Shown in pieces: positions 1 through 64,000 of a DNA stretch of 64,000 nt. The stretch comes from Cenococcum geophilum 1.58. Lineage: Eukaryota > Ascomycota > Dothideomycetes > Gloniales > Gloniaceae. Positions within the stretch are counted from its first letter, which is position 1. Each line of letters starts with the position of its first letter. The notes under the pieces are model-generated. The model made no database searches, had not been told where the DNA came from, and saw only the letters and a program-made list of their open reading frames with translations. The DNA is taken from positions 1,422,746 to 1,486,745 of the forward strand of contig KV748194.1 of assembly GCA_001692895.1 (NCBI GenBank). The letters run 5' to 3'. Position numbers and translations under genes: made by a program.

Positions 1-1967
1 ATATATTGAAATATTGGTATATATTGTATATAGAGCTTTATTCTTTGGAGTTAAGTTAATCTACATACTCCTGCTAACATAGGCCATCTTTACATAGTGG
101 TATTTAATAGAGTTTACACCCGTACATTGTTCTTAACGCCCTTTAAGGTCTCTTAAAGTCCTTACTATCGCGCGGTCTCTTTATTATATTTACTAAAAGA
201 TCGCATAGAGGCTTCCTGTTTAAAAGCTTCTTTATATAGCTCTTCCTTCCTGCCGCTAAGCATATAGAGTAAGCCTTCTACTTCCGATTGATCTTAACTG
301 CTTTATATCCATAATATACTACTAGGTACTACTATATATCCTGAATAGAAACCTATACACGGTCAGCTTAAGCTTAAGAGGCAGAGTGTTTAAATAGAGA
401 GTTAACAAGAGCTTCGCGGAAAGCTTTATAGCCGGCACAGTGCACCCAGCCACGGGTACACATAGAGGATAATTTATAGGAGTTGGTAACAGTCGTATTA
501 AGGAGGAAGTAGAAGAGAGGCTTCTAGGTACGGCGGTGGATCTTAAGTAAGGTGTAATAGGATCTTATTTAGTTAGTAGTATTAACGCCTTTTATAAAGC
601 AATTATATATATTAATAAACTCTAGTATTGGTAACCACTTCCTAGCTACATCTCCGGATACTTTACAAGTCTATTAGGCGCCGCTAGAGGTAGTAGCAGG
701 TTATTATCGCTTACATTTAACAAAGTTTAAACTTATAATATATAACGTCATTAACCATAAAGCCTTAAAGTTAAATTTAAGTACAAACCATCGCTAATAG
801 TACTTATAAATAAGACCATATTAGCGTCCTTCTAGGCAAATTCTATAACTGTTCCGTCTTTAGAAAGCCTTCTATATAATTTGCCCCATTCAATCTGGCT
901 CTAGTATATTAATTTAAGCTCAACAAGCTATCGGTCAATTTGCTCGATCGGTAATTAATTTTATACCTTTTTCCCCTGCCCTTTTTTATTGCCTTTTACC
1001 TCATCTAATTCCTTACGCTTCGTTTTAGTTGTCCGTACCATTCCTATACCCCTAATTCTAAGCTTCCGAAGTTACTAAAGTAGTTTAATAGAGGTAAAGA
1101 GGTTATCTAGCCAGATGATGTGCATATTTGGCTAATAGAGACACTGGCCCGTCTTTAGATCTTCCTAAGTTAACAGATCTATTACTACTACCTATATCTT
1201 TAAAAAGCCTTCTTCCTCTATCCAAAACTTATCTAGATCTACTAGGCCTTTATTATTACCTTTTATATAAAATATCTAATTAAGAATATAGCCTTAGTTA
1301 CCTAATAGCTATATCTTAAAGCCCTTTAGTATAGGCTTCGTCGGTATATTTACAATCTTAAGAGCGCAACCAGTAAAGCGTTTAATTATCTTATTAACGG
1401 TAAGGTAGATTCTGGGTTTATAGTACTTTATTAAGGTAAGGTGTAGTTCCTTACTAAGTTCCTTAATCCTCTTAAATATATTCTAGAAGGCTTTATCGTC
1501 TTTAGACCTTAGCTTAGTGCAGTAGAAGTAGCGATTAAGTTGCTGCTATTAATTTGCTAAAATATAGTTTCGAAGAATATGCATTATTTTATAGCTAAAG
1601 TCCTTATACTAATAGTCCTTAATAGAGCTTTCTATGTGCAAGCCTATATGAATTAGCACTGCCAAATATGTATATAGCTCCTGCCGCGATATAGGCTTTC
1701 ACCTACGAGGGAAGTCCTTATCCTTAGGAAGTGGGTAGAGCTTTATATTCTTATTCGTATGCTTTATAAGCCGGTTAATTAATTCGTCCGTCTAAAACAG
1801 CTTAAACAGCTGCCAAGGATCCTCAATTATTGATATTATCTAGAAGATTTGGCTTACTGTATTCGTTCTCGTTGTATATAGGGAGAGGATTAAAAGGAGG
1901 TAGTGGTTCAGACTCTAGCGGTAGCTTTTTTGCAACCTAATTTTTGGAAATAATATATTGGGTAGGC

Positions 1968-2049
1968 CGGGCAGTCTCCGGGCACATTCATCCCACATAT
2001 CTAAGATTAGTAAGCGCTTACTAAGTCCCGCACGGGCCGCTATCGCGAA
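1968..2049 (+). repeat. MULE left terminal inverted repeat
   Basis: 82 bp that match the reverse complement of 5794-5875 with 3 differences, all C/T. It holds the perfect 16-bp palindrome TAGTAAGCGCTTACTA. The repeat is GC-balanced compared with the interior. Confidence 0.93.
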
Positions 2050-2099
2050 CTTGATTTAAATAACAAAGCACTATTTATATGTGTAATACTCCAATATTC

Positions 2100-5000
2100 G
2101 GCCGTCTATTTCAATAGGATCTTTTCCCTTTTTATTACCACGCGTTCGCTTGGCCTAAGGGGACCTAATAGCAAGTATGCTAGCTTTATAAGCCTTATAC
2201 GCGTCTACAGAAGCTCCCTATCGCAGTCGCTTTAATTTCAACGGAATGACAATTTCCTTTAGCTTGGTATCACTAGGACCCTTATTAGTATCACTTAAGA
2301 TTAATATAGAATTACCACGGGCTAATTAAGTATAGGTCCTTTAAGCTCTGGTGCGCGCCGCTCTACCAGATTAATAGAGTAGGAGAGGTAGCGGCTCTTA
2401 ATAATTATTAGATACTAAATAGTTCGCAATAGGCTCCTTCTCACCAATATTTTAGTAAGGGTCGTCTAATATAGTACCTTAGAGTACTTCCGCGTTATTA
2501 AGCCACGAGTTATCGTCCTCCCCCACTTCTAAAATAACCACTTCGTCCTCCAACCCCCCTAAAACTTCGTCATATAGTACCGACGGCTCGTTAAACGGTT
2601 GCTCCTTATCCTCCTTAATATCCTCATCCACTTCGTCGGCCGGTTCTTTGTTTTAGATCAAAAAATAGCTAAGATTTACACTACCGCTCAGTTGAGTAGG
2701 TTTAGACTCTACCTTCTCCTTCTACTTCTAGGCCTCCTCCTACCTTTCCTTTTAGAGCTCTTGCTCGGCTACATCGGCAGCACATTTAGCAATCTTAGCA
2801 CTTGTTTTGCCCCGCTAGTTAGCCTTACCATACTTCTTTTTAGGTAGTGGCTGCCAGCGAGCCTTTAAAGGAACCTTAAATGGAGCGCCCTTGGGTAGCA
2901 ATCGAAGCTCTACCTATCTATTTAAAATAGCCATTTAAGCTACCTTAAAGTCTTCAAATTTCTTAGCAAGCTCGCTTATTTCTTTAGTAAAAAGGTCCTT
3001 AATAATATTAAGGAGGCGGAGAACTAATAGCCAGATCCTAGTAAGAGCTTCCAGGTGCTCTAGCAGAGGGTCGCCTTAGAACGCCATATTCTCAATATAT
3101 TGCGATTGCCAATCTAAAGCAGCAATTAGCTTTATCGCGATATACTAGCGAGGATAGATTAAAGCCGGCGATATAGGAAGCCTCTGCATTAAGCACTAAA
3201 TAAGCATATAGCGGTAAGGGAGGCCATATTAGTAGGGGTCCTCGCAGTTATAGTCGTCCTGCTTCTACTCCCAATCAGCCTACTCCTGCTTTTCCTTATC
3301 CGTTAAAGCTCTCGCGCCACACATAGAGTTAAAGATTCGCTGAAGCGCGTAGTATATTACTACACCGTTAATCTGCGCAAAGTGGTGCTAAAAGAGATCT
3401 AGGGTAATAATTTGGGGGAGGGACGTTTCAGATATATATTCGGATTTAATTAATTCCTTACATAATATTAAAATCCACCTCTTTAGCTTAATTATAGTAT
3501 CCTTAAGGCTTAATTAATAATTGGTAAAGCATTTTAATCCTCCGTTAATACCCTTACCTCATTAACTTGCCACTATACCTAAATTTAGAAGGTATCTAGT
3601 AAGGGAGTAAGCGGTTAAGGAAAAGCTAACGTTAAAATAAGGTTTTTAAGCTGGAGAGTAGGATGCTTTTAAGTATCCTACTCCCTAGATTAAAATAAAA
3701 CTTACCTAATATAGCAGGTAATCATCTGGCTCTCCTTTTTAACGTATATAGTCTAAAACCACACCTTATTACATAGGTATAGCTTATCTAGGACTACCTT
3801 TTAATTGGCTTTAAGCTCTACTACCGTCTTAGATTTTAGGTAGGGCCAAAACAGTTCCTTTACTACCTTCCTCTCTTCCACTAAGTAGCCATATGGCCTC
3901 TTAGCCTTTATCTAGATCCCCTTATCAATCCGCTTCTTCATTACCTTCGCGGCGTACTATTGGCAGTACTGGAGAATAACTGCGATTAACTGCCCTACCA
4001 ATAAGGCGGCTGTAAGGCCCTTACCAAAATCAGCGACAATAACTTTAGGTAGCCGTTTCTAAAGCTTCTACTAAGCAGACTCTAGTAAAAAGGTCTAATC
4101 TAGCTAAGACTCGCTCTTAATAAACGACTATATTACTAGAAAAGAGGACCCTATATTAGTAACGCCAGTAATAATAGCCAATAAGAGCTTAGATTGATTG
4201 GTATTAAATATAGCATCCATTTAGCAGCTAAAGTCAGTAATAAACCTTTATGCCAAATCTACCTAGATAGAAAGCCAGAACACAAGCTACTAGAGACTCC
4301 GGGCAATTAAACGACCTAATTCTAGATTAATTGTATAGGTATATTAAGACCAGTACTTAAATCTATGCTAGTAAAAAAGCAGCTTAAGCGCGCTAAGCGC
4401 TCGCGGCTGGCCCTTAGCTCCACTAGGAAGGCCACTTAACAATTGCGTTAAGCTATAGTATTTCTTCTTACTTATATATAACTCTCGGGCAGAAAGCTAA
4501 CGCTATGCAGTAAGATAGGTCTCTTAAGTTACCCTAAGAGCGTAGGCTTCTGCGGCTGCCTCTTTAGCCTCTGGTAGTTAATCCTAGTAGCCGATATAGG
4601 CAAGAGGATTCGCGGCGAAGTTGTGTTTTAGAGCCTCTAGAGCATTTAGATTACAGTACTTAGCACGCGTAATACTCGCCACCTATCCTTTAACATCACC
4701 TATATAGCTAGGGAGCTTCTTTTAGGCCACCTGAGTACACCAGCCGCAGTTCTTTTGGTGTACCTTAGTAGCCTCTTGCTGCCGGTTGCTATTCTCACCG
4801 CGGAAGTTATCTAACTTGCGGTAATTCCGGGTGTACTTACTATAGTATTTACAGCCAAAGACATAGTATGGCCGTAGGCTAGTTTTGTTGCTAGAGGACA
4901 GTATAATAATAAAGAAGCCTTTGCTAAAAGCGTAGTCCTAGTACTAGTTAAAAGCGGCGTTAATATCCTTAAAGATCTCGCCATCGTACGGCTCCAGAAG

Positions 5001-5100
5001 ATGGTGGGCGGGTATAGAGTCAACCACCTTTTTTACCACTAGAGCTAGGTCCTAGTATAACTAGGGGTTCGGCTACCATTCTAGACATTAGATCTCAACT
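2100..5100 (-). pseudogene. MULE transposase with FAR1-like domain
   Basis: Limits are approximate. Near 4980-5020 the frame reads HHLLEPYDGEIFKDINAAF, the opening of a FAR1-like DNA-binding region. A Cys-containing stretch follows to about 4690. The catalytic core lies near 3750-4450: KVIVADFGKGLTAAL reads intact at 4005-4049. The family C-x-W-H motif falls near 3960, where W reads as a stop and H as Y, both C-to-T type changes. A GTAAGT donor at 3701-3705 (minus) suggests an intron; the following stretch contains a hairpin (3653-3664 with 3675-3686). A SWIM-like segment near 3180-3400 and a basic tail follow. Many Q or W codons are stops, so the protein is dead. Confidence 0.72.
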
Positions 5101-5793
5101 TCTAGCAACAGCGATTAAAGCCACGGTAGAAGAGGATTATTTATATTATATACCGAAGCAGTAGAAGCAGCGTAATATTTATAATGGCTAGGGGGTAAAG
5201 TTATAGGAGGAGAGAACAACTCCTACGCAGAGGCCTACGTTAAGCTCTCTACAACCGCCTAACAATTATGCACTATACGCCATGGCTGGCGAAACCAGGA
5301 TAGAGTTAATAGAGCCTAAGGAACCTTATACCAAGCGGCCGGAACAGCCTAATGAAGGGGGGATAGAATATTGAGGATTTTAATAGGGTTGCTCTGGCGG
5401 TCACTAGGTTTTCGCACTAGGGCAGTAGAGGCAGTATAGGCAGCAGGGCGACGCTATAGGAGCTTATTAACGTCAGGAAGAGTCGAATCGATATTAAACA
5501 AAGAGCTATCGGCCATGCTATATAGTAGGAAGCTGATATAGGCTTTGCAAGGTGTAGATTTAGAGCGACTTTATAGTAGAAAACTTTCAGAAACTTGCTA
5601 TTAAAGTCGTCCAATTTGGCGTTATATCTTCAAGCCTAGCACTAATGTTTGCTTTATAAGCTGTTTAGGACTTTTAGTCTGCATAATAAGCTATTAATTC
5701 CGTGCCCTAGACTAGTCTATTTACTACATAGTTGCATAGATATTCTGTGGTGTAAGTTGCGGTAAGAACATGCTTTTTTGAAGTTCTTCCGCA

Positions 5794-5875
5794 TTCGCGA
5801 TGGCGGCCCATGCGGGACTTAGTAAGCGCTTACTAATCTTAGATGTGTGGGATGAATGTGCCCGGAGACTGCCCG
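5794..5875 (-). repeat. MULE right terminal inverted repeat
   Basis: Partner of 1968-2049, with the same internal palindrome. It is followed at 5876-5884 by the second copy of the 9-bp target duplication. Confidence 0.93.
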
Positions 5876-5989
5876 TGGGTAGGCTGCACAAAATCTAGAT
5901 CATTGGATATATAGTTACGAACCATCTTGGTGGTGTATTTGATTGATAAAGTTATCTATTTACTACGCGACGCGCCAGAAAGTTAATGT

Positions 5990-6202
5990 TCTTAACTGCG
6001 TGCACGAACCACATTTTATAGGACGCTATCGGTGTAAGTAGAAGAAATAAGAGTTAGATTAATTAGGAAAAGAAAGAGCCTAGTAGATTTTTACTTCCTT
6101 ACACTAGACTAGCAAGAGAAGGAGGGAGTAAGCTGCTGTATAGTTATTCCTATCTCCATTTAAGTTAATAATAAATAGGTAACGCGAGACTGCTTTATAG
6201 AT
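5990..6202 (+). mobile_element. Gypsy-1 relic, fragment 1 (gag/protease junction)
   Basis: Plus-strand remains of a Ty3/Gypsy element, just upstream of its protease. Bases up to 6202 continue, across the solo LTR insertion, into the protease motif at 6436. The 5' LTR and most of gag are not in the window. The left limit against the piggyBac-like element is an estimate. Broken, with many interruptions. Confidence 0.5.
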
Positions 6203-6430
6203 TGTTAGCGACTCAGTCAATCGAGACATAAGCACGGCAAAAAGGGTCGCGCAAGCCTGTACGATTGGATTGTCTATAAACGAGAATCTAAAGCTAGGGA
6301 AAGGAAAGGAGAAGAAGAGCAGCGCCGTTCGGTGTTTTATAAGATCTTCGCGTCACGTGATCGCAATATGCGGCAATCTGTGGCAACTTGCCGATGCGAA
6401 GTTCTGCCAAGTTCTGCCAGTGCCGTAACA
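6203..6430 (-). mobile_element. Solo LTR, sibling of the tandem-array LTR
   Basis: 228 bp bounded by a 5-bp duplication TAGAT (6198-6202 and 6431-6435). Read on the minus strand it begins TGTTACGGCACTG and ends GACTGAGTCGCTAACA, which are nearly the ends of the 205-bp LTRs of the array at 6836-19653. Between the ends only scattered blocks match. It is inserted in Gypsy-1 immediately before the protease active site. It shows little RIP. No internal region is attached, so it is a recombination remnant. Confidence 0.85.
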
Positions 6431-6435
6431 TAGAT

Positions 6436-6835
6436 AGCGGCGCGACCATAGGGTTTATTTTTTAATTACTAGTAAAAGAATTGGATTTGGACCTTAGCGG
6501 CTTATAGATACGCACTATTTAAAGTATTAGAGGTTACTAGATTCTATACTATAGGGAATAGGCTTTTTCTATAGCTAGTTAGGACCGTGATAGTCTATAG
6601 GATATATAGGAGATGCACTTCTATACCGTAGGAATTAAGGGGTATAACCTTATTTTAGGATACCTATAGCTTTACTAAGTTAATCTAGATATTAATTGGC
6701 CTTTAGCCTTATATTAATATCAGAAGTCTTAACCGCGTATTATAGTTAAAGATTAAAAGATTTTCTTAAACTATATATAAGAAGAAGGGTAGGTATATAC
6801 TGTGGTAGTGTAGATTAGACGTCGCCTACTGTCTT
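6436..6835 (+). mobile_element. Gypsy-1 relic, fragment 2 (protease)
   Basis: Ty3/Gypsy aspartic protease region on the plus strand. The DSGAT active-site motif straddles the solo LTR's duplication at about 6433-6450, and the flap/ILG-type region follows near 6640-6700. It ends at the tandem LTR array, whose target duplication GTCTT is 6831-6835. Old and broken, with several interruptions. Confidence 0.72.
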
Positions 6836-7040
6836 TGTTACGGCACTGACGCGCGTAACCTGGATAGGGCCTAGTTAGGGGGGTTCGCTTACGTCTTAGC
6901 TCCATATATATAGACGTGTCCTTTCCACGACCTTCTTCTTCTCCTTATCTTAATATCCGGGTCTATAGACATTCTAATTATATAGGCTTGCATACGTTCT
7001 AAACGGCGCTCATGCCTTAATTAACTAAGTCGCTGTAACA
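6836..7040 (+). repeat. Array LTR 1
   Basis: 205 bp, TGTTACGGC...CGCTGTAACA, with a TATATATATAG promoter-like stretch near the middle. It is preceded by the outer target duplication GTCTT and followed by the internal start TTATATTAAG. Confidence 0.93.
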
Positions 7041-7176
7041 TTATATTAAGATCCCTTAACCAATTGCAGGCTGTTATATCCTAGGTTAAAGAAGCCCTAT
7101 AGCCTAGGGTAGTTAATAGGTAATGGAGCCCTATATACTAGCAGGTAAAGAAAGAAAGGAGAGCCTAACTCCTATA

Positions 7177-7637
7177 CAGCGATGTGCACGACCAGCTTCC
7201 ACCCCCCCTCAGAAAACCTCAGAAAAATATTATTTCGCTTCGGTACGCGAGTTGTTTGTAGCGAACGCATATGCCTGCACGCAAGGGCCTTTTTGGTTGC
7301 CCTGGAGAACCGCCTTAGTTGGCCGGGAGAATCGCCTTAGTTGGCCAGGAGAATTAAATTGAAGACGTACGCTCCCTCTTATTATGGTCGCCAAAACGCG
7401 AATACAACGCTATCTCCGTAATAGCTGACGAAATTTAGCAATATCGTACGGGTGGAAACCTTACGATATTTAACAAAGATCACAATACTGCGGAGGAAGG
7501 CCAATCGCGAAGTCTGCCAGAAGTAAAGTTCTTGCAGCTAAGCATGGGCGTTCGCTACAATTTCTAGCGAGCCCGCGTACCGAAGCGAAATAATATTTTT
7601 CCAGAGGGGGGGTGGAAGCTGGTCGTGCACATCACTG
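7177..7637. mobile_element. 461-bp MITE with TA duplication (Tc1/mariner type)
   Basis: Inverted ends of about 65 bp, 5'-CAGYGATGTGCACGACCAG and its complement, flanked by a duplicated TA (7175-7176 and 7638-7639). The intact site is visible in the other two array units as CCTATAATAAAG. CAG termini and TA duplication fit Tc1/mariner/pogo mobilisation. The interior holds three short direct repeats around TTGGCCRGGAGAA (7290-7350). Base composition is nearly normal, so it has had little RIP. It encodes nothing convincing; the 79-codon frame at 7123-7362 only runs across the junction. Confidence 0.9.
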
Positions 7638-8428
7638 TAATAAAGAAGGTAGGAGATATATACTCTAAGACAAAGCAGGAATCATTATTATTAAAGTCCT
7701 ATAGTAGCTAGGTATGGAATTTTTACACTATATAGGCACCCCTTATGCTTATTATTACCGTAGTCCTATAGTGGCTAGGTATGGAATCCCTATACTTATA
7801 GATACCCTCCCTTATATTCTCTTCTTTTTTTCTTTTCTTTTTACTAAACGGCCGCCTATGCTATGGGGAAGCACGTGCCGAGTAGTAACCTCTTTCCGAC
7901 CGTATGAACTCATCGACTGACTAAGTAACGCGTATATCTGTTAACTAAACGTGTGTGCCTACCTACCTACCTACTAATTGATCGACCGATTAACTAACCG
8001 TACGTCTCTCTATCGGACGCTTGCACTATACTGCTACCTAAATAGTCCTTTTTAATGGATACTAAGCTACGTATACTTACGAGCTGCGAGGAACGAAATT
8101 ACCAGGACTATTAACGCTAGCACCACTCTGCTACTGCCTATTGACTATACCGCTTTGCCTATAGTCCTATAGACTAACGTCCTACCGACCGTACGATTAT
8201 ACCGTTACGCCTATAATCTACGACTTTTGCTTATATCGTACTGCTATAACAAACGATTGCCCTACTACAGTCAATGAGACCAATTAATAGCCTAAGCTTT
8301 ACGTTTGACTTACTATTATAAGACAACCGATAGACAAGCTCTATACTTAACCACTATTATTACCGCCGCTAGTACCGTACTACTACCTAAATATAGCTGC
8401 TCCTACCTGCAGCTAAACCTTAATTTAA

Positions 8429-8580
8429 CTATTACTACTCCTACCTATAGTACTATAATTGACTTCTGCTACTACGCCTATAGCACTATAATCGACCCTT
8501 GCTACTCTGCCTGTAGTATTCTAACTAATACTCACTACTCTACCTATAGCATCTTATTAACTACTACTGCCCTACCTATA
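8429..8580 (+). repeat. 33-bp imperfect tandem repeats, unit 1
   Basis: About four 33-bp units encoding 11-residue repeats of the pattern xSTIIDxCxxA. The same repeats recur at about 17860-18000 and 19229-19361 in the other array units. Confidence 0.6.
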
Positions 8581-8665
8581 GCAAATAACTATAACTATAT
8601 AAGAGGTAGAAGATAAATACCTAAGAATAAAGCTTAAGGGCAAGCTTTTTTAAAGGGGGGGGTAA

Positions 8666-8870
8666 TATTACGGCACTAACGCGCATAACCTAGATAGGGC
8701 CTAGTTAGGGGGGTTTATTTACGTCTTGGCTCTATATATATAGACGTATTCTTTCTATAACTTTCTTCTTTTCCTTATCTTAATATCTAGGTCTATAGAC
8801 ATTCTAATTATATAGGCTTATATACGTTCTAAACGGCGCTCGTGCCTTAATTAACTAAGTCGCTATAATA
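8666..8870 (+). repeat. Array LTR 2
   Basis: 205 bp, the second LTR of the array and the most AT-shifted copy. A polypurine run lies immediately upstream. Confidence 0.92.
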
Positions 8871-9128
8871 TTATATTAAGATCCCTTAACTAATTACAGG
8901 CTGTTATATTCTAGGTTAAAGAAGCCCTATAGCCTAGGGTAGTTAATAGGTAATAGAGCCCTATATACTAGTAGGTAAAGAAAGGAAAGAGAGCCTAACT
9001 CCTATAATAAAGAAGGTAGGAAATATATACTCTAAGATAAAGCAGGAATTATTATTATTAAAGTCCTCTAGTAGCTAGGTATAGAATCCCTATACTATAT
9101 AGGCACCCCTTATACTTATTATTACCGT

Positions 9129-9550
9129 TATAACGGAACCTTGTAGCAAGTACTACGGTAGGTTCGTTATTGGGCTAGGTGTATAGGTAAAGCAAATTAA
9201 GTTAACAACGTAATAACAATTAGTAGAGTGGTTACCTAATAGATTAACTCCAATTGTATTCTAAGAATTACTACGAGGAAGGAACTATCTAGGTAGGGAC
9301 TAAGGGTCCTTAAATACACAACCGTACTCCTAAGAAAGTCGTTACTCTATCTACTCTATCTACTCTATTCACTCTATTACAGATCTTATAGATTATATAG
9401 ATTATACAGATTACATTACGTGACCTTACTTACTATTCCTCGTCATATAGTTCCACGGGTTCCATCCTGGACCGTACCTATATTAACTAACTAGCTTCTT
9501 CTAACTTCTCTTTAAGTAGTTATAACATTATACTTAAAGCGTCCGTAATA
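9129..9550 (-). repeat. Gypsy-A LTR, left (3')
   Basis: 422 bp, the same length as 16751-17172. It includes short tandem motifs of the TCTATCTACTC and AGATTATAT types near 9345-9410. Confidence 0.93.
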
Positions 9551-12500
9551 CTATCTCCCTTCTCTCTATCTTCGTCCTTAAAGATTCTAAACATCTCCAA
9601 GTTATTTATTAGAGGTATAATGTCCGTCTAATTAATTTGGTTAATATTATTACTTATTATACCTAAAGCATCTTCTTCTTCTTTAACTCTTTGTTATACG
9701 CGTATAGTTTCGTCTATACTATTACTTAGTGAAATAATACCGTCTCCATATTCTCGTTGTGCGAAAGAGAGGTTAGTCTGTGTTATGTTGGCGAGTCCTT
9801 TATCTTAGTAACCGTTCTTTTATTTAGAGTGCACTAAAGCAAACGTTTAATTGCTCTATAACGTTTGTTTTATTTCTAACGCTAAGTATATACGTCCTAT
9901 TACTTTTAATAGTTATTAAGTTCCCTAAGTAATTTATTATAGGGTCTTATGTTTAATCTACTGCTATAAAGCTTAATAATAAGCTGTCTATTGCTCTAGC
10001 GAAACTTTATCGTTTTTATAACGCTAAGAAGGAGGCTGCTAATGCTTAATAACGTGCCCTTAATTCCCGTCTTACTGCATCCGCTTAATTAATCCGTCTT
10101 AAGAAGGTCTATAAGAAGGTTTATTTTAAGGAGTGGAAACTTATAAAGTAAGGTCTATAGGAACTTAGTAATAAAAGAATGGATTCTCTTCTAATAGAAA
10201 AGGGAACAACTCTAAGTAGTTCGGCAATCGTTCCTCTTAGGTCCCCCTTAGGTAACTCGTTCTTTGGCGATTTTTCTTTATTAACGCTTCCTAACCTATT
10301 CTCTTCCGATACTCCTATACCTTTCCTATAGCGTTCTTTAGGTTCTCTAGTAGCTCCTAGGTAGTCTTATTATAGCCTATCTACTTTACTTCGTACTATA
10401 TTTTATTGTTAACATCCTTATAGCTAACGATCTTTAAAACTTGCTATTTGTCTTCTTCCTATCCTCTATACATGTCTGCTTTGTAAACTAGTAGCTTAAC
10501 ATTACCGTATGCTAGCTCTAGCATTGCAATATACTATATAGGGTAGATCTTTATTTTAGCTGGTAGGTTCAATTTAAACGTAACTAATAAAATTTTCTAT
10601 ATAATTTTGAAAGGTCCTAGTCTAACGTAGTCTAACTTCTTACTTAGTTGTTAACTCTTAAAATTTTTGTGTAGTAGCTATACTTTATCTCCCTCCTTAA
10701 GATCTGGTCCCTTAGATCTCTTAGCATTATAGTACCTTTTTATCCTTTACTGTACTACCTTAGCTATTTCTATAAGGTTTATATAAAGATTTATTAAATT
10801 CTCTATTCTTTAATTGGCTGTGCTACTTATTTTTTTAACTTAATATAGCAATAATAAAGTCCTTAGTTTATATCCGTAATTTGCCTTAAATAGTAATATA
10901 CCCATTTCTTCTTGTAGTGTTATATTATATATAAACTATATAACTGGTAATAGTAATACCCAATTATTCTATGCGTAATTAATATAGTGCCTTAAATACT
11001 GCTCTAGTATCTAGTTTAATCTTTCTATTTAACCGTCTGTCTGTAGATAATATATAGTAAAAGTTGCTGCTTAAACTCCTTACTCTGCTAAAAACACTTC
11101 CTAAAATACTGCTACGAATCTTAGATCCCTATCCGATATAATCTTACTTAGTGCTCTATATTTTATAAACACTTCCTTAATATAGATTCTAGCGACATCT
11201 TCCACTAAGATTTCTTCTATATATACTATAAAGTATCCCTACTTTGTAAGCTTATTTACTATTACTAAGATTATATTATAATCTTGTCCGGTAATAGGGT
11301 CTCTTAATTTTGGCAACTTAATAATAAAGTCCTATAATATAACCTCCTATAGTCTCTCTGGTATTTTAATAGGTTGTAGCCCTCTATATAGCTTATGCCT
11401 CGTTGGTTTATTTCTTTAGTAATTTAGATACTCCTTAGTGACCTTCCTAGCTATCTTCTAAATTCCGTCAATAATGTACTCCTTCTAAAGTCTTAACACT
11501 AAGCCTATAGCTCCGTTATGTCCTTAAGTTAGTCCTTTATAAAAATCTTCTATAAATTATTCTGCTATGCTTCTTAGGATATACTTTGCTTCTTAGTTTT
11601 TGTATATATCTAACTATAAATCTTCTAGTTGTGCTTTTAGAATTCTTTATGCTTAAAAGCTTTTTAGTATCTTATAGACTTTCTCTAACTTATCCTCTTA
11701 AGTTACTGTAATCTTTAGATAATTGTACCTAATTAATCCGTCTATATCTTTTCGCAGTAAAGCCCCTAATGGCTTTTTGTTATTCTGTAGTTTAGTTTTT
11801 CTACTTAGAGCATCTGCTCGTATATTCTCCATACCCTTAGTATACTAAATCTCGAAATAGTATTCTATAAGCATCTCTACCCATCTAACCTGTCTTTAGT
11901 TAAGTTCCTTTATTGTTAGAAATCTTGTTAGGTTCTTATAGTCTATTCTAATTATAAATAGTTTCTTTATGCCTTATAAGAATGCTCTCTATTTTTTTAG
12001 TGCTGTAACTATACCTAATAACTCCTTATTATAGATGTTATAGTTTAGTTCCGGTGGTGTCATCTTTTAACTATAGTATACTACTAGGTGCCATCCATCT
12101 AAATGCTTTTGTATAAAGTAAGCCCCTAGTATAAAGTCTAATGCATCTATTTCTATAACCGTTTTTAATTCTAGTTAATAGATTTTAAGAACTAGCTCTT
12201 AGGTAAACAACCTTTTAACTTCTTAGAACAGTTTTTATTATTCCTTTCCCTATGCCTATAGTTCTTCTTTCTTTATTAACCGCGTAAATGGCTTAATATT
12301 TTTTAACCATTACGCTATAAACCTTCTACAGTAATTATAAAACCCTAGGAGTAATCTTAACTGCGTAACGTTCTCTAGTTTTTACCAATTTACTATAGCC
12401 TCGATCTTCTTTAGATCTATACTAAGTTAGCCTAGTTTAATAATAAATCTAATAAAATCGGTCTTCCTAGTAAAGAACTCGCATTTCTTAATTGCTACTG

Positions 12501-15500
12501 GCATCTATTCTTCTTATAATCTCTCTAAAACCCATTTAACGTGTTTTCCGTGTTCTTCCTTACTTATTAAGTAGATAATAATATCGTTAAGGTATATTAT
12601 AACAAATTCATCTAGGTATTCTTTTAACACATTATTAATACGCTTCTAGAACGTTGCTAGTGCGTTTATAAGCCCGAATTATATAACTAATGGTTTATAT
12701 AGTCCTTCCTTTAACCTAAAAGCTGCCTTTTATTTGTCGCCTTCCTTAATTCTAATCTAATAGTACGCCTATCTTAGATCTATCTTTGTAAAGATTTACG
12801 TATTGCCGATCCTATCTTAGATTTCGCTAATTAAGGGTAAAGGATACCTATCCTTTCTAGTGATGCTGTTTAACTATCTGTAGTCGATATATAGCCTTAG
12901 CTTACCATTTTTCTTTAGTACGAATAGTACTAGATAACCCGCTAATAACTGCGATGGTCTAATATATCCCTTTTATAAGTTTTCTTAGACAAACTCTTTA
13001 AGTGCTTTACCTTTCTCTTTGGTAAGCTTATAGATTAGAAAGAATCTTAGACTTATTCCTAGTTCTAATTCTATCTTATAGTCCTATGCTATATACTCTA
13101 ATAGCTTTTTACTTTCTGGTAACTATAGTTTTTTGCTGTACTTATGGTATCTCTTTAGTATATAGCTTAGTCCTTTTTCTATTTCTTTATAGGTCGCCCC
13201 TACTTAGTACTATACTAACTTAGCTTATTATCGCTTCTTACGGCGTTAAGTATCTTTAATATTAACCTAACCTATAATCCAATTAATCTTTAGATTGTAT
13301 TTCTGTAACTAAGGCATTCCTAACACTGCCTTATTATTCCCTAATAGTAATATATTAAAAGACATCTTAACTAGTCTTCCTTTAATAGTTAGCTAAATAG
13401 GTCCTATTTTAAGATTAATAATGCCTCCTTTATAGGCTATTAGATCTCCTAAAATCGTTACTAATAGGTAAGAATATTCCTTCTATCTGTGTAGTAACCC
13501 TATTCTTTTAACTGCTATTAACAAGATGTGGTTCCTTGTTGCTCTACTATCTATTAATACCTTAAACTACTAATCTTGCCACTTAGCTTGTAAATTTAGG
13601 TATTATCTTTAAATTCCTTTAAGGGTCTAAGGCTTTACTACTGGTTCCCTCTAGTCCCGTAGGCCTTTACTTTTCCTAACTATTAGCTGCTTAATCCTGT
13701 TTGTACTTAGTCTAACTTATCCCAATACTTAGTTTGCTTTTTATCTTCGATATACCACGGATAGGTATTCTCTAGATATTCTTACTATTATCGTCTATTT
13801 AGGCATTTTTCCGTAAGGAATCTTCCTGGTTAAAGTGTTAAGTCCCCTTATTCTTAAACTTCTACTAGGTGCCAACTATGCATATACTTAACATTTCGAT
13901 ATTTTGCCTCATCCGTTATCTAATATATTCTCATTAGATACTTCTGGTTTTTGTCCTTTAGTGCTCTATATATATTACACACATTATCCACACATACTAT
14001 CTACGATAGTGTGTAATATGCTTAGTGTTTTAGGTTAACTCTTAGCTCGTCTTTATCCTTAAGTTTAAACCTTTCTCGTGTTAATCTGAGCGTTGCAACT
14101 TCGTTCGTAGGTACTAAGATTTATTTCTTATTTCTCTAGTCCTCTAATTGCTCCTTTAGATCCTTTAACGTTATAATTAAGGCTCCCTTAATATAAGTTA
14201 TAGCCTTCTCTATAATCGGGTGGTTTTAAATAACTTTTTCGTCTAACCACATATAGAAATCTTCCCACTCGTTATTGTGCCTTTGCCTATACTACTTTTA
14301 ATACAGCTGCTTAAGTGTATACGGTCTATCCATAAGGAAGTATCTTCTTATTACTGCGTTATAACAACCTTTAGTATATCATTTCTTAAACCTAGTTAGA
14401 ATCCCTAGATCCTCTTCTTATTCTAGTTTAGTAAGCCACTTAGCTCTTAGTATGCCTACTTTTGGCCTATTAGTAATTCTTCGTACTAGCGCTCTATCCC
14501 TTATACATCCCAATATACTAGATCTCTTATCTAGTTTCTGTTCTTACTATAAGGTAATTCTCGCTCTAAATTCCTCTATAGTTTCTTTTCTTTTACGTCT
14601 TACGAGTAGATCCTTAAAGTCTTTATACTTCTTAATCACGGTATTAAACTTTTGATCTTTAGACTAAACACTGCGTTCTCCTAGTAAGTCCTCTAGGTCT
14701 ATATATCGGTCTCCTAGTCTAACTGCTGTTTATATTACAGATTCTCTAATCTATAAAGAAGCTCCTTACCTTTTACCTATGGGTGTCCTTATTCGTACTC
14801 CAAAATCTTAGTCCCTTAGATTCTTTAATCCTAAGCTTACTTCTAACTTAAGCTTAGCTCCCGCCTTAGTCTAACTAGGCGTTTATAGTGTTCTTATCTT
14901 ATCTTAAGAGTCTTAAATCTCACTTATCTCGTCTTAAGAGTCTTATACTTATGGGAAACTTTGTCCTAAGCTCATTTATATATTCTTAAACTAAGCTACT
15001 ACCCTACTCTATCAGTTTTCGTCCATTATGGGTCCTTAGGTGCGCCTTATCTCGTTTTAAGAATCTTAGTCGTCTTTTATCTTGTCTTAAGAATCTTAAG
15101 CCTTTGGCCTTTTGCCTTTATTAAGTAGTAAGCTAGCACTAGCAGTCGTCTGCTTGCTTAATCGTCTTTAGATATTACTCCTTCCGTCTTATAAAGTAAT
15201 AGATGCCGTATCTAATGGTGTTATAATGCCCGTTACTAAACCTTACTCTATAGCGGTCTTAGTTTCTACTTCTATTGCGTTATTAAGGTTTAGATACCCC
15301 CAGTTAGTTCCTTTACTGTCCTTATCGCTGTTAATTAATAAGTACTCCGACTTCATTGTTATTATTACTAATTATTATCTGTACGTTACTATAATATCTT
15401 AATCTAGCTTATAGAGTTAATCTTATTCTTTATCTAATTCTTAAGTCCCTTTAAATTCTCTTAACTCTGGTTCTTATAGCTAATAGCTTGCGCCGTACTT

Positions 15501-16750
15501 AGCGTCTTTATAAATTCGGCATATATTATTATAACAAAACGCAAAACTTCTAATTAAACACTCTTTTGTTCCCCGTAGTACACTATTATCCCTCTATACA
15601 TGTATATCTCCTACTATTAGTCTAGTTCCCTTTATTACATAGTAACTCTAACTATCTTTATAATCCCTTATAAAATGACCTTATTTCCCGCAATTTATAT
15701 AAGCTCTATCTTTAAACTACTAACTCTATTATGGAGTCCGCCTAAACATCTTCTGCTAATAAGATCCCTAGTTTAGCCTATGCTCCTTAGTCCTATAATT
15801 ACTAGATCCTTAACCTCTAGGTTTTTATAGTTTCTTACTTTATCTCTTATAGGCTTCTTTAGTACTACTTAGGTCCATTAGCTCTACGCCATACTATAGT
15901 TTCTAACTTAGCTTTTATTGTTGCGTGCTCTGCGCCTTATATAACTATAAAACTCTATCCTAACCTCTCTTAGTCTATTCCCTTTAAAAGATCCTATTAT
16001 TAATCTTAATCGCTTAATCTATTAATTCCCTTAGGGTGTCCGCATCTTCTATTAGAATAATTACGTTCTAAACTTTAGCCTTAAGTCCCTATTTATATTA
16101 TGCTATAAGCGCCCTATTATTCTACTTAACTTATATCGCTAACGTTTAGAACTATATTATATATTTAATGGCTAAGGTTTATTGCGTAATATCTTAGAGT
16201 TTCCTTTCCGCTGTAGTCGTTGCCTCTAGATCTCTAAACATTTATATAAGTTACTCTATAAATCTATTCTAGCTTAAGAATATAAACCGTACTTCCTAGT
16301 TCGTTATTATTATTCTATTTACTTATATCTCTATAAGGTAAAGCTTAAACTATTTAAGTGCTCTTCCTAACAAGAATAATCCTGCATACGCTATTTAATC
16401 TATAGGTGTTGCCAGCTTTGCTCCCTCTTACGCAACCTTAAAGTGCATTTGCGTAAGGAATCCTTTAAGCTTTAATCTCTCTCCTAAGAATCTTTTAATT
16501 AATGGTAACTTAACCTTTACTGCTCCTATCCCGTTAATCCGTTGTTTAAGTGCCGTATTATTTTCCGTTAGTTAATTAACTATCTCTTATAGTTGTCCAA
16601 CCGTTATAGGTTGCTATAAGTTAGTATCTGCTATATTAGTATTACCTCCTAACCTTAAAGTAGTTGCCGCCGTTAATGGCATTGTGGTGGCTGCTTTTGG
16701 TGGCATGTTATTCGACTTCTATATTTATTACCGTAACTAGGTAGTAATTG

Positions 16751-17172
16751 TGTAACGGAACCTTATAGCAAGTACTACGGTGGGTTTGTTATTGGGCTAG
16801 GTGTATAGGTAAAGCAAATTAAGTTAACAATATAATAATAACTGGTGGAGTAGTTGCCTAATAGATTAACTCTAATTATATTCTAAGAATCACTACGAGG
16901 AAGGAACTATCTAGGTAGGGACTGAGGGTCCTTAAATACACAACCGTACTCCTAAGAAAGTCGTTACTCTATCTGCTCTGTCTGCTCTATCTGCTCTATT
17001 ATAGATCTCGCAGATTATATAGATTATATAGATTATATCACGTGACCTTGCTTACCATTCCTCGTTATATAGTTCTACGGGTTCCATCCTAGACCGTACC
17101 TATATTAACCAACTAGCTTCTTCTAACTCCTCTCCGAGTAGTTATAATATTGTACTTAAAGCGTCCGTAACA
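16751..17172 (-). repeat. Gypsy-A LTR, right (5')
   Basis: 422 bp, TGTAACGGAACC...GCGTCCGTAACA. Differences from the left LTR are almost all transitions. Confidence 0.93.
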
Positions 17173-18081
17173 ACCGTAGTCCTATAGTAGCTAGGTATGG
17201 AATCCCTACACTTATAGGTACCCTCTCTTATATTCTCTTCTTTTTTTCTTTTCTCTTTATTAAACGGCCGCCTATGCTATAGGGAAGCACGTGCCGAGTA
17301 GTAACCTCTTTCCGACTATACGAACTCGTTAACTAACTGAGTAACGCGTATATCTGTTAACTAAACGCGTATGCTTACCTACCTACCTACTAATCGATCG
17401 ACCGATTAACTAACCGTACGTCTCTCTATCGGACGCTTGCACCGTACTACTACCTAAATAGTCCTTTTTAATAGATACTAAGCTACGTATACTTACAAGC
17501 TGCGAGGAACGAAATTACCAGGACTATTAACGCTGGCACCACTCTGCTACTGCCTACCAACTATACCGCTTTGCCTATAGTCCTATAGACCAACGTCCTA
17601 CCGACTATACAATTGTGCCGTTACGCCTACAATCTACGACTTTTGCTTATATCGTACTGCTATAATAAACGATTGCCCTACCATAGTTAATGAGACCAAT
17701 TGATAGCCTAAGCTCTATATTTAACCTACTATTATAAGACAACTAATAGACAAGCTCTATGCTTAACTATTATTGTTACCGCCGCTAGTACCGTACTACT
17801 ACCCAAATATAGCTGCTCCTACCTGTAGCTAAACCTTAATTTGACTACTACTACTCCTGCCTATAGTACTACAATTGACTTCTACTGCTACGCCCGCAGC
17901 ACTACAATTGACCCTTACTGCTCTGCCTGTAGCATTCTAACTAATACTTACTGCTCTGCCTATAGTATTTTATTGACTACTACTGCCCTACCTATAGTAA
18001 ATAACTATAACTATATAAGAGGTAGAAGATAAGCACCTAAGAATAAAGCTTAAGGGTAAGCTTTTTTAAAGGGGGGGGTAA

Positions 18082-18286
18082 TGTTACGGTACTGACGCGC
18101 GTAATCTAAATAGGGCCTAGTTAGGGGGGTTTGCTTATATCTTAGCTCTATATATATAGACGTGTCCTTTTTATAACCTTCTTCTTCTCCTTATCTTAAT
18201 ATCCGGGTTTATAGATATTCTAATTATATAGGCTTATATATGTTCTAAATGGCGCTCGTGCCTTAATTAACTAAGTCGCTATAACA
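18082..18286 (+). repeat. Array LTR 3
   Basis: 205 bp, starting TGTTACGGTACTGACGCGCG and ending CGCTATAACA. A polypurine run lies immediately upstream. Confidence 0.93.
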
Positions 18287-19448
18287 TTATATTAAAATCC
18301 CTTAACCGATCGCAGGCTGTTATATCCTAGGTTAAAGAAGCCCTATAGCCTAGGGTAGTTAATGGGTAATAGAGCCTTATATACTAGCAGGCAAAGGAAG
18401 AAAGGAGAGCCTAACTCCTATAATAAAGAAGGTAGGAGATGTATACTCTAAGATAAAGCAGGAATTATTGTTATTAAAGTCCTATAGTGGCTAGGTATAG
18501 AATCCCTACACTATATAGGCACCCCTTATACTTATTATTATCGTGGTCCTATAGTAGCTAGGTATAGAATCCCTATACTTATAGGTACCCTCCCTTATAT
18601 TCTCTTCTTTTTTTCTTTTCTCTTTACTAAACGGCCGCCTATACTATAGGGAAGCACGTACTGAGCAGTAACCTCTTTCTAACTGTATAAACTCGTTAAC
18701 TAACTAAGCAACGCGTATATCTGTTAACTAAACGCGTGTGCCTACCTACCTACCTACTAATCAATTGACCGATTAACTGACTGTACGTCTCTCTATTAGA
18801 CGCTTGCACCGTACTACTACCTAAATAGTCCTTTTTAATGGATACTAAGCTACGTATACTTACGAGCTGCGAGAAACAAAATTACTAGGACTATTAACGC
18901 TGGCACCACTCTGCTACTGCCTACCGACTATGACGCTTTACCTATAGTCCTATAGACCAACGTCCCACCGACCGTACGATTATGCCGTTACGCCTACAAT
19001 CCACGACTTCCGCTTGCATTGTACTGCTATAATAAACGACTGCCCTGCTACAGTTGACGAGACCAATCGATAGCCCGAGCTCTACGTTTGACCTACTATT
19101 ATAAGACAACCGATAGACGAGCTTTGTACTTAACCACTATCGTTACCGCCGCTAGTACTGTACTACTGCCTAAACATAGCTGCTCCTACCTGCAGCTAAA
19201 CCTTAATTTAACTACTACTGCTCCTGCCTGCAGTACTATAATTGACTTCTGCTGCTACGCCCGCAGCACTATAATCGACCCTTGCTGCTTTACCTACAGC
19301 ATTCTAACTAATACTCGCTGCTCTGCCTGTAGCATCTCATTAACTACTGCTGCCCCACCTATAGTAAATAACTACAACTGTATAAGAGGTAGAAGACAAG
19401 CACCTAAGAATAAAGCTTAAGGGCAAGCTTTTTTAAAAGGGGGGGTAA
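18287..19448 (+). mobile_element. Array internal region 3, uninterrupted 1162 bp
   Basis: The only array unit with no insertion and the best preserved. It holds an open frame of 110 codons at 19088-19420 that begins MTYYYKTTDRRALYLTT, contains Cys-rich 11-residue repeats (about 19229-19361) and ends shortly before the polypurine run. The same frame is present in the other two units in more decayed form. I recognise no gag, protease or polymerase motif. The repeats may reflect a real peptide or merely repetitive non-coding DNA. Confidence 0.85.
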
Positions 19449-19653
19449 TGTTACGGCACTGACGCGCGTAACCTGGATAGGGCCTAGTTAGGGGGGTTCG
19501 CTTACGTCTTGGCTCTATATATATAGACGTGTCCTTTCCACGACCTTCTTCTTCTCCTTATCTTGATATCTGGGTCTATAGACATTCTAATTATATAGGC
19601 TTGCATACGTTCTAAACGGCGCTCGTACCTTGATTGACTGAGTCGCTGTGATA
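19449..19653 (+). repeat. Array LTR 4 (terminal)
   Basis: 205 bp. It is followed directly by GTCTT (19654-19658), the same 5 bp that precede LTR 1, which marks the right border of the array. Confidence 0.93.
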
Positions 19654-22019
19654 GTCTTGGCATTTTCCTATATTTATAAAGCCTTCGGCTTCCTTCCTTC
19701 TTCCCTCTAATATACATATCACGACCTTACCAGTTACCGGAAATACACTCTTTTCTTTCTTTCTTACTGACTGTTTTACTAACTAATTATAACCGACCGA
19801 CCGACCAACCGACTAACCGACCGACCGACCGACAGACAGACTGACGGCACTGTGACTTTCCCATCTTAGAGAGGTCGTACCCTCCCACAATACTATATAT
19901 ACTACTCTTAATACTAAAAACAGGGACACAGAATATTTATTTTTGGATATCTAGCTATACGTAGTTAAGGAACTAGAGATTCTATAAGAATATATAGACT
20001 TAGAGAATATTTCTAATAAAGAGGCTATATAAACCTTACTTAACCCTATATTAGTTAAGTATAAGATAGACATAGGGGATAAATAACCTCCTTTTAGGCT
20101 ACTGTATAACCTATTAAAAAATAAGCTGGCGGTATTACGTTAATATATAGTGGACAATCTTTAGAGAGGATAGATTTGGCCCTCTATAAGCCTAGTAGGG
20201 GTACTAATTATATTTATACCTAAGAAGGATAAGACCCTTTATCTCTATATTAACTATTAGGCGCTAAACAAAATTACTATAAAGAATTGCTACCTATTAC
20301 CCTTAATAGGAGAGCTAATTAACAAACTGTTGGGCGTGAAGATATTTATAAAATTGGATCTAAAAGATGTATACTATTAAATCCGGATTAAAGCTAGTAA
20401 TAAGTAGAAAACGGCGTTCTAAATATAATACGGCTACTTTAAGTACCTAGTAATGCTATTTAAGCTTACTAACGTACTAGTAATATCTTAGGCCTATATT
20501 AATAAGGCATTATTAGGTCTATTAGACACGATATATATAGTCTACCTTAATAACATTATAGTCTACTCTAATAACTACAAAGTATATACGTACTACGTAT
20601 AAATAGTACTAAAAAGACTACGGGAATATAAGCTCTATATAAACCTAAAAAAGTATATATTTTATACTACTAGCATTAATTTTCTAGGCTTTATTATTAG
20701 CGTTAATAGAGTATTAATAGAGGAAAGTTAGGTAGACGCTAGCCCTACCCTACAATATTTAGAGAAGTATAGGTTTTTTTAGGTACGGCAAACTTCTACT
20801 AAATATTTATTGTTTACTATTTATAAGTAATACTCCTAATTACTAATTTATTAAAAGGATTTAAGAATAGTAAGAAGTTAGGACTCTTTATATTTAGGGA
20901 AGCTGCTAAGCAGGCTATAAACTGGTTAAAGGATTTGTTTATATTAGCGCCTATCCTAATACACTTCTACTAGGAGCTATGTATATACTTTAAAATAAAT
21001 ATATCCGGCTTTACCCTAGGGGTAATTATATCTTAATTAAAAGACGGAGAATAGCATCCTATAGCGTTTTAGTTAAGGAAAATGACCCCTATAGAATAGC
21101 GTTATATAATATACAACTAGGAGCTGCTTATAATAGTTATAGTAATAAAGCACTAGTAACATTATTATATAGGAAGCAATTACCCTATTAAAGTCCTTAT
21201 AGACTATAATAACCTAAAATACTTTATAACTATAAAGGTATTAAGCGGTTAATAAGCTAGATAGGTAGAGGCATTATTACAGTATAACTTTAAAATTATG
21301 TACCGACTAGGAAAGATAAATCCCACTAATAGGTTATTAAGACGTTTAGATTATAAGATAGAAAGGATTTAGGACAGTATAGGGGAAATAATCCCTATAT
21401 TGCAAAATTTACTTAGAAAGAAAGAAGACTCTTTCCCTAAAACTATAGAATTTTGCGGTAGGGTAGAGGTCCTAGTAATACAGCTATAAAGCGCTATAAT
21501 TATAGAGCTATAGGATATAATTATAGACTAGGTTATAGGCTAGGTAAATATTATAAAGTTAGCATACTTTAGAATTAGCGAGAATTCTACGGGATATACT
21601 AGGGGTATTATAGCACCTTTAACTTAACGGTATATTAGCTATAAGTGTCCGGATCTAAGGGGGATAGGCGAGATACCTATCTGCAGTATAGCACACTATA
21701 TAACAGTAGGAGAATTTACTAGCACTAATAGTTTAAAACGTTTTATGCTACGCCTTATATCTATAATAGCGGTAAGTAAAATAGAAGTAAGCGATCTATA
21801 CAAAACCTTTTTAGATCTTCTTTTTTAAGTATAATAAAGGGACGCCTTCGTTTCTAGGGAGAGGTAGAAAGATATAGTGGAGACTAACTTAGCCGGAGTT
21901 ACTAAGAAGCTATAGTAATAAGACTAAATGGGTCTGTTACGCTTTAAGGGTGCTATATATATCCTAAAGGACTAAGCGGTTTAAGATAAAATTCTAAAGA
22001 TCTTCTATAATAACCCTTA
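19654..22019 (+). mobile_element. Gypsy-1 relic, fragment 3 (linker, RT, RNase H)
   Basis: Continuation of Gypsy-1. A linker runs to about 19920 and includes a (GACC)n-type microsatellite at about 19787-19850. Reverse transcriptase follows (about 20050-20700; FVPKKDKTLYLYINYQALN is visible near 20210-20265), then RNase H and the start of integrase. It is interrupted at 22020 by the SINE-like element, whose 12-bp duplication is 22008-22019. Broken, with many interruptions. Confidence 0.8.
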
Positions 22020-23028
22020 GGCCGTCGAAAACGGACTCTACACCTATACGTGGTGACGGCTACGAACCTAAGTCTTCGAAGTTTAGACTTAGAGCTAACG
22101 CAGAAACGTTATACAGCGTATGATACAACCTAGTGGTGGTGGTTATAGGTATTATGGGCAGTAGTAAAAAGTTTTTACATAGGATGGTAAGATCTCGGAA
22201 ACGACCGCTGAGTGCCCCTTACGGCAATAACAACAACACTATTCTCCTATTAAGGCACCTATACGATCCAATATAGATACGCGGCATTCGATAACATCCC
22301 CTAACCCCCAGTAGAGAGCATTAACGACCTCTTATATTAACGAATAAGCGATTATAAACAAGCAACGAGCAAATATACGGCCCCTTCTAACCCCTAGGGC
22401 AATCGCCCGCGGAGTATGCAGTCACTCGCCATCAACTATTAAATACTACCTAGCAGCCTAGACAACACCGTACGGTTTTCCTATCTCCTTTTAAGGAGTA
22501 GTAACCCTTGGCAAGGGCCTAGTAACTAGGGCCTAGGCATAAAAGATACTTAGGCACACACGTCCCGCTCGCCTTTTAGTATAATGGTTTATGGATAAAT
22601 CCCCCTTACGCCTTTAATAGGCCTTAAGGGGGGGGGAGGCATGGCGTATATAGTAATAGTTAACAAGAGATAGTATACGGGGGGTAATTAAAATACGGAA
22701 TATAACTATAAGTGTATAGCAATCGAACGGCAAGGCCTAGCTAGGACGTAGTGAACCCTAGCTAGGATAAGCTAAAGAAGGAAGTAGTGGTTCCTAAGGA
22801 GTTCAAATATTTAAGGAGGATAGGACGTAGCCATAGGCCCGCAGGGCCGCTGCTATGGACGAACATGGCAAACCGGGGTTTTTTATCCTACTGAGGTGGC
22901 TTATAGGGTTTTTCCTCCCCCAAACTACAGGGTTTTCTTCCTATAAATTACAAGTTTTCCCCCTGTGACGGAGTAGTCTGCGTGGGCCTAGATAGGATCC
23001 GTATCAGACGTTAATTAAGAATTACTAC
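22020..23028 (+). mobile_element. SINE-like retroposon, copy 1
   Basis: 1009 bp, starting GGCCGTCG and ending in a short TAC-repeat tail. It is flanked by a 12-bp duplication TAATAACCCTTA (22008-22019, 23029-23040). A second copy lies inverted at 40563-41588. It has no long frame, no TG..CA ends and no convincing inverted repeats, so LTR and DNA-transposon origins are unlikely. Long, variable duplications with a simple-repeat 3' tail indicate target-primed reverse transcription by a LINE. No clear pol III A/B boxes were found, so SINE-like is a structural label only. Confidence 0.8.
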
Positions 23029-24870
23029 TAATAACCCTTAAGGGGTTACTATAATGCTAATAGGACCCTTAAGGCCGTTTAAAGGAAATACTTTTAGGAT
23101 AAAATATCTAAAGAGGTTAAGAATTATATATTAAGATATAATACGTGCTAAAGGGTATAGATATCTAGACATTACCTATATAGTAAGTTATTAGTGCTTT
23201 CTATTCTATAGGGACCCATATTAGAATTAACAATAAATTTTATAATAGGCTTACCCCCTACTAAAATAAGAACGGGAGAGGTTGCTAATGCTATTCTAGT
23301 AATCGTTAACAGATATATAAAGTTTTTAGGGTACTTTACTGTTATAATAACGATCACGGCAGCAGAATTGGCAGACCTATTTTTAGAACGGTGGCTCTTA
23401 TTTAGTATATTAAGGGGAATTATATCTAATAGAGGTACCGTATTTAACAGCGTATTTTAGTCTTTATTCTATCTCTTATTAAAAATATAGCAAAGAATAA
23501 GCACCGCCTTTTACCCGTAAATAGATAGGCTAATAAAGCGTCTAAATACGTTGTTAGAACACTACCTTTGTTACTATATTAATTATTAACAGGATAATTA
23601 GACGTTGTGGTTAGCTTTAGCGCAATATATATATATATAATATAAGCATCTATAGTAGTATAAAAATGACCCCTTATAAAGCATTATTTGGGGTAAAAGT
23701 AAATAACCTATAGAACGTTAAGGATATTATTCCTAAAAGGGAGGCACTAGTAGCGTTTAAGAGAATTAAGCAAATAAAAATTCGCAAAGAAAAACTTAAA
23801 AAGCACTTACTAGACGCCTAGGCTATGCAAAAAAGGTACTATAATAAAAATATATACTAAAAGAATTTAAGATAGGAGATAAAGTCTTACTATTTATAAA
23901 AAATATCTAAATAAAACGTATTAAGAAGAAGCTAGATTACTAGTAGCTCGGACCCTTTAAAATAGTTAGAAAAACTAAAGGAAATTAAGCCTATAAATTG
24001 GAATTACTAAAATTATATCTAATATATCCTATATTTTATATTTCCTTACTAAAGCTATATTGGAGAAGAGATAGTGCAGAACTGCTACTACCTAGTAAAA
24101 TTAATAGGGAACTAGAATAAAATGTAGAAGATATTTTAAACTAAAGATGGCGCTAGAAAAAGCGCAAATTTCTAGTTTATTAGGAAGGATACTTTTAAGT
24201 ATATAATAGTTAGGAACCTAAGGAGCACCTTTAGCTAGGATATAATATAGTAATTAAAACCTTCCTAAGAACTAAAGGTAAAGATTTGGTAATGGCTCCA
24301 GATATACTATAGACAAAATAATAAGGAAGACCCTATAAATTAAAACCATAAGGTTAAGTATAGGCATTAAGAACGGAAACCTTTCGCTATTATAATAGGG
24401 ATCCTAGAACCCTATAAGGGGAAGCTTATAGAATTTATAAAAAAAACTACTAGGGATACTATCTAAAGAAGACGCTATTTAAGAATAAGTAGTAGTAATA
24501 TAAGAGAAGGTCTTAGAGATTTAAAAGGACCCTTAGGGATAAAAGGAGAGTATTTAGTCTGGCACCGGAGATATATAGTAAAGTTAATAGTATAAAGAGG
24601 AGCAAAAGGACAGCCTATAAAGAATTAAAATTTTTAAAAAATTATAAAGTACCTATAGGAATACTACCTGTTATTATATATAGGGATTATAGTAGTGTAC
24701 TACCTTTATATAAATTATTACCGAAGCTTAGAATAAAGGTATCCCTAAAATATAAAGTTAATTCCTAATAATAGTATATTCTAGAGGCACCCAAGAAGCA
24801 CTATATAAAGCTATTCTATAAGAAGAAGGAAAGAGCTAGATAATAACTTAAATACTAGTAGTAGTAATAG
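23029..24870 (+). mobile_element. Gypsy-1 relic, fragment 4 (integrase, chromodomain)
   Basis: Integrase core on the plus strand, including IINFIIGLPPTK-like sequence near 23225-23260 and the following catalytic region. A chromodomain-like tail lies near 24115-24240. Beyond about 24280 the sequence still reads as eroded coding DNA but I could not assign it. No 3' LTR was found. Broken, with many interruptions. Confidence 0.7.
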
Positions 24871-25056
24871 GAGCCTTCTTATCCATCTTAATATTATTAC
24901 TAACGGTATTATTAGCTCCTCTATCCCTAGAAGTATTAGTACTTCTACTAATATTTTTCTTAGAATAATAGGTACTGGAAGGACTAGCACGGGTAGGAGA
25001 TTAGCGAGGAGAACGTTTATCTAGACTTTTGTTACTATCCTTAGTATCCCTAAACT
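24871..25056. other. Unassigned AT-rich stretch before the LINE
   Basis: Probably the eroded 3' part of Gypsy-1 or its flank. It ends with TCCCTAAACTC at 25046-25056, a candidate left copy of the LINE target duplication. Confidence 0.35.
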
Positions 25057-27929
25057 CATTTTCTCTAGCTCTAATAAAAAGGCTCCAGGACCAGATGGGA
25101 TATCTTTTACAATTTTACAAAAGGCCTACCCTATTATTGAAGATCTTCTATATAGAATCTATAGGATTTTGTTTATCCTAGGCTATCAACCAAAGGTCTG
25201 GAGAGAAGCCCGAGGAGTTATTCTCCCTAAAGTAAATAAGGAGGACTATTTCTTACCAAAGTCCTACAGACCTATCTCCTTATTAAACTGCCTAGGAAAG
25301 ACCCTAGAAAAGATCTTTGCTACTAGATTAGGATATCTAGCTAGTACTACTAGCTTACTCCAAGATTCTCAACTAGGAGGAAGAAGACAGCGGTCCGCAA
25401 TAGACGCAGTCTTACTACTTCTAAATAATATCCAATCTAAAAATAGTAGGAAGAAAGCTAGATAAAGAATAGCTACTACGTTATTCCTAGACGTAAAAGG
25501 GGCTTTTGACCATGTCTCCGCAAACCAGCTTCTATCTATCTGTAAGGAATTAGGACTACCTATAGCGTTTACACAATGGGTAGCTACTTTTCCCAGCAAT
25601 AGAAAGCTACAGCTCTCCTTTAATGGGCAAATACAAGAAAAAGTAGAACTAGAAACAGGGATACCACAGGGTTCGCCTATATCCCCTATTTTATTTCTAC
25701 TATATCTGCGTAATATCTATAGGCTACAAACAGAAGGAGCCTATTCCCTCAGCTATATGGACGATTTTGCAATTACAATTACTTCAAACTCAGCTAAATC
25801 TAATTGCAAAAAGCTAGAGAGAATTGCACTAGAGCTAATGTCTAGAGCTAAGGAAGCTGCTATTAGCTTTGATATTGGCAAAACAGAGCTTATACACTTC
25901 TATAATAAGCGTACTACTATAGAAGAAGGGCTAAAGCTAGGAGACATAGAAATATCCCCTAAACCCCTAGTTAGGTGGTTAGGAGTATTCCTAGACTCTA
26001 AGCTTACTTTTAAACAACATGTAGAAATAAAAATCTCTAAAGCAAAAGCAGCCTTCTATTTAATTAGGAGACTAGGAAATACACAAAGAGGTCTATGTCT
26101 ACAAGCCCTACGGCAGCTCTATATAGCCTGTGTTACTACTATAGCAGACTATAGAATATAATGCTGGTGGAAAAGCAAATCTAGAGACTACCTACTGGCT
26201 AGGTACCAGTCTCTACAAAATGAGGCCCTAAAACTAGTTTTAGGAGCGTTTAGAGGATCTCCTAGCCAAGCTATGGAGATTGAAGCCTCTATCCCTCCTC
26301 CTAGAATTAGATTCGAAAAGCTTTGCAATAGCTACGCATTAAGAATCCTAAAATTTAAGGAAAACCATGCAATTAAGAAGGCCTATATAGAAGAGAATAA
26401 TAAAGATAAGGACGAACTAGCAACTAGCTCTGATTCTAGTTCTAAAAACTCTACTATAAGGCACTTACTACAGCCAAAAACACAGCTATTATCCCTAGTA
26501 TCTAGGGTTCAGCAGCTAGTTCAGAACTGGAAAATAGAGAAAGTCTCTCTAGAGTGGCAAAAACCATGGTCTCCTCCTATATCTACATCTTTCTCTATCT
26601 CGAAGAATAGTAAAGTAGAAGCTGCACAAGAACATCTAAGACTAGTAGAAAATTTACAAGAACCCCTAGAGTGGGACCTAGTAGATATATACTATACAGA
26701 TGGCTCTAAAGATAGTAAATTAAATGTAGCTGCCGTATGCAAAATAGGGGAGAGAAATAGGATTAAATATGCAACAAACTAGAATTTAGGACCTTATATG
26801 GAAATTATGGACGCAGAGCTTTATGCAGTCTATAGGGCCCTAGAACACCTAAAACAATAAAGACTAGAAGAGAAACAAGTCTATATCTTTATAGATAGCC
26901 AAGCGGCTATTAAGAGATTGCAGCTTAATTTTCTTACAGGGGGACAAGAGCTAGTCTTTAAAATTACGTAAAGCTGTTCCTACTTAGCTAGTAAGGGTAT
27001 CTCTATTAACTTCTATTGGGTTCCTAGCCATTTAGGAATCTCTGGAAATGAAATAGCAGATAAGCTAGCTAAAAAGGGCCTCTTTAGAAGAAAACTACAA
27101 TCTTCTTATACTTCTTTAGCCTACCTAGGGAGACAAGCAAGAGAAAAGATACTAGAACAGTGGAAAGACAATTGGCAACAGAATAAAAGCAAAGGAAAAC
27201 ACTATACTAGAATCTGTAAAGGAAACTACCCCTTTTCTTTTAAAGCCCCTAAGGATAAATATCCTAAAAGGCTANAATCAGCTCTCTTNCAACTAAAAGT
27301 AGGAAAAGGCTTCTTTAAATCCTTTTNTAAAACAATAGGGAAGGATAAAGAAGGTAGATGCTTTAGGGACTGTACCGCGGTACAAACCCCTACGCATCTA
27401 TTACTAGAATGCAGACTATATTGGGAAGATAGAAAGGAAATGCAAAGACAAATAGGCTCTTCTCTTTCCCTAGAGAAGCTTTTTTGCACAAAAAAGGAAG
27501 AGGGGCGCTTTTTCTATTTTTAAGTAGGACAAAAATAGCTACTAGAAAGTGGCTAAGAGCAGCAGGATCTCTAGAAGGAGGTAACTCCTACTAAAGTCCT
27601 AGTAGATAGACTATAGAAAGCAAAAGGACAGAAATAAACTACAAATAGGACAGGGACAGGCGTTAGGATTACTTTTATTTCATTTTTTTCTACTATTTCC
27701 TACCGTTTTTCACTACCTAATAGTTGCTAGCAACCTAGTATTTACTAGGAAGCTGTAAATCCCTAATTTAGGGATTTATAAACTACTAGGACATAGCTAC
27801 TAGTACATGTTAAGCTGCCTAGAAAGGATTCATGTATATAGAACTATAGCGCCATAGCCTAGAGGCTGCATGCGCAGTATTGTACGTAGTATAATACAAT
27901 GGATATAAAAAATAAAAAAAATAAAAAAA
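25057..27929 (+). mobile_element. 5'-truncated LINE (Tad1/I-type, with RNase H)
   Basis: A non-LTR retrotransposon truncated just upstream of the reverse transcriptase. The endonuclease and ORF1 are absent. The 3' end is an A-rich tail of TAAAAAA-type repeats at 27905-27929. A candidate duplication, TCCCTARACTC, lies at 25046-25056 and 27930-27940 with one G/A difference. The coding region is strikingly little mutated compared with every long element around it. Ambiguous bases occur at 27275, 27289 and 27327. Confidence 0.85.
25062..27523 (+). pseudogene. LINE reverse transcriptase / RNase H polyprotein, C-terminal part
   Basis: A single frame of about 820 codons, starting SSSNKKAPGPDG. RT motifs in order: YRPISLLNCLGKTLEK, LFLDVKGAFDHVS, GIPQGSPISPILF and the catalytic YMDDF at about 25757. 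RNase H follows with YYTDGSKDS (about 26690), MDAELYAVYRALEH, FIDSQAA and WVPSHLGISGNEIADKLA. A Cys/His tail (CRFRDC-like to HLLLEC) lies near 27355-27415. In-frame stops lie at 25463, 26159, 26780, near 26858 and near 26969, mostly where Q or W is expected. The C-terminus shifts frame near 27495, so WLRAAGSL at about 27550 is in another frame. The original frame began in deleted 5' sequence. Confidence 0.87.
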
Positions 27930-27940
27930 TCCCTAGACTC

Positions 27941-29590
27941 TAAATTAGCATTTAAGTAGGGATCTAAAAGCCGTTAACTAAGAGAATTAGTACAGTTCCT
28001 AAATATATTACTAGAAAAACTTACTTAGCCAGAAAAGCCCACGTAAGAGTGTAAATGTTATTATTTATAAGGGTAAGCTGCTTATATATACGCTTTTAGA
28101 TACTCTATATCTAAGATTATTGCGTCTCTATAGTAGTAAAAACCCTTATTAAATTAAAGAGCCTATAAGTAAGGGTGGATACCTTCTATCCCTATCTGTC
28201 GCTATTTAGATATAGATAGAAATCCTAGATAGCGTAATGGAGCTTATAAGTCTTACACGCATAAACGGCGGGGATTTAATATAATTAGTGAAATTTAAAA
28301 TAGGATAGAATAGAAAATACCAAAACGTAGGTCTTTCTCCTACTATAGCAATAGGAATACTTGGATTTATTTTCGCCGGAATAAGGTATTTTATAGGTAT
28401 AGGACGGGTCTAGCGTAAGCGCGTAAACGTAATAATGGCAGCACTTTAGAGAAATTACTATAGGAGCAATAGAAGTGGTCTGGGGTGGCATTAAAATAAT
28501 ACCGCCGCTGGTTTAGGGACGCGTAGTATAACTATAAGCCATTATAAGAGAATACTATAGGAAGTTAGTATTATTAATAGAGATAAAATACGGATCCTAT
28601 TACTTATAGACGTATTATAAAAAGAAAACAGAGTAGCTAAAAAAGAATAGCTAAAGATATGGAAGCTAAAAGCTAAGATATAGTAAAAACAGTCTGTTAA
28701 AGAACAAGATAAATAGTATTGTTAATAAAAAGACGCGTAAAAGGCGATAGCTTATAAACTAAAAGAAAATTAAAATAAAGACGTTATTATTAAAACCTAT
28801 TTTAGGTGAATAGGGATAGTGGCTAGTAGACGCGTTGTATAGAATAACCTCCGGATTAACTTATAACAAACTCTTATAATAAGAAAGGTAAATCCCATCT
28901 AATTATTATTATTATTATAAGTTCTATTATAAAGGTATTATAAAGAGCTATAGTAAAAGAAGAGCGGAGGAACTAAAGATAAAGTAAGGTTCTACGCTAG
29001 TAAAGAACTGTCTATAAGCCGTATTATAGAGTACCTTTTTACTAAGATTCTCCCTAGCGGTTTTAGCCGGAACTCTATAAAAGCTTAGTAGAGGCAAAGT
29101 TTTAGAGGACTAAGACCCTTAAAGGGGAGGCAATTATAATAGAATCCCCTAGAAGGTATATATTAGATAAGACTATAAAAGGTTTTATTTATATTTTATC
29201 TACGTTTTAAAGGACATAATTAAATAGATAAAGGGTGAAGGGTTTTACTAGCGTCTTAGAAGGATTATATAGAGAGCTAGTTCTCCTTTAGAGAAGAGCT
29301 AGTAATTAGTCTCTAAGTAGAAGAGGTTAGAAAGTATTTGTCCTTTATTACATGAAGATCGTTCTACCTTAACTTATTTTCTACTTACCTGTAACTCTTG
29401 TTCTATACTATTGATTAGATAATTATACATTCCGGTTAGACTGGCCTCTTACATTTTAGCAACCTTTATATTCCCCCATTGTTTTTATTATTTAATTGGC
29501 TTGCATTTTCTTATTAAAGCCATTGAATTTGGGTGATCTTAAGTCCTAGGATAAGGCATTTTATTTGTTTTACTATCTTCTATATAGTTA
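27941..29590. other. AT-rich unassigned flank between LINE and Copia
   Basis: Heavily AT-shifted DNA with no recognised transposon domain except the small Cys-rich frame at 28285-28491. Removing the Copia element joins it to 59451 onwards, so both belong to one older locus. Confidence 0.5.
28285..28491 (-). pseudogene. Small Cys-rich (C-x2-C-like) reading frame, eroded
   Basis: 68 codons, starting MPPQTTSIAPIV. Residues KCCHYY, then KIPYSGENKSKYSYCYSRRK, resemble a zinc-binding C-x2-C...C-x2-C pattern in which some C codons have become Y, as C-to-T change would do. Similar short Cys modules are seen in repetitive fungal gene families, but this assignment is weak. It may equally be chance. 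Confidence 0.25.
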
Positions 29591-29595
29591 TTATA

Positions 29596-29807
29596 TATCG
29601 ACCTAAATTAGGTTATCTTATTACCGACTTAGCTACTTCCCATTGACTCGGTTACCTACCCCTTATTTCCGTTGCTACCCCCCTACCCCCTTCTTATTCT
29701 TATTTCTTATACCTTTCCTATATATATATAGAGGCTCTAAAGCCACTATTTAATAAACAGAGTTATTATTCTTTTCTTATAATTGGCGTATAAACTACTA
29801 ATTAATA
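29596..29807 (+). repeat. Copia 5' LTR
   Basis: 212 bp, TATCGACCTAAATTAGG... (eroded TG start), with TATATATATAG promoter-like sequence near 29720. It matches 59222-59445, which is 12 bp longer. Confidence 0.9.
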
Positions 29808-30158
29808 GTTATAAGCCCGGGTTGCTTGCCATATTGCCCCTATTTAACTATTTAATTTAATTAATTATACCCCTTATTAAATTACTACTTATTACTAAAT
29901 CCTTTAAACTTTCTATAAGCACCTTTTTAAAATAACTTTTTAACTACCTACCTAAGCTATTACTATAACGGTGATATTATTAAGCTAAGCTAATTAGGAT
30001 AAATAGATTAACCTTATTAGGCTTTAAGCCTAAATAGGAGATATATAGGAATATATTAACCCCTTAACTAAACAGGACAAGTTGCCCTAATTAATTAAAC
30101 TAGTCTTTCCTAGGCCTTAAGACGTAAAGTTAGGAATAACTTTATATACAACTCTTTC

Positions 30159-30580
30159 TGTAACGAAGCCTTGTAGTAGGAACTACGGTAGGCTTATTAA
30201 TAGGCTAGGTATATAGGTAAATAAAAAGTCAACAACGTAATAATAACTAGTGGAGTAGTTGCCTAATAGATTAACTCTAATTATATTCTAAGATTTACTA
30301 TAAGGAGAGAAGAACTATCTAGGTAGAAACTATGGTCCTTTAAATATATAACCGTACTTCTAAGAAATCCTCCTTATACGTAAAGTACGTCTTATATATA
30401 AGGTACGTAAGTTCCTTTTATTCCTCTTATTTAATATATAGCACGTTATATAACCTTAGTTACTATTCCTTATTATATAGTTCTATTGGCTCCATCCTAA
30501 ACTATACCTTAATTAACTAACTAGCTGCTTTTAACTCCTCTCCTAGTAGTTATAATATTGTACTTAAAGCGTCTGTAATA
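30159..30580 (-). repeat. Gypsy-B LTR, left (3')
   Basis: 422 bp, matching 37934-38355. Confidence 0.92.
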
Positions 30581-33500
30581 CTATCTCCCTCCTTTTTATC
30601 TTCGTCCTTAAAGATCTCTAGCATCTCTAAGTTGTTTACTAGAGATATAATATCTATCTAATTAATTTAGTTAATATCGTTGCTTATTATACCTAAAGCT
30701 CCTTCTTCTTTATACGCTCAACTCCGTGCTTATACTATTGCTATAATATTATCACTTAGTGAAATTATACTGTCTCCGTGTTCTTATTATGCGAAAGAGG
30801 GATTAGTTTATATTATGTTAGTAAGTCTATCTTCTTAATAACCGTCCTCTTATTTGGAGTGCACTAAAGTAAATATTTATTTGTCCTATAACGTTTGCTC
30901 TATATCTAATGCTAAATATACGCGTTTTATTACCCTTAATAGTTATCTAGTTCCTTAATTAATTTATTTTAGGGTCTTATATTTGATCTACTACTGCTTA
31001 TCTTAATAGCGAGTTATCTTAAGCCCTTATTAAGTGGGAATATTCTTGTAATACGGAATAGAAAGCCCTAAATACTTATATTGCGGCGTCTACTTAATTA
31101 CTTTATCTTAAGAAGGTTTACAAGAAGGTCCGTTTTAAAAAGTAGAAACTTATAAAATAAGGTTTATAGGAACTTAGTAATAAAAAAACGGATTCTCTTT
31201 TAACTAAGAAGGAAATAGATCTAAGTAGTTCGGCAACTACTCTTCTTAGGTCCCCCTTAGGTGACTTATTCTTTAGCGATCCTTTTTTATTAATACTGCC
31301 TAACCTAATCTCTTCTAATACTCCTATACCTTTCCTATAGCGTTTTTTAGATTCTCTAGTAGTTCCTAAGTAGTCTTATTATAGCCTATCTATTTAACCT
31401 TATACTATATTTTATTATTAACGTCCTTATAACTAATAATTTTTAAAACTTACTATTTATCTTCCTCTTATCCTCTATATATGCCTGCTTTGTAAACTAG
31501 TAGCTTAATATTCCTGTATACTAGCTCTAGTATTATAACATATTATATAGGGTAGATCTTTATCTTAGTTAATAGGTTTAACTTAAACGTAACTAGTAAA
31601 ATCTTCTAAATAATTTTAAAAGGTCCTAGTCTAACATAGTCCAACTTTTTACTTGGTCGTTAACTCTTAAAATTTTTATATAGTAGCTACACTTTATCTC
31701 CCTCCTTAAGATCTAGTCCCTTAGATCTCCTAGCGTTATAGTACCTTTTTATTCTTTCTTATACCTTTTTTACTAATTCCATAAGGTCTATATAAAGATT
31801 TATTAGTGTCTTTATTCTTTCTTTAGCTATGCTACTTGTTTTCTTTACCTATTATAGTAATAATAATATTCTTGGCTTATATCTATAGTTTACCTTAAAT
31901 AGTAATATGCCTATTCCTTCTTAAGGTGTTATATTATATATAAATTATATAACTGGTAATAACAATACCTAAGTATTCTGTGCGTAATTAATATAATATT
32001 TTAGATACTGTTCTAGTGTCTAATTTAGTTTTTCCGTTTAACTGTCTATCTGCGGATAATATATAGTAGAAGTTACTACTTAAACTCCTTACTCCGCTAA
32101 AAAATACTTCCTAAAATACTGCTATAAATCTTAGGTCTCTATCTAATATAATTTTACTTAGTACTTTATATTTTACAAACACTTCTTTAATATAGATTCT
32201 AGCAATATCTTCTGCTAACATTTCTTCTATATATACTATAAAGTAGCCCCATTTAGTTAACTTATCTACTATTACTAAGATTGCGTTATACTCCTATCCG
32301 GTAATAGGATCTCTTAACTTTAGTAACTTAATAATAAAGTCCTATAATATAACCTCTTATAGTTTCTCTGGTATTTTAATAGGTTATAGCCCTCTATATA
32401 GCTTATGCCTTATTAGTTTATTTCTTTAGCAATCTAAATACTCTTTTATTACTTTCCTTGCGATATTTTAGATTCCGTTAATAATATACTCTTCTTAAAG
32501 TCTTAACACTAAGCCTATTGCTCCATTGTGTCCCTAAGTTATTCCCTTATAAAAGTCTTCCATAAAATACTCTGCTATGCTTTTTAGGATATACTTTACT
32601 TCTTGATTTTTATATATATCCATCTATAGGTCTTCTAGCTGTGTTTTTAGAATTCTTTATGCCTAAAAGCTCTCTAGTGTCTTATAGACTTTATTTAGTT
32701 TGTTACCTTCTTAAGTTACTACTAGCTTAGGGTAATTATATCTAATCTATCTATTCTTACCTTTGCGTAGCATTACTCCTAATAGCTTCTTATTGTTCTA
32801 TAGTTTAGCTTTTCTACTAAGTGCGTCTACTTTTATATTCTTAGTTCCTTTAGTATATTAAATCTTAAAACAGTATTCTATAAGTATCTCCGCCTATCTA
32901 ACCTATCTTTAATTAAGTTCTTTTGTTATTAGGAACCCCGTTAGGTTTTTATAATCGTTTTAACTATAAATAGTTTCTCTACGCCTTATAACAATACTCT
33001 TTATTTTTTAAGTGCTATAACTATACCTAATAACTCCTTATTGTAGACGTTATAGTTTAACTTTAGTAGTGTTATCTTTCTACTATAATATAATATTAGA
33101 TGCCATATATTTTTATACTTTTGTAGTAAATATACTCCTAGTATATAGTTTAATATATCTATCTTTATAACCGTGTCTAGTCCTAGTTAGTAGATTTTAA
33201 GGATTAGCTCCTAGGTAAATAACTCCTTAAGTTCTTTAAATAACTTTCTTTATTTATCCCCCTATACCTATAGTTCCTCTTTCTTTATAAGCCTAGTAAA
33301 CGGTTTAATATTCTTTAACTATTATACTATAAACCTTCTATAGTAGTTGCAAACCCCTAAAAATAACCTTAACTGTGTTATATTTTCTGGTTCTTACCAA
33401 CTTACTATAGCTTTAATTTTCTTTAGGTCTATACTAATATGGCCTAGTTTAATAATAAATCTAACAAAATTAGTCTTCTTTATAAAGAACTTATATTTCT

Positions 33501-35770
33501 TAATTGCTACTAGCATCTATTTTTTTATAGTCTCTTTAAGACCTATTTAACGTGTTCCCTGTATTCTTCCTTAGTTATTAAGTAGATAATAATATTATTA
33601 AGGTATACTATAATAAACTTATTAAGGTGTTCTCCTAATATACTATTAATTCTTTTCTAAAACATTATAGATGCATTTGTTAATCTAAATTATATAACTA
33701 ATAGTTTATATAATTCTTCTCTTAATCTAAAGGCTACTTTTTATTTATTGCCTTCCTTAATTTTAATCTAGTAGTACGCCTATCTTAGATTTATCTTTGT
33801 AAAGATTTATATATTACCTATCTAATCCTAAATTTCGCTAATTAAGGGTAAAGGATACCTATCCTTTTAAGTAATGCTATTTAACTATCTGTAGTCGATG
33901 TATAGTCTAAATTTTCTGTTTTTTTTTAGTACGAATAGTACTAAATAGCCCACTAATAATTGCGATGGTCTAATATATCCCTTTTATAAGTTCTCTTAGA
34001 TAAACTCTTTAAGTGCTCTTAACTCTTCTTTAGTAAGCTTATAGGTTAGAAAAAATCTTAAACTTATTCCTAGTTCTAACTCTATCTTATAATCCTATAC
34101 TATATAATCTACTAGCTTTTTACTTTCTAAGCTCTATAGTTTCTTGCCATACTTATAGTATCTCTTTAGTATATAACTTAAGCTTCGCTTAGTCTTTTTA
34201 TATATTACTCTAACTTAGTACTATACTATCTTAGTTTGCTATTATATCTTACGGCGTTAAGTATTTCTAATATTAACTTAACCTGTAATCTAATTAATCT
34301 TTAGGTTATATTTCTATAGCTAAGGTATTCCTAATACTGCCTTATCCCGTCCCAATAGTAGGATATTAAAAGATATCTTAATTTGTCTTCCTTTAATGGT
34401 TATCTAAATAGGTCCTATTTTAAGATTAATAATCCCTTCTCTATAGGCTATTAGATCTCCTAAAATTATAACTAATAGGTAAGGTTACTCCTTTTATCTA
34501 TAAGGTAATCCTATTCTTTTAACTACTACTAGTAAAATATAGTTCCGCGTTACTCCACTATCTATTAATACTTTAAACTACTAATCTTACTAATTAACTT
34601 ATAAATTTAAGTATTATTCTTAAATTTCTTTAAGGGTCTAAGGCTTTACTACTAGCTCCCTTTAATTCTGTAGGCCTCTACTTTTCCTAACTATTAGCTA
34701 TTTAATCCGGTTATACTTAGCTTACCCTTTAGCTAATACCTAGTTCGCTTTTTATCCTTAATATATTATAGACATATATTCTCTAGGTATTCCTACTACT
34801 ATTATTTATTTAAGCATTCTTCTATAGGGAATCTTTCTAGTTAAAGTATTAAGTCTCCTAACTCCTAAACTTCTACTAGATGCTAGCTGTGTATATATTT
34901 AGTATTTCTATACTATCGCTTATCTAGCGCCTAATATATCCTTATAGGGTACTTCCAATTCTTTTCTTTTGGATTTTTATACATTTTATATATATTATCT
35001 ATATATACAATCCATAATAGCGTATAGTATACTAGGTGCTTTAGGTTAACTCTTAACTCGTCTTTATCTTTAAGTTTAAACCTTTATTATGTTAATCTAA
35101 ACGTTATAACTTTATTCGCGGGTACTAAAATGCGTCTCTTACTTCTTTAATCCTCTAATTATTCCTCTAGATCTTTTAATATTATAATTAAAGCTCCTTT
35201 AATATAAGTTATAATCTTCTCTATAATTAGGTGGTTTTAGATAACTCGTTTATCTAACCATATATAGAAATCTTCCTACTTATTATTATATTGTTGCCTA
35301 TACCACTTTTAGTACAGCTACTAAAGTATATACGGCTTATCCATAAGGAAGTATCTTCTTATTACTGCGTTGTAATAGCCTTTAGTATATTGTTTCTTAA
35401 ATCTAATAGGGATCCCTAGATCCTCTTCGTTCTCTAATTTAATAAGCCACTTAGCTCTTAATATACCTACCCTAGGCCTATTAGTAATTCTTTATATAGG
35501 TACTCTGTTCCTTATATAACCTAGTATACTAGATCTCTTATCTAGTTTCTATTCTTGCTATACGATAATTCTTTACCTAAATTCTTCTATGGTTTCTTTT
35601 GGTTTTTACCTTGCGAGTAGATCCTTAAAGTTTTCTTACTTCTTAATCTTAGTATTAACATTTTAATCCTATTACTAAGCCTTACTTATAATTTCTTTAA
35701 TAGTCCTTATTCTATCGTTAAAATCTTAGTCCTAAGCTTGCTTCTACTTTAAGCTTTACTTTAGCCTTAG

Positions 35771-36135
35771 AGGTCGTTCGGTTGCAATATGGAGGCCTTA
35801 GATTCCATTTTATAATGTGTTGATTTGGAGTGATTTTGTCTGCACAGCCTCAAAATTTTAATGTTCCTCTTACCGCTCGCAAAACGCCAGAATAGCACGC
35901 TAAAAGATTGGCAACTTTACCGTATACAGCTTCTGAAATGGAGCTCTTGGCGTTATTTTAATATGGAGCTCGAAGCTCCTTTTACAAATTCCAGTTCAAT
36001 ATGGAGGCTTTATATTTACACACGTCTGTGCAACCTGTAGAGCTATAGACGCGTGTCAAATCGGGAAGGAACGCGTTCTTTCTGCCGGACTTTTAGTTTA
36101 TATTTAATCTGACGGTTTTGCAACCGAACAATCCC
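35771..36135. mobile_element. 365-bp MITE inside Gypsy-B
   Basis: Inverted ends built on TTGTTCGGTTGCAA (left reads TCGTTCGGTTGCAA). It is flanked by a duplicated TTAG, or CTTAG if one more base is counted (35767-35770 and 36136-36139). Gypsy-A shows the uninterrupted site as GCCTTAGTCTAAC. Three AATATGGAG motifs occur inside (about 35788, 35960 and 36000). It has no coding capacity and near-normal base composition. The superfamily is uncertain: the duplication is shorter than the 8 bp of hAT and longer than the 2-3 bp of mariner or PIF. Confidence 0.82.
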
Positions 36136-37933
36136 TTAGTCTAACTAGGCTTCTGTTATATTCTTATCTCGTTTTAAGAGTCTTAAATTTTACTTATCTT
36201 ATCCTAAAAATCTTATATCTTTAGAAAACTTCGTCCTAAGCTTATTCGTATATTACTAAACTAAGCCATTACTCTGCTCTATTGGTTTTTGTCTATTATA
36301 GGTCCTTAAGCTTACCTTATCTTACTTTAAGAGTCTTAGTCGTCTTATATCTCGTCTTAAGAATTTTAAGCCTTTGGCCTTTTGCCTTTATTAAGTACCG
36401 AAGTAGTTTATTATCCTACTTCTCTTGCGTCTTATAAAGCAATAAACATCGTGTCTAGTGGGGTCTTAATCCCTACTAATGTTCCCTATTCTGTAGTGGA
36501 ATTATTCTTTACCTCTTATATAACATCTCTAAGGTCTATATACTCCTAGTAAGCTACTTTTATTGCCTTATTATTACTAAATATTTTACCTATATTAAAC
36601 TTATTGTTCTTAATATCTAATCTATAAACTAGTTTATTAGTTCCTCTAAACTTTAATAATTTTAGCTCTTATAGCTAATAGCTTACGCCATACTTAGCGT
36701 CCTTATAAATTTAGTATGCGTTATTATAATAAAACGCAAAACTTTTAATTAAACATTCTTTTATTCCTCGTAGTATATTATTATCCCTCTATACGTATAT
36801 ATTATCTACTAATCTTATCCCTTTTACTATATAGTAACTCTGCCTACTTCTATAGTCTTTAATATAATAACCCTATTTTCCGCAATTTATATAAGCTCCT
36901 TTTTTAAACCATTTTTCTTGCTATAGAGTTTGCCTAAACGTCTTCTACTACTAAAATCCCTAGTTCGGCCTCTACTCCTTAAATCTTTAATTACTTAATC
37001 CTTATCCTTTAGGTTTCCATAATTTCTTATTTTATCTTTTAAATTCTTTAGTACTACTTAGGTCTATTAGCTCTGCGCTATACTATAATTTTTAACTTTA
37101 ACTATATCGTTACGTGCCCTACGCCTTATATAACTATAAAACTCTATCCTAACCTTTTTTAGTCTGCTCTCTTTAGTAAATCCTATTATTAATCTTAATT
37201 ACTTAATTAATTAAATCCCTAAGAGTTTCCGCATCTTCTATTAGAATAATTACGTCCTAAACTTTTACCTTAAGTCCTTATTTATACTATACTATAAGCG
37301 CTTTATTGTTCTATTTAACCTATATTACTAATATTTAAAACTACGTTATATATTTAATTACTAAAGTTCTTTATACTAGGTTTTAAAGCTTTCTCTTTAC
37401 TATAGTGGTTGCCTCTAGGTCTCTAAACATTTATATTAATTATTCTATAAACCTACTCTAACTTAAGAATATATATTATAACTCTTAGTTAGCGGTCGTT
37501 ATACTATATTCTTATATTTCCGTAAGGTAAGGTTTAAATTACTTAAGTGCCCTTTCCGTTAAGAACAATCCTATATAAGCGACTTAATCTATAGGCGTTC
37601 CTAGTTTAACTCCTTCCTACGTAACCTTAAAGTGCATTTACGTAAGAAATCCTTTAAGTTTTAACTTCTCTCCTAAGAATCGCTTAATTAAGGGTAACTT
37701 AACCTTAGCCGCTCCAATCCCGTTAATCCTTTCTTTAAGTATCCTATTATTATCTATTAATTAATTAACTATTTCCTATAGCTGTTTAACAGTAACTAGT
37801 TGCGAGTTAGTATCTGCTATACTAGTGTTATTACTTAATCCTAAGGTAGTTGCCGCTATGGACGCCGTCGTGGCTGCTGCTTTTAGTGGCATATTATTTA
37901 ACTTTATTAATACTGTAACCTTAGTAGTAAATA

Positions 37934-38355
37934 TATAACGAAGCCTTATAGCAGGAACTACGGTAGGCTTATTAATGGGCTGGGTATATAGGTAAATAAG
38001 AGGTTAATAACGTAATAATAACTAGTGGAGTAATTGCCTAATAGATTAACTCTAATTATATTCTAAGATTTACTATAAGGAGAGAAGAACTATCTAGGTA
38101 GGGACTATAGTCCTTTAAATACATAACCATACTCCTAAGAAATCCTCCTTATGCGTAAAGTACGTCTTATATATAAGGTACGTAAGTTCCTTTTATTCCT
38201 CTTGTTTAATATATAGCACGTTATATAACCTTAGTTACTATTCCTCATTACATAGTTCTATCGGCTCTATCTTAGACTATACCTTAATTAACTAACTAGC
38301 TGCTTCTAACTCCTTTCCTAGTAGTCGTAACATCGTATTTAAAGCGTCCGTAACA
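37934..38355 (-). repeat. Gypsy-B LTR, right (5')
   Basis: 422 bp, ending GCGTCCGTAACA, followed by the duplication CTTTT. Confidence 0.92.
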
Positions 38356-38360
38356 CTTTT

Positions 38361-39474
38361 TAAGGATAAGAAGGATAAGCTTTAAATTCTCTGTAAGAGG
38401 TATAAGATAGTAAAAAAGGAGTATAAGAAGTAGAAGGTAGCTTTAACCTCTCTATAAAGCTATACTACTAGTATAGTAGCTAGACATCTAAACACCTATA
38501 TACTAGGTATTAACTCGGTATATAACGTACTAGTAACTTTTAAGGAGAGGGTTGCCCCTACCAATACTATATATTAGCTTTACCTATCTACTTAATACGC
38601 TAAGGTTAAAAAGGGCCTAAAGAATTAGAACTTTAAGGCCTAGTTATAGCAATAGGAGAAGACATATAATAATTATTAAAAAAATTAAATTATTAGATAT
38701 AGACCGCAACTAAGTAATTAAAGACTTCCTATTAGTGGTAGAGCTAGTATTACCAAATTAGGCCTTAACGTAGAGGGTTAAATTTAATAAATATAACTGG
38801 GCTAAGGACTACGTAATATCTATTTATTGACTAGTTAATATATATTAAAACTATTAATAATTAGAGACTGTCTAGTAGAAGAATAGAGTTTAGCTTAGTA
38901 CTAATATAGTAAGCTTTTAGGGTAAGCTAATTAATAAGGCTTCTAAGGACGAGGCTCTTAAGGATAAGGCCCCGACTATTACCTCTAGGATGGTATAGAA
39001 GAAAAATACCCCAATATACTACTATAGAGCTATTTACTAGTTCTAAGATAGTCTTTATATTAATAAGTCAGTTTAATTAAAGGACTAAAAATTAGATAAA
39101 GTGACAGCTAAGAAAGTTAAGAAAAAGATTACTAACGCCCTAGAATGGTATAAGCGAATACTTAAAAAGGTTAGGAAGTAGTCTTTAGAAAAGGAAGCTA
39201 TACAAAGCCTAGATAAAAAGGAAGACGATAATACCTTTTGCGTATATTAAATAGGCGCCTATAAAGTAGGCACTAACTATAAGCTACGCGATAGCGTAAT
39301 CCTTAATAACGGAACTACTATATACGTTATTAATAATTAATTAAGATTTGTTAATAAGCTTTAACTAAGTAATAACTTTATATATGCCGGGATAAGTATA
39401 AATCTAGTTAAGGGTATAAAGACGGCGGCAATTACTATCTGGACGCTATTAGGTCCTAGAAAGATCTTCTTAGC
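38361..39474 (+). mobile_element. Copia gag segment
   Basis: Resumption of the Copia element after Gypsy-B. Charged, lysine-rich coding sequence consistent with gag and the gag-pol junction, ending at the solo LTR. Eroded, with many interruptions. Confidence 0.6.
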
Positions 39475-39718
39475 TATTACGGAACTTACACATTCTCACG
39501 TCTTTGCGCGCTTTGATGTTCTTAACCCGTGCTTACGTTCGTCCTAAGACACTTACGCACGTTCCCTTATAACCCCTATTTATACCCGTACCTAACCTGT
39601 TCTATTTCTGCATCTAAATATCTTTATATTAACTACGCATAGTTACGCGTACGTAGCCTTCTTTAATTACTACCCTGTTTAATATATTGTATTCCAGCTC
39701 GTGCCCACTTCCGTAACA
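39475..39718 (+). mobile_element. Solo LTR, 244 bp
   Basis: Ends TATTACGGAAC (eroded TGTTACGGAAC) and CACTTCCGTAACA form a 10-bp inverted pair. The 5-bp duplication is TTAGC (39470-39474, 39719-39723). There is no internal sequence. It is less AT-shifted than the Copia around it. It does not match any other LTR in the window. Confidence 0.88.
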
Positions 39719-39723
39719 TTAGC

Positions 39724-40562
39724 TAACATAGCTTATATACTAGGTTTTTATACAAATTTAGCCTACTTAAAAAAGTTTAATAATAAGGATATATAGTGGG
39801 ACAATAAAAAGAACCTATTATATAAAAACGATTATAAGACGTTTATATATTGCGAGCGCTATTATAATTAATTAACCCTAGAGTATAATAAGCTATAATT
39901 AAGGACCCTAAATAAGGCCTTATTCGCAATTTAATTACAAGACCCCCTTTTTAATTAGGAAGTAGCTAGCAGACTCTAGTATAAGAGACTAGGCTATATA
40001 GGACCTAACGTGATTAAATATTTATCCTAGGAAGTAGGTAGTACAAAACTTTAAGGTCTAGTGATAATTAACTGTAAGACCTATACTGTTAGCAAGGCTT
40101 ATAAAATTGTATTAAGAAGACTACCTACTAGTAAGGTAACTAGACCTTTCTACTAAGTGCATATTAACTTATTTTTAAAGATTATAGCGTATAACGGTTA
40201 TATCTGGATAATATATTTTTATAACGAATTTCTATATTTAAATAAGGTTAAGACTTTTGCCTATAAGTTATTAATAACCCAAGTAATTATATAATACTTA
40301 AATAGAGTAGAACGTTAATATAACTTAAAGATTATAATAATCCGAATTAATAGCAAAACATCTCTAAGTAGTAAGTTTAATACCTAAAGGACCTAAAAAG
40401 CAATATTACTAGAGCAGTTGGCCCTATATATAAAGTCTTAGAACGGTTCTACCAAATATTCTAAAGGGGTGATTATTATTAAGTCTTAATGCATGCGGAT
40501 TAAGGCTTAATTACTAGAAGAGCTCTAGCCAGAAATTATTAGGGCTATAGCGTATTTAATTA
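39724..40562 (+). mobile_element. Copia pol segment (integrase, first part)
   Basis: Integrase zinc-finger and catalytic region on the plus strand, continuing past the SINE-like insert to about 42000. Eroded. Confidence 0.65.
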
Positions 40563-41588
40563 GTAGTAGTAGATCTTTAATTAACGTCTAATACGGATCC
40601 TATCTGGCCTATATAGACTACTCCGTTATAGGGGAAAACTTATAGTTTATATAAAGAAAACCCTACACTTAGGTTAGGGGAGGAAAAACCCTATAAGCTA
40701 CCTCAGTAGGATAAAAAAAACCCCAATTTACCATGTCCGTCTATAGCAGCGGCCCTACGGGCCTACGGCTACGTCCTGTCCTCCTTAGATGTTTAAACTT
40801 CTTAGAAACTACTGCTTTCTTCCTTAGCTTATCTAAACTAGGGTTTACTATGTCCTAGCTAAGCCTTGCTAATTAATTGCCGTATACTATATACTTTGTG
40901 TTTTATATCTTAACTATCCCCTATATGCTATCTCTTATAGACCATTACTATATACGCTATGCCTCCCCCCCCCCTAAGGCCTATTAAAGACGTAAGGGGG
41001 ATTTATCCGTTCTACTATCCTAATACTAAAAGCTAAAAGCAGGATGTATGTACCTGGATATCTTCTATGCCTAGGCCCTAGTTACTAGGCCCTCTCTAAG
41101 GGCACTACTCTGTTAAAAGGAGATAAGGAAAACCATACGGGGTTATATCTGGCTATTGCTTTAGTAGTATTACGGCAGTACGGCGAGTGACTGTATGCTC
41201 CACGGGCGATCGCCCTAGGGGTTAGAAGGGGCCGTATATTTGCTCGCTTGTTCGCTTACTCGTCCGCTCATTTATCGATATAAGGTCGTTAATGCTTTTA
41301 ACTAGGGGTTGGGGGATGTTATCGAATACCGTGTATCCATGTTAGATTGTACAGGTGCCCTGAATAGGAGAACAGCGTAGTAGTCGTCGTATTGTAGAGA
41401 GCTAATAGTAGTAGTTTTCAAGATCTCACCATCTAAAAAATTTTCACTACCGCCCTTAACGCCCACAACCACCACTAGGTCCTGTCCGCACGCTATATAA
41501 TATCTTTACGTTAGCTCTAGATCTAAACTTCAAAGACTAGGTTTGTAGCCGTCACTACGTATAGGTGTAGAGTCCGATTTTAACGGCC
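40563..41588 (-). mobile_element. SINE-like retroposon, copy 2
   Basis: 1026 bp, the inverted relative of 22020-23028 along its full length. It starts GGCCGT (at 41588) and ends in CTACTACTAC (at 40563). It is flanked by a 15-bp duplication TAGCGTATTTAATTA (40548-40562, 41589-41603) that splits the Copia integrase. Both copies share the same 5' end, so neither appears 5'-truncated and this is the natural full length. Near the 3' end three AGGGTTTTTCC-like modules repeat. Non-coding. Confidence 0.85.
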
Positions 41589-41603
41589 TAGCGTATTTAA
41601 TTA

Positions 41604-42100
41604 ATAGGATACTAAGCGCCTAGCTCGGCTAGATAATACCTTTTAAGAAGCTCTAGTTAGCACTAGGGCTCTCGCCATTAAAGCTAAATATAGCTTACCT
41701 ATAAGTATACGGCTGTAGAGCTTACTTATTTAAATATAACATCCTATATATATAAAAGCTTAAGCTAAGGGCTTATATTAAATACCTAGTGGGGTACTAG
41801 TTAATAAATATCTTTAAGGTCTATATACTTAGCGAAAAAAAGGTAATTTAAATAAGAGACGTAATATTTAATAAGCAATTGCTCTATAACGACAGTTAGC
41901 CAGATCTTGCAAATCTGCTCTAAAAACGCGCTAATTAAATTTTAGAGGTAATTAATATATTAAATATTAATAAGACGCTTTAGGAAGAGCTTAATAAGAC
42001 GTTAGATAAGACGTTAGATAAGGAGGACAAGGTAAATATTAGTAGAAGTTAATAGGTGGATTTTAATAAAAATTAAGATTAAGTAATAGATTAAGATAAT
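41604..42100 (+). mobile_element. Copia pol segment (integrase C-terminal side)
   Basis: Continues the Copia pol frame to the Gypsy-C insertion; the final five bases ATAAT (42096-42100) are the Gypsy-C duplication. Eroded. Confidence 0.6.
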
Positions 42101-42521
42101 TGTAACAAAGCCTTATAGCAGGAACTACAGTAAACTTATTAACAGGCTGGGTATATAGATAAATAAGAAGTTAACAACGTAATAATAACTGGTGGAGTGG
42201 TTGCCTAATAGATTAACTCTAATTATATTCTGAGATTTACTATAAAGGAAAGAACTATCTGGGTAGGGACTGTGGTCCTTTAAATATACAACCACATTCC
42301 TAAGATATCCCCTTAGTATATAAGGTATGTATACTCTATTTACTCTACTATAGATTTTACGAATCTTATAAATTATATAGATGATATTATATAACCTTAG
42401 TTACCATTCCTTATTATATAGCTCTATTAGCTCCATCCTAAATTACGCTTAAATTAACTAACTAGCTTCTTCTAACTCTTCTTTAAGTAGTTATAATATT
42501 ATACTTAAAGCGTCCGTAATA
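42101..42521 (-). repeat. Gypsy-C LTR, left (3')
   Basis: 421 bp, matching 49555-49975. Confidence 0.92.
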
Positions 42522-45500
42522 CTATCTCCCTCCTTTTTATTTTCGTCCTTAAAGATCCTAAATATCTCTAAGTTATTTACTAGAGGTGTAATGTCTATCT
42601 AATTAATTTGGTTAATATTATTACTTATTATACCTAAAGCTTCTTCTTCTTCTTTAACTGCTTATTATACTCGCACTATCGCTACAATATTATCTCTTAG
42701 TGAGATTATACCGTCTCCATGTTCTCGCTGTTTAAAAAAGGGATTAGTTTATATTACATTAGCGAGTTTATCTTTATAATAACTATTCTCTTACTTAGAG
42801 TGTACTAAAGCAAATATTTATTTGTCCTATAACGTTCGCTCTATCTCTAATGCTAAATATATATAACCTATTACTCTTAATAGTCGTCTAGTTCCTTAAC
42901 TAATTTATCTTAGGGTCTCGTATTTAATCTACTACTGCGCGGCTAGATAATAAACTGTCTATTACCCTATTAGAATTATATTGTTCCCGTAACGCTAAAT
43001 AAGAGGCTGCTAATGCTTAGCAACGGGCTCTTAAGTCTTATCTTATAGCATTTACTTAACTAATCCGTTTTAAGAAGGTTCGTAAGGTCTATTTTAAGGA
43101 GTAAAAACTTATAAAATAAGGTTTATAGAAACTTAGTAATAAAAGAATGGATTCTCTTTTAACCAAAAAGGAAACAGATCTAAGTAGTTTAGCAACTACT
43201 CTTCTTAGGTCCCCCTTAGGTGATTTATTTTTTAGCGATTTTTTTTATTAATGCTGCCTGACCTAATCTCTTCTAATACTCTTATACCTTTTTTATAGCG
43301 TTTTTTAAATTTTTTAGTAGTTTCTAGGTAGTCTTATTATAGCCTATCTACTTAACTTTATACTATATTTTATTATTAATGTTCTTATAACTAACGATCT
43401 TTAAAACTTACTATTTGTTTTTTTTAATCCTCTATACGTGTCTACTTTATAGACTAGTAGCTTAACATTTCCGTATACTGGCTCTAGTATTACAATATGC
43501 TATATAGGGTAGATTTTTATCTTGGCTAGTAGGTTTAATTTAAACGTAACCGGTAAAATCCGCTATATAATTTTAAAAGGTCTTAGTCTAACATAGTTTA
43601 ACTTCTTACTTAGTTAACAACTCTTGAAAATTTTATATAGTAGCTATACTTTATCTCCCTTCTTAAAATCTAGTCCCTTAAATCTTTTAGTATTATAGTA
43701 CTTTTTTATTCTTTCTTATACTTTCTTTACTAATTCTATAAGGTTTATATAAAGATCTATTAACGTCTTTATTTTTTCTTTAGCTGTGCTACTCGTTTTC
43801 TTTACTTATTATAGTAATAATAATATTCTCAGCTTATATCCGTAATTTACCTTAAATAGTAATATACCTATTCCTTCCTATAGTGTTACATTATATATAA
43901 ACTATATAATTAGTAATAATAATACCTAATTATTCTATACGTAATTAATATAATATCTTAAATACTGTTCTAGCGTCTAATTTAGTCCTTCTATTTAACC
44001 GTCTGTCTATAAATAATATACGGTAGAAGTTGCTGCTTAAACTCCTTACTCCGCTAAGAATACCTCCTAGAATACTGCTATAAATCTTAAATCTCTATTT
44101 AATATAATCTTGCTTAGTACCCTATGTCTTATAAATACTTCTTTAATATAGATTCTAGCAACATCCTCCGCTAAGATTTCTTTTATATATACTATAAAGT
44201 AGCCCTATTTAGTTAACTTGTCTACTATTACTAAGATTACGTTATAATCTTATCCGGTAATAGGATCTTTTAACTTTAGTAACTTAATAATAAAGTCCTA
44301 TAATATAACCTCCTATAGTTTCTTTAGTATCTTAATAGGTTATAGCCCTCTATATAGCTTATGCCTTATTAGTTTATTCCTTTAGTAATCTAGACACTCT
44401 TTTATTACTTTTCTTACGATATTCTAGATTCCGTTAATAATATATTTTTCTTAAAGTCTTAATACTAAGCCTATTGCTCTATTATATCCTTAAGTTATTC
44501 CCTTATAAAAATCTTCTATAAAATGCTCTGCTATGCTTTTTAGGATATACTTCGCTTCTCTATACTTATATAATATTTCTTTCTCTAGATACTTTAACTG
44601 TTCTTTTAATTATGCCTTAAAGATTCCCTATGCCTAAAAGCTTTCTAGTGTCTTATAGACTCTTCTTAGTTTATTATTTTCTTATATTGCTGCTAGCTTA
44701 GGGTAGTTATATTTAATTAATCCGTCCTTATCTCTGCGTAGCATTGCTCCTAATAGTTTCTTATTATTTTATAGTTTAGCCTTTCTACTAAGTGCGTCTA
44801 CTCTTATATTTTTAGTTCCTTTAGTATACTAAATCTTGAAATAGTATTCTGTAAGCATCTCTGCCCATCTAACTTACCTTTAATTAAGTTTTATTATTAT
44901 TAGGAACCCTATTAGGTTCTTATAATCTATTTTAACTATAAATGGTTTTTCTGTGCCTTATAAGAATGCTCTTTATTCCTTAAGTACTATAACTATTCCT
45001 AATAACTCCTTATTATAGACGTTATAGTTTAACTCTAGTAATGTTATCTTTCTACTATAGTATGCTACTAGATGCTATACGTCCTAGTACTTCTATAGTA
45101 AGTATACTCCTAACGCGTAGTCTAATACGTCCGTTTCTATAACCGTATCTAGTCCTAGTTAATAGATTTTAAGGATTGGCTCTTAGGTAAATAACTCCTT
45201 AAGTTTCTTAAACAACTTCTTTTACTTATTTCCCTATGCTTATGCTTCCTCTTTCTTTATAAGCCTGGTAAATAGTTTAATATTCTTTAACCACTATGCT
45301 ATAAACCTTCTATAGTAGTTATAAAACCCTAAGAATAACCTTAACTATATTATATTCTCTGGTTCTTACTAACTTACTATAGCTTTAATCTTCTTTAGGT
45401 CTATACCAATATAACCTAGTTTAATAATAAATCTAATAAAATTAGTCTTTCTTATAAAGAACTTATATTTCTCAATTGCTACTAGCATTTGTTCTTCTTA

Positions 45501-48500
45501 TAGTCTCTTTAAACCCCATTTAATGTGTTCCCTATGTTCTTTCTTAGTTATTAAGTAGATGATAATATCGTTAAGGTATACTATAATAAACTTATTAAAG
45601 TGTTCTCCTAACACACTATTAATTTATTTCTAAAATATTATAGGTGCGTTTATTAATCTAAATTATATAACTAATGGTTTATATAGTCCTTCTCTTAACC
45701 TAAAGGCTGTCTTTTATTTATTGCCTTCCTTAATTCTAATCTAATGGTATGCCTATCTTAAATCTATCTTTATAAAGATTTACGTATTACCTATCTAATC
45801 CTAGATTTCGCTAATTAAGGGTAAAAGATACTTATCCTTTTAAGTAATGCTATTTAACTATTTATAGTTAATGCATAACCTAAGCTTTTTATTTTTCTTT
45901 AGTACGAATAGTACTGAATAACCTACTAATAACTGCGATAGTCTAATATATCCCTTTTATAAGTTCTCTTAAATAAACTCTTTAAGTGCGCTCGCCTTCT
46001 CTTAAGTAAGCTTATAGGTTGGAAAGAACCTTAAACTTATTCCTGGTTCTAACTCTATTTTATAGTCCCATACTATATATTTTACCAACTTTTTACTTTT
46101 TAGTAACTATAGTTTCTTGCTATACTTATAGTATCTTTTTGGTACGTGACTTAAGCCTTACTTAGTCTCTTCGTATATTGCTCTAACTTAGTACTATACT
46201 AACTTGGTTTGCTGTCGCATTTTATATTATTAAGTATCCCTAATATTGACTTAACCTATAATCCAATTAATCTTTAGATTATACTCCTGTAATTAAGGCA
46301 TTTCTAATACTGCCTTATCCCGTCCTAATGGTAGAATATTAAAAGATATCTTAATTTATCTTCCTTTAATAGTTATCTAAATAGGTCCTATTTTAAGATT
46401 AATAATTCCTCCTTTATAGGTTATTGGATCTCCTAAAATTATAACTAATAGGTAAGGTTATTCCTTCTGTCTATAAGGTAATCCTATTCTCTTAACTGCT
46501 GCTAGTAAAATATGGTTCTATATTACTCTACTATCTATTAGTACTTTAAACTGTTAATCTTACTAATTTATTTATAAATTTAGGTGTTGTTCTTAAATTC
46601 CTTTAAGGGTTTAAGGCTTTACTACTGGCTTTCTTTGGTTCTATGGGCCTCTACTTTTCCTAACTATTAGCTGCTTAATCCTATTATACTTAGCTTATTC
46701 TTTAGCTAATACCTAGTTCGCTTTTTATCTTTAATATACTATAAATACGTATTCTCTAGGTATTTCTACTACTATTATCCGTTTAAGTATTTTTCCGTAA
46801 GGAATCTTTTTAGTTAAAGTATTAAGTCTCCTAACTCTTAAACTTTTATTAAATGCTAGCTGTGTATATACTTGGTATTCCTATATTATCGCTTATTTGG
46901 CGCCTAATATATCCTTATAGGGTATTTCCAATTCTTTTCCTTTAGGTTTTTATATATCTCGTATATATTATCCACGCATATAATCTATAATAGCGTATAG
47001 TGTGCTAGGTGCTTTAGGTTAACTCTTAACTTATCCTTATCTTTAAGTTTAAACCTTTACCATATTAATCTAAACGTTATAACTTTATTTGCAGGTACTA
47101 AGATGCGTCTTTTACTTTTTTAGTCCTTTAATCGTTCCTCTAGATCCTTTAACGTTATAATTAAGGCTCCTTTAATATAAGTTATGGCCTTTTCTATAAT
47201 TAGGTGGTTCTAAATAACTTATTTATCTAACTATATATAGAAATCTTCCCACTTATTATTATGTCGTTACCTATACTACTTTTGGTATAGTTACTGGAGT
47301 GTATATAGCTTATCTATAAGGAAGTATCTTCTTATTACTATATCGTAATAGCCCTTTATATATCGTTTTTTAAACCTAGTAGAGATCCCTAGATCCTCTT
47401 CGTTTTCCAGTTTAGTAAGCTACTTAGCTTTTAGTATACCTGCCCTAGGCCTATTAGTAATTCTTTGTACTAGTGCTCTATCCTTTATACGTCTTAATAT
47501 GCTAAATCTCTTATCTAGTTTCTATTTTTGCTATGCGATAATTCTTTGTCTAAATTCTTTTATAGTTTCTTTTAGTTTGCGTCTTATAGGTAGATCCTTA
47601 AAGTCTTCTTACTTCTTAATTTTAGTATTAACATTTTAATCCTATTGCTAAATTCTATTTGCAATTTCTTTAGTAGTCCTTATTTACTTTTAGAAGTCTT
47701 GGTCCTATAGGATTCTTAATCCTAAGCTCGCTTCTATCTTAAGCTTAGCTCTAGCCTTAGTTTAACTAGGCTTACTTAGTGTTCTTATCTCGTCTTAAGA
47801 GTTTTAAATCTTACTTATCTCGTCTTAAGAGTCTTATGCCTTTAGGAAACTTCGTCCTGAGCTTATTTATATATTACTAAACTAAGCCGTTACTCTACTC
47901 TATCGGTTATCGTCCGTTATAGGTCCTTAAGCTTACCTTATCTTATTTTAAGAATCTTAGTTATATTATATCTTATCTTAAAAGTCTTAAGCCTTTAGCC
48001 TTTTGCCTTTATTAAGTGCCAAAGTGGTTTACTAACCTACTTCTCTTGCATCTTGTAAAGCGATAAATATTATATTTAGTGGGGTCTTAATCCTAACTAA
48101 TATTCCCTATTCTATAGTAAAATTATCTTTTACCTCTTATATAATATCTCTAAGGTCTATATACTCCTAGTAAGCTGCTTTTATTGCCTTATTATTATAG
48201 AATATTTCGCCTACGTTAAAGTTATTATCCTTAATGTCCGATCTGTAAACTAGTTCGTTAGTTCCTCTATATTCTGCTAAGTATAGCTTTTACGGCTAAT
48301 AGCTTACGCTATACTTAGCGTCCTTATAAATTTAGTATGCGTTATTATAACAAAACGCAAAACTTTTAATTAAACACTCTTTTATTCCTTATAGTATATT
48401 ATCGTCCCTTTATATATATATATATCGTCTACTAGTCTCGTTCCTTTTACTATATAGTAACTCTAACTACTTCTATAGTCTTTAACGTATAACCCTGTTT

Positions 48501-49554
48501 TCTGTAATTTATATAAGCTTCTTCTTTAAACTATTTTTCTTATTATAGAGTCCGCCTAAACGTCTTCTGCTACTAAGATCCCTGGTTTAGCCTTTGCTCC
48601 TTAAACCTTTAATTACTTAATCCTTATCCTTTAGGTTTCTATAATTTCTTATTTTATTTTTTAGATTTATTAATACCACTTAGGTTTATTGGCTCTGCGC
48701 TATACTATAGTTTTTAACTTAAACTTTATTATTGCGTGCCCTACGCCTTATACGACTATAAAACTTTATCCTAACCTTTCTTAGTCTACTCTCTTAGTAG
48801 ATCCTATTATTAATCTTAATTGCTTAATTAATTAAATTCCTAAGAGTATCCGTATCTTTTATTAGAATAATTACGTCTTAGACTTTTACCTTAAGTCCTT
48901 GTTTATACTGTACTATAAGCGTCTTATTATTTTATTTAACTTATATTACTAACGTTTAAAACTACGTTATATACTTAATTATTAAAGTTCTCTATATTAG
49001 GTTTTAAAGCTTTCTTTTTACTGTTATAGTTGCCTCTAGGTCTTTAAATATTTATATTAATTATTCCGCGAACCTATTTTAACTTAAGAATATATACTAA
49101 ACCTTTTAGTTAGTGGTTGTTATACCATATTCTTGCATTTCCGTAAGGTAAGGTTTAAACTACTTAAGTGCCCTTCCCGTTAAGAATAAACCTGCATAAG
49201 CGACTTAATCCATAGGCGTTCCTAGTTTAACTCCTTATATAACTTTAAAGTGTATTTACGTAAGGAATCCCTTAAGCTTTAACTTCTCCCCTAAGAATTG
49301 CTTAATTAAGGGTAACTTAACCTTAGCTGCGCTAATCTTACTAATCCTTTCTTTAAGTATCTTGTTATTATTTATTAATTAATTAACTATTTCCTGTAAC
49401 TGTCTAACGGTAACTAACTAAGAGTTAGTGTTTTTTGCTATACTAGTGTCGTTACCTAATCTTAATGTAGTTGCTGCCGTTAACGGCGTTGTGGCTAATA
49501 CTTTTAGCTGCATATTGTTTAACTTTATTAATACTATAACCTTAGTAGTGAATA

Positions 49555-49975
49555 TATAATAAAGCCTTATAGTAGGAACTACGGTAGACTTATTAATAAG
49601 CTAGGTATATAGGTAAACAAGAAGTTAACAACGTAATAATAACTGGCGGAGTAGTTGCCTAATAGATTAACTCTAATTATATTCTAAGATTCACTATAAA
49701 GGAGAGAACTATCTAGGTAGAGACTGTGGTCCTTTAAATATATAACTATACTCCTAAAAAATCCCCTTAATATATAAGGTACGTATACTCTATCTACTCT
49801 ACTATAGATCCTATAGATCTTATAGATCCTATAGATTATATTATATAACCTTAGTTACCATTCCTCGTTATATAGCTCTATTGGCTCTATCCTGGATCGC
49901 GCCTAAATTAACTAACTAGCTTCTTCTAACTTTTCTCTAAGTAGTCGTAATATCGTACTTAAAGCGTTTGTAATA
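49555..49975 (-). repeat. Gypsy-C LTR, right (5')
   Basis: 421 bp with an eroded TG start and CA end, followed by ATAAT. Confidence 0.9.
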
Positions 49976-49980
49976 ATAAT

Positions 49981-51590
49981 AATATAATTAGCCTATAAGC
50001 CTCTAAGGACGACTCTATACTAGGCCTCCCTACCTTAGCTAAGACGCTAGAACTTTAATTAAATACTACTAATATAGAGCTATTAAGTGCCTTAATTAAG
50101 CACAAACCCTAATTTAAACTCATTTTTAGAGAATAAGCCTATCTAAGATAGGAGATCTATAGTAATATAGGTAATATTAATATTATAATAAGCAGAAGAA
50201 CTAAGAAGCCCTTAACGCGTTAAGAAGCTTACCTTATAGATATTACGCAATTAGATACCCTTTCTACCTTCTATAGAGCTTTTGCTACTAAAATTAAACA
50301 TTACTAAAAGCGATTATACCGCGATAAGCTTCTATTACTACCTTATAACTAAAAGGAGCTTTAAGCTTATTTATATAAAGATGGCTTTACGGAAGCCGTC
50401 AATAAGGAATTTAGTAATCTTAAGTAGTAAGGGACATTTAAGACTATTAAACGGACAGTATTACTTAACGTCTTACCTATTACCTAGGTGTTTACTTATA
50501 AGTTTAACACCAATAGATATCTAGTTAAATTTAAAGCCCGTCTTTATATATAAGGTAACTTATAATAACTTAGTAAAAAGGATATGTATATAGTAACCCT
50601 TATAGTAAAAATATTTAGGGCTATAATAGTAATCGTTGCTATATATAATTTAGAGACTTAGTAGTACAACGTAGTTAACGCCTTCGTTAATAGCCTTATT
50701 AATAAGATAGTTTATATTAAGTTTCTAGATAGCTTTTAATAAAAGGGTAAGTATCTGCTCCTTTAAAGAGCTTTATATAGCCTCCGATAATTACTACTAC
50801 TTTAGCTTAATAAGTTCTTAATTACCCTAACGACTCTAGGTCTAATGGCAGTTAATAAAGAATTATACCTATTTTATAACGACTGGCTAATTATGTTCTT
50901 TTATGTTAATAATATTATAGTAGCCTACTGCATAGATAACCTACTAAAGCTTTAACTCTTTAAGGAAGAGCTAATAAAGAAGTATAAGATTAAGAACCTA
51001 GGAGAACTAACCTAGTTCTTAAGAATTAGAATCCTCTGCGATTAACCCTAACGGAAGCTTTAGCTTTATTAAGATTCCTATATTAATAAGATCGCCAGCA
51101 CCTTTTATTTAAAAGATTACTGTCTAGCATATACGCTAATAAGTACAGATAATCTCCTGCCTAATCTAGAGTAGGCCTTTAAGTAGCAGGTCTATATATA
51201 TTAGAGGAAGGTCAGCTTACTATTTTACGCTACTTGTATTATATAACCTGACGTCGCTTAAGCCTTAAGTAAGCTTACAGAATTTCTTCGCAATTTATCG
51301 CCCCTATATAAAGCCGTAATTAATTAAGTAATTATATACCTCTATTAAACGAGAACCCTAGCAATTAAATACTTAAACAGGAATATTAGAAGTTAGATTA
51401 TCGTCTATATAAGCGACGCTATATTTAGCAATAATCCTATTAGTTAGAAGAGCACTAAAGGCTTTATATTTTTACTATTTAGGGAAGTAATTAACTAGCG
51501 CTCTACTAAGCAGAAGATAGTTATAATATTAAGCACTAAAGCTAAGCTTAAGGCTCTATTAAATACAGCTACCGAATTAATTTAGTGGCA
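49981..51590 (+). mobile_element. Copia pol segment (RT and RNase H)
   Basis: Reverse transcriptase (FYVNNIIVAYCIDNLLKL near 50895-50950 corresponds to the family YVDD region) and RNase H to 51590. Eroded. The uninterrupted frame at 50282-50524 is a different frame of the same region and is not a gene. Confidence 0.75.
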
Positions 51591-51837
51591 GCGTGTAAGG
51601 GTACTTTTGGTCCCTTACTCGGCTGCATCGCCTAGGAGCTCTAAGGGGTAGCCAAGGCCTAGCCAAAGGCTAGGCTTGGCACCTCCTTATAAGCACCTCA
51701 GGCTTACAGCCCTTCCCTCCTCATCGGTTCGTCTCTCTCTTAGTACGAGGCTATTGCCTACTCTTTACCATATCGTCCTCTTCTATCGACTCCCTATGTG
51801 ACTCATGCTCGGCTTGCCTGCTCCCTACCGTACACCC
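51591..51837. mobile_element. 247-bp insert with TGGCA duplication
   Basis: Exactly bounded by TGGCA (51586-51590, 51838-51842); removing it restores the Copia RNase H reading frame order. The ends GCGTGTAAGG and CTACCGTACACCC form an imperfect inverted pair. It is GC-richer than its surroundings. It may be a solo LTR (inner TGTA...TACA) or a small MITE; the family is undetermined. Confidence 0.65.
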
Positions 51838-51842
51838 TGGCA

Positions 51843-51999
51843 ATACTGCCTTATATAGCACTTCTTTTAAGCTATACGACTCTATATAAATAAGGAGTAT
51901 ATAATTGGCTATAATAACCTATAGATGATTTAACTACTTATTAAGAACGGACCCTAATTAAACATGAAGCTTTATTATATAAATATCTACTAGTACTAG
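51843..51999 (+). mobile_element. Copia pol segment (RNase H end)
   Basis: The C-terminal RNase H region typical of Copia; it ends with ACTAG (51995-51999), the Gypsy-D duplication, and continues at 58920. Confidence 0.75.
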
Positions 52000-52186
52000 T
52001 GTTATAGTGCTGCAATAAAGTAGACTGAATAACTACGTTGTGGTATAAAGAGGGGAAGAAGGTGGAAAGGGGGTATTGTATATAAATAGTAGGGCCGGCC
52101 GCCAAGTCGCTAGTGGTGGGCTAGCCAATAGTAGGGAATAGTACAAGACAGTATAAAACAGTATGCGTTAGGTCAGTGCCGTAACA
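52000..52186 (-). repeat. Gypsy-D LTR, left (3')
   Basis: 187 bp, near-identical to 58728-58914 with a handful of transitions. Confidence 0.93.
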
Positions 52187-55100
52187 GTACTCCTTTCCCC
52201 TAGATAGTTTAGTCCCTAAACTAAATAAATAACTTAAAAATAGGCAGTGTACGGGGTTGCCTATTTTCTACCGTAAAGATATTAGTTCCGCTTACCGCCC
52301 TTAACTAAGCTAATAGCGATTTTCTATACCGGGCATGGAAAATCCTAATTAGTTAGTTTAGTGAGTAAGGTCGGTAGAACTCTACACCGCCACCCAAATC
52401 GGTCCGTATGGCGTTTCTTAGTAAGAATTTGGCCAATTAGACAACTTCGACCGCCGGTTAAAGTTCCGTAATATCTTAACTACTACAAATTTTAATGCGG
52501 TGGTCGGCCGCGACCTTAGCGTAACTTTTCCTTATCTTATACCCAGTCTAGGGGTTCTAGCTTTTTAGGGTGTTGCTTATAAAAGCGCTATACAGCTTAT
52601 TTACAACCCTTTAGGTCTTCCTCTAGCTGCTAGGTTATATCCTTATAATATTTCCATTTAATCTTATAAGTTAGGCCCTAGGGGTCTTCGTTGTATATAT
52701 TAAGGATTTTCTTAAACTCCTATTTGTCTTCTATGTTGCCGTTATTATCTCTCTTTGCTACTCGTCCTTATATATTACAGCGCTCTACGGTATTAATATT
52801 TGCTTAGCTAGGGATCTCTTTAGCAGCCTAGAGGCGGACCTTAGATATATAAAAGGATTTATTTACTCGGATGTGGTCTAGGAGGTCTACTATAACTACC
52901 CCTTAGTATACTGCGAGTACGGGGTACGGGCCGTCCCATTTATTGTCCCATTTCTTCTTAGGTCTATTTGTCTTTATATTTTCTAAGCTAACTATAACCA
53001 TATTACCTTTGTAAAATAACGCGCTCTTATTCTTATGGGTATTAGTATTGTCTTTATAGCGTTGCTGTAAAATCTAGGCTAGGGCCTTAAGCTATGTTAA
53101 TATCCGCTTAAAGCGGTTGGCCACAGAGTCTACGTAAAAGAACTCCTTCTTTGCTTATGTTAATAGTATTAGTAGGTAGGGGCTAGCAGGCTCGATTCCG
53201 AGGCGAGGGTTAAAGCTATAGTTTATAAAAAATAGGGAGATGCCTGTGCTCTTATTAACTTAGTTATTTATAGTAAACTTAGTAAGCAGTAGGTAGTTAA
53301 CCTAGTTGTCCTATATAAAGCTAATAAAAGCATAAAGGTATTTATTTACGGCGGCGTTAATAATTTTAGTTTAGCCGTCCGTTTTTAGGTACTAGGCTAA
53401 GCTTGGTCGCAAGGTTATTTTAAGGCGTTTACTTAGTCGTTGCTAGAAGTCGCTAACAAATTATGTGCCGTGATTAGAGATAATCGTGCTTGGTATACCG
53501 TAGAGCTTATATACGTTATTAATAAAGCTATTAACTAACTCCTTTGTTAAGAGTCCTGTTACTAAAATAAGGTATTATATTTTAGTTAGGCGGTCTATAA
53601 TAATAAGGATATATTTATATGCCTTACTATAGCGTTAGCATACTAGCAGCGTTATAATATAGTTAATTAAGATATCGGTCTACGGGCGGGTGGGTAATTT
53701 TAGTAGCTTTAGAAAACTGGGCGGGGCAGAATAGGGGGTCTTAGTGCGAAAGTATAGGGTATAGTCTTTAACAAAGGTAGCTGTAAACTAGGAGATTCCT
53801 AGCCACTAGTATATTTAGTTTAAGAGGTTAAGAGTCTTAACCCGGCTAGGGTAATTAGTGGGGCCGCTGCTATAAGAGTAATAGGTAACTTTTAGGCAAA
53901 GGTCTAGGGCGTTAGGGATAAAGAGACGTTAGTGGAAGTAGATCTATCTATTAACGATACTGTATTCTAACTTATCGCAATAAAGTAATTTCCTAATTTT
54001 CTTTAGCTAATAGTAAGCTTTCCAATTACGCAGGGCTGCCACTATATCTCTTATGAGTTCGTTCTCCTAGTATCCTAGCCAGATTAACTTATCTAGTAAC
54101 TTTTTGGCTATTTTAGGGTCTAGAGCGGCTATAAACTCTACGTTGTTAGAGTTATAGGACTTATATAGTAATTCTTCTAAGATTATAGGGTTAACTTTTT
54201 AGGGCGGTATAACGACTTGGGCTTGGTAGCGGAGGCGTTTATTATTAGCGTCCTTAGGCCTTATTCCTAGTAGCCAGCTTAGGGTATTAGGGAGTGTGGC
54301 TTTGCTGCTAGGTCTATATATAATTATAAAGTTAAACTATAAAAGGAACTTTACCTACTAGACTTAGCGCTAGTTTAGCTGCTTAGTAGTTATAAACGTC
54401 TATAGGTTTTTATAGTTAATAATAATTTTAAATAGCTCCTTAGTCCCTTGCAGCTTAGGACGCTATTTCTTTAAGGCCTTAATAATAGCTAGGAGTTCTT
54501 TATTATAGATTTTATAATTATATTTTGGCGCGGAGTGCTTTATAGAGAAGAATACGACCAGTTTTAATTTTCTATTGTTATTGTACTGGGAAAGGACTCC
54601 GCTAGAAGCCTAATTTAATGCATTTATCTCTACCACTGTTTTCTTCGTATAGTTATAGTATGCTAGTACTGGTGCTAAAGTAAAGGCTCCCTTAAGGGCC
54701 TTAAACGATTTGGCTTGTTCTAATCCCTATAGCCATCCGATATCCTTCTTTAGGAGTTTTGTTATAGGTGTAGCGATAGTAAAGTAGCCTTAGATAAATT
54801 GTTAGTAGAAGTTCGCGAAGCTGAGAAATTGTTATAGTTCTTTAATTAATGTTAGGTCCTTCTATTCCTATAAGGCCTGTATCTTCTTAGGGTCCATGGT
54901 TATACTATTAGTTAAGATAATTAAGCCAAGGTATTTTATTTTAGTAGAGTAGAACTTAGACTTATTAATATTAATCTGAAGTCTAGTATTGCTGAGTCTT
55001 TAGATAACTTTATTTATATACTTAATATACTTAGCGCGTATTTTAGAAAAGATAAGGACGTTATTAAGGTAGGCAGTGCAGTAGTTATTAAGGGCGTTGT

Positions 55101-58100
55101 ATATAATATAGTTAATATAGTTCTAGAATATAGTAGGTGCGTTATAGAGGCTAAATAGTATAACTAGTATCTTATAGAGTCCGAACCGGGTAATAAATGC
55201 TATAAGCTACTTATAGCCCTCCGCAATCCAGATCCGGTTAAACGCAGTAATTATATTAAGTTTAGTAAAGTACTTAGCGCTATAAAGTACGTCAAGTGTC
55301 TCGCGGATTAGTGGCAGTGGGTATTAATTCTTAATAGTAACTATGTTTAGGCCTTGGTAGTTATAGTAGATTTATATACCGCCGCCAGGCTTAGCAGTAA
55401 GGAGGAGTAGTATAGTAGCTAGTGAGATTAATTCGCGGATAAAACCCTTATCTAGCATCTTATTAATCCACTTCTTTATACACCTAAGTTTAGCAGGTAA
55501 GAGTGGTCTATTTTTATAGTACGGGGCCTAGTTTCCGGGGGTAATCTTAATTTTATAGTCCTATAGTTAGTAAGGGGGCAGCTTATCTACGTTTTTAGGG
55601 AGAAAGTGCTTAATATATTTACTAAACTCCTTTAGTAGGCGTTATAGAATGTCTTTACAGGTTAATCCTAGTTTGCCTTTTAAGAATTTTTTAATATTAG
55701 TATTAACTATCTTCCAATATAAAAGCTCGGGTTTAGTTTTTAGATTTGTCTTAAGGAAGTTGTAGAAATAGGGGGGGAGCACTTTACGGGCTTCCTTTAT
55801 TATATAGTCGCCTTCCACTAGCCGGCAGAAAGACCTTTTTAATAGGTTTAATACTTCTATTAGGCCTATAAGCAGCTCTTTAAGCAGCTATCGGTGCTTA
55901 TCTTGTTTAACTAGTTCTACTAGCTCCGCTATATAGATCCTTATTACCTTTACGTCTTTTTATTTATAGAACTGGGTAAAATTAATAGTATAGGTGCATT
56001 TAATATTGTTTAGGTTAGGGCGTGTCTGGCTCTCTAGTGCTATGGCTAGGCTAGTATAGCTTAGTCGGCCTAGGGGGGCGGAAATAAGGCGGTGGCCCTA
56101 TATAGTACGCGCGGGAGATAGGTATGAGGTTAGGCGTTACGGTGGCGCGGTTTCTATTATCTAGGTCTTGGTAGTTCTATAGCCAGTCCTTGCTATAACG
56201 CAAGCTATAGTGTGCGTATATAGCATATGGCTTAGTTCTAGGTGTTAGGCTAGGCGGCTAAGGTTTAAATAGTGCCTAGGTTAGGGTTAGATTCTTAATA
56301 GTGGCGGCGCGAAGCGGACCTTCTTCCTTAGTCTTGGTAGGGCTGGCTGGCCCGTTATTTTAGTCTTAAGTGCTAGGTTAGTCTAGTCTTCTACTATCTT
56401 GTTTCTTTACAGCTATATAGGCTCCCCTTTATTAGGAACGTCTTCTACTATTAGGGCTTTATATATAGTCCTAGGCACTAGGCTTAGTAGTGCTAAGTAT
56501 CTACNTAGGGCGTCCCTACTAACGTCGGCTATCCCCTATAGGAGGTAGTGTCTAAAGTAGTAGTCTAAGTTAAAGCGGATCTTAAGTTTCCTAAAGCTAG
56601 GATAGGGCTTATATTTCTGAAGCTAGGGTATACCTAGGATAATTAGGGTAGTAGGTAAGAGTTTAGTAACAAAAAAGAGTATAGCTTTAGTATAGAGGCC
56701 GATTAATATTTGGGCGGTAAAGTAGTCCGTAATAAGCGAAGTTAGGATACTGTTTACGAGGCGCAGTGGCCTAGGTACTAGTAGCTTCTTAGTTATAACG
56801 TTATACTTTCTTATAATAGACTCTACGTTAATAAATGCTATTATAGTACTACTAGAGTCTACTAGGCTTACTGTATTAATATAAACTTAGGGGTATAGGT
56901 TACGTAATAAGGAGAGTTAGGTTTAAATAAGGATTAATTTCTTATTACTGTTTACTAATCTAAGATTAAGTGGTAGTTTACTAATAGAAAGAACTAATTA
57001 ATCTAATAATAGGGACCTAATCTTCTTATCTTCCTCCTTATATGGTTTAGACCCTTAGGCGCAACTTAGTCTAAGGGTCTGCCTTTTAATAACTAGGGTA
57101 CGGGGCTGTCTTAGCGGGGCGGTCCAGTATCCATCTGGCTAATAGTGTCGGTTTCTGTTTTAGTTAGGGTATAGGAAAATAATACCTCGCTAACGACGTG
57201 GCCGTGTTTGTATTTGCTAGCGCGAAGTCGCCAATACTGGGCGTTATTAACGGGTTGGGCTCCTATATAGGGTATGGTTTAAAGTAACTAAGCCGTAAGG
57301 TTAAAGGGGGGGGGTTATCTACCGCGGCTATAATAGGCTCCGTAGTTGCCGCGTCTATAATAGACTCCACAGTCGCCGCGTCCGCGGTTATTTGTTTACG
57401 TCGTTTAATGGGGTGGTATTAGGACTAGGTTTGCTGTCTTAGTGGGGTTATAGGTATCCTTCTAGTGGCTAAGTAGGCTATAGGCAAGGCACAGTCTATT
57501 ATTAATGCGGCGCTTACACTCTATATCTAAGATTCTATTAAGGTCTATAGGTTCTCTAGTTACTGCTAGGGTTGGGGTTAATATAGGGGCAGGGGCTTAG
57601 GTAGGTAGGTAGTAGTTAGCGTTTTTTTTAAGGTTGGCTCGGTGTGTATAATTCGCGAGGTTTTTAGCGAATATATCTATCTGCTTACTCTAACCTATAT
57701 AGTCGCTGTTATTAATTTTATAGGCTAGTCTAAGTACTAGCTCTTCTATCTTTAAAGAGATAAACTTTTAGAGTAGGTCTACCTTTTATTTATTTGTCTT
57801 CTTAGCGCAAACTATTAGCTCGTTAAGCTCTCCCTTTTAGGACTAGTAATTACGCTCGCTTTAGGGAAAATAGTTAAGCTTATTCTTTATAACCTAGGTT
57901 ATATTAAGAACCTTATAGTAGGCAGTAAGGTCTTTAAGCATATCTTCCTTAATAGGCCATTTCCACGCAGATATATTGTTTGGGTTCTTATATATAAGCT
58001 CTAGGCCCTACTTAATAAACTTATAGGCCTTATTCTCTAGTATATCCGAGATATAAAGGATCTGGGACTAAACTATATTAAAGTAGTCCTAGTCCCGGTT

Positions 58101-58727
58101 AAAGACTCCCTTAATCTTAATATGCTAGGTTTTAAAATTAGCTTATTATTCTAGCGGGGTGCCTTTTCTACTAAATATTAGCGGGTCTTTAGATCTCCGT
58201 TTTTTTTATTAAGTTACTACCGTTATTATAGGGGTTGATTGTTTTAGAACGGTAATAGTCTCTACTTAGGAGTTAATAGTTCCTATCTAGAAAGTAATAA
58301 GGGCACTAAGGTTTTCGTTAGCTTTTTTATTAGCGGTGTTTATGTTATATATATACTATAGTCCTACTTTAATGTTATTAAGGAACTTATTAGTATAGTT
58401 AATAAGGGTAAGGTAAGCTTTGCTAGGCTTAAAGGTCTTAGGGTATAGTAGGGAGCGGCAGATTATCCACGCGATATTAGGGTATATCTCTATAAATAGG
58501 TCTACAAAAACATCGTAGGGGTTTTAGGTTTCGGCCATTTCGGCGTTATTAGTGTCGCCTATTTAGGCGTTAGGTAAAAACTAAGGATTGTTCTAGGACT
58601 ATGCTAGGGACGTGTTAGTTTTAGCAGAGGCGCGTATAGGTTGCGATTGCTTTAGGGCGGAGGTTAATTGGCTGGGGTATAGGGAATTAGTGATCGCGAT
58701 GGGGCGCAAATTAAAGATACCACAAAC

Positions 58728-58914
58728 TGTCACAGTGCTGCAATAAAGTAGACTAAATAACTACGTTGTGGTATAAAGAGGGGAAGAAGGTGGAAAGGGG
58801 GTATTGTATATAAATAGTAGGGCCGGCCGCCAAGTCGCTAGTGGTGGGCCAGCCAACAGTAGGGAACAGTACGAGACAGTATGAAACAGTATGCGTCAGG
58901 TCAGTGCCGTGACA
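58728..58914 (-). repeat. Gypsy-D LTR, right (5')
   Basis: 187 bp, the better preserved copy. It contains the motif GGGCCGGCCGCC near 58822. Confidence 0.93.
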
Positions 58915-58919
58915 ACTAG

Positions 58920-59221
58920 CTTCGCTAAGAGGTTTAGAAAGGCTTAATTATAATTAAGTAGGTTCCTACTATTAATATAACGGCTAATGGTCTTATAAAG
59001 GCCCTACTAAGGCAGAAGTATAAGAGCTTTATCCGATAACTGAATTTAATTAATATTAAGACCCTATTATAGTTAGATTTAACTATACTATTTAACCTAT
59101 TTATACGATATCCTTATTAAATTCTTACTTTTAGATAGTTTTTATTTAGTTTAACACTATAGATATTTCCTATTTAGGTATATCTAGCTAATTACCTACT
59201 AGTTAATTAGCTAGGGGGGTA
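58920..59221 (+). mobile_element. Copia C-terminal coding end and polypurine tract
   Basis: The last part of Copia pol (to about 59100), a short untranslated stretch, then CTAGGGGGG directly before the 3' LTR. Confidence 0.75.
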
Positions 59222-59445
59222 TATTAACCTAAATTAGGTTATCTTATTACCGACTTAGCTACCTCCCATTAACTTAGTTATTAACTTAGTCACCTACCCC
59301 TTATTTCTATTACCACCTCCCTACCTCTTTCTTGTTCTTATTTTCTATACCTTTCCTATATATATATAGAGGCTCTAGAGCCACCATTTAATAGATAGAG
59401 TTATTATTCTTTTCTTACAATCGGTGCACGGACTACCAATCGACA
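59222..59445 (+). repeat. Copia 3' LTR
   Basis: 224 bp, starting TATTAACCTAAATTAGG and ending ATCGACA, followed by TTATA (59446-59450). Confidence 0.9.
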
Positions 59446-59450
59446 TTATA

Positions 59451-59887
59451 TTATCCGCTTAGCGTCCCTTTTTTATCCTAAGGCTAACAGGAACCATTAA
59501 AACTTTAACTAAATGGTTTTTGTAAAGTACTTTTATGCCAATACATTTTTTTAATTTGTTTTCTGCCCTTACAGCTTATTCTTTTGCCTATTAGTCCTTT
59601 AAAGTGACTTTAATATCTCCGCTCCTAAAATATTAAACTGCAATAACATTATAGACCTTTTTATGTATTTTTATAAAGATTTTTATCTTTAATTGTCCCC
59701 TAAAACCCTTTATTTTTTCTATGTTTGGCTATATTATAATTATATACCCAATTATTGTCTTAAAGGGGGTAGGATTCCTTTGCTATAAAAGTGCAGCTAC
59801 AGCAACTCAGGTACGGTTTATCTGTAGGGTAGTGTTATATTTTTTTATTTTTTTATTTAGCTATTAGAAGATTTAATTAAGGGTTTG
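59451..59887. other. AT-rich intergenic flank
   Basis: Poly-T-rich sequence with no gene or transposon domain seen. It continues the locus left of 29590. Composition changes sharply to GC-balanced at its right edge. Confidence 0.5.
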
Positions 59888-60262
59888 CTAAAGGTGCGCT
59901 TGGGGTTTACTAGACTTGCAAAGCCATTCTGCTAGCTGCATTAGTTTGTTATGGCTGATAGTTACTCCTCCGAAATTCCGGGTACTAGACGTGTCCAATA
60001 GGCTTTGTATTTTGTCAGATGCCTTCTTAATAAAGGTCTTTCCGCTATATAGTGTGGTATTCGCCTGTCCTTCTTGTTGTGGATAGCCATTGTTGGGCGT
60101 GGTTCTGGCGGTCGCGCGCGACTGCGTGCCACCGTCGTTCGGCGTGCGACTCCCCTGCGATGCTTGCATCTCAGGGGGATCCTCTTGGTGTTTTTCAGGG
60201 TTCTTTTGGTTGGATTGGTCTTTTGGGCTGGGTGCAGCAAGAGCTCCAAAATTTTAGTTCGG
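59888..60262 (-). CDS. Unrecognised reading frame, possible 3' exon
   Basis: Open from about 60262 to a stop at 59888, with the only internal ATG at 60169 giving 93 residues. It begins with a polar, Q/N/T-rich low-complexity half and ends with an ordered, amphipathic half (LMQLAEWLCKSS near the C-terminus). Upstream of 60262 the frame closes in AT-rich sequence with CTAA and a following AG, so an exon boundary is possible. An overlapping minus frame (59962-60249) is arginine-rich and looks like a shadow. No family recognised; it may be a gene remnant at the block edge. Confidence 0.35.
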
Positions 60263-60269
60263 GTCTATA

Positions 60270-60529
60270 TACCTTTTTTATACTATATAGATAACGAGTG
60301 AGAAGAGCTCGAGGGAGGATTGGCAAGGATTAATAACGATTTATAAGGATTTATAAGGACTAATAAGCACCAAGGAAACGATAAATAGTGAGTATTTGAG
60401 GTAGTTAACATTACCGTCGGTCGGCGTGACGGGTTTGGGGATGGATGCTGGAAACTGAGTCGTATCTTATCGCACTCTTCTACTTGCATTCGCGCAACCT
60501 TATGAACTTTGATTTATGAAAGACTATCT
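60270..60529. other. Intergenic stretch, nothing recognised
   Basis: Moderately AT-rich, with short repeats of GATTTATAAG near 60340-60360. The two small frames crossing it have no convincing protein character. Confidence 0.4.
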
Positions 60530-60541
60530 TTATTATTTATT
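60530..60541 (-). terminator. Poly(A) signal-like AATAAATAATAA
   Basis: On the minus strand it lies about 190 nt beyond the stop codon of the 60731-62017 gene, a plausible 3' UTR length for a fungal gene. Confidence 0.4.
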
Positions 60542-60730
60542 ACCGTACATTCAGGGTGTGAGCCCCATTCCTATCTAAACAATGGAAAGGATGAAAAGAT
60601 AACTAGGAGAGCAAAGCAGCAAAGGGTACATTCAAGGAAACTTAGCGAGAGATATCCTTCGATTACGCCCCAGTACCACGCCAGATGAGAGAAACTCAGG
60701 CTTCCGATTCGTACAACTAGAGAGCTTTCT

Positions 60731-62017
60731 TTAAAGCTTTGGTTGGCGTTGAGAATCTCCTGTTGCGGTTCGTGTCTTTCCGTCGGGTTGTATGACCATC
60801 ACGTTAGGCCCGTTTGGTTGAGGCGAGGACTTCTTACCAGCCGAGTTTTCCTTTGTTTTCTTCTTGCCGCTCTTTTTGTGCTTTGCCTCAATATCATCGA
60901 TGTCTTTTTGAACCCTCTGGACCACTGCCGTTTCACCTTTCTTCTCAGCATTGTGTTTCTCAATCTTAAGCCCTCTGTATCTCAGGTCAAGCTCTATCTT
61001 CTCGAGACTCTTCTCATGCTCCGTCACGTCATTTCCAGCTTTCTTTTCCTCCGTGATCTTGTCCTCTAGATTGACCTTCCTGTTCTCAAGTTTGCGAAAT
61101 TTGCTACGGAGTTTCGCAACTTCAGTGTCTGCATAATTAGTTCAACATTATGTCGATTGAATGGAATGTAGGACGCAGTTTGGCATACCTATAGTAGCGT
61201 CAACTTTCACTATGGACGGGCCCGGGCCTATGTGAAGATTAGGCGGAGAAAGAAGCTTATGCTTGATGATGGAACGGGCTCCAATGATCATATCAATTCC
61301 ATTAGCGTCCAAAACCAGGAAGCGCATGTCTCTGAGCACCTGCGGGCTAGATTCATAATGCCAAGAGAGGTGGAGAGCCCCTTCGACTTCCAGAATGTGC
61401 CCGGTTGCAGTTTTCCCACCATGCTTTTCCTTCTGGTCGAGTCTCTTGTAGTCCGACTCGTCAAAACCAAGCTCAAATGCAAGTTTCTTGGAAATAATAT
61501 TGCCTTGCAAGCAACCGGTATCGAGAACACACTGGGCTGAATGGAAGTTTCCGGGTCTAGGGTCGATTTTCGGCCAAGCAGAAACAGTCAGAGTGAAGGG
61601 GGGTGGATCGTCCTGACGAGTCAGATCTTAAGTCCATGGAGACTTTAAGATAATGTACCTTTTCGTCCATACCAGCCGTTTCGATGGAGTCCACTATCTT
61701 GTTAAGTAAAACCTGAGGCTGAAAAATGCCCCTGAAACGGTCCCACAGAGATAGCTTAACCCCAACTCTATAGGTTTGCTTTCGTTTGATTGATTGTTTC
61801 AGATCCGGTTCTTCTGGATTCTCCTCAAGAAAAGTGCGGCTTGAGCGAAACGAGGGTGTAATAGACGCGGAACGCTGACGACCGGACTCGTGAGTAGAGG
61901 TTGTGAGGTATCCGGTACCCGGAACCTCGGCTGCTGGATCTGTAAGACTCTTATTGGAGGAGACGTTGGACGAAATCAGGAGGGGACAAATTTACCACAT
62001 GTATCTACGTCAGCCAT
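60731..62017 (-). CDS. Host protein with retropepsin-like domain and coiled coil (4 exons)
   Basis: My gene model on the minus strand has exons 62017-61996, 61939-61673, 61626-61189 and 61128-60731, with introns of 56, 46 and 60 nt. Donors are GTAAAT, GTATGG and GTATGC; acceptors end TTACAG, CTTAAG and TGCAG. The 1125 coding bases keep one frame and give 374 residues, starting MADVDTCDP. Residues 107-220 look like a retropepsin-like aspartyl protease fold: CVLDTG (129-134) is the active-site turn and DMIIGARSI (208-216) the second hallmark. Residues about 245-320 are a charged coiled coil, followed by a basic, polar tail. Intron 2 is the least certain. Composition is normal with no RIP, so this is a host gene, not the neighbouring elements' protease. 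Whether it cleaves anything is unknown; similar uncharacterised proteins occur widely in ascomycetes. Confidence 0.75.
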
Positions 62018-62361
62018 CGTAGCTAGCTGCGTTGTTGGCTGGCTGTGATTGATGAACATCAGCGATGTGAGGCTTCAACTGTGGGATCTGTGAAAGGGCT
62101 GAAGGCGGCATTGGAAGTAGAGCGCTCTTTAAACTGGCCTTCAGCCCCCAAACCGCCGATGTACCGATGATCAGGCGCAGCTTTTGAGCCTCAACCCTCG
62201 CCACCAGCACGCGTCTTGCTAGCGCACTCTGTCGTGGGGGAATGAGACAATGCTCTAACGAAATTTGGCAGGAGGATGGTTCACCGGCCATGATACCTTG
62301 TTTCACCCCAGGTAATAAAGTCTTGGGGTGTCCAGCTGAGCGAGGGTTGGAGCGATAATGG
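62018..62361. other. 5' flank of the retropepsin-like gene
   Basis: Normal-composition upstream DNA. A 148-codon minus frame (62010-62456) spans it and overlaps the first exon's start, but has no recognisable domain and is probably chance. Confidence 0.4.
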
Positions 62362-62441
62362 CCAATGGCCCGCCATTTCAAGATGGAGGGCACAGCCAGG
62401 AGAGAATATAAGATGGCGCTTTCTCCCCACTTCCCTCCTCT
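62362..62441 (+). promoter_or_regulatory. Candidate plus-strand promoter (CCAAT, TATA, CT-rich)
   Basis: CCAAT at 62362-62366, TATAAGA at 62407-62413, then a pyrimidine-rich run at about 62420-62441: the order expected of a fungal core promoter. A leader-like stretch follows to about 62550, but no convincing plus-strand coding frame comes after it, so the gene may be lost, spliced in a way I cannot see, or absent. Confidence 0.3.
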
Positions 62442-62549
62442 TCGCAGGAACGCCACAACATCCTTGCCTTCATCTCAACGCTTTTGTACCTCTTCCAACA
62501 AGCAACAGCATATCGAAGCCAGCGTCGACACATATTTCATTAATTCCGT

Positions 62550-63685
62550 TTGAGTTCTGATTTAGACGCTTGCGAGAACCACCAACCCATGCGAAGGATG
62601 TCGATAACCCGTCAGGGTCGAATTGGGCCCCGTGCTCGAACCTTCTGGCCTCGTCGTCCTCTTCCGAAGCGCCAACCAATCACTGGTCTCGTATGATCGA
62701 GAAAGTAAAGAGGCGATCAGCGTGCGCCATGGCCTAATATTTCGGGGTTGAACTCAGCCCCTACAAGTTGCTCGGCTTCCAAGTCGACTATGTCAGCAGC
62801 CTGCAGCCGGCCCTGGACAAGACACCGTCAGCTTGACCGGCCATCGGCGATGATCCCTGACATGTCTCCATGAGCTGATCCCACAGCCTGGTCGAACAAA
62901 TACGAGTATTCACTGACGAGAAGGCATTATCAATATCTATTACAATCGGCTTGGGTAGAAACTCACCAATCAAACAGAACCAAGGTTTTGGCGTCCACCG
63001 ACCCTAAGCGACGCTGGACAATCCCATTGTGTGCGCAATTTTCCAGAATGCTTTGGCACCTTCCGAACAGCGCGGTATTCCTCTGCCGGATGAATTGGAG
63101 TACTGGCCATGATCAGAACAAATTCAGTCCTGGCGAGCGGTGTCAAGTCTAGCACAGCCTTGGCCGATCAGAGTCGTACGGTTCGACGAGGCGGTCAATG
63201 TTCACACATTTGACTGCTTTCTTCGGAACAAAGCCTTGAAAAGAAGGGCGATTAGTGTCGACGATGTAGAACGAGGGATCGGTCGCATCTTATGCTGGGC
63301 AGCGATGAATCATGACAACCATGCATATACGAGAAGCTAGACCGGTGGGAGGCTATTCACAGACCGCTTCACCTAGCAGGCTCTGGGCTGATCGTGACTG
63401 CGACGCGGATGTCATGCTTGCAGACGCACTGATTGTCGTCAAATCATATTGTCTCCTCCACCGGGTCATGAGAGCATGGAAGCCCAGGCTTCCATATCGA
63501 CGTGAGGTGCATCTGCAGACCCCTCTTTCGCTAAGAAAATTTTGCATGGCTTAGACCTATTGCGCGCAATGGGGCAACTTGCCCTCTCCATTTAGTGGTT
63601 CAGTTGGCCTGATGATGGAGTGTGGACTATCATACAAACTTGTTCTGCTGCTAGAATTTAGCTACATCACTAGGACTCATCAAAT
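62550..63685. other. Gene-poor stretch with unrecognised short frames
   Basis: Normal composition. Two adjoining minus frames, 62970-63155 (MLDLTPLARTEF start) and 62788-62973, and plus frames at 63140-63340 and 63312-63554 are each 61-80 codons with no family resemblance I can name. The two minus frames could be exons of one small gene or an old gene remnant. The right part is the upstream region of the 63686 gene. Confidence 0.35.
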
Positions 63686-64000
63686 ATGGAATCGGGACGA
63701 AACTCGACATCAAGCAACATCACCTCTTTATCTGCCTCTTTGACGGCATGTAACCCAAACTCAGCTCAGACGAGCCCGAAAATCAGTGGGCACGGTGAGC
63801 AGCGAGCCTCCTCAATCACCTCAGCCTCCTCTAGTTCAAACGACAGTACAAGCGACAATGAAGACGGAGGAAGCCTTGTCGAAAAAGAGCCGGTCCAAGG
63901 TTGGCCAAAATTGGCCCGAATAATGGCTGATGTACCAGAGTTCGCCGCGTTCTCACGTTTTAAGGATCTCAATACGAAGAATCTCCTTTACTATCAGGCG
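63686..64000 (+). CDS. DUF6594-family protein, N-terminal part (runs off window)
   Basis: ATG at 63686 opens 105 codons to the last base of the window with no stop. Residues 7-56 are a Ser/Thr/Asn-rich, probably disordered leader; residues 57-68 are acidic. From residue 72 GWPKLARIMADVPEF and FSRFKDLNTKNLLYYQ match the conserved start of the fungal DUF6594 domain (W-P-x-L-A...RF-x-x-L-N-x-x-x-L-L-x-x-Q). Family members usually carry a coiled helix and C-terminal membrane segments, which would lie outside the window. Function unknown. No RIP signs. Confidence 0.72.
   Translation, partial: MESGRNSTSSNITSLSASLTACNPNSAQTSPKISGHGEQRASSITSASSSSNDSTSDNEDGGSLVEKEPVQGWPKLARIMADVPEFAAFSRFKDLNTKNLLYYQA

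Follow-up and report, generated by a model that had tools for sequence, protein, structure and literature searches.

The window, a stretch of 64,000 nucleotides from Cenococcum geophilum 1.58, contains at positions 6836-19653 an array of four 205-bp LTRs alternating with three internal regions that measure 1162 bp each once nested inserts are subtracted. The repeated element is best read as a short non-autonomous LTR retrotransposon, and we find it moderately probable that it inserted a single time, grew in place by unequal recombination between its LTRs and thereafter had its units mutated independently by RIP, the defence with which the fungus mutates repeats.

The array begins and ends with an LTR, all of its LTRs and internal regions share the same orientation (Table 1), and self-BLAST identity ends no more than a few bases from the LTR borders. 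LTR 1 has the termini TGTTAC...GTAACA. With the MITE and one TA, and the nested Gypsy element and one ACCGT removed, internal regions 1-3 align without a gap, and the lengths given in the first-pass annotation for LTRs and internal regions prove exact to the base. The polypurine run said there to close each internal region is present in all three, as AAAGGGGGGGGTAA in two units and AAAAGGGGGGGTAA in one. A single pair of GTCTT copies encloses the whole array, also as first described, and the inner LTRs, which lack a target duplication of their own, abut the PPT on one side and PBS-side sequence on the other. A 36-base LTR-end pattern matched the window four times, always at the array LTRs, and never matched in 100 shuffles; since it was built from these same LTRs, the result shows only that the window holds no fifth close copy and that matches of this kind do not arise by chance.

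Table 1. Features of the tandem array, its nested inserts and related elements (positions in the window).
Feature	Position	Strand	Remarks
Related solo LTR, 228 bp	6203..6430	-	duplication ATCTA, 6198-6202 and 6431-6435
Left copy of the array's target-site duplication, GTCTT	6831..6835	.	
LTR 1 (outer, 205 bp)	6836..7040	+	
Candidate self-primer at LTR position 112-121, where R would start	6947..6956	+	match to PBS
Internal region 1 (1162 bp without MITE)	7041..8665	+	
Candidate PBS, 10 nt complementary to LTRs 1-3	7043..7052	+	identical 10 nt at 8873-8882
Nested 461-bp TIR element, MITE (CAGYGATGTGCACGACC ends)	7177..7637	.	TA duplication, 7175-7176 and 7638-7639
Polypurine tracts	8652..8665 (before LTR 2), 18068-18081, 19435-19448	+	
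LTR 2 (inner, 205 bp)	8666..8870	+	
Internal region 2 (1162 bp without nested Gypsy)	8871..18081	+	
Nested 8044-bp Ty3/Gypsy-type LTR element	9129..17172	-	ACCGT duplication, 9124-9128 and 17173-17177
LTR 3 (inner, 205 bp)	18082..18286	+	
Internal region 3 (1162 bp, uninterrupted)	18287..19448	+	
LTR 4 (outer, 205 bp)	19449..19653	+	
Right target-site duplication GTCTT	19654..19658	.	
Reverse transcriptase-bearing LTR element, 6915 bp, LTRs of 187 bp	52000..58914	-	duplication ACTAG

Variable columns number 203, of which 201 are transitions (39 of 39 in the LTRs and 162 of 164 in the internal regions, each of the two transversions being private to a single unit), and there are no indels; the mutation of the array is therefore that of RIP, which the annotation had also recognized. 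In LTRs 2 and 3 and in every internal region, the most frequent change is G>A after T and the next is C>T before A (tied in LTR 3 with C>T before G); TpA/ApT lies between 1.44 and 2.13 across the array's seven parts. Because RIP makes transitions and leaves length unaltered, the identity of unit lengths, once thought unusual in a RIPped array, is what should be expected. RIP is depleted toward the edges of the array: the RIP state occupies 7/39 variable columns in LTR 1, 26/39 in LTR 2, 25/39 in LTR 3 and 4/39 in LTR 4, i.e., 11 of 78 cells in the outer LTRs vs. 51 of 78 in the inner ones (Fisher p = 5e-11). Among the three internal regions, the sharing of RIP-state columns fits independent events with regional intensity fitted (G = 6.12, 8 df, p = 0.63), in a test that sees only asymmetry between pairs and would miss hot sites shared by all three; thus no two units are detectably closer to each other. 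That units 1 and 2 share a history, as a raw excess of shared RIP columns suggested (43 vs. 12 and 15), was rejected, since the excess stems from low RIP in the right half of unit 3 and vanishes after fitting intensity.

The least-mutated end of the array has a TpA/ApT of 1.96 vs. 0.68 in gene DNA, and base composition suggests that the progenitor was already RIP-scarred before the array grew. Polarization with the related solo LTR as outgroup, at columns fixed in the four LTRs, gave 9 C>T/G>A changes and 4 in reverse over the alignable 3′ part and 21 and 16 over the whole LTR, neither of which is decisive. A RIP-scarred progenitor would favor growth from a resident copy. Tentatively, such a scarred resident element may have been amplified by LTR recombination and then RIPped again in a dome-shaped profile that partly spared the ends, a history that we see as possible rather than probable.

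In the sequence of events that we prefer, a gene-less LTR element with a 205-bp LTR and a 1162-bp internal region would have inserted once, creating the GTCTT duplication, with the proteins for its movement presumably supplied in trans by another element. Unequal homologous recombination between LTRs, on sister chromatids or homologues, would then have added two units, leading to the order LTR-internal-LTR-internal-LTR-internal-LTR, in which the inner LTRs are common to neighboring units. Once three near-identical units were present, RIP would have mutated each independently, the outer LTRs least, and the MITE would have entered unit 1 and the Gypsy element unit 2. Each insert is found in that one unit only, and because neither has been duplicated, both would most simply postdate the completed array. 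The 461-bp element, which we take to be a Tc1/mariner-like MITE, is devoid of RIP-like composition, and the 8044-bp element was assigned its strand and superfamily from its PPT and PBS sides and from its similarity to the window's other Gypsy elements.

A pre-formed multimer, or cDNA joined to a resident copy, would have left the same anatomy, and no shared variant separates these routes. Both origins considered in the first-pass annotation, integration as a unit and unequal LTR recombination in place, still stand, as do its single integration site and shared LTRs. A multimer joined before or during integration, whether by template switching in the particle, by recombination between cDNAs or by reverse transcription of a read-through transcript, and then integrated once, accounts for the single outer duplication and the lack of a detectable sister pair no less well than stepwise growth does. 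For Cassandra arrays, PMC7215508 proposes template switching and concatenated transcripts, with the compactness of the element said to help, and heterogeneous Ty1 multimers are described as transposing in yeast without Sgs1 (PMC4378997, PMC5371812). Such an origin requires, however, three joined units in one event, and a resident copy is the easier way to picture a RIP-scarred progenitor, even if scars need not keep a non-autonomous element from moving; we consider this origin rather unlikely. If new cDNA from the same family had recombined with the resident copy, independently of integrase, the final anatomy would be identical, and integrase-independent insertion into existing elements is mentioned for yeast (PMC11899658). 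Yet the incoming copies would have had to match the resident closely, given the lack of indels and the two private transversions, as those of a homogeneous young family would, and this route appears improbable to us.

That the units are equally long and perfectly spaced also raises the suspicion that the assembler duplicated one element. However, differences between the units amount to 94, 117, and 117 of 1162 columns and those between the LTRs to 11-27 of 205 positions. Two of the units hold distinct inserts, each with its own duplication, and all four Ns of the window fall outside the array. Together, the independent mutations and the unit-specific inserts make an assembly duplication barely credible.

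No Pfam family was found in any of the six frames of internal region 3, with stops read as X, which supports the non-autonomous status initially proposed. Stops in plus frame 1 are nevertheless fewer than in the majority of simulations (among order-2 simulations of units 1-3, fractions of 0.012, 0.06, and 0.011 had as few stops or fewer), so that a decayed ORF is possible. TRIMs had a classical size limit of about 0.5 kb, widened later, and LARDs have internal regions of several kb, with a limit of about 4 kb. By these limits, one unit with two LTRs (1572 bp) exceeds the classical TRIM size and falls inside looser uses of the term, and an internal region of 1162 bp is too small for a LARD. The label “TRIM/LARD-like” suits the element in its TRIM part as far as the 205-bp LTRs are short and no gag/pol coding was detected by Pfam, and fails for its LARD part on size. 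As regards the PBS and PPT of TRIMs, the PPT is clear and the PBS is a self-primer candidate, at which no tRNA primer match was noticed by eye. ARAGORN found no tRNA gene, and Rfam searches for 5S or other small RNAs were negative, both for the whole window at gathering scores and for positions 6500-9130 with E up to 1.

To judge from sequence complementarity, the array element was probably self-primed like the Tf1/sushi elements, a self-primed group of Ty3/Gypsy (PMC7175516, PMC10085805). Complementarity between the RNA 5′ end and the PBS that follows the LTR, which characterizes this group, occurs in two of the three units, given the predicted transcript start. The candidate self-primer begins about 40 nt 3′ of a TATA stretch at LTR positions 68-77 (70-77 in LTR 1), and PBS1 and PBS2 match LTRs 1-3 over 10 nt at offset 3. 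Only 7 nt of PBS3 (18289-18298) are still complementary, and no PBS matches LTR 4 exactly over more than 5 nt; RIP could account for these weakened matches. In 20000 random trials, a primer/PBS run at offset 1-4 reached at least 10 nt in 0.4%, at least 9 nt in 1.1%, and at least 9 nt together with a TATA in 0.14%. In the window's other Gypsy elements, whose LTR ends were placed approximately, the runs were 6, 8, and 8 nt long at offsets 12, 2, and 4, so weak matches are not rare in the window. The primer/PBS duplex, which in the Tf1/sushi group belongs to a three-duplex RNA structure, was absent from the minimum-energy RNA folds of all three predicted 5′ ends, which are RIPped sequences, and none of these ends folded with a clear advantage over shuffled sequences (z = -0.42, -0.07, and +1.26).

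Two other elements in the window share LTR features with the array. The solo LTR has a start identical to that of the array LTR, a matching end and no RIP-like composition; bearing its own duplication, it suggests that recombination between LTRs of about this length occurs in this lineage. In the 6915-bp element, the 3′ LTR shares its first 15 bases with the array LTR, the 5′ LTR differs at one of them, and a 9-nt self-primer match lies at the same offset as in the array, 38 nt after a TATA. Its longer translated piece matches RVT_1, and two short pieces (81 and 87 aa) have no Pfam match. An element of this kind is a possible autonomous helper for the array element. Neither an LTR-end pattern nor an internal pattern had an exact match in viral contigs.

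The array would represent a clean case of a gene-less element amplified through its LTRs in a fungus with active RIP. If RIP did act both before and after amplification, tandem growth would be possible at a RIP-scarred locus, the edge-depleted profile could be set against that of tandem duplications RIPped in the laboratory, and such arrays would serve as natural records of the way in which RIP reads tandem homology. A 1999 paper by Watters reportedly has RIP of tandem duplications in Neurospora in its title.

The architecture itself is already known in plants and fission yeast, and the array is a well-preserved example of it. Among the matches listed from literature titles and abstract starts, none described a three-unit non-autonomous LTR array in a filamentous fungus; possibly new are this non-autonomous, RIPped version in such a host, the edge-depleted RIP profile and the already RIPped-looking progenitor. 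Nine TRIMs reported from Cochliobolus heterostrophus are likewise non-autonomous LTR elements of an ascomycete, with no tandem array in the passages of PMC4112212 consulted. Of 89 intact copies of the maize TRIM Wukong, eight have three LTRs, five have four and two have six and seven, arrays from which the authors inferred recombination (PMC4528315); Wukong resembles the array element in being small, non-autonomous and present in multi-LTR arrays, some with nested inserts, but its host is a plant. Cassandra arrays and rice tandem LTR-RTs share LTRs between units and invite the same models of origin (PMC7215508, PMC11899658). In rice, a perfect 5-nt duplication accompanies 10 of 28 clear tandem LTR-RTs, and these 28, unlike the array element, have coding domains (PMC11899658), whereas Cassandra LTRs carry a 5S-like sequence (PMC10886601) of the kind that Rfam did not detect in the array. 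The suggestion that such arrays are not well described in fungi does not hold for the architecture: the Tf2-7/8 array of Schizosaccharomyces pombe has two, three or four tandem copies depending on the strain, with the central LTR described as shared, and recombination was invoked by its authors (PMC10836971). For Ty1, “multimeric arrays” and “tandem multimers” are likewise named in paper titles. As in the array of the window, a fungal LTR element of Schizosaccharomyces pombe forms tandem units with a shared LTR at one site, but Tf2 is full-length and protein-coding, whereas the array element is RIPped and has no detectable coding domain.

The anatomy proposed in the first-pass annotation, four 205-bp LTRs separating three 1162-bp internal regions within a single GTCTT pair, was recovered in full by self-comparison of the window. 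Once the nested inserts are removed, the internal regions are equal in length in all three units and align without gaps, and at the insertion site of either nested element the sequence is continuous in the other units. GTCTT bounds the whole array on both sides, and each inner LTR (LTRs 2 and 3) lies between a polypurine tract and the primer-binding site (PBS) side, without a separate target duplication.

Features of the array and related elements in the window
Feature	Position	Strand	Remarks
Related solo LTR	6203-6430	minus	Own ATCTA duplication; ~400 bp left of array
LTR 1, 205 bp	6836-7040	plus	Window self-comparison
Terminal-inverted-repeat element (MITE) in unit 1, 461 bp	7177-7637		TA duplication
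LTR 2, 205 bp	8666-8870	plus	Window self-comparison
Gypsy-type LTR element in unit 2, 8044 bp	9129-17172		ACCGT duplication
LTR 3, 205 bp	18082-18286	plus	Window self-comparison
LTR 4, 205 bp	19449-19653	plus	Window self-comparison
Further LTR element	30159-38357	minus	RIP-like
Further LTR element	42101-49975	minus	RIP-like
Ty3/Gypsy-type element, 6915 bp	52000-58914	minus	187-bp LTRs 94.7% alike; ACTAG duplication

An assembly artefact was rejected as the source of the array, as pairs of internal regions are separated by 94, 117 and 117 differences over 1162 columns and pairs of LTRs by 11 to 27 over 205, and the inserts are unit-specific, with a different element in unit 1 and in unit 2. The window holds four Ns (27275, 27289, 27327 and 56505), none of them within the array. 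An imperfect 33-bp tandem repeat of about two copies lies within the internal region (19211-19289 and 8444-8518). The array target resembles the LTR (TGTGG...CCACA) of another element (6801-6835 and 19659-19889), of which no second copy was found in the window, and a reverse transcriptase (PF00078, E 2.9e-15) lies downstream of it on the plus strand, from ~20216.

Differences among the copies bear the signature of RIP: every one of the 39 variable columns in the LTRs is a transition, as are 162 of the 164 in the internal regions, the two internal transversions are each confined to a single unit, and indels are absent. The seven parts of the array have TpA/ApT ratios of 1.44-2.13, compared with 0.68 for the gene-rich window end, 0.85 for the related solo LTR and 1.04 for the MITE. 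Equal unit length despite RIP had been considered unusual in the first-pass annotation; it is instead expected, because RIP only exchanges bases. Units 1 and 2 have 43 RIP columns in common and the other pairs 12 and 15, a surplus due to the low RIP of the right half of unit 3 (internal columns 601-1162: 19/92, vs 61/92 in unit 1). With intensity fitted per quarter, sharing is compatible with units being hit independently (G 6.12, 8 df, p 0.63) in a test that detects pair asymmetry only and to which hot sites common to all units are invisible. Thus, no two units are detectably closer to each other than to the third, and the units were probably near-identical at the onset of the visible RIP phase.

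RIP also fades toward the array edges. Per 20 successive variable columns, hits number 1 at the left edge, mostly 8-17 in the middle (with a single 6 and a single 7) and 2 twice at the right end, where the 2 columns left over include 1 hit; the outer LTRs (1 and 4) hold 11/78 RIP cells vs 51/78 in the inner ones (p 5e-11). The low-RIP zone is asymmetric, extending ~165 bp inward at the left (6836-7000; 2/30 columns in LTR 1 positions 1-164) vs ~767 bp at the right (18890-19653). Even the least-hit end, comprising the last 562 bp of unit 3 and LTR 4, differs from gene DNA in TpA/ApT (1.96 vs 0.68, p 1.7e-7) and (CpA+TpG)/(ApC+GpT) (0.72 vs 1.28, p 5e-4), and internal regions with every variable column reset to the C or G state give 1.92 and 0.71. 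Either the progenitor was RIPped before array formation, or the element is natively TpA-rich, or hot sites were mutated in all units. With the solo LTR as outgroup, C>T or G>A changes vs the reverse, counted at columns fixed in all four LTRs, numbered 9 vs 4 in the alignable part and 21 vs 16 over the whole LTR.

In LTRs 1-3, a candidate self-primer (LTR positions 112-121; 10-nt match, offset 3) is complementary to the candidate sites PBS1 and PBS2, and PBS3 retains 7 bases of the match. In LTR 4, a G replaces the A of LTRs 1-3 and breaks the exact run; on our reading, G-U pairing would keep the duplex. Among 20000 trials with random window pieces, 0.4% gave a run of at least 10, 1.1% a run of at least 9, and 0.14% a run of at least 9 together with a TATA box. 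The duplex was absent from the predicted RNA folds of the three units, which counts against self-priming. No Pfam match was found in any of the six frames of the internal region. Stops in plus frame 1 are rarer than in most simulations (units 1 and 3 each have 15 in 387 codons, unit 2 has 20), which hints weakly at a decayed ORF.

The 6915-bp Ty3/Gypsy-type element carries a reverse transcriptase match (PF00078, E 4.5e-16) and a 9-base self-primer match at the offset seen in the array, 38 nt after TATA. The first 15 bases of its 3' LTR are identical to those of the array LTR; the first 8 (TGTTACGG) also begin the LTR of the unit 2 Gypsy insert, so part of this likeness is general. For the remaining three Gypsy elements, whose LTR ends were placed approximately, the runs were 6, 8 and 8 long. 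The two further LTR elements are ~77-86% identical to the nested Gypsy over matching pieces, and both have 8-nt PBS-side complementarity to the LTR near position 280. Elsewhere, inverted repeats of 82 bp (1968-2049 and 5794-5875; 96% identical, 3.9 kb span) are possibly DNA transposon ends, direct repeats of ~200 bp (29594-29783 and 59220-59421; 84%) are possibly solo LTRs of another family, and an inverted pair of ~1 kb (22018-23034 and 40560-41590) is 79% identical. The window ends in a partial match (63674-64000, E 2.8e-7) to DUF6594, a family typical of filamentous ascomycetes; together with RIP, this match points to such a fungus as the host.

As to origin, a solo LTR with its own duplication lies beside the array, so LTR-LTR recombination probably occurs at this locus. 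This LTR lacks RIP-like composition, which recalls Podospora, where many more non-RIPped copies are reported among solo and fragment LTRs (PMC10787394, in part). Unequal LTR recombination would enlarge an array in place, and this route is favoured, with some reserve, over both rivals because of the nearby solo LTR and the variable Tf2-7/8 array of S. pombe, with 2, 3 or 4 units by strain (PMC10836971, in part). Integration as a ready-made multimer appears rather unlikely, and recombination of cDNA with a resident copy is more doubtful still. For the rice tandems, recombination of two independent elements is excluded, with both in-place recombination and complex insertion left as possible routes (PMC11899658, in part). 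Sequence alone does not separate these routes, which are compatible with one another, as individual steps may have differed.

Among the titles and abstract starts of the papers listed, none described a filamentous fungus with a non-autonomous LTR element arrayed in three units. The architecture itself is already known from maize, rice and fission yeast. Among the 89 intact Wukong elements of maize, 5 are four-LTR arrays (PMC4528315, in part), formed, as here, of small non-autonomous elements; the 28 clear tandems of rice, 10 with perfect duplications (PMC11899658, in part), and the Tf2-7/8 array of fission yeast likewise have LTRs shared between units.
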